Source: an uncultured Gemmiger sp. | GTDB lineage: Bacteria > Bacillota > Clostridia > Oscillospirales > Ruminococcaceae | Length of the DNA stretch: 40,192 nt | Assembly (NCBI GenBank): GCA_949295035.1 | Contig: CASFJO010000006.1 | Span: 1 to 40,192 of the forward strand | Direction: 5' to 3' | Shown: positions 1 to 40,192 of the stretch, one piece after another | Layout: every line of letters begins with the position of its first letter | How positions within the stretch are numbered: position 1 is the stretch's first letter | Program-made: the position numbers and the translations under genes | Notes under the pieces: generated by a model | Told to the model about the DNA's origin: nothing | Database searches by the model: none | What the model saw: only the letters and a program-made list of their open reading frames with translations

Positions 1-141
1 CATTCTGGACTGCACATTCAGTATATGAAGTCCAGCGATCGTCAACAGTACCTGAAGCGAAGATCCAATCGAAAAGTCCGTAAGTATTTCGGCCTATCGA
101 AGAAGGGCAACCAGTATCGCAAAGTGGGAGTTACTGTATAA
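1..141 (+). CDS. C-terminal fragment of a basic protein of unknown function
   Basis: The frame is open from the first base to a TAA at 139-141 and encodes the last 46 residues of a protein whose start lies outside the window. The fragment is strongly basic, with repeated Arg and Lys (RRSNRKVRKYFGLSKKG), and ends KVGVTV. That composition would suit a nucleic-acid-binding protein or one from a mobile element, but I do not recognise a family. It sits at the edge of the AT-richer accessory zone that runs up to the tRNA-Pro gene. Function is not assigned. Confidence 0.5.
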   Translation, partial: HSGLHIQYMKSSDRQQYLKRRSNRKVRKYFGLSKKGNQYRKVGVTV

Positions 142-236
142 AGGGTGGTTTACGCTACCTACTGCATTACATCGGCTGACGGTTCATTTGTGGCAAAAGT
201 GATAACCAGCAGAGGAAAAGAAGTCATATATGCAAC

Positions 237-268
237 GGGGCATGGCGCTACGGGAAGCGCCATGCCCC
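237..268. terminator. Strong hairpin between the partial CDS and the small membrane gene
   Basis: A perfect 13-bp inverted repeat (arms 237-249 and 256-268, loop 250-255) lies between two convergent genes. Downstream of the second arm the plus strand reads ATCTTATTC, only a weak U tract, and the minus strand has none to speak of. A two-way terminator is the simplest reading. Confidence 0.5.
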
Positions 269-297
269 ATCTTATTCGGCCCCCGACAAATGGGAAG

Positions 298-513
298 TTA
301 CTTGTTCCTTTTTGTTTTAGCTGCTTTTATGCCCCAGCCAATCAACAATATAAGCCAAGCGCATAATCCTGCGATAAACCCTGTAGTCCCTATGCTTTCA
401 AACTGCAATTTCAGCGCAACATTGAATATTTTTACAACAATAGTTCCACATAGAATCAAAGCAAGCAATAAAAGAACTTCCAATCCAATATATTTGAAAA
501 TTTTATTTTTCAT
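298..513 (-). CDS. Small two-helix membrane protein, unknown
   Basis: The product is 71 residues. The ATG at 513 is chosen because TGGAGG lies 9-10 bases upstream; the longer in-frame reading from a TTG at 531 would use that site as coding sequence. The protein has two hydrophobic segments (about residues 11-31 and 43-63), a short linker and a basic tail ending KAAKTKRNK. A good promoter lies at 560-589. The gene is clearly more AT-rich than the chromosome to its right, which fits acquisition by transfer. No family is recognised; toxin-like peptides and phage or element membrane proteins can look like this, but nothing here shows either. Confidence 0.6.
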   Translation of the reverse strand: MKNKIFKYIGLEVLLLLALILCGTIVVKIFNVALKLQFESIGTTGFIAGLCAWLILLIGWGIKAAKTKRNK

Positions 514-559
514 AAATGGCCGCCTCCACAACTTCTGATTTGTTGCCCTGTCTGTTCTT

Positions 560-589
560 ATTATAACACATAAAGGAAATCGCTTTCAA
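560..589 (-). promoter_or_regulatory. Promoter of the small membrane protein gene
   Basis: On the minus strand TTGAAA (584-589) and a consensus TATAAT (560-565) are separated by 18 bases. They lie about 45 bases upstream of the ATG at 513. Confidence 0.7.
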
Positions 590-634
590 GTTGTCCTTGC
601 CCAGAAAGTAATTATACCAAGGGCGCACTTACTC

Positions 635-798
635 ACCACCCGCAAGCGGGCGGTGGTACTGCCTGACGGCAGCCGTGCGCTCTCCGAGGGGGACGCTCCA
701 GCGGGCCCACGCCCTGCTGGTAGCACCGAAGCTGGGAGCCGTCAAGGGATCGGCTACGCCTTGCCTACGGCACCCTTGACGGCTCCCAGCTTCAGTGC
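635..798. repeat. GC-rich block of consecutive hairpins, possible structured RNA or repeat element
   Basis: Consecutive stem-loops fill this stretch: 635-657 (ACCACC/GGTGGT with an inner CGC/GCG and a 3-base bulge), 659-672 (CTGCC/GGCAG), 676-695 (imperfect), 698-720 (CCAGCGGG with CCTGCTGG and one G-T pair), and a long one with 26-base arms at 723-748 and 773-798 carrying a single mismatch around a 24-base loop. No convincing ribosome-binding site or coding pattern is present. The block is much richer in GC than its flanks. It could be a REP/BIME- or MITE-like repeat, or a structured RNA. Confidence 0.6.
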
Positions 799-1163
799 TT
801 TATGGTGGCCGGGGCTTAAGCCCCTCTCTTTCAAAATGTGTGCTTTTCAGGGGGAAAAACCCTTGACAAATCGCTTGCCTGTTTGAATACTGGTGGACGC
901 TCTATTAAATTTAAGATTGGTCAAAGATCGACTCATAGCAGGAAAAATCCTGCTTCACGACCTACGCAGCGTAGACATACAATCAGGAGTGGCCGACAAC
1001 GGCACCGATAGAAACGGAGAAAATGCGGAAGTTTCCCCGTTAGGGATGGGTTAGGGATTTGGCGGTTTCGGCGGCTGCGCTCACTCATCCCCCGACCGCT
1101 GTTCCACCACTGAAACCGCCGCAAAACAGCAATCTCCAAAACCACAAAAATCAAACTTAAAAT
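799..1163. other. Non-coding stretch between the hairpin block and the tRNA terminator
   Basis: I find no supported gene here. It holds a plus-strand promoter-like sequence (863-891), a small perfect hairpin at 937-954 (AGCAGGA, loop AAAA, TCCTGCT), a CTACG/CGTAG dyad near 962-974, and a 9-base inverted repeat GGCGGTTTC/GAAACCGCC at 1061-1069 and 1112-1120. The open frames across it have no ribosome-binding site and run through the tRNA genes. Confidence 0.5.
863..891 (+). promoter_or_regulatory. Orphan promoter-like sequence
   Basis: TTGACA (863-868) and AATACT (886-891) are 17 bases apart on the plus strand, but no gene follows in that direction before the minus-strand tRNA. It may drive an untranslated RNA carrying the hairpins at 937-974, or be chance. 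Confidence 0.35.
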
Positions 1164-1197
1164 GCAGAAAAACCGCCTGTTTAGGCGGCTTTTCTGC
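1164..1197 (-). terminator. Intrinsic terminator of the tRNA-Pro unit
   Basis: On the minus strand CCGCCT, loop AAAC and AGGCGG are followed by TTTTT; A and T runs extend the stem to GCAGAAAA/TTTTCTGC. It begins 7 bases past the tRNA 3' end. Confidence 0.8.
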
Positions 1198-1203
1198 AAA
1201 ATT

Positions 1204-1280
1204 TGGTCGGAGTGCGGGGACTCGAACCCCGGGCCTCCTGCTCCCAAAGCAGGCGCGCTACCAACTGCGCAACACCCCGA
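1204..1280 (-). tRNA. tRNA-Pro(TGG)
   Basis: Read on the minus strand, this folds as a full cloverleaf. The acceptor TCGGGGT pairs with ACTCCGA, the D arm has GCGCAGTTGGTAGCGC, and the anticodon stem CCTGC/GCAGG encloses TTTGGGA, giving anticodon TGG. The T arm carries the standard GTTCGAG loop in a CCGGGG/CCCCG stem. The CCA end is encoded at 1204-1206. The gene has no promoter of its own: it lies behind a decayed tandem copy (1289-1349) and the promoter at 1364-1392. Confidence 0.93.
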
Positions 1281-1288
1281 TATGAAGT

Positions 1289-1349
1289 TGTGGGACTGCC
1301 CGGGCGTATCCTCCCAAACCAAGCGCGCTACCAACTGCGCTACACCTCG
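1289..1349 (-). pseudogene. Decayed tRNA-Pro copy in tandem with the intact gene
   Basis: The 5' half, CGAGGTGTAGCGCAGTTGG, is a normal tRNA-Pro acceptor and D arm, and the anticodon loop TTTGGGA is intact. After that the 3' anticodon stem cannot pair (GGATA opposite CTTGG), the T loop GTTCGA is missing, and the acceptor 3' strand is absent. GCCCGGG and GTCCC survive as remnants of the T stem. It lies directly after the promoter, so it is probably still transcribed ahead of the intact tRNA. Confidence 0.7.
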
Positions 1350-1363
1350 CTGTAGCGTGTCTT

Positions 1364-1392
1364 ATTATACTATAATCCGGCAATCACGTCAA
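1364..1392 (-). promoter_or_regulatory. Promoter of the tRNA-Pro unit
   Basis: TTGACG (1387-1392) and consensus TATAAT (1364-1369) are 17 bases apart on the minus strand, 15 bases upstream of the decayed tRNA copy. Confidence 0.8.
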
Positions 1393-1469
1393 ATCAGGCA
1401 AAACGCAAAAAAATGATCATATACAGTGCAAATTTTATGGGAAAATCCTGCGGAATAAATTACAAAGTG

Positions 1470-1498
1470 TTTACAAAAAGGGAAAAAGTGAGTATGAT
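1470..1498 (+). promoter_or_regulatory. Promoter of the first DUF3048 lipoprotein gene
   Basis: TTTACA (1470-1475) and TATGAT (1493-1498) have ideal 17-base spacing, 50 bases before the ATG at 1549. Confidence 0.7.
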
Positions 1499-1548
1499 GA
1501 TAGTAATCAATCCGTTTTTGGATTGCCTGGACGAAAAGGAGGCGGCCC

Positions 1549-2667
1549 ATGAAACGACCGACCTGGCTGTTGAGCGTGCTCTGCATGGGGATGTGCCTGC
1601 TGGCGGCATGCGCGCCCGAGAGCGAAGCGACCCGGCCCGCGGCGCCCCCTTCCGCGACCCGCCCCCCGGCGGCGGACGAACCGGCGCAGCTGACCTACGA
1701 AACGCTGGAAGGCATCGATCCCTATACCGGTTTGCCGCAGGGGGAAAACTACCCGGCGGGCAAGCGGAGCGTGGCGGTCATGATCAACAATGTGAAGGGC
1801 GCGTTGCCTCAAAGCGGTATCAACAGCGCGGATCTGCTGTATGAAATGATCACGGAGGGCGGGGTGACGCGGCTGATGGCGGTGTATCGGGATTATGCCG
1901 CCATGCCGGTGGTAGGCCCCATCCGCTCAGCCCGGGACCAGCATGTCCAGATGATGCTGCCGCTGGAATGCCTGTATGCGCATATCGGCGGCTCCACCTA
2001 TGCCAACGCCCTGCTGGATGTGTTCCATTGCCCGGGATACCGTTCTCTGGACGGCAAATACCGGAATTTCTACTGGATCGATCAGGAGCGCCGCAAGACC
2101 ATGGACCAGGACTACTGCGTCTACACCGACGGCCCCACCTTGGCCGCGGCGCTGGAGAAATTCGGCCTGGACACCGATTTTGCCTACGAGATGCCCCAGG
2201 CATTCCGCTTTGTGGCGGCCGATCAGCCTGCCCGGGTGCTGGAGGGCGGCGAGGCCGGCCAGATCTATCTGCGGTTTTCCGGCTATACGGATTGTGAGTT
2301 CCGCTACGATGAGACCACCGGCCGCTATGCCAAATGGGAGTTTGGCGAACCCCAGGTCGATGAGGCTGCCGGCGGCGCCCAGTATCAGGCGGACAACCTG
2401 TTTATTCTGTTCACTGAGATCACCCGCTATCCGGACGGAGTCCTCAGTCAGGTCGATCTTTCCGGCCAGGGATACGGGTACTATTTCTGCGGCGGCCGCT
2501 ATGAACGGGTCCGCTGGATGAAAGGGGCGGCCTCGTCACCGCTGCGGATCCTGCTGCTGGACGGAACCGAGGAGGATGTTCTTGTCAATCCCGGCCAAAG
2601 CTATATCGCGATGGTGGGCCTGGATCAGTTTGAACATTTCCGCATCAATGGGCAGCCGGTCGAATAA
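1549..2667 (+). CDS. DUF3048 (YerB-like) lipoprotein, copy 1
   Basis: The 372-residue product starts with a lipoprotein signal peptide (MKRPTWLLSVLCMGMCLLAAC; lipobox LAAC, acylated Cys at about 21), then a Pro/Ala-rich linker to about residue 50. The rest matches the DUF3048 family: a VAVMINN strand, the core EGGVTRLMAVY followed by VGPIRSARDQ, and a C-terminal domain rich in Tyr and Gly. The family includes B. subtilis YerB; its biochemical role is not established. It should be anchored on the outer face of the membrane. The ATG is preceded by AAAGGAGG, and a promoter lies at 1470-1498. It is the first of three tandem paralogues, each with its own upstream signals. Confidence 0.85.
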   Translation: MKRPTWLLSVLCMGMCLLAACAPESEATRPAAPPSATRPPAADEPAQLTYETLEGIDPYTGLPQGENYPAGKRSVAVMINNVKGALPQSGINSADLLYEMITEGGVTRLMAVYRDYAAMPVVGPIRSARDQHVQMMLPLECLYAHIGGSTYANALLDVFHCPGYRSLDGKYRNFYWIDQERRKTMDQDYCVYTDGPTLAAALEKFGLDTDFAYEMPQAFRFVAADQPARVLEGGEAGQIYLRFSGYTDCEFRYDETTGRYAKWEFGEPQVDEAAGGAQYQADNLFILFTEITRYPDGVLSQVDLSGQGYGYYFCGGRYERVRWMKGAASSPLRILLLDGTEEDVLVNPGQSYIAMVGLDQFEHFRINGQPVE

Positions 2668-2693
2668 AGACGCATGCTGGCAGGAATTTAATC

Positions 2694-2723
2694 TTTACAA
2701 GTCCCGGCCCTGCCGTGTAAAAT
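2694..2723 (+). promoter_or_regulatory. Promoter of the second DUF3048 gene
   Basis: TTTACA (2694-2699) and TAAAAT (2718-2723), 18 bases apart, lie in the gap after copy 1 and about 100 bases before the start at 2823. Confidence 0.55.
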
Positions 2724-2822
2724 AGAAAGGAAGGGACGTTACGGCCCGCAGGGCGCAAGAAGTTCAATATGCCGCCGGATCCCGGCGTGCGGAAAAATAA
2801 TTTATCATTGTGAGGAATGACC

Positions 2823-3983
2823 ATGAAACGCTTGCTTTGTCTGATCCTGATCCTCGTGCTGGCCGCCGGCCTGTTGGCCGCCTGCGGCAAAGAGCCTGAC
2901 AATACCGCCGTGAGCGGCGGCACGACCGGCCCCTCCACCACTGAGCCGGAAGCCACGCCGGAGCCTACTCCGGAACCCTACAACGCTCAGCTGCTGACCG
3001 GCTATGAGAAGGATTCCGGCTATCCCGACAACCAGCGCGCCGTTGCCATCATGTTCAACAATCTGATCGACGCCCGGCCGCAGAACGGCCTGTCCGACGC
3101 GGAGATCGTGGTGGAGATCAAGGTCGAGGGCGGCATCACCCGCCTGATGGGCATCTTTGACGATTGGTCTGACCTGGGCAAGATCGGGCCGATCCGTTCC
3201 GCCCGGGACCAGTACCTCAAGCTGATCATGCCCTGGCAGATGCTCTATGTGCACGACGGCCAGAGCGTGGTGGTGGACTATATGGTCCGCGACTATCATT
3301 ACGACGAGTTCAACCTGAAGCAGGTGGGCAGCTTTGCCTGGCGTGAGCCGGGCCGGTACAACTGGGCCGGCAAGACCAACCTGGCCACCGAGCACACCGA
3401 GTACACCGACGGCGAGCATCTGGCTGAGTTCATCACCAATCAGGGTGTGGATACCTACCGGGATTACGGCGAGTCCACCTTCTTCAACTTTGTGGACTAC
3501 CGGGAGCCCGCCCGCCAGCTGTCCGGCAGCGAGGTGAGCGTGGCCCAGCAGGTGACGGTGCAGCACTCCAGCAGCTACCGCACCCGCCTGACCTATGACA
3601 GCAGCCTGAACCTGTATTATATGAGCCAGTATTACGGCAGCAAAACCGGCTATCTGGACACCGTGGACCAGAACAATGAACAGCAGCTGGCCTTTGACAA
3701 TGTGGTGGTGCTGTTCACCGACATTCACGCCTATCCCCAGTACGCCGAGAAGGACCTGCAGGACGTGGATTATGACTTTGGCGGTTATGGCTACTACATC
3801 TACGGTGGCCAGGCCGAGCGGATCCGCTGGGTCAAGGGTGTGCCGGAGCAGGCGCTGCGCCTGGTTCAGATGGACGGTGAAACGCCCTATGAGATCAACT
3901 GCGGCAAGACCTACCTGGCCGTGGTGGACCTGGACGAGTACAACAACTTTATCTGCGAGGCTCTGCCTACCGCGCAGGGCTGA
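2823..3983 (+). CDS. DUF3048 (YerB-like) lipoprotein, copy 2
   Basis: The product is 386 residues. The ATG at 2823 is preferred over the one at 2817 because GAGGA stands 6 bases before 2823 but touches 2817. A lipoprotein signal (MKRLLCLILILVLAAGLLAAC) precedes a Thr/Pro/Glu-rich linker (about residues 25-55). The DUF3048 core follows, with VAIMFNN, EGGITRLMGIF and IGPIRSARDQ, so it aligns throughout with copy 1. It has its own likely promoter (2694-2723) and a hairpin after the stop (4028-4064). It is probably a surface-exposed lipoprotein; the ligand is unknown. Codon use is strongly GC-biased. Confidence 0.85.
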   Translation: MKRLLCLILILVLAAGLLAACGKEPDNTAVSGGTTGPSTTEPEATPEPTPEPYNAQLLTGYEKDSGYPDNQRAVAIMFNNLIDARPQNGLSDAEIVVEIKVEGGITRLMGIFDDWSDLGKIGPIRSARDQYLKLIMPWQMLYVHDGQSVVVDYMVRDYHYDEFNLKQVGSFAWREPGRYNWAGKTNLATEHTEYTDGEHLAEFITNQGVDTYRDYGESTFFNFVDYREPARQLSGSEVSVAQQVTVQHSSSYRTRLTYDSSLNLYYMSQYYGSKTGYLDTVDQNNEQQLAFDNVVVLFTDIHAYPQYAEKDLQDVDYDFGGYGYYIYGGQAERIRWVKGVPEQALRLVQMDGETPYEINCGKTYLAVVDLDEYNNFICEALPTAQG

Positions 3984-4027
3984 TCGGTCCGCTTTTACGG
4001 GCGGCCGGGATCGCGGTTTTGTATGCG

Positions 4028-4064
4028 CACAGAGCCTGTCCCTGACGGGACGGGCTCTGTGTTT
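4028..4064 (+). terminator. Hairpin between DUF3048 copies 2 and 3
   Basis: Arms of 15 bases (4028-4042 and 4047-4061, one G-T pair) with a TGAC loop are followed by TTT. The short U tract makes partial read-through into copy 3 likely. Confidence 0.6.
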
Positions 4065-4133
4065 CACTCCGGGCCGGGAGGGAACGGTCTGTGAAATTTG
4101 GTCCCGCATAAGGGAAAAGGGGGAATTTGCTCC

Positions 4134-5423
4134 GTGAAACATTCCATCCAACTGCTTTTGACCGCGCTGCTCTGCGTATGCCTGCTGACCGGCTGCATGT
4201 TCTGGCAGAACGGCGAAACAGGGCCGGAACCCTCGGCCTCGCCGGTGCCGGCCACACCCAGCGCCGCGCCGGCCGCCGTTCCTCCCTCGGTGCCGACGGA
4301 CCCGCTCACCGGCGCCTCCCGAGACGGCGTATGCACCCGGCGCCCTTATGCGGTCACCTTTTACAATTCGCCCGCCGCGCTGCCGCAATGGGGCATTGGT
4401 TCCGCCCAGGTCCTGATCGAATGCCTGACCGAGGGGAACACCACCTGGCAGACCGGTCTGTTCTCCGGCGAGACGGCCCTGCCCAAGGTGGGCCCGATAG
4501 GCCCCGCGCGGGATACACTGCTGCAGTTTGCCATGGGCGGCAATGCGATCCCGGTGCATATCGGCGGGAACAACTATGCCTGGAACCTGTTGAATCAATA
4601 CGCCTATCAGGATATCAACGGCTGGTATGTGGGGGTCTCGGTGTTTGACATGGACTGGGACCGGAACGCCGCGGTCAGCGATGAACTGTGCTGGTATACC
4701 CGCCAGGAGACGCTGAACAACGGCCTGACCTCCACCGGTGTGCCCCAGGAGGGCGTGGTGCCCGGCGTTTTCAACTTTGCCGCAGCTGCGGAAACGCCTG
4801 CCAATGCCGCCGCCGCGCAAAGCCTGACCATCCAGTATGCGGAAGGCGCGCTTGCCCGGCTGGACTGGTCGGCGCAGGCGGGGGCATATCTCAAATTCAA
4901 CAGCGACGGCAGCGCCCAGGTGGACGCCGATACCGGCGCCCAGCTCAGTTTTACCAATGTGCTGGTGCTGTATTGCAGCGCCGGCGTTAAGGATGACGGT
5001 TATACCCGCGACTACGATCTGACGCAGGGCACCGGCCTGTATCTGACCGGGGGCGGCTGGCGAGCGGTTCGGTGGCAGAAAGGGGAACCCACCGCCGCCC
5101 TGTATCTGTATGATGAGGCGGGCGATCCGGTGCAGGTCAATCCGGGCCGCACCTATATGGGGATCTACGGCGGTTTTGCCGGCCAGGCCGTTCAGCTGAC
5201 CATGGACGGTGCGCCGGTGGAGCTTCCCGCCGCGCCGGCGCCGATCCCCACCCCGGTGCCCACGCCAGAGCCGACCCCTGAACCCTCCCCAACGCCGGCC
5301 GCCGCCCCGTCGCCTTCTGCGGAGACCTCCGCCCAACCGGCGTCGCCTTCCGCTGAGGCCCCCGCCCAACCGGCGTCGCCTTCGCCGTCGCCGGCCTCCA
5401 CGGCGCAGGCCCCCGCGGCCTGA
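4134..5423 (+). CDS. Divergent DUF3048-like lipoprotein with Pro/Ala/Ser tail, copy 3
   Basis: The product is 429 residues from a GTG at 4134, chosen because the lipoprotein signal starts there (MKHSIQLLLTALLCVCLLTGC) and AAGGGGG lies about 10 bases upstream. The DUF3048 core is recognisable but drifted: VTFYNSPAALPQWGIGSA replaces the MINN motif, and VGPIGPARD replaces PIRSARD. From about residue 365 the protein is a low-complexity Pro/Ala/Ser/Glu tail with repeats such as TPEPTPEPSPTP and AQPASPS. This extension is absent from copies 1 and 2 and resembles wall-spanning or glycosylated linkers. It ends at a strong terminator. Confidence 0.75.
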   Translation: MKHSIQLLLTALLCVCLLTGCMFWQNGETGPEPSASPVPATPSAAPAAVPPSVPTDPLTGASRDGVCTRRPYAVTFYNSPAALPQWGIGSAQVLIECLTEGNTTWQTGLFSGETALPKVGPIGPARDTLLQFAMGGNAIPVHIGGNNYAWNLLNQYAYQDINGWYVGVSVFDMDWDRNAAVSDELCWYTRQETLNNGLTSTGVPQEGVVPGVFNFAAAAETPANAAAAQSLTIQYAEGALARLDWSAQAGAYLKFNSDGSAQVDADTGAQLSFTNVLVLYCSAGVKDDGYTRDYDLTQGTGLYLTGGGWRAVRWQKGEPTAALYLYDEAGDPVQVNPGRTYMGIYGGFAGQAVQLTMDGAPVELPAAPAPIPTPVPTPEPTPEPSPTPAAAPSPSAETSAQPASPSAEAPAQPASPSPSPASTAQAPAA

Positions 5424-5441
5424 ATCCGCCCACACGCATCA

Positions 5442-5478
5442 AAAAGCCGCATACCCGCCCGGCGGGTATGCGGCTTTT
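5442..5478. terminator. Two-way terminator
   Basis: A near-perfect palindrome, AAAAGCCGCATACCCGC paired with GCGGGTATGCGGCTTTT, separates the convergent ends of the third DUF3048 gene and the minus-strand gene at 5502-5903. Confidence 0.85.
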
Positions 5479-5501
5479 GTCGGATGATCTTGCGGGGCGG
5501 T

Positions 5502-5903
5502 TCAGGGCGCGCTGGTCACATATACAAACCAGTAATCCTGTCCTTCCTCGTACAGCCCGGCCTGGCGCAGCGCATCCAGAGAACCCTCGTCCGCTTCGCG
5601 CACATCCAGGGTCACCGTCTCGCCCTCCCGGGCGGGGGCGTAGTCGCCGTCCCGATAAAAGTCCAGCAGGCTTTCCTTGTCGGTCGTCCCTCGCAGCAGC
5701 AGTGCGCCGATGGTTGACCCATCGTCCGATTTGTCCGCGTCCGCCACTACCAGGCTCATGCCGGCGGGCAGCGGATGTTCCCAAAGCGGCTGCGCAAACG
5801 CCTCGGCCTGATCCCGCTGTGCCTTTTCCCAGAACATCCAGCCCCATACAAGAGCCAGCACCACAAACAACACGGCCACCATTGCCGCGTATCGCTTTAC
5901 CAT
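5502..5903 (-). CDS. Membrane-anchored small protein, unknown
   Basis: The product is 133 residues, with an N-terminal hydrophobic helix (about residues 5-24, AAMVAVLFVVLALVWGWMFW) and no Cys lipobox, so it is an anchor or uncleaved signal. The remaining 105 residues are acidic and probably extracytoplasmic. They include a predicted alpha/beta stretch, DFYRDGDYAPAREGETVTL, and an aromatic end, DYWFVYVT. The ATG at 5903 follows GGAGG at 9 bases, and a promoter lies at 5941-5970. I do not recognise the family. It is monocistronic and divergent from the gene at 6097. Confidence 0.65.
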   Translation of the reverse strand: MVKRYAAMVAVLFVVLALVWGWMFWEKAQRDQAEAFAQPLWEHPLPAGMSLVVADADKSDDGSTIGALLLRGTTDKESLLDFYRDGDYAPAREGETVTLDVREADEGSLDALRQAGLYEEGQDYWFVYVTSAP

Positions 5904-5940
5904 CGCGCCCAGCCTCCGATCTTTTCACGGTTTGTTTCCC

Positions 5941-5970
5941 ATTATACCCTGTACCGCCGAGTTCGCGCAA
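5941..5970 (-). promoter_or_regulatory. Promoter of the gene at 5502-5903
   Basis: Consensus TATAAT (5941-5946, minus strand) with TTGCGC (5965-5970) at 18 bases. It is arranged back to back with the plus-strand promoter at 6001-6009. Confidence 0.55.
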
Positions 5971-6000
5971 GCCCCGCCACTTTTCGACGGATCGGGAATG

Positions 6001-6009
6001 TGGTATAAT
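6001..6009 (+). promoter_or_regulatory. Extended -10 promoter of the MBL-fold gene
   Basis: TGGTATAAT is a full extended -10 element. The -35 region (TTTTCG near 5981) is poor, as expected for this class. It lies about 88 bases upstream of the ATG at 6097. Confidence 0.6.
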
Positions 6010-6096
6010 CATACCGATATCTCTTTGCGCGGCCGTGCCGCGCTATCGTACGACCAGGAATATGCGGGCCGTCCGCCCGACAGAAAGGAAGGCCCC

Positions 6097-7344
6097 ATGC
6101 AGCTGATTGTAAAACCCATGGGCTATGGCGATTGTTGCGTTCTGCGGCAAGGGCGGGCTTTGCTCATCGCCGATTGCGGCAGCCGCACCAACCGGCGGGC
6201 CAGTGCCCGCCATGGGCGCAGCGCCTCGGCCTACGCCTGGGCCGCCATCCGGGAGGAACTGGCGGACGGCCCCGTGGCCGATCTGCTCATTACCCGGTTT
6301 GATCCGGACCGGTTCAACGGCTTTCTTCACCTGAAAGGCGCCCGCGTGGTGCAGCGGGTCTACCTGCCCCACAGCCTGTACCAGCAGCGGGGGGACGCTG
6401 CCCATGCGCTGGCAACCCTGGCCCTGACCGCTCCGTCGGGCAGCTGGGGCTGGCACGCCGCCCGGGACGGCGCCGCGTTGCTGGCCAGGCTGCCCCAGGT
6501 CTGCGGGCAGGTATTGCTGCGCCGGCAGGGGCAGACGATCCGGTTTGCCGGTCAGGCGTTGAAGGTGCTTTGGCCTTGCGCCCCGGCCGCCGAGCAGCTT
6601 ACCCTGTTTAAGAGCGAGCCTGCCGGCTGTGTCTGCCCCCAGTGGATGGGGGCAGAGCCGGAGCAGATCGATCTGGAGTACGCGGTTCGCCGGGCGGTAA
6701 ACCAGATCCAGCCGGGCGGCTGGGCCCGGTGCCAGCAGCTGGCGGGCGCGTTTGCCGCCTGCCTGGAATCCCTGGCGCAGGAGGGGGCAAAGGAAGCGGA
6801 GAACTGCCGCCCCGCCGCCGAGGCGCTCACCGAAGCCATGGCGGCGCTGCTGCCGCTGCGGGAGGCGGTACAGGCACAGGCGGGGCAGCGGCCGGAACTG
6901 GCGGCCTTGCTGGAAAAATATGCCGCGGCGCGGCGTCAGGCCTGGCAAAACCGGCTGGATGAGGGGAGCCTGGTCTGCGCGCTGGACGACCGGCTGCTGC
7001 TCACCGGCGATGTGGACCAGGAGGTATTGGACGAGCTGCGGCGCAGCGGCCTGCTGGAACAGCGGTACAAGGCGGTGCAGGCCCCCGCCCACGGGGCCCG
7101 GGCCATGCTGCTGCCCGCCGCCGGCTATCTGATCGTCTCCAACGGGTACCGCAAGGGCTGGGGGGTGCGGGCTGCGCTGGTGCGGTCCGCCGCCGGCCGG
7201 GTGGTCTGTACCCGGGCCTATAAGGAGGCGGGCTGCTGCGAGTATATGGCCCGCCGCGCCTGCCCAAAAAAGTGCATCCGCATGGGGGACTGCTTCAAAC
7301 TGGAACTGGGCGCCGAACCAGGCCGCCGCAAGACAAAACGATGA
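6097..7344 (+). CDS. Metallo-beta-lactamase-fold protein with degenerate metal site
   Basis: The product is 415 residues; the ATG at 6097 has AAAGGAAGG in place, while the longer open frame upstream overlaps the promoter. The layout matches ComEC-type MBL proteins: an N-terminal strand pair with GDCCVL and IADCGS (residues 11-29), the position of the HxHxDH motif, then after a long helical insert (about 190-290) LLTGDVD (301-307) and APAHGA (329-334) where TGD and HHGS are expected. The HxHxDH motif reads TRFDPDR (66-72): Asp71 stays, both metal His are Arg. Six Cys lie in the last 45 residues (371, 380, 381, 389, 393, 399). Hydrolase activity is therefore doubtful; a binding or regulatory role is possible. 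Confidence 0.6.
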   Translation: MQLIVKPMGYGDCCVLRQGRALLIADCGSRTNRRASARHGRSASAYAWAAIREELADGPVADLLITRFDPDRFNGFLHLKGARVVQRVYLPHSLYQQRGDAAHALATLALTAPSGSWGWHAARDGAALLARLPQVCGQVLLRRQGQTIRFAGQALKVLWPCAPAAEQLTLFKSEPAGCVCPQWMGAEPEQIDLEYAVRRAVNQIQPGGWARCQQLAGAFAACLESLAQEGAKEAENCRPAAEALTEAMAALLPLREAVQAQAGQRPELAALLEKYAAARRQAWQNRLDEGSLVCALDDRLLLTGDVDQEVLDELRRSGLLEQRYKAVQAPAHGARAMLLPAAGYLIVSNGYRKGWGVRAALVRSAAGRVVCTRAYKEAGCCEYMARRACPKKCIRMGDCFKLELGAEPGRRKTKR

Positions 7345-7345
7345 A

Positions 7346-7384
7346 AAACCGCCCTGCCCCACAGTACGGGACAGGGCGGTTTTG
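7346..7384. terminator. Two-way terminator
   Basis: AAACCGCCCTGCCCC pairs with GGGACAGGGCGGTTTT (one mismatch). It is shared by the convergent MBL-fold gene and the asparaginase gene. Confidence 0.8.
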
Positions 7385-7394
7385 TATGTAGGAT

Positions 7395-8411
7395 TCAGGC
7401 CTCGGTCAACTCGCCCCGCAGATCCTGTTCCATCCAGTGCTTGATCTCGTCGGGAGAGAGTTCCAGGCTGAACAGGTAGTACAGTTTGGCCACGGCGGCC
7501 TCGGTGGTCATGTCCAGCCCGCTCACCGCCCCGGCGGCTTTCAGCGCGCTGGAGGAGGCATAAGTGCCCAGATGCACCGCTCCCTGGGTGCATTGGCTGC
7601 ACACCGTCAGGATCGCGCCGTGGCGGCGGGCCTTTTCCAGCAGCGGCAGCAACCCGCTGCCCGCGCCGGGGATATTGCCCGCGCCAAAGGTCTCCAGCAC
7701 CAGCCCCCGCAGCTTTTCGGTCACGATGGAGGCGAACAGTTCGAACTGGATACCGGGAAACACCTTGAGCACCCCGATGGGGGTGTGCCGCAGCCGGGTC
7801 AGCCGCAGCGGCCCGGGCTGGGCCGGACGGGCCAGGGCGGCCCGGTCATACCGGATATCCACCCCGGCGGTGGCCAGGGGGGGATAGTTGGGGCTGTCGA
7901 AGGCCTGCAGCCCGTCGGCCGACAGCTTGGCGGCCCGGTTGCCCCGCAGCAGCCGCCCGCCGAAGTACAGGCACACCTCACGGGCTATCCCTTCGCCGGC
8001 GATCAGCAGCGCGGCGGACAGGTTGTCCCACCCGTCGCTGCGCACCCGGCACAGCGGGATCTGGCTGCCGGTGAGAACCACCGGCTTGTCCAGTCCCTCC
8101 AGCATAAAACTCAGGGCCGAGGCGGTGTAGGCCATGGTGTCGGTACCATGCAGCACCACGAATCCGTCGAACCGGGCGTATTCCCGGCAGATCACCTCGC
8201 CGATCCGGTTCCATTCGTCCACCGTCATGTCCGAGGAATCCAGCAGCGGGTCCAGGGTCAGCAGTTCCCAGGCGGGCATTTCCGGGCTGCGCAGTTCGGC
8301 GGCGGTGTCCAGCGCCTGTTGCAGGATGCCCGGCGCGGGGGCGTATCCCTGGCTGGTGGAGGCCATTCCGATGGTGCCTCCGGTATAGATGATACATACT
8401 TTTTTGTCCAT
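7395..8411 (-). CDS. ansA: L-asparaginase, type I (cytoplasmic)
   Basis: The product is 338 residues, the usual length for AnsA-type enzymes, which hydrolyse L-Asn to Asp and ammonia. Both signature sites are present: YTGGTIGM with the nucleophilic Thr13, and VLHGTDTMAYT (residues 86-95) with the second catalytic Thr90 and Asp91. DSSDMT (58-63) matches the substrate-binding segment. No signal peptide precedes the first motif, so the enzyme should be cytoplasmic. The ATG at 8411 directly precedes DKKVCIIYTGG; the 14 residues upstream in frame do not resemble the family. It is monocistronic and ends at the shared terminator. Confidence 0.88.
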   Translation of the reverse strand: MDKKVCIIYTGGTIGMASTSQGYAPAPGILQQALDTAAELRSPEMPAWELLTLDPLLDSSDMTVDEWNRIGEVICREYARFDGFVVLHGTDTMAYTASALSFMLEGLDKPVVLTGSQIPLCRVRSDGWDNLSAALLIAGEGIAREVCLYFGGRLLRGNRAAKLSADGLQAFDSPNYPPLATAGVDIRYDRAALARPAQPGPLRLTRLRHTPIGVLKVFPGIQFELFASIVTEKLRGLVLETFGAGNIPGAGSGLLPLLEKARRHGAILTVCSQCTQGAVHLGTYASSSALKAAGAVSGLDMTTEAAVAKLYYLFSLELSPDEIKHWMEQDLRGELTEA

Positions 8412-8465
8412 GACGGTCCCCGCTTTCTGTCTGCGCACGTTCCCGTCCAGCATAGCACAAAAGAT

Positions 8466-9227
8466 TCAGCCAGGCAAGATGCAGCTCTGACAAAGCTGCA
8501 CATACACCGGGCTGTACCGGTCTTCCAGCAGGGAGGCGGCGGTGGGAGGCGCGGGCAGGCTGGCCGCCGGGCAGAGCGGAAGTGCCAGGGTGGCGGAGGC
8601 GCCTTTTCCCGGCCGGCTCTCCAGCGCAAACACGCCGCCTGCCTGCCGGGCCAGCAGGGCGGCCAGGGTCAGCCCCAGGCCCAGCCCCGCGCCGCCGTCC
8701 GGCCCGCCGGCGCTGAAAAAGGGGGCGCAGGCCCGCAGCTGTACCGCCGCGCTCATGCCATGCCCGTCATCCCGCACCCGAACCACGGCTCTGCCGCCCT
8801 GCCGCCAGGCTTCCAGGCGGATGGCGGCGGCGGGGCCCGCGTAAAGCAAGCTGTTGGCCAGCAGATTCAAAATCACCGCCGTAAGCCCGCGGGAGTGGCA
8901 CACCACGGGCAGCGGCACCGGCCCGCCGCCACCCCGCAGCCGTTCCGGCCGGCCGGGGCAGACCTCCCGCGCGGCGGCGAGCAGGCTGGCGGTCAAAGCG
9001 CCCAGATCCAGCGGACCCGCCCCCGGCGCGGGACGCTGCAGCGCCGCGTAGAGTTCCAGATTTTCGGCGCAGCGCAGCAGCTGGTACCCGCCGCGCAGCG
9101 AGGCCCGCCCGGATTCCGGCAGGGCGGTCAGAGCGGGCATGACCCGCCCCAGAGGCCCCCGCACCGCCGCCGCCATCCGCCGGCTCACCGGCGCCGGGCA
9201 GCCACCATATACAGACGCGTGTTCCAC
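8466..9227 (-). CDS. Histidine-kinase-like ATPase without a phospho-acceptor His
   Basis: The product is about 253 residues, with no transmembrane segment. The C-terminal half is a HATPase_c domain: N box ILNLLANSLLYAG, G1 box RDDGHGM and G2 box GGAGLGLGLTLAALL, in the right order and spacing. The N-terminal part aligns with the dimerisation helix, but the H box reads MAAAVRGPLGRV, where SHELRTPL would be normal; His is replaced by Ala. The start is uncertain: GTG at 9227 has AAGGAG 12 bases upstream, a TTG at 9254 is also open, and the Met of the H-box segment is further in. No response regulator is nearby. It may be an anti-sigma-like or scaffold ATPase, or a cryptic kinase. Confidence 0.6.
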   Translation of the reverse strand: MEHASVYGGCPAPVSRRMAAAVRGPLGRVMPALTALPESGRASLRGGYQLLRCAENLELYAALQRPAPGAGPLDLGALTASLLAAAREVCPGRPERLRGGGGPVPLPVVCHSRGLTAVILNLLANSLLYAGPAAAIRLEAWRQGGRAVVRVRDDGHGMSAAVQLRACAPFFSAGGPDGGAGLGLGLTLAALLARQAGGVFALESRPGKGASATLALPLCPAASLPAPPTAASLLEDRYSPVYVQLCQSCILPG

Positions 9228-9371
9228 TCCTGCCGATCGCTCCTTCTTTTGCAAAATGCCGCCGCAGCGCCTTTTTTCAGCCGTCCGCGGCGCGGTTTAC
9301 CCTATAGTCTGCCGCCGGTGTGTGCAAAAAATCCAAAAAGGGCGCGCCGGGGGCAGCATTTTCCATCAATA

Positions 9372-9389
9372 CTGTTAATTATTTATCAA
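9372..9389 (+). promoter_or_regulatory. Candidate Rex (NADH-sensing repressor) operator before gap
   Basis: CTGTTAATTATTTATCAA matches the clostridial Rex consensus TTGTTAANNNNTTAACAA at 12 of 14 defined positions. It lies immediately upstream of the -35 box of gap, a gene often in the Rex regulon. The match was judged by eye. Confidence 0.5.
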
Positions 9390-9393
9390 ACTA

Positions 9394-9422
9394 TTGCAGT
9401 TTGTCCCGTTTTGGGGTACAAT
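9394..9422 (+). promoter_or_regulatory. Promoter of gap
   Basis: TTGCAG (9394-9399) and TACAAT (9417-9422) are 17 bases apart. A CAAACT/AGTTTG dyad (9387-9403) covers the -35 box. Confidence 0.8.
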
Positions 9423-9431
9423 GATGACACC

Positions 9432-9445
9432 AACAAAATTTTGTT
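9432..9445 (+). promoter_or_regulatory. Perfect 14-bp palindrome in the gap leader
   Basis: AACAAAATTTTGTT is self-complementary and lies about 10 bases downstream of the -10 box, just before the GGGAGGA ribosome-binding site. It would suit a repressor site or a weak leader hairpin. Confidence 0.4.
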
Positions 9446-9461
9446 TTGGGAGGATTAGACA

Positions 9462-10472
9462 ATGGCTGTTAAAGTTGCAATCAATGGTTTTGGCCGTATC
9501 GGCCGTCTGGCTTTCCGCCAGATGTTCGGCGCTGAGGGTTACGAAGTGGTGGCGATCAACGATCTGACCAGCCCCGAGATGCTGGCTCATCTGCTGAAGT
9601 ACGACACCGCCCAGGGCCGTTACGCCGGCCACACCGTTGAGGCTGGTGAAAACTACATCACCGTCGACGGCAAGAAGATCACCATCTACGCCATCAAGGA
9701 CGCCAAAGAGTGCCCCTGGGGCGAGCTGGGCATCGACGTGGTGCTGGAGTGCACCGGCTTCTACACCAGCAAGGCCAAGAGCATGGCTCACATTGAGGCC
9801 GGCGCCAAGAAGGTCGTTATCTCCGCTCCTGCCGGCAACGACCTGAAGACCGTCGTGTTCAGCGTCAACGAAAAGACCCTGACCGCTGAGGATCAGATCA
9901 TCAGCGCGGCTTCCTGCACCACCAACTGCCTGGCTCCCATGGCCAAGGCCCTGAACGACACCTATCCCATCCAGAGCGGCATCATGACCACCGTGCACGC
10001 CTACACCGGCGACCAGATGATCCTGGACGGCCCCCATCGCAAGGGCGACCTGCGTCGTGCCCGTGCCGGCGCCGCCAACATCGTGCCCAACAGCACCGGC
10101 GCTGCCAAGGCCATCGGCCTGGTCATCCCCGAGCTGAACGGCAAGCTGATCGGTTCTGCCCAGCGCGTGCCTGTTCCCACCGGCTCCACCACCATCCTGG
10201 TGGCCGTCGTCAAGGGCAAGGACGTGACCAAGGAGAGCATCAACGCCGCCATGAAGGCCGCTGCTTCCGAGAGTTACGGCTACAACGAGGACCTGATCGT
10301 CTCCAGCGACGTGATCGGCATGCGCTACGGCAGCCTGTTTGACGCTACCCAGACCATGGTCACCAAGATCGACGACGACACCTATCAGGTGCAGGTCGTG
10401 TCCTGGTACGACAACGAGAACAGCTACACCAGCCAGATGGTCCGCACCATCAAGTACTTCGCCGAACTGTAA
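9462..10472 (+). CDS. gap: Glyceraldehyde-3-phosphate dehydrogenase, NAD-dependent
   Basis: The 336-residue product has the whole family layout: Rossmann motif NGFGRIGRL (residues 8-16), Asp34 in INDL marking NAD rather than NADP use, the catalytic site [12 protein letters not shown] with Cys152, the partner His179 in TTVHAYTGD, and the C-terminal [10 protein letters not shown]. It oxidises glyceraldehyde-3-phosphate to 1,3-bisphosphoglycerate in glycolysis. Codon choice is much more restricted than in neighbours (CTG, GGC, GCC, AAG dominate), as for highly expressed genes. GGGAGGA precedes the ATG. It is monocistronic here: pgk and tpi do not follow. Likely NADH-responsive through the candidate Rex site at 9372-9389. 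Confidence 0.97.
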
Positions 10473-10495
10473 TCGACGATCCTTCCAATAAAACC

Positions 10496-10525
10496 GGAGG
10501 GCGCTGCCGCATGGCAGCGCCCTCC
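10496..10525 (+). terminator. First hairpin after gap
   Basis: A perfect 13-bp stem (GGAGGGCGCTGCC with GGCAGCGCCCTCC, loop GCAT) follows the gap stop by 23 bases but lacks a U tract. It may protect the mRNA 3' end or act with the next hairpin. Confidence 0.6.
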
Positions 10526-10533
10526 GCGTATAT

Positions 10534-10571
10534 AAAATCCCCGGCGGGACACAGGCCCCGCCGGGGATTTT
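10534..10571. terminator. Two-way terminator between gap and the reductase gene
   Basis: AAAATCCCCGGCGGG pairs perfectly with CCCGCCGGGGATTTT. The last base of the palindrome is the last base of the minus-strand stop codon. Confidence 0.85.
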
Positions 10572-11485
10572 CAGTTCCAGCTGTCCTCGATCCGGCACAG
10601 TTCAGCGTACAGCCGGTCGTTCACGGGGGTAGGCACACCGTGCTGCCGGCCCAGGCGGCAGATGGTGCCGCTGAACAATTCCTTCTCCGTGCGCCGGTGG
10701 GCCAGGGTATCCTGCCGCATACTGGGCATCGCATCGGGCGCGAAGGCATGTTCGGTGGCGGCCAGCCACCGCTCGGGCGCGTCCTGCCGCAGGCATACGC
10801 CTGTCTTTTGGCTCACCGCAACCACCTCCCGCATGGCGGCCAGCATCACATCATGGGCTTCGCCAGGGGCGTATACGCCGCCGTAGGGCACGTCGTACAC
10901 CGCCGTTACCTGATTCAGCCCCACATTCACCATCAGTTTGTTCCACTGCCGGTACACCATGTCCGGGTACACCTCGCAGGCGATGCCTGCCTTTTGCAGC
11001 AGTTCCTCAACCGCCGCCAGCCGGGGGCTGGCGCTGCCGTTCCGTTCGCCGATCTGCAACACACCCGGCGCCGTAAAGGTCACATCCTGGCCCACCCGGG
11101 TGGCGTCGGTGTTCAGCGCCACGCAGAGCAGCGCCTGCCCCGGCCAGCGGGTCTCCAGGATCTCCTCGCTGGTGATGCCGTTGATCAGGCTCAGCAGCAC
11201 GGTATCCGGCCCCACAAAGGCCTCCATCTGGTCCATGGCCTCCTCCAGCGCCAGAGATTTGGTGGCCACGATCACCAGATCCGCCGGTTTGCCCTGCGCC
11301 GGATCGGCATAAACAAAATCACACAATGCCCCGTTGGCCCGTACGCCGGTGCGCCGGTACCGGTCGGCCCGCGCCTTGTCCGCGATCACAACAAAATTGC
11401 CCTGGGGCAGGCAGGCGTTCAGCCGCTGGCCAAAGGTGATACCCAGCGCGCCCAGACCGATCAGGGCTGCCGTTTGGATCTTCAT
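10571..11485 (-). CDS. panE: 2-dehydropantoate 2-reductase family protein
   Basis: The product is 304 residues, normal for the PanE/ApbA family, which reduces ketopantoate to pantoate with NADPH for CoA synthesis. The N-terminal Rossmann motif is GLGALGITFG (about residues 10-19). DLVIVATKSLALEEAM (about 69-84) carries the conserved Lys, LSLINGITSEE (about 98-108) matches the family LQNG segment, and YRQWNKLMVNVGLNQVTAV (about 181-199) the catalytic Lys/Asn region. The ATG at 11485 follows GAGAGGGAAA. Family members also act on other 2-oxo acids, so the exact substrate is not certain. The gene is divergent from the glycosyltransferase gene. Confidence 0.82.
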   Translation of the reverse strand: MKIQTAALIGLGALGITFGQRLNACLPQGNFVVIADKARADRYRRTGVRANGALCDFVYADPAQGKPADLVIVATKSLALEEAMDQMEAFVGPDTVLLSLINGITSEEILETRWPGQALLCVALNTDATRVGQDVTFTAPGVLQIGERNGSASPRLAAVEELLQKAGIACEVYPDMVYRQWNKLMVNVGLNQVTAVYDVPYGGVYAPGEAHDVMLAAMREVVAVSQKTGVCLRQDAPERWLAATEHAFAPDAMPSMRQDTLAHRRTEKELFSGTICRLGRQHGVPTPVNDRLYAELCRIEDSWN

Positions 11486-11516
11486 AGATTTCCCTCTCCC
11501 TCCCCGCCGCGCACCG

Positions 11517-11545
11517 TTGCGTCCGCAGCAGATTTGTACTATCAT
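11517..11545 (+). promoter_or_regulatory. Probable promoter of the glycosyltransferase operon
   Basis: TTGCGT (11517-11522) and TATCAT (11540-11545) are 17 bases apart, 58 bases before the ATG at 11603. Other -10-like hexamers overlap it. Confidence 0.4.
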
Positions 11546-11602
11546 AACTATAAAAGGGCGCGGGGGATTTTGCAACCCCCGTGCGGGAAAGGAGCCCTGT
11601 CC

Positions 11603-12511
11603 ATGGAAACGCAGCAGCCCCTGGTGAGCATCATTGTGCCGGTGTACAATGCCAAAAATCACATTGCCCGGTGCATCGAGAGTATCCGCCGCCAGACCTA
11701 CCCCCATCTGCAGATCATCGTGCTCAACGACGGCAGTAAGGACGTGAGCCTGGAGGTCTGCCGTATGTACGCCCAGGTGGATAAACGCATCCTGCTGGTG
11801 GACAAGGCCAACAGCGGCGTATCCGCCACCCGAAACCTGGGCCTGAAACTGGCCGAGGGCAAATACCTGCAGTTTGCCGACAGCGACGATTATCTGGACC
11901 CCAACGCCACCGCCCTGCTGGTGGACAAGGCGGAACGGTACAACGCGGATATGGTCATCGCCCACTACCACCGGGTGGAGACGGTGAAGCTGCCCGCGCT
12001 GCCCGGCCAGCCCCCTGCCACCCGCCAGATCACCATTACCTTCGGCTTTCTGGAAGAAGGCCCCCTGGACAAGCTGCAGTTTGCCCGCCACCTGATGGAG
12101 GAACCGGCCAGCTTCTATTACGGGGTCATGTGGAACAAGCTTTACCGGCGGGAACTGGTGCAGGCCCACAACATCCAGTGCAGCGAGGAACTGGAATGGA
12201 GCGAGGACCTGCTGTTCAATCTGGAATACATCCGCTACGCCGAGCAATTTTATGCCCTGGCCACCCCGATCTATTACTATGTGCAAAATCCCCAGAGCAT
12301 CTGCCATTCCCGGCTGAATATCCGCAATATGATTGCTACCCGTACGGCGCTTTTTGCCTATTACAAGGATCTGTATGAATCCCTGGGCCTGTATGAGGAG
12401 AACAAGCTGCAAATTTACAAGTATCTGGTTTCGATGGCGGAGAGTCCCCGGGACGCCCGGGTGACCACCATCGTGAACAATCCGCCAGAGAAAAAGGAGA
12501 GGAAATCGTGA
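11603..12511 (+). CDS. Family 2 glycosyltransferase
   Basis: The product is 302 residues. It begins with the GT2 (GT-A fold) signature VSIIVPVYNAKNHIARCIESI (about residues 8-28), followed by IIVLNDGSKD, NSGVSATRNLGLKLAEG and the metal-binding FADSDDYLD, where SDD is the DxD motif. A later EWSEDLLFNLEYI matches the catalytic base segment of wall and capsule glycosyltransferases. No membrane helix is evident, so it is a cytoplasmic or peripheral enzyme adding sugar to an unknown acceptor, probably a surface polysaccharide. AAAGGAG lies 8 bases before the ATG. It is the first gene of a coupled trio; its stop overlaps the next start (GTGA). Confidence 0.85.
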   Translation: METQQPLVSIIVPVYNAKNHIARCIESIRRQTYPHLQIIVLNDGSKDVSLEVCRMYAQVDKRILLVDKANSGVSATRNLGLKLAEGKYLQFADSDDYLDPNATALLVDKAERYNADMVIAHYHRVETVKLPALPGQPPATRQITITFGFLEEGPLDKLQFARHLMEEPASFYYGVMWNKLYRRELVQAHNIQCSEELEWSEDLLFNLEYIRYAEQFYALATPIYYYVQNPQSICHSRLNIRNMIATRTALFAYYKDLYESLGLYEENKLQIYKYLVSMAESPRDARVTTIVNNPPEKKERKS

Positions 12512-13323
12512 TCCGGCCGCAGCTTTCCTGGTTTGACCCGGCCCGCATCGCCCGGTCAGGGCAGTGTTTCCGTTTTGCGCCGCTGGAGGGCGGCGGCTGG
12601 GGCCTCACCGCGCTGGGCCGCCGTCTCTGTGTCTATCCGGATGGGGACGGGTACCGGTTTGACTGCGAGCCGGAGGAATGGGAGACGGTCTGGCGGCCCT
12701 ATTTTGATCTGGACACCGATTATGCGGCCTTCGCCGCCGCCATCAACCCCCGGGACGCCTATCTGACCGCGGCTGTGGCCAGCGCGGAAGGGGTGCGCAT
12801 TCTGCGCCAGGCCCCCTGGGAGACCACGGTGGCTTTTATCCTGTCCCAGCAGAGCAACATTCCCCGTATCACCCGCAATCTGGAGGCGGTTTGCCGGGCC
12901 TACGGCGCGCCCTTTTCCGATCGGCAGGGGCGGACTTGGTACGATATCCCCACCCCTGCCTCCCTGGCCGCCGCGTCGGAAGCGGACCTGCGGGCGCTGG
13001 GGCTGGGCTACCGGGCCCCCTATCTGCGGGCGGCGGCCGCCCGGGTGGCCGCCGGGGAGCCGGACCTGGCCGCTCTGGCCACCCTGCCTTACAAGAAGGC
13101 TCATGCCGCGCTGGTCACCCTGCCGGGGGTGGGCAACAAGGTGGCCGACTGCATCTGTCTGTTCGGGCTGCACCAGCTGGACGCCTTTCCCGTGGATACC
13201 CACATCCGCCAGATGCTCCAGGCCCACTACAAACGGGGGTTCCCGATGCGGCGGTACAAGGGCTTTGCGGGGGTGCTGCAGCAGTACGCCTTTTACTATG
13301 AACTGTACGGAGGAAAAACATGA
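12508..13323 (+). CDS. OGG1-type 8-oxoguanine DNA glycosylase/AP lyase
   Basis: The 271-residue product is laid out like eukaryotic OGG1 and the clostridial Ogg homologue. An N-terminal TBP-like domain has SGQCFRF (residues 17-23), followed by the helical HhH-GPD domain with LSQQSNIPRI (112-121). The hairpin LPGVGNKVADCICLFGL (205-221) contains the catalytic Lys211, and FPVDTH (227-232) the catalytic Asp230. It should remove 8-oxoG from DNA and nick the abasic site. The start is GTG, with AAAGGAGAGG upstream and a 4-nt overlap with the glycosyltransferase stop. The next start also overlaps by 4 nt, so the three genes are translationally coupled. Confidence 0.88.
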   Translation: MIRPQLSWFDPARIARSGQCFRFAPLEGGGWGLTALGRRLCVYPDGDGYRFDCEPEEWETVWRPYFDLDTDYAAFAAAINPRDAYLTAAVASAEGVRILRQAPWETTVAFILSQQSNIPRITRNLEAVCRAYGAPFSDRQGRTWYDIPTPASLAAASEADLRALGLGYRAPYLRAAAARVAAGEPDLAALATLPYKKAHAALVTLPGVGNKVADCICLFGLHQLDAFPVDTHIRQMLQAHYKRGFPMRRYKGFAGVLQQYAFYYELYGGKT

Positions 13324-14006
13324 CCCGTCCCAGCGCCTGGATTTTTGATTTTAATGGCACATTAGTCTTTGATTCGATCTATCACGAGCAAGCCTGGAAT
13401 CGTTATATGGAGGCCCGCCTGGGGCGTGTGGTGCCCCGTGAGGAGTTCCTGGCCCATGTACACGGCCGTGCCAACCGGGACATCCTGGCCTACCTGCTGG
13501 GCCGCTGCCCCACACAGCAGGAGGCGGACGCGGAAGGGGAGGCCAAGGAGGACCTCTATCGGCAGCTCTGCCGCCGGGCGGGCGACGCCTACCGGTTGGT
13601 GGAGGGCGCCCCGGCTCTGCTGGACCGGCTGGCCGCCCGGGGGATACCGTTTGCCATCGCCACCAGTTCCACCCGGCCCAATGTGGAGTTTTACTTTTCC
13701 CGGCTGGGCCTGGCCCGCTGGTTTTCCCCGGAGCGGGTGATCTTTACCGGGCCAAACCTGCCCGGCAAGCCCGATCCGGCCATCTACCGGCTGGCTATGG
13801 AACGGCTGGGCGCTGACCCGGCCCGCTGCCTGGTGGTGGAGGACGCGCCCGCCGGCGTGCAGGCCGCGCTGGCGGCCGGGGCCGGGCAGGTGATCGGCAT
13901 TGGCGAGACCGCCGCCGGCCGAGCCCAGCTGGCCGCAGCCTTCCCGGAACTTCCGGTCATCGCCGACTACACCGACCCCCGGATCGCCCGGCTGCCGGAA
14001 GAATGA
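13320..14006 (+). CDS. HAD-superfamily hydrolase, beta-phosphoglucomutase/phosphatase type
   Basis: The product is 228 residues. Motif I is IFDFNGTL (residues 8-15): the nucleophile Asp10 is present, but the usual general acid Asp is Asn12. A helical cap follows (about 20-90), then motif II ATSST (about 115-119), the motif III Lys in LPGKPDP, and motif IV LVVEDAPAGVQAA. This arrangement is the subfamily I phosphatase/phosphoglucomutase type. It probably dephosphorylates a small sugar phosphate or nucleotide; the substrate cannot be told. The ATG overlaps the glycosylase stop by 4 nt behind ACGGAGG, and a strong terminator follows. Confidence 0.82.
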   Translation: MTRPSAWIFDFNGTLVFDSIYHEQAWNRYMEARLGRVVPREEFLAHVHGRANRDILAYLLGRCPTQQEADAEGEAKEDLYRQLCRRAGDAYRLVEGAPALLDRLAARGIPFAIATSSTRPNVEFYFSRLGLARWFSPERVIFTGPNLPGKPDPAIYRLAMERLGADPARCLVVEDAPAGVQAALAAGAGQVIGIGETAAGRAQLAAAFPELPVIADYTDPRIARLPEE

Positions 14007-14011
14007 ACGAC

Positions 14012-14060
14012 AAAAACCGCGGCCCCCGCGTCGGAATCACCGATGCGGGGGCCGCGGTTT
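14012..14060. terminator. Two-way terminator between the HAD gene and the ion-pump operon
   Basis: Sixteen-base arms (14014-14029 and 14045-14060; AAACCGCGGCCCCCGC and its complement) flank a 15-base loop. It closes both the plus-strand trio and the minus-strand ten-gene operon. Confidence 0.85.
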
Positions 14061-14082
14061 GTTGCATGGGAGGCCCCGGCGA

Positions 14083-16038
14083 TCAAAGGAAGAGCAGATA
14101 CACCAGGATGGATACCAGGCCCAGACCAAACAGCATCAGCCCGAAGGACAGGCTGGAGGTGAAACTGGGCATCCGGCAGTTATGGGGTTCATAGGCGCAG
14201 AAGGTATCGTCGCTGCGGGGGGTGATGGTGGGGGTAGCACGCCACATCAGCACGCCGTTGCACAGGGCGATAAACCACTCCATGATGCTGCCCGCCACAC
14301 GGGCGATCAGCGCGCCAAGGAACGGCAACAGCCCCAGCACCAGCGGCCGGTAGACCTTTTCTTCCAGGTCCAGCCAGCGGGGCAGGCGGTAGCGGTACTC
14401 ATTGCCGGTAAAGACCAGACCGCGCACCACCAGAAGGTAGACCACCGCACCAATGATGAGGCTGATGGCGGCGCCCTGCAGGTTTGTCAGGGAGAAGTAG
14501 GCAACGGTGTGCTCCGGGCCTTCGCTGCCGAAGAAACTCTGGCTCAAAGCAGCCACCTTGTCCATGGTGTAGTGGGGCAGAACACCCAGCACCAGCATGG
14601 GCAGCGCGCTCACCGCCACCACCACGGTGGCCAGCTTGCTCATGTAATGGCCGTTCAGCGCGTCAAATTCCGCCTGACGGGTGGGGTGCTTGCATACAAA
14701 GAGGGTCACGAACAGCTTGGTCATGTAAGCCACGGTCAGGCCGCCCGAAGCCAGAAAGACCCACTCGATCCCGTGGAAAAGCCCGGCGTTCTGCCCGGCG
14801 GTCTCCAGCACCCCGATGTACTCCACGATGCTCTCGTGCAGCAGGGTCTTGCTGATGTAGCCGCTGAAGCCCGGCACGCCGCCGATGCCCAGCGCCCCCA
14901 GCAGGAAGGCGATCATCAGCACCGGCTTGCCGCGGCCAAAACCGCGCACATCGTTCAGGCTGACCGCATGCAGGTTCATCACCACCACGCCGGCCACAAG
15001 GAACAGACACAGCTTGATGAGGGAGTGGTTCATCACATGCAGCACGCTGCCCCAAACGGCCATACCTTTCTCCTCGCCCAGCAGGCCCTGCATGCCGGCA
15101 CCCACCAGGATAAAGCCGATCTGGCTCATGGAGGAGTAGGCCAGAGTGCGCTTGAGTTCGGTGCTGAACAGCGCCAGCAGCGCGCCCACCACCATGGTGG
15201 CCACCGCGAACAGCAGCACGGCCAGACCCCAGCCCGCGTCATGCAGGAACAGCTGGCCGCTCAGCGCGAACAGACCGAAGATGCCGGCCTTGGTGATGAT
15301 GCCGCTGAGCAGGGCCGTGGCGGGGGTGGGCGCCTCGGTATAGGCGCCCGGCAGCCAGGTGTGCACCAGGAACACGCAGGACTTGGCGGCAAAACCGCCC
15401 GCCGTGAAAGCGCCGGCCACATACAGCAGCCGCTTGTCGGAAAGGGCGGCGGCCGCGGCGGCCAGTTCGCTGATGGTCAGGGTACCCAGCTGCTGATAGA
15501 GCAGGAACAGCCCCATCAGGGTGGACAGGCCGCCCAGGATGGCGAAGGCCAGGTAGCTGTCCGCGGCGCGTACGGCCGCGGCGGTCTCGCTCTGAGCTAC
15601 CAGCGCCCAGCTGGACAGGCTCATGATCTCAAAGAACACCAGGGTGGTGTACAGATCGGCCGACAGGAACACACCCAGAGTGCTGCCCAGGGTAAAGAGC
15701 AGGAACAGGTAATAGCGGTTGTTCCGGGCCTTGCCGGCCAGGTATTCCGGGGTGAACAGGGTGGTCATCATCCAGAGGAACCCGGCCAGGCAGCAGAGCA
15801 CCAGCCGCAGACCGTCCAGCTGGAAACTGAGCCCCAGCCCCAGCACACCGGGCAGGCTCAGCGCGCCACCCACACACTGGCTCAGGGCCAGGCAGCCCAC
15901 GAATACCAGCACGCTGCTCAGCTGGGCCAGCCGGTCGCCGGCCACACAGCCGCCGCGCCCCACCGCCCAGCAGACGATGCCCGCCGCGAAGGGGAACAGC
16001 ACCAGAAAGAAGCACAGGATCGCAAACATATTGCTCAT
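14083..16038 (-). CDS. NuoL/MrpA-like antiporter subunit (fourth in the operon)
   Basis: The 651-residue polytopic protein is the longest of four proton/sodium-translocating antiporter-type subunits here. Signature segments of the Proton_antipo_M family are present: LVFFEIMSLSSWALVA with the TM5-type Glu, AAKSCVFLVHTWLPGAYTEAPTPATALLSGIITKAG with the channel Lys/His pairs, STELKRTLAYSSMSQIGF, and HSLIKLCLFLVAG. Beyond about residue 500 it continues for roughly 150 residues with further helices and a polar loop (NGVLMWRATPTITPRSDD), ending in a final helix, VSILVYLLFL. ATG 16038 follows AAAGGAGGAGG at 7-8 bases. It is the last gene before the terminator at 14012-14060. Confidence 0.8.
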   Translation of the reverse strand: MSNMFAILCFFLVLFPFAAGIVCWAVGRGGCVAGDRLAQLSSVLVFVGCLALSQCVGGALSLPGVLGLGLSFQLDGLRLVLCCLAGFLWMMTTLFTPEYLAGKARNNRYYLFLLFTLGSTLGVFLSADLYTTLVFFEIMSLSSWALVAQSETAAAVRAADSYLAFAILGGLSTLMGLFLLYQQLGTLTISELAAAAAALSDKRLLYVAGAFTAGGFAAKSCVFLVHTWLPGAYTEAPTPATALLSGIITKAGIFGLFALSGQLFLHDAGWGLAVLLFAVATMVVGALLALFSTELKRTLAYSSMSQIGFILVGAGMQGLLGEEKGMAVWGSVLHVMNHSLIKLCLFLVAGVVVMNLHAVSLNDVRGFGRGKPVLMIAFLLGALGIGGVPGFSGYISKTLLHESIVEYIGVLETAGQNAGLFHGIEWVFLASGGLTVAYMTKLFVTLFVCKHPTRQAEFDALNGHYMSKLATVVVAVSALPMLVLGVLPHYTMDKVAALSQSFFGSEGPEHTVAYFSLTNLQGAAISLIIGAVVYLLVVRGLVFTGNEYRYRLPRWLDLEEKVYRPLVLGLLPFLGALIARVAGSIMEWFIALCNGVLMWRATPTITPRSDDTFCAYEPHNCRMPSFTSSLSFGLMLFGLGLVSILVYLLFL

Positions 16039-16057
16039 AACAGCGCCTCCTCCTTTC

Positions 16058-17533
16058 TTATACAAGGCCCGCGGCCACGCGGGTCAGAAGGGTATACAGC
16101 CAGCCGGAGCCAAGGCCCAGGGCCAGCACCAGCACGCAGAGGACCAGCAGACTGCCGATCATCCGCCAACCCGGATCGGTAACGCTCAGGGCCCATTCCG
16201 GCTCCTGATAGTCCTTCCGGGGGAAGAAAGCGGTCACCACCACGCCCATCTGGTACAGGCCGGTAAGCAGGGCACTGATCATCAGTGCCGCCACGCCCGC
16301 CCAGGCAAGCGGGTTGTCGTACATGGCCGCATGGGAGGCAATGGCCCACTTGCTGGCAAAGCCGGGCAGGATGGGCAGACCGATCAGGCCCATGCTGGCG
16401 AAGGTGAACACGCCGAAGGTGATGGGCATCCGCTTGCCCAGCCCCTCATACTCAAAGATATACTCCTTGTGGTGGGTCTGGCAGAGCAGTGCGCCCGCGC
16501 AGAAGAACAGGATGATCTTGACGAAGCTGTGCACCACCATGTGGCAAAGCGCCGCGGCCAGACCGCCGGGGCTCATGAGGGTGGCGCCGAACAGGATGTA
16601 GGACAGGTTGCTCACGGTGGAGTAGGCCAGCCGGCGCTTCAGATGCTGCAGCCGCAGAGCCATGGCGCTGCCGTAGACGATGGTGATCGCGGCAAAGGCC
16701 ATCACCAGATACTGGGCCCAGCTGCCCTGCAGCAAGCCGGTGCCGTAGCTGTAGTAGGTCAGGCGCAGGATCGCAAAGACGCCCGCGTTGACCACCGCCA
16801 CGGCGTGCAGCAGCGCGGTGACCGGGGTGGGGGCCACGCCGGCGCTGGGCAGCCAGCCGTGCAGCGGCCAGATGGCCGCCTTGACGCCGAAGCCGAAGAA
16901 GCCCAGCACGAAGGCCGTGCGCAGCAGGTTTTCGTTACCTACCGTCAGGATGGCGGACAGGCTGCCGCCCAGCACAAAGTCCAGGCTGCCGTACTGCAGC
17001 AGGAAGATCATCGAGATGAAGGCCAGCGCGGCGCCGCTCATGGAGTAGGCAAGGTATTTCTTGCCGGCAAAGCGGCCCTGGCCGTCCATCTCGTGCATGA
17101 CCAGCGGCAGGGTACACAGGGTCAGCAGCTCGTAGAACAGGTAGAGGGTAAAGGCGTTGGCCGCAAAGGCAATGCCCAGCACCACACCGTAGGTCATGGT
17201 AAAGAAGGCAAAAAACCGGTTCTCACCGTGTTCATGCCGCATGTACTCAAAGCTGTACAGCACCGCCAGAGGCCAAAGCACCGCCACGATGGCGGCAAAT
17301 ACCAGGCTCAGCCCGTCCAGCCGCAGCGCCAGCTGCACGTTGCCCATGTCCAGCACCAAAGCGGTGCCGTCCGGGCGGTTCCACAGCAGCACCGCCACCA
17401 GGATGCTGGTGGCACAGGTGAACAGCTGCACATACACTTCCCGCTGCTTGGTGTTCTGCGCGGGCAGCACGAACATCGCCGCACCGCCCAGGATCGGCAG
17501 CAGCACAGGCAGCAAAAGCATCATGGGTTCCAT
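16058..17533 (-). CDS. NuoL/MrpA-like antiporter subunit (third)
   Basis: The product is 491 residues with about 14 predicted membrane helices. It keeps YLFYELLTLCTLPLVMHE with the TM5-type Glu, GVKAAIWPLHGWLPSAGVAPTPVTALLHAVAVVNAGV, LKRRLAYSTVSNLSYILFG and HSFVKIILFFCAGALL, all typical of ion-pumping subunits of complex I and Mrp antiporters. The central segment has AVAVVNAG, where paralogues at 14083 and 17549 have GIITKAG or GVITKGG, so it lacks that Lys and resembles NuoL more. Start ATG 17533 follows AAGGAGG at 10 bases. It sits 15 bases from the gene before it and 19 from the one after. Confidence 0.8.
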   Translation of the reverse strand: MEPMMLLLPVLLPILGGAAMFVLPAQNTKQREVYVQLFTCATSILVAVLLWNRPDGTALVLDMGNVQLALRLDGLSLVFAAIVAVLWPLAVLYSFEYMRHEHGENRFFAFFTMTYGVVLGIAFAANAFTLYLFYELLTLCTLPLVMHEMDGQGRFAGKKYLAYSMSGAALAFISMIFLLQYGSLDFVLGGSLSAILTVGNENLLRTAFVLGFFGFGVKAAIWPLHGWLPSAGVAPTPVTALLHAVAVVNAGVFAILRLTYYSYGTGLLQGSWAQYLVMAFAAITIVYGSAMALRLQHLKRRLAYSTVSNLSYILFGATLMSPGGLAAALCHMVVHSFVKIILFFCAGALLCQTHHKEYIFEYEGLGKRMPITFGVFTFASMGLIGLPILPGFASKWAIASHAAMYDNPLAWAGVAALMISALLTGLYQMGVVVTAFFPRKDYQEPEWALSVTDPGWRMIGSLLVLCVLVLALGLGSGWLYTLLTRVAAGLV

Positions 17534-17548
17534 ATCTGTGCCACCTCC

Positions 17549-19009
17549 TTACAGAATCGCGGCGGCCAACCCGCCGATCACGGAAACAAGCCCGGTGGGC
17601 CACACACCCAGCACCACCAGCGCAGCCGCCAGCACCGCCAGCGGCAGCTTCATGGTCCAGCGGGGCTTTTCCGCCAGAACTTCCTCCTGGTATTCCGCAC
17701 CGGGGAAGAAGGCATCCCGCACCACGCCCAGCAGATAGCCGGCGGTGAGCAGGGCGCTGATCAGCAGCACGCCCGCGCCCAGGGACCCGCCCAGAACGCC
17801 CAGCTGCTCAAGGCCGCCCTGGGCCAGATACCATTTGCTCACAAAACCGCCCAGCGGGGGAATGCCCACCAGGGACAGACCCGCCAGCGCGAAGCACCAC
17901 ATCACCCAGGGCATCTGCCGGCCCACGCCCCGGAACTCGTCTACGCGGGTGTGATGGGTGTAGTGGATCAGCGCGCCGGCGCAGAGGAACAGACACACCT
18001 TGGCCAGCGCGTGGAAGACTACCTGCAGCAGCGCGCCGGTCAGCCCCGCATCGCAGAACAGGAACAAACCAAACAGTACATAGCTCACCTGGCTCACGGT
18101 GGAGTAGGCCAGCCGCCGCTTGAGCAGCTGCTCTTTATAGGCCAGCATGCTGCCCATAAAGATGGTGCACAGCGCCAGCACCAGCAGGGTGGTCTGCACC
18201 CAGGTGCCACGCAGGAACTCGGTGCCGAACACATAGTAGGCCACCCGGATGATACCCAGCACGCCGCCCTTGGTGATCACGCCGCTCAGCACCGCCGAGG
18301 CCGGGGCCGGAGCCTCCGGATGGGCGATGGGCAGCCAGGCGTGCAGAGGCAGCAGGCCGGCTTTGCCGGCAAAGCCCAGCAGCATGCAGAAGGCCGCTGC
18401 CAGCGCCAGACCAGTGTGGCCGCTCAGGGCCAGGAAGTTCAGGCTGCCGCCCGCCACAAAGTCCAGGCTGGAGCAGAACCGGTCGGCAAACACAAAGCCG
18501 AACAGCGCCAGGCTGGCGCCAAACAGGGAGTAGCCCAGGTAGGTGAAGGCCGCCCGGCGCGCCTTGTCGGTGCCCTCATGCAGCACCATGGGCATGCTCA
18601 GGAAGGTCATGAGTTCGTAGAACAGATAGAAGGTGAACAGGTTCGCAGAGAAGGCCAGGCCCTCCAGCGCGAACAGGGTCAGCAGATAGAAAGCGTGATA
18701 CCGGCGGGGATGTTCGTCCCCGCTCAGGTACTCAAAGCCGAAGATCCCGGCGGCACAGAACATGGCCGCGGTGATCACGGCGAAGAATTTGCCCATCCCG
18801 TCCGCCAGCAGGGCGACCTCAAATCCGCCCACCGAGAACAGTACCAGCGTGCCGCTGCATTTCCAGGCGGCCAGCGCGGTGCAGGCAAACTCCACCACGA
18901 ACAGCGCGCCCAGCAGCTGCGCGCGCTCCCGTGCCTCCCGCATAAAAGGCACAAAGCAGGTCCCGACCAGCGGCAGCAGGATGGGGATCAGCAGATACCA
19001 GGTCATCAT
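17549..19009 (-). CDS. NuoL/MrpA-like antiporter subunit (second)
   Basis: The product is about 486 residues. It has the Proton_antipo_M core: YLFYELMTFLSMPMVLHE, GKAGLLPLHAWLPIAHPEAPAPASAVLSGVITKGG, LKRRLAYSTVSQVSYVLFG and HALAKVCLFLCAGALI. FEYLSGDEHPRRYHAFY before the first Glu motif is like NuoL/MrpA. ATG triplets stand at 19015, 19009 and 19006; 19009 is chosen because GGGGG then lies 7 bases upstream. It resembles the gene at 16058 in size and motif order, so the two probably arose by duplication within the operon. Confidence 0.8.
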   Translation of the reverse strand: MMTWYLLIPILLPLVGTCFVPFMREARERAQLLGALFVVEFACTALAAWKCSGTLVLFSVGGFEVALLADGMGKFFAVITAAMFCAAGIFGFEYLSGDEHPRRYHAFYLLTLFALEGLAFSANLFTFYLFYELMTFLSMPMVLHEGTDKARRAAFTYLGYSLFGASLALFGFVFADRFCSSLDFVAGGSLNFLALSGHTGLALAAAFCMLLGFAGKAGLLPLHAWLPIAHPEAPAPASAVLSGVITKGGVLGIIRVAYYVFGTEFLRGTWVQTTLLVLALCTIFMGSMLAYKEQLLKRRLAYSTVSQVSYVLFGLFLFCDAGLTGALLQVVFHALAKVCLFLCAGALIHYTHHTRVDEFRGVGRQMPWVMWCFALAGLSLVGIPPLGGFVSKWYLAQGGLEQLGVLGGSLGAGVLLISALLTAGYLLGVVRDAFFPGAEYQEEVLAEKPRWTMKLPLAVLAAALVVLGVWPTGLVSVIGGLAAAIL

Positions 19010-19025
19010 GCACATACCCCCTCTC

Positions 19026-20531
19026 TCACAGCAGCGCCAGGCCGGCGCTGATCACGTCCACCACCGGGCGGTAGCATACGCCCAGCAGGATCACGCCGAC
19101 GCCCAGCACCAGAACGCTCACCACCAGCGCGGGATCGGCCCGGCGCACCCGCGGTTCGATGCCGATCTCCTGGCAGGTGCTGCCGGAAGACCAGATCTGC
19201 ACGATGGCCGGGATGTAGTACATGGCGTTCAGCACGCTGCTGACCGCCAGCACAGCCAGAGCGGCCGCGGTCTGCCAGGCGGCCAGGGTAGCGCCCTGGG
19301 CCAGATACAGCTTGGTCACAAAGCCGGCCAGCAGGGGAATGCCCACCATAGACAGGCCGCCCACGGTGAAGCCGATGCCTGCCAGCTTGCAGCGGCGGCC
19401 GGCGCCGCGCAGGTAGTACCACTTCTTTTCATGGCCGGCGGTAGAGCTCAAAGCGCCCACCGACACGAACAGCAGCGGCTTGGTAAAGGCGTGGGCGATG
19501 ATCTGGAACACGGCCGCCACAACGCCCGCCTCAATGCCCAGGCCCAGGCCCAGGTAGATATAGCCGATCTGGGCCACCGAGGAGTAGGCCACCATCCGCT
19601 TGGAGTGGCCTTCCTGCAGCGCCTTGACGCTGCCCATGATCATGGCCAGCGCGCCCAGAACGAACAGCACGTTGGTGATCTTCAGACTGCGCATCTCGCT
19701 GATGCTGAAGACGCGGTAGAAGATCTTGATCAGCAGCACGATATAGCCCTTCAGAACCAGGCCGGACAGAATGGCGCTGGACGCGGTGGTGGAACTGCCA
19801 TGGGCGTCCGGCAGCCAGCTGTGGAAGGGGAACAGGGCGCTCTTGATGGAAAGACCCAGCACCATCAGGCCGACCAGCACGGTCAGGGGCTCGGTATACA
19901 GGCCGCTGACGAACAGCGCGTGGATGCTCTCGCCCAGCTGGGGCATGAGCAGGTGGCCGGTGATGGCGTAGAGCAGCGCCAGGCTGATCAGGAACAGACC
20001 GCTGCCCAGCAGGCTCATCACCAGGTACCGCATGGTGGCCACCAGGGTCTGGTTGTTGTCCTTGGCCATGACGATGGCGCAGGCGGCGATGGTGTTGATC
20101 TCGATAAAGACGTAGCCGGTAAAGATATCGTTGGTGTACAGCATGCTCAAAAGGCTCGCCAGCAGCATGTCCATCATGACGAAGTACAGGTTCTGCTTGC
20201 CGGGCAGGATATCCTCAAAGATGTCCTTGAGGCCGCCCAGCAGGCTGCATGCCATGACGATACAGAACACCAGCGCCAGTCCCGCCTCCAGCGGGCCGGC
20301 CCGCAGCTCGTTGCCCCAGGGAGAGGGGAACTTGCCCATGGCGTACACAAAGTAAATATTCTGGCTGGCGGTCTGGTACAGCAGCCAGGCGCTGGCGGCG
20401 CCGATGACGGTCAGGGCCGCGATCGAGATGCGCAGCGCCCATTTGCCGCTGTGCAGGATGCTGGTGGTGATGCCGGAGAGCATCGCCAGAAAAATGCACA
20501 GAAAGGGAAGATTTTCGTAAAAAGGCCGCAT
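19026..20531 (-). CDS. mrpD: MrpD-like antiporter subunit (first antiporter-type subunit)
   Basis: The product is 501 residues. Its position after MrpC and its sequence point to MrpD/MbhH: FIEINTIAACAIVMA with the key Glu, LSIKSALFPFHSWLPDAHGSSTTASSAILSGLVLKGYIVLL with the channel Lys residues, SKRMVAYSSVAQIGYIYLG, and HAFTKPLLFVSVGAL. In Mrp complexes MrpD carries one of the ion paths. The ATG at 20531 follows GGAGGAGG at about 8 bases; a GTG six bases earlier would overlap the MrpC stop. The gene leads straight on from mrpC. Confidence 0.82.
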   Translation of the reverse strand: MRPFYENLPFLCIFLAMLSGITTSILHSGKWALRISIAALTVIGAASAWLLYQTASQNIYFVYAMGKFPSPWGNELRAGPLEAGLALVFCIVMACSLLGGLKDIFEDILPGKQNLYFVMMDMLLASLLSMLYTNDIFTGYVFIEINTIAACAIVMAKDNNQTLVATMRYLVMSLLGSGLFLISLALLYAITGHLLMPQLGESIHALFVSGLYTEPLTVLVGLMVLGLSIKSALFPFHSWLPDAHGSSTTASSAILSGLVLKGYIVLLIKIFYRVFSISEMRSLKITNVLFVLGALAMIMGSVKALQEGHSKRMVAYSSVAQIGYIYLGLGLGIEAGVVAAVFQIIAHAFTKPLLFVSVGALSSTAGHEKKWYYLRGAGRRCKLAGIGFTVGGLSMVGIPLLAGFVTKLYLAQGATLAAWQTAAALAVLAVSSVLNAMYYIPAIVQIWSSGSTCQEIGIEPRVRRADPALVVSVLVLGVGVILLGVCYRPVVDVISAGLALL

Positions 20532-20533
20532 CG

Positions 20534-20923
20534 TCACACCTCCTCCCGCTTGGCCAGAATGATGATCTCATCCAGGTTCAAAGTATGGTATTTCTTGTAC
20601 AGCCGCTGGGTGAGCGCCAGGCTGAAAGCGGTGACGCTCACGCCCACCACGATGCCGGTCAGCACCAGACCGGTGGGCAGCGGGTTGATGTAGGTCTCCA
20701 TGTGGACAGGGGCGGTGGGGTCGGCCACAATGGGGGCGACCCGGCCGTCAATGTAGCCGAAGCTGGTCAGAAACAGGTAGACCGAACTGTCCATGATGTT
20801 CAGACCGATGATCTTTTTGATCAGGTTCTTGTGCAGCAGCAGGCTGATAAAGCCGATGCCGAACAAAATGATGGCGAATACCTGGTAGTAGTCGCCGGAC
20901 CAGGTGGCGATCGCGTTGCTCAT
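20534..20923 (-). CDS. mrpC: MrpC/NuoK-like subunit
   Basis: The product is 129 residues with three membrane helices (about residues 12-30, 40-58 and 80-103), as in NuoK, MrpC and MbhG. LLHKNLIKKIIGLNIMDSSVYLFL matches the conserved second-helix region, and DPTAPVHMETYINPLPTGLVLTGIVVGVSVTAFSLAL is the family's signature loop and third helix. The ATG at 20923 has GGGGGAAC upstream, overlapping the end of the preceding gene. In Mrp/Mbh complexes this subunit links the antiporter subunits to MrpA C-terminal-type helices. Confidence 0.88.
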   Translation of the reverse strand: MSNAIATWSGDYYQVFAIILFGIGFISLLLHKNLIKKIIGLNIMDSSVYLFLTSFGYIDGRVAPIVADPTAPVHMETYINPLPTGLVLTGIVVGVSVTAFSLALTQRLYKKYHTLNLDEIIILAKREEV

Positions 20924-20924
20924 G

Positions 20925-21827
20925 TTACAGTTCCCCCTTGCTGAAGAATGCGTAGAAGGCGTACATGGTGCATGCCACCTCAAGGCCCACCGCCACGTTG
21001 ATGGGCATGATGACGCCGGCGCTGAAGATCATGCCGGGGATGCCGGTGCCGATGATGCTGTGCAGGCCGTTGGCGCCGGTAAAGAACACATAGATCATGG
21101 TGAAGCCGTAGAAGTAGAGGGCGGCCACCTTGATGAAGTGGTACACATGCTCGCTCATAAAGCGGCGCACCTTGTCGCCGAAGGCGTTCTCAAACAAAAT
21201 CAGGCCCGCGCCCAGAATGGCGCCGCCGGAGAAGCCGCCGCCGGGGGACAGGTGGCCGTTCAGCAGCACATACACGCCGAACAGCATGATCACCGGCATC
21301 AGCAGGCGCACCACGCTGCGCAGCACAGTGGTGTTTTCCTCGCTCTCGATCTCGGCGTCCTCAGCCCGCTCGGCCAGATCGTACTCAGTGGTGTTTTTCT
21401 CGTCCTTGCGCAGCAGGATCATCACGCAGGTGGCAGCCAGAAACAGCACGCAGCTCTCGCCAAAGGTATCAAAACCACGGTAGACCAGAATGATGTTGCT
21501 GATCAGGTTGGTGGCGCCTACCTCCTCGATGCCCTTTTCCACATAGCGCTGCATGACCTCGTTCTCGGTGGGGTTGCCCGCGCCGCCAAAGGTGGGCAGA
21601 AACAGCACCGTCAGCAGCAGAGTGCCAGTGAATACCAGGCACATCACCACCGAAAAGGCGTGGTACAGCCGAAGCTCATTCTTTTCGCTGAGGACCCGGT
21701 TCATGATACCGGGCAGACGCGGCCGCGCGGCGCGCCTTTCTTCCGGGGTCACCACAGGCTCGTCATTTTCGACGCCATTGACCCAGGCGGCAAATCGCCG
21801 CCATTGTTCCTTAATGTTTTTCGTCAT
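20925..21827 (-). CDS. MbhE-MrpB fusion subunit
   Basis: The 300-residue protein joins two units that are usually separate. After a cytoplasmic head of about 55 residues, the first part (about 55-140) has two helices and IEEVGATNLISNIILVYRGFDTFGESCVL, which matches MbhE or the last part of MrpA. An acidic linker (about 140-165) follows. Residues from about 168 are the MnhB domain: SVVRLLMPVIMLFGVYVLLNGHLSPGGGFSGGAILGAGLIL and four helices. In standard Mrp, the MbhE-like part is the tail of the giant MrpA and MrpB is its own gene. The ATG at 21827 overlaps the previous gene by 17 bases. Confidence 0.8.
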   Translation of the reverse strand: MTKNIKEQWRRFAAWVNGVENDEPVVTPEERRAARPRLPGIMNRVLSEKNELRLYHAFSVVMCLVFTGTLLLTVLFLPTFGGAGNPTENEVMQRYVEKGIEEVGATNLISNIILVYRGFDTFGESCVLFLAATCVMILLRKDEKNTTEYDLAERAEDAEIESEENTTVLRSVVRLLMPVIMLFGVYVLLNGHLSPGGGFSGGAILGAGLILFENAFGDKVRRFMSEHVYHFIKVAALYFYGFTMIYVFFTGANGLHSIIGTGIPGMIFSAGVIMPINVAVGLEVACTMYAFYAFFSKGEL

Positions 21828-22083
21828 GGCCTTTATCGAACCTCGTTCCTTTCAAAGCGTGGATGGTCTTGAGGGTCAGCAGGAACAGCACGGTGTCCAC
21901 ACCGGCGCCCACAGCGGCCTCGGTGATGGCCAGGTCCGGCGCCTGCAGCAGCAGCCAGATCATGCTCATCATCAGGCTGAAAGCCATATAGATCAACAGG
22001 GTGTTCAGCAGGTTCTTGGCCAGCGAGGCGCTCACGGCGCAGACCACCAGCCCAACCAGCAGCAGGATGGTAAACAGTTCCAT
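21811..22083 (-). CDS. MbhD-like subunit (DUF4040; MrpA C-terminal module)
   Basis: The product is 90 residues with three helices. APDLAITEAAVGAGVDTVLFLLTLK (about residues 50-74) is the hallmark of the DUF4040/MbhD module, which in Bacillus-type Mrp forms part of the MrpA C terminus. Here it is a stand-alone gene, as in archaeal Mbh. ATG 22083 is preferred because GAGGTG lies about 8 bases before it; the ATG at 22089 would give a 4-nt overlap with mrpG but no spacing to that site. In Mbh and Mrp structures this module lines the central ion path next to MrpG and MrpF. Confidence 0.82.
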   Translation of the reverse strand: MELFTILLLVGLVVCAVSASLAKNLLNTLLIYMAFSLMMSMIWLLLQAPDLAITEAAVGAGVDTVLFLLTLKTIHALKGTRFDKGHDEKH

Positions 22084-22085
22084 GG

Positions 22086-22400
22086 TCATTCCACCTCGCA
22101 TTCTTCCATTACATATTCGTCGGTCAGCACCTCAACCTTGGTGGTGCGATGGGTGGCCACCGGCCCGGTGAGCCACAGGAAAGCCAGGATGCAGGCCAGT
22201 TTCAGGGTGACCCACACCGACCAGAACAGAACGGCCAGGCCCAGCATCACCAGAAAGCTGCCCAGCGTATCGCACAGGGCCGAGGCGTGCATCCGGTTCA
22301 GCACATAGCGGAACCGGTAGACCCCGATCAGCGAGATGCAAAAGACCACCAGCCCCAGGCAGACCAGTACGGAACCTATGATCGCGCGTGCCAGCATCAT
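22086..22400 (-). CDS. mrpG: MrpG/MnhG-like subunit
   Basis: The product is 104 residues with three helices. YRFRYVLNRMHASALCDTLGSFLVMLGL (about residues 27-54) is the MnhG signature. The polar acidic tail (TDEYVMEECEVE) is an addition. The double ATG at 22400 overlaps the mrpF stop by 4 nt and follows GGAGG. It is a small structural subunit of the antiporter's membrane arm. Confidence 0.88.
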   Translation of the reverse strand: MMLARAIIGSVLVCLGLVVFCISLIGVYRFRYVLNRMHASALCDTLGSFLVMLGLAVLFWSVWVTLKLACILAFLWLTGPVATHRTTKVEVLTDEYVMEECEVE

Positions 22401-22732
22401 TTCGCCTCGCCTCCTTCCGCGTCGCGCTTCTCTTTCAGATGCCGCAGCCGACCCTTGGCCCGCAGGGTGACCACCCGGCAAAGCACCAGCACCGCCAGGA
22501 AGTTCAGCAGCGCGTAGATCAGCGCGATATCCAGAATATAGCTTTCCTGCAAACCAAACGCCAGGATCGAGATGGCGCTGATGGTCAGGGTGCCGATCAC
22601 ATTCACCGCCACGACCCGGTCGGTAAAGCGGCGTCCGCGCACACCATAGACCAGGCAGCAGAGGATCAGCAGGGCGATCAGCACCAGCGCGCCGGCGCAC
22701 AGGGTATACAGAAAAGGAAATGCCTCGATCAT
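22397..22732 (-). CDS. mrpF: MrpF/MnhF-like subunit
   Basis: The product is 111 residues with three helices. RFTDRVVAVNVIGTLTISAISILAF (about residues 35-59) is the MnhF core, followed by LDIALIYALLNFLAVLVLCR. The C-terminal 25 residues are charged (KGRLRHLKEKRDAEGG) and cytoplasmic. The start overlaps the mrpE stop by 4 nt (ATGA), and its own stop overlaps mrpG in the same way, so E, F and G are translationally coupled. Confidence 0.88.
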   Translation of the reverse strand: MIEAFPFLYTLCAGALVLIALLILCCLVYGVRGRRFTDRVVAVNVIGTLTISAISILAFGLQESYILDIALIYALLNFLAVLVLCRVVTLRAKGRLRHLKEKRDAEGGEAK

Positions 22733-23205
22733 TTGCTCAACTCCTTTTCAATTTCTTTCAGCCGGGGCAAAAACGGCCCGTCCTTGGCGCCGTCGGCAAA
22801 ACTCTCATTCAGCGCATGAACGCACAGGGTGGAATCGTACATTCCCACCGTAATGGTGCCCGGGGTGATGGTGATCGAGTTTGCCAGCATGGCTTTGCAC
22901 ACGGTGCTTTCCAGATGGCTGTCAAAAAACACCAGCCGGGGCTTGAGTTCCTTCAGGCTGGGGCTCAGGATCACCCGGATCACATCCAGATTCGCCTTGA
23001 TGATCTCCTTGAACAGCAGCGCGAAATACGCCAGCAGCTTGCCGCTGAGCCGCAGCACCAGCGTTTCGTACTGCACGCTCCACCCGCAGAACCGGATCGC
23101 GAAGGTGCTCAATAAAAAACTGAGCACGATCCCGATCAGGACCAGCTCCAGGGTGATCCGCCCGTTCAGGATCAGCCACAGGGCAAACAGTCCAATCGTA
23201 AACAT
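22729..23205 (-). CDS. mrpE: MrpE/MnhE-like subunit, first gene of the operon
   Basis: The product is 158 residues, the normal length of MnhE. There are one or two N-terminal helices (LFALWLILNGRITLELVLIGIVLSF), a third around ALLFKEIIKANLDVIRVIL, and the soluble C-terminal part with SITITPGTITVGMYDSTLCVHALNE, the family signature. ATG 23205 follows GGGAGG at 9 bases. The leader contains a 12-bp hairpin (23241-23271), and the promoter carries an operator-like palindrome. Confidence 0.88.
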   Translation of the reverse strand: MFTIGLFALWLILNGRITLELVLIGIVLSFLLSTFAIRFCGWSVQYETLVLRLSGKLLAYFALLFKEIIKANLDVIRVILSPSLKELKPRLVFFDSHLESTVCKAMLANSITITPGTITVGMYDSTLCVHALNESFADGAKDGPFLPRLKEIEKELSK

Positions 23206-23240
23206 GCAACGATGCCTCCCGTCCTTCTTTCAATTGATAT

Positions 23241-23271
23241 CGTCCGGAAGGGGTCCTTTCCCTTCCGGACG
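23241..23271 (-). promoter_or_regulatory. Leader hairpin of the ion-pump operon
   Basis: CGTCCGGAAGGG and CCCTTCCGGACG pair perfectly around a 7-base loop between the promoter and mrpE. No U tract follows on either strand. It may be a 5' stabilising hairpin, a protein-binding site, or the weak terminator of the upstream peptidase gene. Confidence 0.5.
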
Positions 23272-23283
23272 AAAATCATCTTA

Positions 23284-23312
23284 ACGCTACTCTTTTGTTC
23301 ACAAAATGTCAA
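23284..23312 (-). promoter_or_regulatory. Promoter of the ion-pump operon with palindrome in the spacer
   Basis: TTGACA (23307-23312, minus strand) and TAGCGT (23284-23289) are 17 bases apart. The spacer holds the perfect palindrome TTTTGT-TC-ACAAAA at 23293-23306, ideally placed for a repressor that blocks polymerase. Confidence 0.55.
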
Positions 23313-23390
23313 TAAATGAAATGACTGTTGTGTGCCGAAAATTACTGCACCACTTTGCGCAAAATCGTCAAAATTGCCTGTACAGCTTCC

Positions 23391-25178
23391 TTATCCTTCC
23401 AGCGGGCGGCAGCGATCGGCCAGCCAGGCGCGTTCCTCCTCGTCCAGCAGGCCGGACAGATCCTCCAGCACCGTCTGATGGAACCGATCCAGCCAGGCGC
23501 GCTCTTCGGCGGTGAGCAGTTCAGGCAGGATGGCCTGCCGGCCGATGGGGCAGCGGGTCAGCGGCTCAAACCCGCAGTACTCCCCGTACTCGGTACGGCA
23601 GCGGGAGACGCAGAGCAGCTCGTTTTCGATGCGGATGCCCATGACGTCGGTCTCGTAGTAGCCGGGCTCGTCGGTCACCACCATGCCGGGCTTGAAGGCC
23701 ACCCGGTCGGACTGGTTCAGCCGGGGCGGAGTTTCATGTACGCCGCCCACAAAGCCCACGCCGTGGCCGGTGCCGCACCGGTAGTCCAGCCCCTCGGCCC
23801 AGAGCGGCCGGCGGGCCGCCAGATCCAGATTTCCGCCGGTGCTGCCCAGCGGGAACACCAGCATGGCCATGTCGATGTGGGCTTTGAGCACCAGGGTGTA
23901 CATCCGCTTCTCCTGGTCGGTCAACGGGCCCAGCGCATAGGTGCGTGTGATGTCGGTGGTGCCATCCCGGTACTGGCCGCCGCAGTCCACCAGCAAAAAG
24001 CCGTGGTCCGCCAGCGGGCTGCAGGTGCCCGGCTCGGCGTGGTAGTGCATCATGGCCGCGTTGGCCCCGCAGGCCGCGATGGCCGAGAAGCTCTCTTCCA
24101 GATATCCTTCGCCTTTGCGGCGGCATTCGATCAGGATGCCCTCAATGTCCGATTCATACAGGGTCTCGCCCGCCGCCCGCCGGCGCTCCAGTTCCCGTTC
24201 AAACCGCACCATCGCGGCGCCGTCCTTTCGGTGGCTGGCCCGGATGCAGGCGATCTCGGTCTCGTTCTTCACCGCCTTCATCCCCTGGATGGGGTCCTGG
24301 CCCTCCTGTACTGTCACGGCGGGATTGGCTTCCAGCGTGCGCCAGAACCGCCAGTTCAGGCTGTCCGGCTCGGTCCGCAGCACCAGCAGAGTGCGCAGAC
24401 CGGCCAGAAATTCCTCCACCTGGCCGTATTCCCGCAGTTCCACGCCGTTCTCAGCCAGGTAGCCGCGCACCGTTTCGTCCACGCGGCTGCCGTCCACAAA
24501 AACCACCGCCCGGCTGCGGTCCACCCAGCACCAGGCCAGAGCGAAGGGGGTGCAGTCCAGATCAAAGGCCCGCAGGTTCAGCAGCCAGGCCACGCTGTCC
24601 AGCCGGCCCACCAGCATGCCGTCGGCTTCGTCTGTCTCCAGGGCCTGGCGCAGCTGCGCCAGCTTCTCCGCGGCGGTCAGGCCGGCCAGTTCACGCCCCA
24701 GCACAAAGCAGGGGGTGGCGGGCATGGGCGGGCGGTCCGGCCAGCACTGACCGGGCAGGTCCATGTCCTCCACCTTCACGCCCCGCTTGTCCAGAGCCTT
24801 CTGCAGCCGCCGAACCTGAGCGGTGGGGGTCACGGCCCCGTCTACAGCCAGCACATCCCCGCTGCTCAGCACCCGGGCCAGGTATTCCTCCACCGTAGGT
24901 ACGCCGGGCAGGCCCATCCGCTGCAGTTCGATGCCGCTGCCTTCCAGCTGGTGTTCCGCCTGCACAAAATACCGGCCGTCCACCCAGAGCGCCGCCCCGG
25001 TCAGGGTCACCGCCAGGGTGCCCACACTGCCGGTGAAGCCGGAAAAATACCGGCGGGCGGCCCAGTGGTCGGGCAGATATTCGCTGGCGTGCGGGTCGCT
25101 GGAGGGGATCAGGCAGCCTGCCGCGCCGGCTTTCTCCATACAGGCCCGCAGCCGGGCCAATCGTTCCATCGTTTCCAT
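23391..25178 (-). CDS. Xaa-Pro aminopeptidase, M24B family
   Basis: The 595-residue product has the three-part form of long M24B aminopeptidases: two creatinase-N-like domains (to about residue 300), then the pita-bread catalytic domain. All five metal ligands are present: Asp398 in LVDCGGQYRDG, Asp409 in TTDITRT, His472 in GTGHGVG, Glu504 in VTDEPGYY and Glu518 in IRIENE. It removes the N-terminal residue from peptides with Pro in second place, in the cytoplasm. ATG 25178 is chosen with GGAGG at 10 bases; a nearer ATG at 25186 is out of frame. It may read on into the mrp operon 186 bases downstream. Confidence 0.9.
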   Translation of the reverse strand: METMERLARLRACMEKAGAAGCLIPSSDPHASEYLPDHWAARRYFSGFTGSVGTLAVTLTGAALWVDGRYFVQAEHQLEGSGIELQRMGLPGVPTVEEYLARVLSSGDVLAVDGAVTPTAQVRRLQKALDKRGVKVEDMDLPGQCWPDRPPMPATPCFVLGRELAGLTAAEKLAQLRQALETDEADGMLVGRLDSVAWLLNLRAFDLDCTPFALAWCWVDRSRAVVFVDGSRVDETVRGYLAENGVELREYGQVEEFLAGLRTLLVLRTEPDSLNWRFWRTLEANPAVTVQEGQDPIQGMKAVKNETEIACIRASHRKDGAAMVRFERELERRRAAGETLYESDIEGILIECRRKGEGYLEESFSAIAACGANAAMMHYHAEPGTCSPLADHGFLLVDCGGQYRDGTTDITRTYALGPLTDQEKRMYTLVLKAHIDMAMLVFPLGSTGGNLDLAARRPLWAEGLDYRCGTGHGVGFVGGVHETPPRLNQSDRVAFKPGMVVTDEPGYYETDVMGIRIENELLCVSRCRTEYGEYCGFEPLTRCPIGRQAILPELLTAEERAWLDRFHQTVLEDLSGLLDEEERAWLADRCRPLEG

Positions 25179-25258
25179 CAATCATACACCTCCGGTTGAT
25201 TCTGCTGCCTGTTATAGTAGCACGTCCGGGCCCGGTAGTAAAGCGTCTGTTTGTCCTC

Positions 25259-25286
25259 TTGACAAAAGAGATATAATAGGTATAGT
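25259..25286 (+). promoter_or_regulatory. Promoter of the G3E GTPase genes
   Basis: TTGACA (25259-25264) with TATAGT (25281-25286) at 16 bases; a second option is TATAAT at 25272-25277 with TTTGTC at 25250. An AATAGG/CCTATT dyad (25275-25280 and 25292-25297) covers the start region and could bind a metal-sensing repressor, but it does not look like a standard Zur box. Confidence 0.5.
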
Positions 25287-25321
25287 TCATTCCTATTTAA
25301 TATAGCAAAGGTGGATGTACC

Positions 25322-26560
25322 ATGACCAAGATCGATATTTTTTCCGGTTTTCTCGGCGCGGGCAAAACCACGCTGATCAAAAAGCTGATTGCGGAGGCGT
25401 TTTCCGGCCAGAAGCTGGTACTGATCGAGAACGAGTTTGGCGAGATCGGCATTGACGGAGGTTTTCTGAAAGAGGCGGGTATTCAGATCACCGAGATGAA
25501 TTCCGGCTGCATCTGCTGCAGCCTTGTGGGGGATTTCCGCACCGCGCTGGAAAAGGTGGTGGAGACCTATCACCCTGACCGCATCCTGATCGAGCCCTCC
25601 GGCGTGGGCAAACTCAGCGACGTGACCCGCGCCGTGCAGGGGGTGGCCGATCATCTGGATGTGGAACTGAACGCCTTCGTCACGGTGGCCGACGTGAACA
25701 AGGTCAAACTGTATATGAAGAATTTCGGCGAGTTCTACAACGACCAGATCGAGCACGCCGGCACCATCCTGCTGAGCCGTACCGGCAGCGCCGACCCGGC
25801 CAAGGTAGAGGCGGCCGCCGCGATGCTGCGGGAGAAAAACCCCGGCGCCACCATCGTGACCACCGATTGGGATCAGCTCACCGGTGCTCAGATCCTGGAG
25901 GCCATGGAGGGCCGGCCCAGCCTGAGCCAGCAGCTGCTGGCTCAGGTGGAGCAGGAGGAGCACGAACACCATCACGAGCATGAGGGCCACGACCACTGCG
26001 GCTGCGATCACGACCATGAGGAGCATGAGCACCATCACGAACATGAGGGCCACGACCACTGCGGCTGCGATCATGACCATGAGGAGCACGAACACCATCA
26101 CGAGCATGAGGGCCATGACCACTGCGGCTGCGATCACGACCATGAGGAGCACGAACACCATCACGAGCATGAGGGCCACGACCACTGCGGCTGCGATCAC
26201 GACCATGAGGAGCATGAGCACCATCACGACCACGGCGAGGGCTGCAGCTGCGGCTGCCACGACCACGAGCATCACCACCATCATGCCGACGAGGTGTTCA
26301 CCAGCTGGGGCAAGGAGACACCGGTGCGGTTTACCAAGACCCAGCTGGAGTTCGACCTGCAGGCGCTGGACAGCGGGGAGTTTGGCGCGGTGCTGCGGGC
26401 CAAAGGCATCCTGCCCGGCGAGGACGGGGTGTGGTACCACTTCGACTATGTTCCCGGCGAGTGGCAGGTACGCACCGGCGCGGCGGATGTTACCGGCCGT
26501 CTGTGCGTGATCGGCAGCAAGCTGGACGAGGCCGGCCTGACCCGGCTGTTCGGCGTGTAA
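25322..26560 (+). CDS. G3E (CobW/COG0523) GTPase metallochaperone with His-rich repeats
   Basis: The product is 412 residues. The N-terminal GTPase has P-loop GFLGAGKT (9-16), the metal-binding GCICC (62-66; CxCC motif) and Walker B LIEPSG. Residues 213 to about 315 form a His/Glu/Asp/Cys-rich insert: four exact-length 21-residue repeats (core HHHEHEGHDHCGCDHDH) plus a partial fifth ending CSCGCHDHEHHHHH, about 48 His in all. The CobW C-terminal domain follows (about 320-412). Members deliver or store Zn, Co or Ni and are often induced by zinc shortage. The next gene is another G3E protein 14 bases away. Confidence 0.88.
   Translation: MTKIDIFSGFLGAGKTTLIKKLIAEAFSGQKLVLIENEFGEIGIDGGFLKEAGIQITEMNSGCICCSLVGDFRTALEKVVETYHPDRILIEPSGVGKLSDVTRAVQGVADHLDVELNAFVTVADVNKVKLYMKNFGEFYNDQIEHAGTILLSRTGSADPAKVEAAAAMLREKNPGATIVTTDWDQLTGAQILEAMEGRPSLSQQLLAQVEQEEHEHHHEHEGHDHCGCDHDHEEHEHHHEHEGHDHCGCDHDHEEHEHHHEHEGHDHCGCDHDHEEHEHHHEHEGHDHCGCDHDHEEHEHHHDHGEGCSCGCHDHEHHHHHADEVFTSWGKETPVRFTKTQLEFDLQALDSGEFGAVLRAKGILPGEDGVWYHFDYVPGEWQVRTGAADVTGRLCVIGSKLDEAGLTRLFGV
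25958..26236 (+). repeat. 63-bp tandem repeats coding for His-rich units
   Basis: Four full units start at 25958, 26021, 26084 and 26147, with a partial fifth from 26210. Units differ only at a few synonymous third positions (GAA/GAG, CAC/CAT), so the array expanded recently or is kept even by recombination. Length change would stay in frame. Confidence 0.92.
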
Positions 26561-26573
26561 GAAGGAGCGCGTC

Positions 26574-27527
26574 ATGAAAGAGATTCCTGTTTATCTGTTC
26601 GTGGGTTTTCTGGAAAGCGGCAAGACCAGTTTTATCCAGGAGACGCTGCAGGATCCCCAGTTTGACAGCGGCGACAAGACCCTGTTGCTGGTCTGTGAAG
26701 AGGGGGAAGAGGAGTACCGGCCGGAGGAATTTGCGTTCGGCGGGGTATCGGTGGAGACGATCGGAGAAAGTTCCGAGATGAACGCACCGCATCTGGAGGA
26801 ACTGGTGAAAAAGACCGGGGCCACCCGGGTGCTGGTGGAGTATAACGGCATGTGGATGATCCAGGAACTGCTGGACGCCATGCCCAGGAACTGGGTGCTG
26901 TACCAGTGCATCGCCACCGCCGACGGCACCACCTTCTCGATGTATTTTGAAAATATGCGCCAGCTGATGCTGGACAAGTTTGCCCTGTCCGAACTGCTGG
27001 TGGTCAACCGGGCGGAGGCCGTCAGGAGCGACGAGGCCCGCCAGGCGATCCACAAAGCGGTGCGCCAGGCCAGCCGCAAATGCGACATCGCCTACGAGTA
27101 CGCCGACGGAAGCGTGGAGTACGACGAGATCGAGGACCCGCTGCCCTACGACCTGGAAGCGGAGGTTGTGCAGATCGCCGACGAGGATTTCGGCGTTTTT
27201 TATCTGGACTGCAACCAGAATCCCGACCGGTACGATGGAAAGACGGTGCGTTTCACCGCCCAGGTCTGCCTGAGCCGGCGGGCAGGCCAGGGGGCGTTCG
27301 TTCCCGGCCGCTTTGCCATGACCTGCTGCGTGCAGGACATTCAGTTTGTGGGCTTTCCCTGCAAATACGACCATTGCGACCAGCTGACCGAGCGCAGCTG
27401 GATCACCCTGACCGCCCGGCTGCGGATCAAGTACCATCCGCTCTACCGGGGCGAGGGCCCGGTGCTCACCGCGCTGGAGGTCGGCCCCGCCAGGGAGCCC
27501 GACGACGATGTGGTGACCTTTAGCTGA
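26574..27527 (+). CDS. G3E-type GTPase fused to a YcgQ/TIGR03943-like domain
   Basis: The product is 317 residues. The N-terminal half is a G3E-like P-loop domain: YLFVGFLESGKTSFI with the P-loop at 11-18 and a Walker B-like VLVEYNGMW. The CxCC metal motif of the upstream protein is missing. The C-terminal part (about 185-317) has RFAMTCCVQDIQFVGFPCKY, which resembles the TCC-AD-x2-G motif region of YcgQ/TIGR03943 proteins. These usually pair with a YcgR-type permease in metal-related operons. AAGGAG precedes the ATG, 13 bases after the previous stop. A partner in metal transfer with the His-rich GTPase is inferred from adjacency and family. Confidence 0.65.
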   Translation: MKEIPVYLFVGFLESGKTSFIQETLQDPQFDSGDKTLLLVCEEGEEEYRPEEFAFGGVSVETIGESSEMNAPHLEELVKKTGATRVLVEYNGMWMIQELLDAMPRNWVLYQCIATADGTTFSMYFENMRQLMLDKFALSELLVVNRAEAVRSDEARQAIHKAVRQASRKCDIAYEYADGSVEYDEIEDPLPYDLEAEVVQIADEDFGVFYLDCNQNPDRYDGKTVRFTAQVCLSRRAGQGAFVPGRFAMTCCVQDIQFVGFPCKYDHCDQLTERSWITLTARLRIKYHPLYRGEGPVLTALEVGPAREPDDDVVTFS

Positions 27528-27538
27528 ACACGCTCCGC

Positions 27539-27568
27539 TTGCGGTCGGTGTGCCGGATGTGGTATACT
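27539..27568 (+). promoter_or_regulatory. Extended -10 promoter of the two small genes
   Basis: TGGTATACT (27560-27568) with TTGCGG (27539-27544) 18 bases upstream of the hexamer. It lies between the GTPase stop and the ATG at 27619. Confidence 0.65.
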
Positions 27569-27618
27569 GATACTCAAATCGGTACAAACCTCGCAGATAA
27601 AGGAGGCGGGCCGCCATC

Positions 27619-27942
27619 ATGGGCTTTATTCGTCGGATGCTGGCTATTGCACTGGGGCTGGGCGCCAGCGCACTGGCTGTCAAGATTTTGCAGGATTACA
27701 ACAAGGACCGGTATATCGAAGGGGAGTTTGTGGAACTGTCCGGCCGGGAGGGGGAGACGGAACATCCGGCGCCCGCCGAGCCGGTACGCCCCGTCGCTGT
27801 ACCGGACGCGGGCCCTAACGTAAATCCGGTCACGCTGGGCACGGCCCAGCGCCCGTTGGATGAAAACGGCCGGCTGGACCCTACCCGCATCGCCGATCCG
27901 GCGGATTTTGGCGACTGGGACGATCTGGGCTGCCAGGGCTGA
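27619..27942 (+). CDS. Small membrane-anchored protein, unknown
   Basis: The product is 107 residues. One N-terminal hydrophobic helix (about residues 6-24, RMLAIALGLGASALAVKIL) is followed by a polar acidic tail rich in Pro, Asp and Glu, ending ADFGDWDDLGCQG. There is no lipobox. The ATG follows AAAGGAGG, and a promoter lies at 27539-27568. It is paired with the zinc-ribbon gene 18 bases downstream. No family recognised. Confidence 0.6.
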   Translation: MGFIRRMLAIALGLGASALAVKILQDYNKDRYIEGEFVELSGREGETEHPAPAEPVRPVAVPDAGPNVNPVTLGTAQRPLDENGRLDPTRIADPADFGDWDDLGCQG

Positions 27943-27960
27943 TATAAGGAGGCGCTGACC

Positions 27961-28257
27961 ATGCTGAGCAACTGGAACGTAGACAAGACCAAGCTGGAAA
28001 AGCAGCAGAAGGAACTGAAAGAGTCGATGCAGTTCACCTATGTGGGCCATGGCCCCAAGGCCACCGGCTTTCTCTCCAAGACCTTCAAGCGCAAGCCGGG
28101 GCTGTACGCCCGCTGCACCACCTGCGGCTACTATATGCCGCTGGACGCCCGCGGGGAGGAACGCTGCATCTGCGGCAACCTGTACCGCACCGAGCATGAC
28201 TTTCGCCATGAACTGCCCGCCAGCGAGATCGAGATCTTCAAAGGCACGAAAAAATGA
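27961..28257 (+). CDS. Small zinc-ribbon protein, unknown
   Basis: The product is 98 residues and soluble. A charged N-terminal helix (TKLEKQQKELKESM) leads to RCTTCGYYM (Cys at about 52 and 55) and RCICG (Cys at about 69 and 71), two Cys pairs about 13 residues apart that look like a zinc ribbon. AAGGAGG stands before the ATG. It is co-transcribed with the anchored protein at 27619 and ends at a strong terminator. Role unknown; DNA, RNA or protein binding are all possible. Confidence 0.6.
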   Translation: MLSNWNVDKTKLEKQQKELKESMQFTYVGHGPKATGFLSKTFKRKPGLYARCTTCGYYMPLDARGEERCICGNLYRTEHDFRHELPASEIEIFKGTKK

Positions 28258-28294
28258 AAAAACCCGGCCCGCGCCGATGCGCGGGCCGGGTTTT
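28257..28294. terminator. Two-way terminator
   Basis: AAAACCCGGCCCGCGC, loop CGAT and GCGCGGGCCGGGTTTT form a perfect 16-bp stem between convergent genes. Confidence 0.88.
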
Positions 28295-28299
28295 ATGCG

Positions 28300-28935
28300 T
28301 CAGCCCATTTTGGAATAGCCAAATCCGTTGACCAGAGCGTCGATCTTGACGCCCTGGCGGCAGAAGGGGCATTCGTGGTAGCTGTAACTGTGATAATCCG
28401 GCAGTTCCTCCTGGTTAAAGACCGAGACCACCGGGATACCGTCCACCTCATCGGTAGAACTGTAGATGGCGGACAGGCCCGCGATCTTGCCGCCGTAATA
28501 CTGCACACACTCCATGCTTTTGTGAATCGTAATGCCGCTGGACACCGAGGCCATCAGGATCAACACATTTTTGCCCCGGATCATGGGCATGGTGTTGTCC
28601 CGGAAGATCAGCTGGCTGTTGGAGTTGTACTCCGGGGTCAGCACGTAGATGGTCTCGTGCGCGTTCAGGCTCATGAAGCCGGAACTGGTCAGTTCCTTGG
28701 CCAAACAGGTGCCGATTACCTGGGTATCATCCAGACAGAGGATGGTGTCCACGATAGTGCTGCTGCGGTAGTGCATCACCAGTTCCCGCGCCACGGCCTC
28801 CGCTTCCTTCAGGCGGGTCTTGAGGGTCGTGATGTCGATGTAGTAATTGGTGTGGCTGTGGTTGGTCACAAAATGGCCGTGGGCGTACTTGAGTTCCAGG
28901 TTGCTCTTGCGGGTGCGGATACGATGAAATTCCAT
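28300..28935 (-). CDS. Phosphoribosyltransferase-fold protein with altered PRPP loop
   Basis: The 211-residue product has the general order of a type I PRTase: an N-terminal hood region, a strand and helix DTILCLDDTQVIGTCLAKEL (about residues 63-82), then KNVLILMASVSSGITIHKSME (122-142), where the PRPP loop belongs, and GLSAIYSS. That loop normally reads VLVVDDVxTTG; here the acidic pair is MA and the tail is VSSG. A C-terminal CPFC pair (189-192) follows. The likely relative is orotate PRTase, but PRPP binding is doubtful. ATG 28935 follows GGAGG; the longer in-frame start reads through that site. Confidence 0.6.
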   Translation of the reverse strand: MEFHRIRTRKSNLELKYAHGHFVTNHSHTNYYIDITTLKTRLKEAEAVARELVMHYRSSTIVDTILCLDDTQVIGTCLAKELTSSGFMSLNAHETIYVLTPEYNSNSQLIFRDNTMPMIRGKNVLILMASVSSGITIHKSMECVQYYGGKIAGLSAIYSSTDEVDGIPVVSVFNQEELPDYHSYSYHECPFCRQGVKIDALVNGFGYSKMG

Positions 28936-28952
28936 GGTTACCTCCTGCTGCC

Positions 28953-28990
28953 AAAGGCGTTTCACAGCAGCCTGCGAAACGCCTTTTTTT
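28953..28990 (+). terminator. Intrinsic terminator in plus-strand orientation upstream of the PRTase-like gene
   Basis: AAAGGCGTTTC and GAAACGCCTTT pair around a 12-base loop and are followed by a T7 run on the plus strand. It would stop transcripts entering the coaD region from the left; on the minus strand it forms a leader hairpin just before the ribosome-binding site of the gene at 28300-28935. Confidence 0.7.
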
Positions 28991-29044
28991 TATTATACCG
29001 CCCCGCCCCGGGAAAGAACAAGATGCGCCCTTGACAAAAAAATA

Positions 29045-29073
29045 TTGAAAAATTCGTGAGAATCGTGTACAAC
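29045..29073 (+). promoter_or_regulatory. Probable promoter of coaD
   Basis: TTGAAA (29045-29050) and TACAAC (29068-29073) are 17 bases apart. A consensus TTGACA at 29030 lacks a -10 at the right distance. Confidence 0.45.
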
Positions 29074-29120
29074 AATAATAGGGGAATTTGGCCCCAATTC
29101 CTCTAAAGGAGGGCATTTCT

Positions 29121-29606
29121 ATGATCACCGCGGTGTATCCCGGCAGCTTTGATCCGGTCACGCTGGGCCACATGGATATCATTCGCCGGGCCTCCCGGGT
29201 GGTGGACCGGCTGGTCATCGGCATCCTGATCAACAAAAAAAAGACCCCGCTTTTCACCACCGAGGAGCGGCTGGATATGCTGCGCCATTCGGTACAGGAG
29301 TTTCCCAATGTGACGGTGCAGACCTTCGACGGCCTTACCGTGGAATTTGCCAAACAGAACGGCGCGTCCCTGATCATCCGGGGCTTGCGGGCGGTCACTG
29401 ATTTCGAGAGCGAGATGCAGATCGCCCAGACCAACCGGGTGATCGAACCCTCGGTGGATACCATGTTCTTTACCACCAGCCTGCAGTATGCCTATCTGTC
29501 CTCCACCATGGCCAAGGAGGTGGCCAGCTACGGCAGCGACGTGTCCCATTTTGTCAACCCCTATGTGGCGGAATGTCTGAAACGCAAGTTTGCAAAAAAA
29601 GTGTGA
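29121..29606 (+). CDS. coaD: Phosphopantetheine adenylyltransferase
   Basis: The product is 161 residues, standard length. It transfers AMP from ATP to 4'-phosphopantetheine, the step before the last in CoA synthesis. GSFDPVTLGHMDII (8-21) has the TxGH nucleotide motif, IIRGLRAVTDFESEMQ is the substrate and ATP-binding helix, and LSSTMAKEVASYG matches the C-terminal ISSTxVKE signature. ATG 29121 has AAAGGAGG at 8 bases, while the longer open frame upstream lacks one. It is monocistronic and convergent with tsaD. Confidence 0.95.
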   Translation: MITAVYPGSFDPVTLGHMDIIRRASRVVDRLVIGILINKKKTPLFTTEERLDMLRHSVQEFPNVTVQTFDGLTVEFAKQNGASLIIRGLRAVTDFESEMQIAQTNRVIEPSVDTMFFTTSLQYAYLSSTMAKEVASYGSDVSHFVNPYVAECLKRKFAKKV

Positions 29607-29610
29607 CCCA

Positions 29611-29654
29611 AACGCAACACGCGCCCTCCCGGCCGGGAGGGCGCGTTTCGTTTG
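29611..29654. terminator. Two-way terminator between coaD and tsaD
   Basis: CGCGCCCTCCC and GGGAGGGCGCG form an 11-bp stem with loop GGCC, flanked by A-rich and T-rich runs (TTTCGTTT). Confidence 0.8.
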
Positions 29655-29655
29655 G

Positions 29656-30663
29656 TCAGAGGTAGTCGATGGGCAGGGTGGCCATGCCGTTGAGCGACAG
29701 GTCCGCGATATGCCCGGCGGTAAACTCGTAATAGCCCTGGCTGGCGATCATGGCGGCGTTGTCGCCGCAGAGGGCCGGGTCAGGCAGACAGACCCGGATG
29801 CCCAACTTTGCCGCGCCCTGCTCCACCAGCTTTCGCAGCAGACCGTTGGCCGCCACGCCGCCCGCCAGGCAAAGGGTCTTTGCGCCGGTATCCCGGGCGG
29901 CAGCCAGCAGTTTGCTGGCCAGAATCTCGTCGATCCGCCACTCAAAACTGGCCGCCATGTCGGCTGTGTTCACTTCCTCACCCTTCATCCGCGCCTGGTT
30001 GACCGCGTTCAGCACCGCGGTCTTGAGCCCGGAAAAGCTCACATTGTAGGGCCCCTCCACATGGGGCACCGGCAGGGTGTAAGCGTGAGGATCTCCGCTC
30101 TTGGCCGCCTTGCTGATGGCCGGTCCGCCGGGATAGCCCAGCCCCAGGGTGCGGGCCACCTTGTCAAAGGCCTCGCCCGCCGCGTCGTCCACCGTGCGGC
30201 CCAGTACTCTGAACCGGGTATAGTCCTCCACTTGTACGATGTGGCTGTGGCCGCCGCTGACAACCAGACAGAGAAAAGGCGGTTTCAGCTCCGGCCAGGT
30301 CAGGTACAGCGCCGCGATATGCCCCCGCAGATGGTGTACCCCCACCAGCGGTCTGCCGCTGGATAAACTTAACCCCTTGGCAAAGTTCAGCCCCACCAGC
30401 AGCGCCCCGATCAGCCCGGGGGCAAAGGTGGCCGCGATGGCGTCCAGCTGCTCTGCCCGCAGGCCCGCGTCGGTCAGCGCCTTCTGCGCTACCGCGCTGA
30501 TGGATTCGATATGCCGCCGGCTGGCGATCTCCGGCACAACGCCCCCGTACAGAGCCTGTTCCTGCACGCTGGTGGCGATCACGTTGCTCACGATCCGCCG
30601 TCCGTCCTCCACCACCGCGGCGGCGGTCTCGTCGCAGCTGCTCTCGATCCCTAGAATCAACAT
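29656..30663 (-). CDS. tsaD: tRNA N6-adenosine threonylcarbamoyltransferase
   Basis: The product is 335 residues, full length. TsaD places the threonylcarbamoyl group on A37 of ANN-decoding tRNAs, with TsaB and TsaE. ASKHA-fold marks are present: IESSCDETAAAVV (6-18), metal ligands in VHHLRGH (His111 and His115), CLVVSGGHSHIV, DDAAGEAFDKVAR and LAGGVAANGLLR. GAGGA stands before the ATG. It is the last gene of polA-rimI-tsaD, 35 bases after rimI. tsaB and tsaE, often beside it, are not in the window. Confidence 0.96.
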   Translation of the reverse strand: MLILGIESSCDETAAAVVEDGRRIVSNVIATSVQEQALYGGVVPEIASRRHIESISAVAQKALTDAGLRAEQLDAIAATFAPGLIGALLVGLNFAKGLSLSSGRPLVGVHHLRGHIAALYLTWPELKPPFLCLVVSGGHSHIVQVEDYTRFRVLGRTVDDAAGEAFDKVARTLGLGYPGGPAISKAAKSGDPHAYTLPVPHVEGPYNVSFSGLKTAVLNAVNQARMKGEEVNTADMAASFEWRIDEILASKLLAAARDTGAKTLCLAGGVAANGLLRKLVEQGAAKLGIRVCLPDPALCGDNAAMIASQGYYEFTAGHIADLSLNGMATLPIDYL

Positions 30664-30698
30664 CTTGTTAAATCCTCACAAAACAATACGAATTGTAG

Positions 30699-31139
30699 TT
30701 ATTCTATCGTCAGCGTCATCACCACGCCGTTCTCGGCAGGGTCCTGGTAAAAGTTCCGGCGCACCCCCACGGCGGCAAAGCCCAGGCTCTCGTACAGGGC
30801 GCGGGCAGCCGTGTTGCCCGCCCGTACCTCCAGAAAGCAGCTGTGCGCTCCCTCGGCGTGCAGGGCTGCCAGCGCGCCGGCCAGCAGCGCCCGGCCCGCG
30901 CCCTGCCGCCGGGCGGCCGGATCTACGGTCAGGGCGTTCAGGCTGGCCTCGCCTGCCGCCAGCTGGAACACCGCCAGCCCCTGCACCTGGTCCTCCCGGC
31001 ATGCCACAAACAGCCGGCCGCAGCCGCCGGCCAGTTCCTCCGCCAGCTGGCTCTCGGTCCAGGGGTCGGGGGCGGTGGCCTCGATGGCCGCGCAGCGGGG
31101 CAGGTCCTCCTTCCGGGCAGACCGAACGATCCACTCCAT
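30699..31139 (-). CDS. rimI: GNAT acetyltransferase, RimI-like
   Basis: The product is 146 residues, one GNAT domain. LNALTVDPAARRQGAGRALLAGAL (about 68-91) holds the acetyl-CoA loop RRQGAG, and FLEVRAGNTAARALYESLGFAAVGVRRNFY (about 102-131) is the RimI C-terminal signature. RimI acetylates the N terminus of ribosomal protein S18 in E. coli; homologues next to tsaD in Firmicutes are commonly annotated this way. The ATG at 31139 is one base after the polA stop codon, with GGGAGG inside the end of polA, so the two are coupled. Confidence 0.85.
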   Translation of the reverse strand: MEWIVRSARKEDLPRCAAIEATAPDPWTESQLAEELAGGCGRLFVACREDQVQGLAVFQLAAGEASLNALTVDPAARRQGAGRALLAGALAALHAEGAHSCFLEVRAGNTAARALYESLGFAAVGVRRNFYQDPAENGVVMTLTIE

Positions 31140-31140
31140 T

Positions 31141-33660
31141 TCAGTGGGCCTCCCGCCAGGTAAAGCCGGTTCCCACGTCGGCGGTCAGCGGTACGGTGAA
31201 ATCGGCCGCGCCCTGCATCTCTTCCTTGAGGATACGGGCGACCTGGTCTTTTTCCTCCGGCGGGGTCTCTACGATCAGCTCGTCGTGCACCTGCAAAATC
31301 AGCCGGGCCGCCAGCTTTTCCTTTCGCAGCCGCCGCCAGACCCGCACCATAGCCAGCTTGATCACATCCGCCGCGGTGCCCTGGATGGGGGTGTTCATGG
31401 CCATCCGTTCCCCCAGCGCCCGCACGTTCCGGTTGTTGCTGGCCAGTTCGGGCAGGGCCCGCCGCCGCCCGTACAGGGTGGTCACATAGCCGTGCTCCCG
31501 CCCGAAGGCAATGGTGTCATCCATATACCGTTTCACGCCGGGGAAGGTGTCCAGATAGTTCTTGATGAACTGGTCGGCCTCCTTGACGCTGACCCCGATG
31601 TCCTGGCTCAGGCTGTAGGCTCCGATGCCGTACACGATGCCGAAGTTCACCGCCTTGGCGCTGGAGCGCAGCTGCGGGGTGATCATCTCCGGGGGCAGGT
31701 TATAGATCTTGGCGGCGGTGCTGCGGTGGATGTCCTCCCCGTTGGCAAAGGCCTGGCGCATGGTCTCGTCCCCCGAGATGTGGGCCAGGATGCGCAGTTC
31801 GATCTGGCTGTAGTCCGCGTCGGCCAGCAGCCAGCCGGGCCGGGCGGTAAAGAACTCCCGCAGGCGGCTGCCCAGCTGGGTGCGCACCGGGATATTCTGC
31901 AGATTGGGCTCGGTGGAGCTGATGCGGCCGGTTCGGGTCTCTGTCTGGATAAAGGTGCTGTGCACCCGTCCGTCCGGCCCCAGCTGCCGCAGCAGCCCCT
32001 CCACATAGGTGCTGTTCAGTTTCTGGTACACCCGGTATTGCAGAATGTCCTCGATCACCGGGTGGTAGCCCCGCAGGCTCTCCAGCGTCTCCGCGTCGGT
32101 GGAGTAGCCGCTCTTGGTCTTTTTGCGGGGCGGCAGACCCAGCTTGTCAAACAGGGCCTGGCCCAGCTGCTTGGGGCTGTTCAGGTTGAACTCGTACCCC
32201 ACCGCCTCCCAGATGCGGGCAAGGCAGGCGTCCAGTTCGGTTTTCAGGGTCTGGCCGAAGGCCTCCAGGCCGGCCCCGTCCAGCTGCATGCCGTACCGCT
32301 CCATATCCGCCAGAACCCGGGCCAGCGGCAGTTCGATGGTGCGCAGCAGTTCGTCCATGCCGTCAGCGGTCACCTTGTCCTGCAGCGCCTGGCACACGCC
32401 GGCCAGCACCCCCGCGTCGGGGCATTCTTCGCAGACAAAGGCGGGATGCACCCCGTATTCGGCGGCCAGATGCCCCACCGAGTATTCGCTGGCGGAGGGA
32501 TTCAGCAGATAGGCGGCCAGCTTGCCGTCAAAGCGGATGGCCTTGCCCTCACCGCCCGCGTCCAGCGCGATGTGGTAGAGAGGCTTCGCGTCAAAGACCC
32601 ACAGTTCTGCCTCCCCGTCCAGCAAAGCGGGCAGACGGCTCTCCTCCACCGTGCAGGGCGCGCCGTCCGCCACCGCGTACCAGTCCGCTTCGCCCCGGGC
32701 CAGGTATACCGGGCCGGCGGGGGTATCGGGCAGGGGAGCCAGGCCGACGGCCGGCAGTTCCGCCGCGGCAGCGGGGGCGGCGGCGCCCGGTTCGGGCAGG
32801 CCCAGCCGGCCGATCATGTTGTGCATCTCCAGATCCGCCAGCAAAGCGGCGGCCGCCGCCGGGTCTCCGGGCTGCCGGCGGTAGGCCTCCTCGCCGGTCT
32901 CGATGGGCGCGGCGCAGTCAATGGTGGCCAGGGTACGGCTGAGTTCGGCCTCCTCCCGGTGGGCCAGCAGCTTTGTGCGCACGCCCGGCTTGATGGCCGG
33001 ATCGTCGATGTGCTCGTACACCCCGTCCAGGGTGCCGAATTGTTGAATAAGGGCCAGGGCGGTCTTTTCCCCGATGCCGGCCACGCCGGGGATGTTGTCG
33101 CTGGTGTCGCCCATCAGGCTCTTGACCTCGATGAGCTGCTTGGGTTCCACGCCATATTTCTCCCGCACCGCGTCCAGGTCCATGACCACCGTCTCACTGC
33201 GGCCCATACGGGTGGCGGTGAGCAGCACGGTGGCGGTCTCGCTCACCAGCTGCAGGCTGTCCCGGTCGCCGGTGGCCAGCAGGCAATCGTCCTGCCGGGC
33301 CCCCCAGGCGGCCGCCAGGGTGCCCAGGATATCGTCTGCCTCGTAGCCCTCCCGGCTCACCATCGGGTAGCCCAGATAGCCCAGCAGCTCCTTCAGCACC
33401 GGCATCTGGTCAGCCAGTTCCTGGGGCATGCCCTTGCGGGTGGCCTTGTAGCCGTCATACAGTTTGTGCCGGAAGGTGGGGGCCTTCAGGTCCCAGGCGA
33501 TGGCCACCTCGTCCGGCTGCTGGGCGCTCACAAGACCCTGCAGGGTGTTGAGAAAGCCAAAGATGGCGTTGGTGGGGCGTCCGTCCTTGGTGGTCAGCAG
33601 CTTGATGCCGTAAAAGGCCCGGTTGACCAGGCTGTTGCCGTCCAGAACCAGTAGTTTCAT
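31141..33660 (-). CDS. polA: DNA polymerase I
   Basis: The product is 839 residues. Domains in order: 5'-3' flap nuclease (1 to about 290; LVLDGNSLVNRAF, EADDILGTLA, GDTSDNIPGVAGIGEKTA), a shrunken 3'-5' exonuclease-like domain (about 300-460), and the family A polymerase (about 470-839). The exonuclease domain has WVFDAKPLYH, where the catalytic FDxET would be, so proofreading is lost, as in many Firmicutes. The polymerase shows motif A ADYSQIELRILAH, motif B RSSAKAVNFGIVYGIGAYSL and motif C QVHDELIVE. AGGAGG precedes the ATG. It heads the polA-rimI-tsaD operon. Confidence 0.96.
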   Translation of the reverse strand: MKLLVLDGNSLVNRAFYGIKLLTTKDGRPTNAIFGFLNTLQGLVSAQQPDEVAIAWDLKAPTFRHKLYDGYKATRKGMPQELADQMPVLKELLGYLGYPMVSREGYEADDILGTLAAAWGARQDDCLLATGDRDSLQLVSETATVLLTATRMGRSETVVMDLDAVREKYGVEPKQLIEVKSLMGDTSDNIPGVAGIGEKTALALIQQFGTLDGVYEHIDDPAIKPGVRTKLLAHREEAELSRTLATIDCAAPIETGEEAYRRQPGDPAAAAALLADLEMHNMIGRLGLPEPGAAAPAAAAELPAVGLAPLPDTPAGPVYLARGEADWYAVADGAPCTVEESRLPALLDGEAELWVFDAKPLYHIALDAGGEGKAIRFDGKLAAYLLNPSASEYSVGHLAAEYGVHPAFVCEECPDAGVLAGVCQALQDKVTADGMDELLRTIELPLARVLADMERYGMQLDGAGLEAFGQTLKTELDACLARIWEAVGYEFNLNSPKQLGQALFDKLGLPPRKKTKSGYSTDAETLESLRGYHPVIEDILQYRVYQKLNSTYVEGLLRQLGPDGRVHSTFIQTETRTGRISSTEPNLQNIPVRTQLGSRLREFFTARPGWLLADADYSQIELRILAHISGDETMRQAFANGEDIHRSTAAKIYNLPPEMITPQLRSSAKAVNFGIVYGIGAYSLSQDIGVSVKEADQFIKNYLDTFPGVKRYMDDTIAFGREHGYVTTLYGRRRALPELASNNRNVRALGERMAMNTPIQGTAADVIKLAMVRVWRRLRKEKLAARLILQVHDELIVETPPEEKDQVARILKEEMQGAADFTVPLTADVGTGFTWREAH

Positions 33661-33711
33661 AGGCGCGTTATCCTCCTGCGGGGCCGGGGCCCCGAAATTT
33701 CATACGGTTTC

Positions 33712-33720
33712 AGTATACCA
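33712..33720 (-). promoter_or_regulatory. Extended -10 promoter of polA
   Basis: TGGTATACT on the minus strand, about 50 bases upstream of the polA ATG. The -35 region is weak. Confidence 0.6.
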
Positions 33721-33735
33721 CATCCGGCCTCTTTG

Positions 33736-33744
33736 TGGTACAAT
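33736..33744 (+). promoter_or_regulatory. Extended -10 promoter of the dus gene
   Basis: TGGTACAAT on the plus strand, 51 bases before the ATG at 33796 and back to back with the polA promoter. Confidence 0.6.
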
Positions 33745-33795
33745 AATCGTTAGTTGCCGCTTTGGCAGCCTATCCTAGAGAAAAGCAGGTTTTGC

Positions 33796-34767
33796 ATGAA
33801 GATCGCATCCATCCCCCTGGCTCCCGGCGCGGCGCTGGCTCCCATGGCCGGCTTTACCGACGCCGCCTGCCGGGACATGGCCGTCCGCCACGGGGCGGCG
33901 TATACCGTCAGCGAGATGGTCAGCGCCAAGGCGCTTGCCTTCGGGGACAAAAAAAGTGCCCAGCTTATCCGCTGCGCCGCCAACGGCGCGCCCTACGGGG
34001 TGCAGTTGTTCGGGGCGGAGCCGGAGACCATGGGCCAGGCCGCCCGGCTGATCCAGCACTACGACTACGATTTTATCGACATCAATATGGGCTGCCCCGC
34101 CCCCAAGATCACATCCTCCGGCGCGGGCAGCCGCCTGCTGTTGGACCCGGAGCTGTGCGGCCGGATCGTGGCGGCGGTGGCAGCCGCCTCGGACGGGCGG
34201 CCGGTCACCGTCAAGATGCGGGCCGGCTGGGACGCTGATCATGTCACCGCCGTGCAGGCGGCCAAAGCCTGCGAGGCGGAGGGCGCTGCGCTGATCGCGG
34301 TGCATGGCCGCACCCGGGAACAGATGTACATCCCCGGTACGGTGGACTGGTCGGTGATCGCGGCGGTCAAGGCGGCGGTGTCGGTGCCGGTGCTGGGCAA
34401 CGGGGACATCACCACCGCCGCCGAGGCGAAAGCCATGATGGAGGCCACCGGCTGCGACGGGGTCATGGTGGGCCGGGGCGCGCTGGGAAACCCCTGGCTG
34501 TTTGGCGAGATCGCCGCCATGCTGAAGGGCGAGCCCGCCCCGCCGCCCCCGACCCTGCGCCAGCGGATGGAGGAACTGCGCCGCCAGGTGTACGAGATGT
34601 GCGAAGCGAAAGGGGAACGGGTGGCCATGCCCCAGGCCCGCAGCCAGGCCATCCACTATCTGAAAGGCCTGCGGGGGGCCGCTTCCCTGCGGGCGGCGTG
34701 CAGCCGGCTGGAACATTTTTCCGATATCGACCGGCTCATCGAAAAGGTCTGGCGGGAAAACCGCTGA
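33796..34767 (+). CDS. dusB: tRNA-dihydrouridine synthase, DusB-like
   Basis: The product is 323 residues, a TIM barrel with helical C-terminal tRNA-binding domain. APMAGFTDAACR (about 16-27) starts the FMN site, DINMGCPAPKI (about 95-105) contains the catalytic Cys, VHGRTREQMY (about 170-179) and LGNGDITTAAEA (about 197-208) bind FMN and the phosphate. It reduces uridines in tRNA D loops with a flavin and NADPH. The ribosome-binding site is poor (AGCAGG); ATG 33796 is chosen since the barrel starts right after it and the open frame upstream crosses the promoter. Confidence 0.9.
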   Translation: MKIASIPLAPGAALAPMAGFTDAACRDMAVRHGAAYTVSEMVSAKALAFGDKKSAQLIRCAANGAPYGVQLFGAEPETMGQAARLIQHYDYDFIDINMGCPAPKITSSGAGSRLLLDPELCGRIVAAVAAASDGRPVTVKMRAGWDADHVTAVQAAKACEAEGAALIAVHGRTREQMYIPGTVDWSVIAAVKAAVSVPVLGNGDITTAAEAKAMMEATGCDGVMVGRGALGNPWLFGEIAAMLKGEPAPPPPTLRQRMEELRRQVYEMCEAKGERVAMPQARSQAIHYLKGLRGAASLRAACSRLEHFSDIDRLIEKVWRENR

Positions 34768-34772
34768 CCCTC

Positions 34773-35369
34773 TCAGCCCGAGACGGTCAACTCGTCCAGG
34801 GTCAGCGCATAGCAGGGCAGCATGTGGGCCATAAAATAGGCGGCGGCCGGGCAGTCCATACCCTCCAGCGCCGCCTGCTGCTGGGCCAGCGCGGCCCGGA
34901 ACTCCCCGTTGCCGGCCCGCACCTCCTCGCCGCATTTGATCAGGGCGCTCAGCCGGTCGGCGGCTTTGAGCAGCGTTTTTTCCTCCGCGGTCAGGCAGTC
35001 TCCGGTGAGAAAGCCGGCCAGCGTATCCCGCAGCGCCGGGGCGGTCAGCGCGGCCATCTGGCAGGCGCTCTGCCGCTCCAGCGCTTTGTAGGCGGTCTTG
35101 AGCGCCTCGTTCTTGTACTTTACCGGGGTAGGCATGTCCCCGGTCAGGATCTCCGGCGCGTCGTGATAGAGGGCCGCCGCGGCCAGGGTCTCCGGTCGTA
35201 CCGCGGCCTGCCCCAGAATATCCCGGGCGATCAGCCCCAGGGTGTGGGCCAGCAGAGCGGCGTCGGCGGTGTGTTCGCTGAGGGTCTCGGTACGGGTGCT
35301 GTGCATCAGCGCCCAGCGGGTGATGTGCTTCATGCGGGCCAGCAGCGCGTTGAGAGAAAAGTGTTCCAT
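34773..35369 (-). CDS. HD-domain 5'-deoxynucleotidase, YfbR-like
   Basis: The product is 198 residues, normal for YfbR. Metal ligands are at the expected places: His33 in SEHTADAALLAH, His69-Asp70 in LYHDAPEILTGDMPTPVKY, and a late Asp in LLKAADRLSALIKC. The family removes phosphate from deoxynucleoside 5'-monophosphates. GGAAGGAACC stands before the ATG, and a promoter of the TGGTATACT form lies at 35425-35433. The stop is 5 bases past the dus stop on the other strand, and no terminator is seen between them. Confidence 0.88.
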   Translation of the reverse strand: MEHFSLNALLARMKHITRWALMHSTRTETLSEHTADAALLAHTLGLIARDILGQAAVRPETLAAAALYHDAPEILTGDMPTPVKYKNEALKTAYKALERQSACQMAALTAPALRDTLAGFLTGDCLTAEEKTLLKAADRLSALIKCGEEVRAGNGEFRAALAQQQAALEGMDCPAAAYFMAHMLPCYALTLDELTVSG

Positions 35370-35424
35370 GATGCAAGGTTCCTTCCGGTCGATTCGTATT
35401 CCGCGTGAACGGGTCTTCCGTTTC

Positions 35425-35433
35425 AGTATACCA
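35425..35433 (-). promoter_or_regulatory. Extended -10 promoter of the HD nucleotidase gene
   Basis: TGGTATACT followed by GAAAC, the same 14 bases as at the polA promoter. It lies 56 bases before the ATG at 35369. Confidence 0.6.
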
Positions 35434-35492
35434 TACCCGGCGCCCCCTGTGGGCCGGCCGGGCCGGAAATTTTGCGTGAGGAGGTATGTTCC

Positions 35493-37886
35493 ATGCAGCC
35501 TGTGCGGCAGCTTGCGCCCCGACCCAACCGGTACTGGATGACCTTCGGCTTCTGCGCGCTGGGGGCCGCCTGCATCTTTCTGCCCTTTCTCATTGTGGAT
35601 AAGGGCTTTTTCCTCTACTGCGGCGACTTCAACAGCCAGTACATCTCCTTCACCCAGTATGCCAACGCTTTCGTCAAGGAGGGCGGCAGCTGGAGCTGGG
35701 CCACCGATATGGGCAGCGGCTTTGTCAACAGCTACTCCTACTACCTGTTGGGGTCGCCTTTTTTCTGGCTGAGCTGCATCCTGCCCGCCCGCTGGCAGCC
35801 TTACCTCATGGTGCCGATGCTCTGCCTCAAGTACGCCGTGGCGGGCGGCGGAGCCTATCTGTGGCTGCGCCGGTATATACAGCGGCAGAATCTGGCGGTG
35901 ATCGGCGGGTGCCTGTATGCCTTTTCCGGATTTACCATCTATAACACCTTCTTCTTCACCTTTGTGGACGGTATCGCCCTGTTTCCCTATCTGCTCTGGG
36001 CGCTGGATGAGGCGGTGTACGAGGACCGGCGGGGGCTGTTTGCCTTTACCGTGGCGGTGAACTTTCTCAACAACTACTTCTTCTTTGCCGGGCAGATCGT
36101 CTTTTTGGCGCTGTATTTTATCTGCAAATGCACCACCCGGTCCTGGCGGATCACCCCGCGGCTGTTCGGGCGGCTGGCTTTTGAGAGTTTGCTGGGCAGC
36201 GCCATGGGCTGTGTGCTGGCCTGGCCGGCGCTGCTGAGTTTATCCCAAAATCCCCGCACCGTGAACTTTTCCAGCGGCTACGGTTTTCTGCTCTACGGCA
36301 AGGTGCAGCAGTACTTTGCCATCTTCTACAACCTGTTCTTCCCGCCGGACCCGCCCTATCTGCCCAACATGTTTACCGATTGCACCATCAAGCACACCAG
36401 CATGACCGCCTATCTGCCGCTGATGGGATTCTCGGCCGCGCTGGCCTGGATGCGCACCCGCCAGGGGCATGCCTTCCGACGGCTGCTGTTTGTCTGCGGG
36501 CTCTGCGCCATGGTTCCGGTGCTCAATTCGGCTTTCTACGCCCTGAACGCCAGTTACTACGCCCGCTGGTGGTACATGCCGGTACTGATCCTCTGTGGCG
36601 CCAGCGTGCTGGGCCTGGAGGACCAGGAGGTGGATATCCCCCGTAAGGGCATCCTGCCCAGCCTGATCATCCTGCTCAGCACCGTGGCGCTGGCGGTGGT
36701 GCCGGTGAAAGGGGACGGGGACGAATGGACCTTCGGCGTGCTGCAGCAGCCGGCCCAGTATTGGCTGATGCTGGGCCTGGGTGTGGTGGGGCTGCTGGGG
36801 TTCTGGCTGGTTCTGGTCTGGTACGAACGGGGCCCCAAAATGCCCCGGGCGCTGCTGGCGGCGGTGCTGTCCTTCTCCTGCCTGTACAGCGTGTTTCATT
36901 TTGCCATCGGCAAGTTTCCCCAGTGGGAGCGGGACGGAGGCTACCATCAGGAATGTTATGTGGAGGGCCCTCAGCTGGCGGATACGCTGCCAGAAGGCTT
37001 CTACCGCACCGACACCTACGCGACCTTTGACAACCTGAGCATGTGGACCGGGCTGTCCAATCTGCAATTCTTCAGCACCACGGTGGAACCCAGTATCATG
37101 GAGTTCTACCCTCAGCTGGGGGTCAAGCGGGACGTGAGCAGCAAGCCCGAGGCGGAGCGATACGCTTTGCGGGGGCTGCTGAGCGTGCGGTTTACCTTGA
37201 TGCCGCTGGAGGAACAGGCCAACTTTATGGAGGAAGTGGACCAGCAGGGCTGGACCTTCTGGGGCGAAGCGGGCAGCTACGCCATTTACGAAAACGACAG
37301 CTGGGTGCCCATGGGCTTTACCTATGACAGCTACATCACCCAGGAGCAGCTGGACGCCATCCCGGAGGACATGCGCGCCAACATCCTGATGCGGGCGCTG
37401 GTGCTGGACGAGGACCAGATCCGCCGGTACGGCGGCTGGCTGACCCAGCTGGACAGCACCGACCTGGTGGACCGGGACTACGACGCCTACACCCAGGACG
37501 CCGCCGCCCGCCGGGCCGGCGCGGCGGACAGTTTCAGCGCCGACAATTACGGCTTTACCGCCTCTATTACTCTGGACAGCGATACCCTGGTGTTCTTCAG
37601 CGTGCCCTATACCGAGGGCTGGACCGCCACGGTCAACGGCGAGACTGCACCGGTGGAAAAGGTCAGCGGCGGTATGATCGCCGTGCCCGCTGCGGCGGGG
37701 GAGAATACCATCCGGCTGGATTACCATACCCCGGGCCTGGTCCAGAGCGCCGCGGTGGCCGGGGCGGCGGTGCTTGTCTGGCTGGGCTGGATGCTCTGGC
37801 TGGCGGCGCGCCGCCGGCGGACCGCCGTTCCCCAAAAGACCGAATCATTTGCCATTGAACTGCTGAAAGGAACTACCGAACCATGA
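35493..37886 (+). CDS. YfhO-family polytopic membrane protein
   Basis: The product is 797 residues. About twelve hydrophobic helices fill residues 15 to 470, with DFNSQYISFTQYAN and GSGFVNSYSYYLLGSPFFWLS in the first long outer loop, as in YfhO (PF09586) proteins. A large soluble domain (about 475-755) with a final beta-rich part (YTEGWTATVNGE) is followed by a last helix (VAGAAVLVWLGWMLWLA). The GT-C-like fold suggests transfer of lipid-linked sugars to wall polymers or lipoteichoic acid. ATG 35493 follows GAGGAGG; an ATG at 35485 is out of frame. The stop overlaps the tex start by 4 nt. Confidence 0.85.
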   Translation: MQPVRQLAPRPNRYWMTFGFCALGAACIFLPFLIVDKGFFLYCGDFNSQYISFTQYANAFVKEGGSWSWATDMGSGFVNSYSYYLLGSPFFWLSCILPARWQPYLMVPMLCLKYAVAGGGAYLWLRRYIQRQNLAVIGGCLYAFSGFTIYNTFFFTFVDGIALFPYLLWALDEAVYEDRRGLFAFTVAVNFLNNYFFFAGQIVFLALYFICKCTTRSWRITPRLFGRLAFESLLGSAMGCVLAWPALLSLSQNPRTVNFSSGYGFLLYGKVQQYFAIFYNLFFPPDPPYLPNMFTDCTIKHTSMTAYLPLMGFSAALAWMRTRQGHAFRRLLFVCGLCAMVPVLNSAFYALNASYYARWWYMPVLILCGASVLGLEDQEVDIPRKGILPSLIILLSTVALAVVPVKGDGDEWTFGVLQQPAQYWLMLGLGVVGLLGFWLVLVWYERGPKMPRALLAAVLSFSCLYSVFHFAIGKFPQWERDGGYHQECYVEGPQLADTLPEGFYRTDTYATFDNLSMWTGLSNLQFFSTTVEPSIMEFYPQLGVKRDVSSKPEAERYALRGLLSVRFTLMPLEEQANFMEEVDQQGWTFWGEAGSYAIYENDSWVPMGFTYDSYITQEQLDAIPEDMRANILMRALVLDEDQIRRYGGWLTQLDSTDLVDRDYDAYTQDAAARRAGAADSFSADNYGFTASITLDSDTLVFFSVPYTEGWTATVNGETAPVEKVSGGMIAVPAAAGENTIRLDYHTPGLVQSAAVAGAAVLVWLGWMLWLAARRRRTAVPQKTESFAIELLKGTTEP

Positions 37887-40042
37887 ACGAGCATACCGAG
37901 CAGATCGCCGCCGAACTGGGGCTGGAGCCCCGCTGGGTGGACGCCGCCATTGAACTGATCGACGCGGGCAACACCATTCCGTTTATCGCCCGTTACCGCA
38001 AGGAAGCCACCCACTCCATGGATGACCAGGCCCTGCGCCAGCTGGCTGACCGGCTGGAATACCTGCGCGGGCTGGACAAGCGCCGGGGTGAGGTGCGCGC
38101 CTCCATCGAGACCCAGGGCGCTCTGACACCGGAATTGGACGCGGCGCTGGCGAAGGCAGCCACCCTGGCGGAACTGGAGGATCTGTACCGGCCCTACAAA
38201 CCCAAGCGCAAGACCCGGGCCAGCGTGGCCAAGGCGCGGGGACTGCAGCCTCTGGCGGACGCTCTGCTGGCCCAGGACCCTCGTCTGGATGTGGAAAAAG
38301 AGGCCGCCGCTTATTGCAATGAGGAGGTGCCCGACGCGGCGGCCGCCCTGGCCGGGGCCCGGGACATTTTGGCCGAGCAGATCAGCGACGACGCCCGGCT
38401 GCGGGCGGAACTGCGCCGGTTCTATCACGCTTTCGGGCAGGTGAAGAGCCGGGCCGCCGACCCGGACAAGGACAGCGTCTATGCCCAGTATTACGATTTC
38501 TCCGAGGCGGTGGGGCGTATTGCGGATCACCGGGTGCTGGCGATCGACCGGGGCGAGCGGGAGGGCTTTCTCAAGGTGGAGATCGCCGTGGACCCGGACC
38601 GCACCGCCGATCTGGTCTGCCGGATGTTTGTGAAGAAGTCCGGCGGGGCCAGCGCCGCCCAGGTGGACGCCGCAGCCCGGGACGCCTACACCCGCCTGAT
38701 CCATCCCAGCCTGGAGCGGGAGGTGCGCGTCGCCCTCACCGACAAGGCCGCCGAGGGAGCCATTCATGTGTTCGGCGAGAATCTGCGCCAGTTGCTGCTG
38801 CAGCCGCCCATCCGGGGCAAGGTGGCCATGGGGCTGGACCCGGGCTACCGCATGGGCTGCAAGGTGGCGGTGGTGGACCCCACCGGCAAGGTGCTGGACA
38901 CCGCCGTGGTCTATCCGGTGCCGGAATTTAAGCGGGTGGAGCAGGCCAAAACCACCATCAAGCAGCTGATCCGCCGCCATGGGGTGGAGATCATCGCCAT
39001 CGGCAACGGGACCGCCGGTAAGGAGACCGAACTCTTTGCCGCCGATGTGATCCGGGAACTGGGCGGCGGGGTGCAGTACATGGTGGTCAGCGAGGCCGGG
39101 GCCAGCGTCTATTCCGCCAGCAAGCTGGCCGCCGAGGAGTTTCCCCAGTATGACGTGAACCTGCGCAGCGCGGTGTCCATTGCCCGCCGCTTGCAGGACC
39201 CGCTGGCCGAGCTGGTCAAGATCGACCCCAAGGCCGTGGGGGTGGGCCAGTACCAGCACGACATGCCCGCCAAACGGCTGAACGAGACCCTGGACGGGGT
39301 GGTGGAGGATTGTGTGAACACCGTGGGGGTGGATCTGAACACCGCCAGCGCCCCGCTGCTGGCCCGCGTGGCCGGCATCACCGCCGCTACCGCGAAAAAC
39401 ATCGTGGCCCGCCGGGAGGAAGAGGGCGCCTTTACCTCCCGGAACCAGTTGAAAAAGGTCAAGGGGCTGGGCCCCAAGGCATTTGAGCAGTGCGCGGGCT
39501 TTCTGCGGCTGCCCGGCGCGGCCGATCCGCTGGATGCCACCGCTGTGCATCCGGAAAGCTATGCCGCCGCTTCCGCCGTTCTGAAAAAATGCGGCTTTTC
39601 TCTGGCGGACGTGGGCACTCCCGCCATCTCCTCCCTGCCCAAAACGGTGGAGGCGGTAGGCTACAAGGCCCTTGGTGCCGAGACCGGGGTGGGGGAGCCT
39701 ACCCTGCGGGACATCGTGTCGGAGCTGGTGCGGCCCGGCCGGGATATGCGGGACGAGCTGCCTCCGCCGCTGCTTCGAAGCGATGTGATGGGGCTGGAGG
39801 ACCTGAAACCGGGCATGGAACTGCTGGGCACTGTGCGCAATGTGATCGACTTTGGCGCTTTTGTGGACATCGGGGTACATCAGGATGGCCTGGTACATGT
39901 GAGCCAACTCAGCGAAAAGTTCATCAAGCATCCCAGCCAGGCCGTGCGCGTGGGCGATGTGGTGCGTGTGCGTGTGCTGGATGTGGACCTGAAGAAAAAG
40001 CGGATCGCTCTGACGATGAAGCAGGTCAAACAACCCCAGTAA
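37883..40042 (+). CDS. tex: Tex-family RNA-binding transcription accessory protein
   Basis: The product is 719 residues, full length. It has the Tex N-terminal helical domain (TIPFIARYRKEATHSMDDQALRQL, about 33-56), a YqgF-like RNase H fold (KVAMGLDPGYRMGCKVAVVD and IAIGNGTAGKETE), two helix-hairpin-helix motifs (LLARVAGITAATAKNIVARREE and LKKVKGLGPKAFEQCAGFLR), and a C-terminal S1 domain (about 640-712; GTVRNVIDFGAFVDIGVHQDGLVHVSQLS). Tex binds RNA and affects transcription. The start overlaps the yfhO-like stop (ATGA). The hairpin at 40141-40170 is the first terminator-like structure after it. Confidence 0.96.
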   Translation: MNEHTEQIAAELGLEPRWVDAAIELIDAGNTIPFIARYRKEATHSMDDQALRQLADRLEYLRGLDKRRGEVRASIETQGALTPELDAALAKAATLAELEDLYRPYKPKRKTRASVAKARGLQPLADALLAQDPRLDVEKEAAAYCNEEVPDAAAALAGARDILAEQISDDARLRAELRRFYHAFGQVKSRAADPDKDSVYAQYYDFSEAVGRIADHRVLAIDRGEREGFLKVEIAVDPDRTADLVCRMFVKKSGGASAAQVDAAARDAYTRLIHPSLEREVRVALTDKAAEGAIHVFGENLRQLLLQPPIRGKVAMGLDPGYRMGCKVAVVDPTGKVLDTAVVYPVPEFKRVEQAKTTIKQLIRRHGVEIIAIGNGTAGKETELFAADVIRELGGGVQYMVVSEAGASVYSASKLAAEEFPQYDVNLRSAVSIARRLQDPLAELVKIDPKAVGVGQYQHDMPAKRLNETLDGVVEDCVNTVGVDLNTASAPLLARVAGITAATAKNIVARREEEGAFTSRNQLKKVKGLGPKAFEQCAGFLRLPGAADPLDATAVHPESYAAASAVLKKCGFSLADVGTPAISSLPKTVEAVGYKALGAETGVGEPTLRDIVSELVRPGRDMRDELPPPLLRSDVMGLEDLKPGMELLGTVRNVIDFGAFVDIGVHQDGLVHVSQLSEKFIKHPSQAVRVGDVVRVRVLDVDLKKKRIALTMKQVKQPQ

Positions 40043-40057
40043 AACCGATACAACAGT

Positions 40058-40192
40058 GAATTGTCAAACTAAGTGCAACAGGAATTGAGTTCAAAGTCCC
40101 ATAATTCCTGGGCAGAATGGAAGTTAAGAACCTTTCGAGGCCTGGCGTTAATCAACGCCAGGTTTCGTTTTAGTGTAGCGGGGGCAACACGG
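40058..40192. mobile_element. Possible edge of an IS30-family insertion sequence
   Basis: TTGTCAAACTAAGTGCAACA at about 40060 resembles, from memory, the terminal inverted repeats of clostridial IS30 elements. A perfect 9-bp hairpin (40141-40162, CCTGGCGTT/AACGCCAGG) followed by TTTCGTTTT lies inside. The base composition drops in GC right after tex. The other end and any transposase lie outside the window, so this is tentative. Confidence 0.4.
40141..40170 (+). terminator. Hairpin with T tract near the window end
   Basis: CCTGGCGTT, loop AATC and AACGCCAGG are followed by TTTCGTTTT. It may end transcripts from tex or belong to the putative IS. Confidence 0.55.

Follow-up and report, generated by a model that had tools for sequence, protein, structure and literature searches.

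The window analysed here, a stretch of 40,192 nucleotides from an uncultured Gemmiger sp., carries ten open reading frames (ORFs) on the minus strand between positions 14083 and 23205, with neighbours either overlapping or standing at most about 20 bases apart. They are arranged in the order MrpE-F-G, MbhD, a fusion of MbhE with MrpB, MrpC and, finally, four antiporter-like subunits of family PF00361, here named D1 to D4 in operon order (Table 1). Pfam matches above the cut-offs were obtained for MNHE, MrpF_PhaF, PhaG_MnhG, MbhD, MbhE and MnhB (both in a single protein), Oxidored_q2 (MrpC/NuoK) and, four times, PF00361. NCBIfam named the same families and, since none of the matches listed reached its curated cut-off, the ten subunits are to be regarded as diverged. 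The host assembly contains four PF00361 matches in total, all of them inside the operon. The mechanical ORF of D4 comprises 660 aa from a TTG; an ATG at 16038 is preceded by AGGAGG, and the length of 651 aa is therefore the right one. The gene order and the presence of four antiporter-type subunits in one operon, as proposed in a first-pass annotation, were confirmed by the ORFs, by Pfam and by recurrence in relatives; the sizes given there for D2, D3 and D4 held as well, that of D2 when counted from the later ATG.

Table 1. Genes and RNA-level features of the operon, with positions in the window
Feature	Position (nt)	Strand	Remarks
MrpE (MNHE), first gene of the operon	22729..23205	-	158 aa; PF01899, 95.8 bits; GGGAGG ahead of ATG
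MrpF	22397..22732	-	111 aa; PF04066; position D29f occupied by Asp, D35f by Asn; aligned to 6z16_F
MrpG	22086..22400	-	104 aa; PF03334; H42g and P86g retained
MbhD-like (corresponding to part of the MrpA C-terminal region)	21811..22101	-	96 aa; PF13244; E706a retained
MbhE-MrpB fusion	20925..21827	-	300 aa; PF20501 and PF04039; D792a and E796a retained
MrpC/NuoK/MbhG-like	20534..20923	-	129 aa from ATG; PF00420; MBH-like Asn and Asp replace the Mrp cation-binding site
D1, antiporter-like, MrpD/MbhH/MbsH/NuoN kind	19026..20537	-	503 aa; PF00361; nearest solved structure MbsH 6u8y_H; orthologue clade 100/100
D2, antiporter-like, sister of D3 (tree)	17549..19015	-	488 aa (486 from later ATG); PF00361
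D3, antiporter-like, sister of D2 (tree)	16058..17533	-	491 aa; PF00361 and NuoL-type N-terminal family PF00662
D4, antiporter-like, with C-terminal lateral helix and last membrane helix	14083..16038	-	651 aa
Intrinsic terminator	14012..14057	-	13 G-C pairs (14057-14045 with 14029-14017), then TTTTT; fold z -5.5
Hairpin in the mrpE 5' leader	23240..23272	-	fold z -4.13; no Rfam match

The terminator previously noticed at the end of the operon was also borne out, and G-C-rich hairpins were seen by eye at the matching place in two congeners, with a clear T-run in one. At the place of the mrpE leader hairpin, the same two-congener comparison, by eye and on unfolded sequence, showed hairpin-like sequence in both. 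No known sodium riboswitch was found before the operon, the window holding one tRNA only at the Rfam gathering score, nor in any of 30 loci checked, 29 of which have at least 236 bases ahead of mrpE. Glycine riboswitch matches occur in six loci (L055, L065, L080, L102, L109 and L110, two of them on the other strand), at about 2-2.7 kb before mrpE, hence outside the operon.

Conservation was followed in the best 80 loci of a genome-collection scan, 69 of them uncut and 11 interrupted by contig ends. The gene order, whose survey among relatives had been proposed in the first-pass annotation, recurs with the ten parts in identical succession (ordered by gene end) in all 69 uncut loci, 67 of which are plain, one having D1 in two pieces and one MbhD fused to MbhE-B, as well as in eight further genomes from the same family as the host, one of them with the operon spread across two contigs and another with a fused MbhD. 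This recurrence is far from chance. Judging from record titles, many loci belong to Lachnospiraceae, others to Oscillospiraceae/Ruminococcaceae, Butyricicoccus and Anaerotignum. A phylum survey with the D3 profile matched 82 of 398 genomes at E <= 1e-70, and four of them (G000, G252, G725 and G468) exceeded 600 bits with a second match adjoining. Clustering of the flanks (63 loci with more than 1.5 kb upstream, 60 with more than 1.5 kb downstream) gave no conserved eleventh gene: the commonest clusters, named by eye, were an ABC-ATPase group on either side and a TrmB-like group, reaching just 17 loci each, followed by a thioredoxin-like group in 13. In the DabAB inorganic carbon transporters, a DabA partner adjoins the NuoL-like DabB.

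In the tree of antiporter-like subunits, D1, D2 and D3 each formed a single clade (100/99-100), and D4 did so together with the third unit of a Peptoclostridium operon (100/100), D4 without Peptoclostridium being weakly supported. D2 and D3 resulted sisters (99/96) and grouped with the middle subunits of three-unit operons (100/100), among which fell also the first MrpD of Sinorhizobium meliloti pSymA (L124), from the rhizobial 'green' complex I. According to the tree, D2 and D3 go back to a duplication of the middle gene in a stand-alone operon with three such subunits, like that of Peptoclostridium, and the product of this middle gene is related to a green complex I MrpD as well. Four antiporter-like units obtained by duplication or replacement, as in the four-unit arms of the 2M and green types, are indeed seen here, D2 and D3 being sisters. 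The Peptoclostridium acidaminophilum operon, on plasmid EAL2_808p (L123), shares the order E-F-G-MbhD-MbhE-B-C-D, the lack of redox genes and the MrpF Asn; in the tree, D1 is paired with the first of its units (100/99), D4 with the third, and D2 and D3 group with the middle one. On the contrary, it has three antiporter-like units, with one middle unit, and keeps MbhE and MrpB separate. Three-unit stand-alone operons of the same layout, again with the MrpF Asn and with a middle unit grouping with D2 and D3, are present on the haloarchaeal plasmids of Halomontanus rarus (L125) and Natronorubrum daqingense (L132), whereas their third unit groups with an S. meliloti MrpD and not with D4, and their first unit only weakly with D1.

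Among known systems, Mrp/Mnh/Pha antiporters (CPA3 groups 1-3) share with the operon all small subunits (MrpB, C, E, F and G), antiporter-like subunits, much of the cation path and a stand-alone condition without redox module, the host being without match for PF00346, PF01058 and PF00146. They differ in having usually two units, MrpA and MrpD (more mrpD in some group 3 clusters), instead of four; in the MrpA fusion of a NuoL-like N-terminus with an MbhD/MbhE-like C-terminus, absent here where MbhD is separate and MbhE is fused to MrpB; and in the MrpF and MrpC sites described below. The separate MbhD and the MBH-like MrpC site recall Pyrococcus furiosus MBH and MBS, and D1 is nearest to MbsH among solved structures; however, those complexes combine one (MBH) or two (MBS) units with a hydrogenase or sulfane reductase arm, and the host showed no match to the NuoB/NuoD/NuoH-like families of such an arm. 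The earlier statement that archaeal Mbh and Mbs have a single antiporter-type subunit stands for MBH and has to be corrected for MBS, which has MbsH and MbsH' (PMC7684303). Four or five antiporter-like units, with a four-unit proton arm in the 2M and green forms, are already described in rhizobial green complex I, Nitrospira 2M complex I and Manganitrophaceae Complex_I_3 (PMC9040806); a redox arm is present there, whereas the NuoB, NuoD and NuoH anchor families are absent in the host.

The proton-path residues are nearly invariant in the aligned sequences of all four units. At all positions covered, D1 (77 loci), D2 (80) and D4 (80) retain Glu-TM5, Lys-TM7, Lys-TM8 and Lys-TM12, with the exception of D4 in one relative (L029/G075), which is without Lys-TM7, -TM8 and -TM12; the fourth channel would therefore not always be needed. 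In D3, Glu-TM5, Lys-TM7 and Lys-TM12 are kept in 80/80 loci and Lys-TM8 is Asn in 12/80 and in the window. Cation-path residues appear mostly kept: the MbhD Glu in 68/69 loci, the MbhE Asp and Glu in 69/72 (the other three uncovered), and MrpF D29 and the MrpG Pro in 69/69. Compared with solved Mrp, the window retains E706a, D792a, E796a, D29f, H42g and P86g. The MrpF Asp35 position, called invariant and important for activity in Mrp (PMC7419157), is Asn in all 69 loci and in the three-unit relatives, and the cation-binding histidines of MrpC, replaced in the window, are mostly Ser/Thr and Tyr/Phe across the loci.

Taken together, these are probably the ten genes of a single stand-alone Mrp-type antiporter that exchanges cations for protons, with a four-unit proton arm and without a redox module. 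MrpE, F, G, MbhD, MbhE-B and C would form the sodium (or potassium) path; D1, nearest to MbsH/MrpD, would adjoin C; and D2, D3 and D4 would lengthen the proton arm, bringing its antiporter-like units to four. D2 and D3 would derive from an older stand-alone Mrp with three units, whose single middle one was duplicated in tandem. The driver would be the proton gradient, or the sodium gradient when the machine runs backwards. For Mrp, a ratio near 2 H+ per Na+ is assumed, though not fully established, and is explained by the two units; the scheme reportedly applies also to complex I-like enzymes with three or four (PMC7419157). Because each antiporter-like unit passes one proton per cation in that scheme, four working units might perhaps exchange up to 4 H+ per Na+, which may allow a steep sodium gradient to be held despite a weak proton gradient, or a sodium gradient to be turned into a small proton gradient. 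What the analysis itself shows is the gene content, its conservation, the tree, the residues and the lack of the tested redox families, from which we infer four units within one complex, Na+ or K+ as the cation and a 4:1 ratio. In support, a review (PMC5703873) attributes Na+/H+ antiport to the irregular Mrp of Aphanothece, whose cluster (CD1D2EFGAB) contains mrpD twice. A tentative and more complete proposal, which we regard as possible, is that of an antiporter of about 4 H+/Na+ with four coupled units, a redox-free counterpart of four-unit complex I, arisen by middle-unit duplication in a three-unit Mrp and spread in Clostridia of the gut, where it would gear a weak proton gradient to a strong sodium gradient. 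Counting against the stand-alone antiporter are the MrpF Asn and the MrpC replacements, the L029/G075 D4 without its three key lysines, a D4 lateral helix predicted at only about 40 residues and an order of the units left unsettled by covariation.

No description of a stand-alone four-unit Mrp was found in the literature searched, with subscription papers mostly outside its reach. The closest described machines with four proton channels carry an electron-transfer arm, and the operon would thus offer a testable redox-free exchanger that is geared higher. How antiporter-like units keep in step when passing protons is a long-standing complex I question, for which a natural series without redox arm would be available: Mrp with two units, the operons of Peptoclostridium and haloarchaea with three, and the present one with four. 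Should one proton per cation pass through each unit, ratios of 2, 3 and 4 are expected along the series. Light would also be shed on the balance between sodium and proton gradients in gut fermenters.

The same ten genes might form a membrane arm that docks a redox module of complex I or Ech type, with its genes at another place in the genome, given that the other four-unit arms described, in 2M and green complex I, come with redox arms (PMC9040806) and that the host draft is 91.8% complete. This is very improbable, given that PF00346 (NuoD/hydrogenase) was unmatched in the host and in 12/12 four-subunit genomes, PF00146 (NuoH) in the host and in 17/17, and PF01058 (NuoB) in the host and in 4/4, several of these genomes being 99-100% complete. 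Docking of a known redox module is unlikely because of these absences, on which a module of the NuoD, NuoB or NuoH kind elsewhere in the tested genomes was rejected, and the reading is largely refuted for the tested families. Likewise, nothing was retrieved in the 80 loci with nuoCD, nuoG, nuoH, nuoI and nuoJ of E. coli (NuoC and NuoI sought beside the loci only), where the median flank available was 4.2 kb ahead of mrpE in 69 loci and 7.6 kb past D4 in all 80; an E. coli-like module of these subunits beside the loci was therefore rejected. The absence of a catalytic module stated in the first-pass annotation is therefore upheld for the families tested, none being detected by these queries just outside the operon either; of the two readings offered there, the stand-alone multi-path antiporter fits the evidence and redox-arm docking does not. 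Coupling to an unrelated redox or other soluble partner, such as a ferredoxin- or NADH-linked protein, or Rnf, is improbable too. Within the family sample, NQR2_RnfD_RnfE (PF03116) is present in 9/9 genomes with four subunits, a gene resembling thioredoxin precedes the operon in 13 of the 63 loci with sufficient flank, and nuoE/F-like genes stand downstream of the operon in one locus (L054); nevertheless PF03116 occurs in 93/98 family genomes, 84 of those without the operon, no neighbour gene is general across loci, and a NuoH-like anchor (PF00146) is absent. Co-occurrence of Rnf or of sodium decarboxylase (PF03977, in 84/98 family genomes and in 8/9 four-subunit ones, not in G075) was uninformative as a clue to function.

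Other alternatives concern the make-up of the complex and its ratio. The short look of the D4 lateral helix, for a helix clamping four units, would suit an operon encoding two complexes, one with D1 on an Mrp/MBH-like core and one of D2, D3 and D4; we give little credit to this arrangement, since D2-D3-D4 accompany C-D1 and the upstream genes in 69/69 uncut loci, three-unit operons share the layout, no further PF00361 match came up in the host, and inter-locus distances are correlated among subunits (r 0.72-0.94), an agreement that common ancestry by itself might produce. A single stand-alone antiporter with some units structural or regulatory, exchanging about 2-3 H+ per Na+, overlaps with the preferred reading, the ratio being the sole difference. 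The lysines lost in the L029/G075 D4 and the D3 Asn at Lys-TM8 speak for it and the otherwise almost invariant key residues of D1, D2 and D4 against it, leaving it rather unlikely.

As for the order of units in the preferred stand-alone antiporter, covariation on 70 rows (about 45 effective) placed C-D1 top among the C pairs, as expected, and D1-D3 top between subunits, with shared ancestry dominating. The lateral helix reportedly scales in length with the count of antiporter-like units (PMC7684303), and a lengthened one is reported for 2M NuoL and Manganitrophaceae MrpD2 (PMC9040806). In the window D4 this helix was predicted at residues 567-606, and a Lachnospiraceae D4 model showed helices of 35, 19 and 20 residues in the corresponding region, partly at pLDDT < 50. 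The window D4 and the Peptoclostridium third unit each extend 259 residues past the TM12 motif, and four of 12 D4 are longer (280-329 residues).

Pfam assigned the ten tightly packed genes, read as ORFs on the minus strand of the window, to MrpE, MrpF, MrpG, MbhD, an MbhE-MrpB fusion, MrpC and four antiporter-like subunits (PF00361), here termed D1 to D4. The same families were indicated by NCBIfam, although none of the rows shown reached the curated cut-off. These calls, together with the ORFs and a stem followed by a T run, bear out the first-pass annotation, which had described a ten-gene operon with four antiporter-type subunits and a closing terminator. All four PF00361 matches of the host assembly (G000, 91.8% complete) lie inside the operon, and D3 is 93–94% identical to Gemmiger proteins, the nearest named relatives among the matches listed. 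The hairpin predicted in the mrpE leader matched no family in an Rfam search; at the same spot in congeners a hairpin-like sequence with changed letters was seen by eye, and the element is perhaps a candidate regulator.

Coordinates of the operon, its signals and further features in the window and in related loci
Feature	Sequence	Coordinates	Strand	Remark
Ten-gene operon	window	23205 to 14083	-	mrpE to D4
D4 start codon	window	16038	-	ATG, preceded by AGGAGG
Terminator closing the operon	window		-	stem of 13 G-C pairs, then five T; sequence and fold
Strong hairpin, mrpE leader	window	23240-23272	-	fold z -4.13
CobW-type GTPase	window	25322-26557	+	tandem His/Asp/Glu/Cys-rich repeats (GHDHCGCDHDHEEHEHHHEHE)
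CobW-type GTPase	window	26574-27524	+	C-terminal domain DUF1980
D4 orthologue	L029 (G075)	14578-16545		Lys-TM7, -TM8 and -TM12 absent
nuoE- and nuoF-like genes	L054	15663-17513		about 6 kb downstream of D4; sole case among 80 loci
Two antiporter-like genes	L038 (G059)	2775-5906		one D2-like, one D4-like

The gene order described at first pass recurred in the four-subunit sets of the host's family: among 98 genomes the four-subunit set was found in nine, including the window and G052 (split over two contigs), and the eight sets other than the window's have identical order and one-to-one orthologues, with MbhD fused to MbhE-B in G029. A D3-profile scan of a public genome collection retrieved at least 543 relatives, and the best 80 were taken as loci, a set biased to D3-like systems because it was picked by that profile; the two sets overlap, since the contigs of L040, L041 and L112, judged by their length, are those of G096, G006 and G082. 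All ten parts were present in 69 of these best 80 loci and, ordered by gene end, 67 were plain, one had D1 in two pieces and one carried an MbhD-MbhE-B fusion; the remaining 11 start at most 121 bases from a contig end. In a Clostridia-wide sample PF00361 was matched in 68 of 293 genomes, positions being listed in full for 31 of the 35 genomes with at least three matches. Judged by PF00361 spacing alone, four matches in a row occur in at least nine genomes (G000, G383, G157, G163, G231, G252, G287, G349 and G124, the last split over contigs), three in a row without adjoining PF00346 in at least 15, and three with adjoining PF00346, among those listed, in G208, G335 and G117. A strong D3-profile match was obtained in 82 of 398 phylum genomes. 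Queries with E, F, G, MbhD, EB, C and D1 gave no match in the 10-kb stretch around the L038 pair, which could be either another system or a relic.

Two readings had been proposed for the operon, a stand-alone antiporter and a membrane arm docking a redox module encoded elsewhere. Against the latter speaks the absence of PF00346 (NuoD and hydrogenase large subunits) from all 12 four-subunit genomes tested (G000, G006, G096, G009 and eight more), of PF00146 (NuoH) from all 17 tested, in a search that did match in three comparison genomes, and of PF01058 (NuoB) from all four tested. Queries with nuoCD, nuoG, nuoH, nuoI and nuoJ of E. coli (E 1e-6) were negative in the 80 loci (best 80 of at least 543); with the E. 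coli nuo queries other than nuoB, the L054 genes were the sole match in these loci beyond the antiporter and NuoK families. Comparison of the flanking genes found no neighbour that was general. Docking of a known redox module is unlikely, and a stand-alone cation/proton antiporter of the Mrp kind is the favoured product.

Along the cation path most positions hold, the MbhD Glu being kept in 68 of 69 loci, both acidic residues of MbhE (Asp and Glu) in 69 of 72 (the other three not covered), MrpF D29 in 69/69, and the MrpG His and Pro in 68 and 69 of 69. The position of MrpF D35 (solved-Mrp numbering) is Asn in all 69 loci and in the window, which we count as speaking against a plain Mrp; it is likewise Asn in Peptoclostridium and both haloarchaea, whereas the canonical Mrp of Ketogulonicigenium and Dinoroseobacter keep Asp. 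The MrpC site is MBH-like (Asn 66/73, Asp 73/73), with Tyr (66) or Phe (7) in place of His40 of the A. flavithermus Mrp; the same two canonical Mrp also lack the MrpC histidines at the aligned columns.

Residues of the proton path, like those of the cation path, were mapped via alignments, with Mrp numbering and roles from PMC7419157, and surveyed across the loci. Glu and Lys are kept at every covered column of D1 (77 loci), D2 (80) and D4 (80), as are Glu-TM5, Lys-TM7, His and Lys-TM12 of D3 in 80/80; at D3 Lys-TM8, however, 12 of the 80 loci and the window carry Asn. The D4 orthologue of L029 is likely a dead fourth channel; the other three units there retain the residues surveyed.

In an LG+C20 tree built from 75 antiporter-like proteins (reference proteins chosen by us), D1, D2 and D3 form one clade apiece (100/99-100), and D4 a single clade with the third Peptoclostridium subunit (100/100). 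Without that subunit D4 support is weak (83/20), the long branches Pac_3 and L029_D4 meeting there. The first Peptoclostridium subunit groups with D1 (100/99). D2 and D3 are sisters (99/96) and join the middle subunits of Peptoclostridium and of two haloarchaeal operons and the first of the two MrpD proteins in the pSymA complex I of S. meliloti (100/100 overall; weak, 86/61, for those four among themselves), whereas the haloarchaeal third subunits cluster with the second S. meliloti MrpD, away from D4. Since D2 and D3 are sisters beside single middle subunits, and D1 and D4 pair with Peptoclostridium, the four-unit set has the look of a three-unit Mrp of the Peptoclostridium type whose middle subunit was duplicated. 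The three-unit stand-alone Mrp operons on haloarchaeal plasmids (L125, L132) have an annotated XerD recombinase gene nearby and are perhaps mobile.

Irregularly ordered group 3 Mrp clusters that carry two mrpD genes have been described (PMC5703873), one of them reported as a Na+/H+ antiporter; four- and five-unit arms are already described for complex I (passages of PMC9040806), and dabAB is treated as easily confused with nuo or mrp (passages of PMC8305020). Our search of open-access papers found no stand-alone four-unit Mrp, which does not prove its absence in print. According to passages of PMC7419157, Mrp is thought to admit about two protons per Na+ expelled, attributed to its two antiporter-like units, and the scheme is extended to the three or four units of complex I-like enzymes. 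Applied to the operon, that scheme would allow as many as four protons to be exchanged for each cation, provided that all four units work; the four-unit operon makes the proton-per-unit question testable, hence its interest.

A sodium economy of the host is plausible. PF03116 and PF03977 matches were found in the host and its kin; being common in the family, they do not single out the operon. The c-type ATP synthase subunit of the host (L134, G000:C51) carries GEGN...AETTGIY, which, like AETTGIY itself, we take to be a sodium-binding pattern, and two further, longer PF00137 matches are present.

Upstream of the operon, glycine riboswitch matches lie about 2–2.7 kb before mrpE in six loci (L055, L065, L080, L102, L109 and L110), and a permease-like gene is found in nine. 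The two CobW-type GTPase genes of the window adjoin each other, the repeats of the first being as in metal chaperones.
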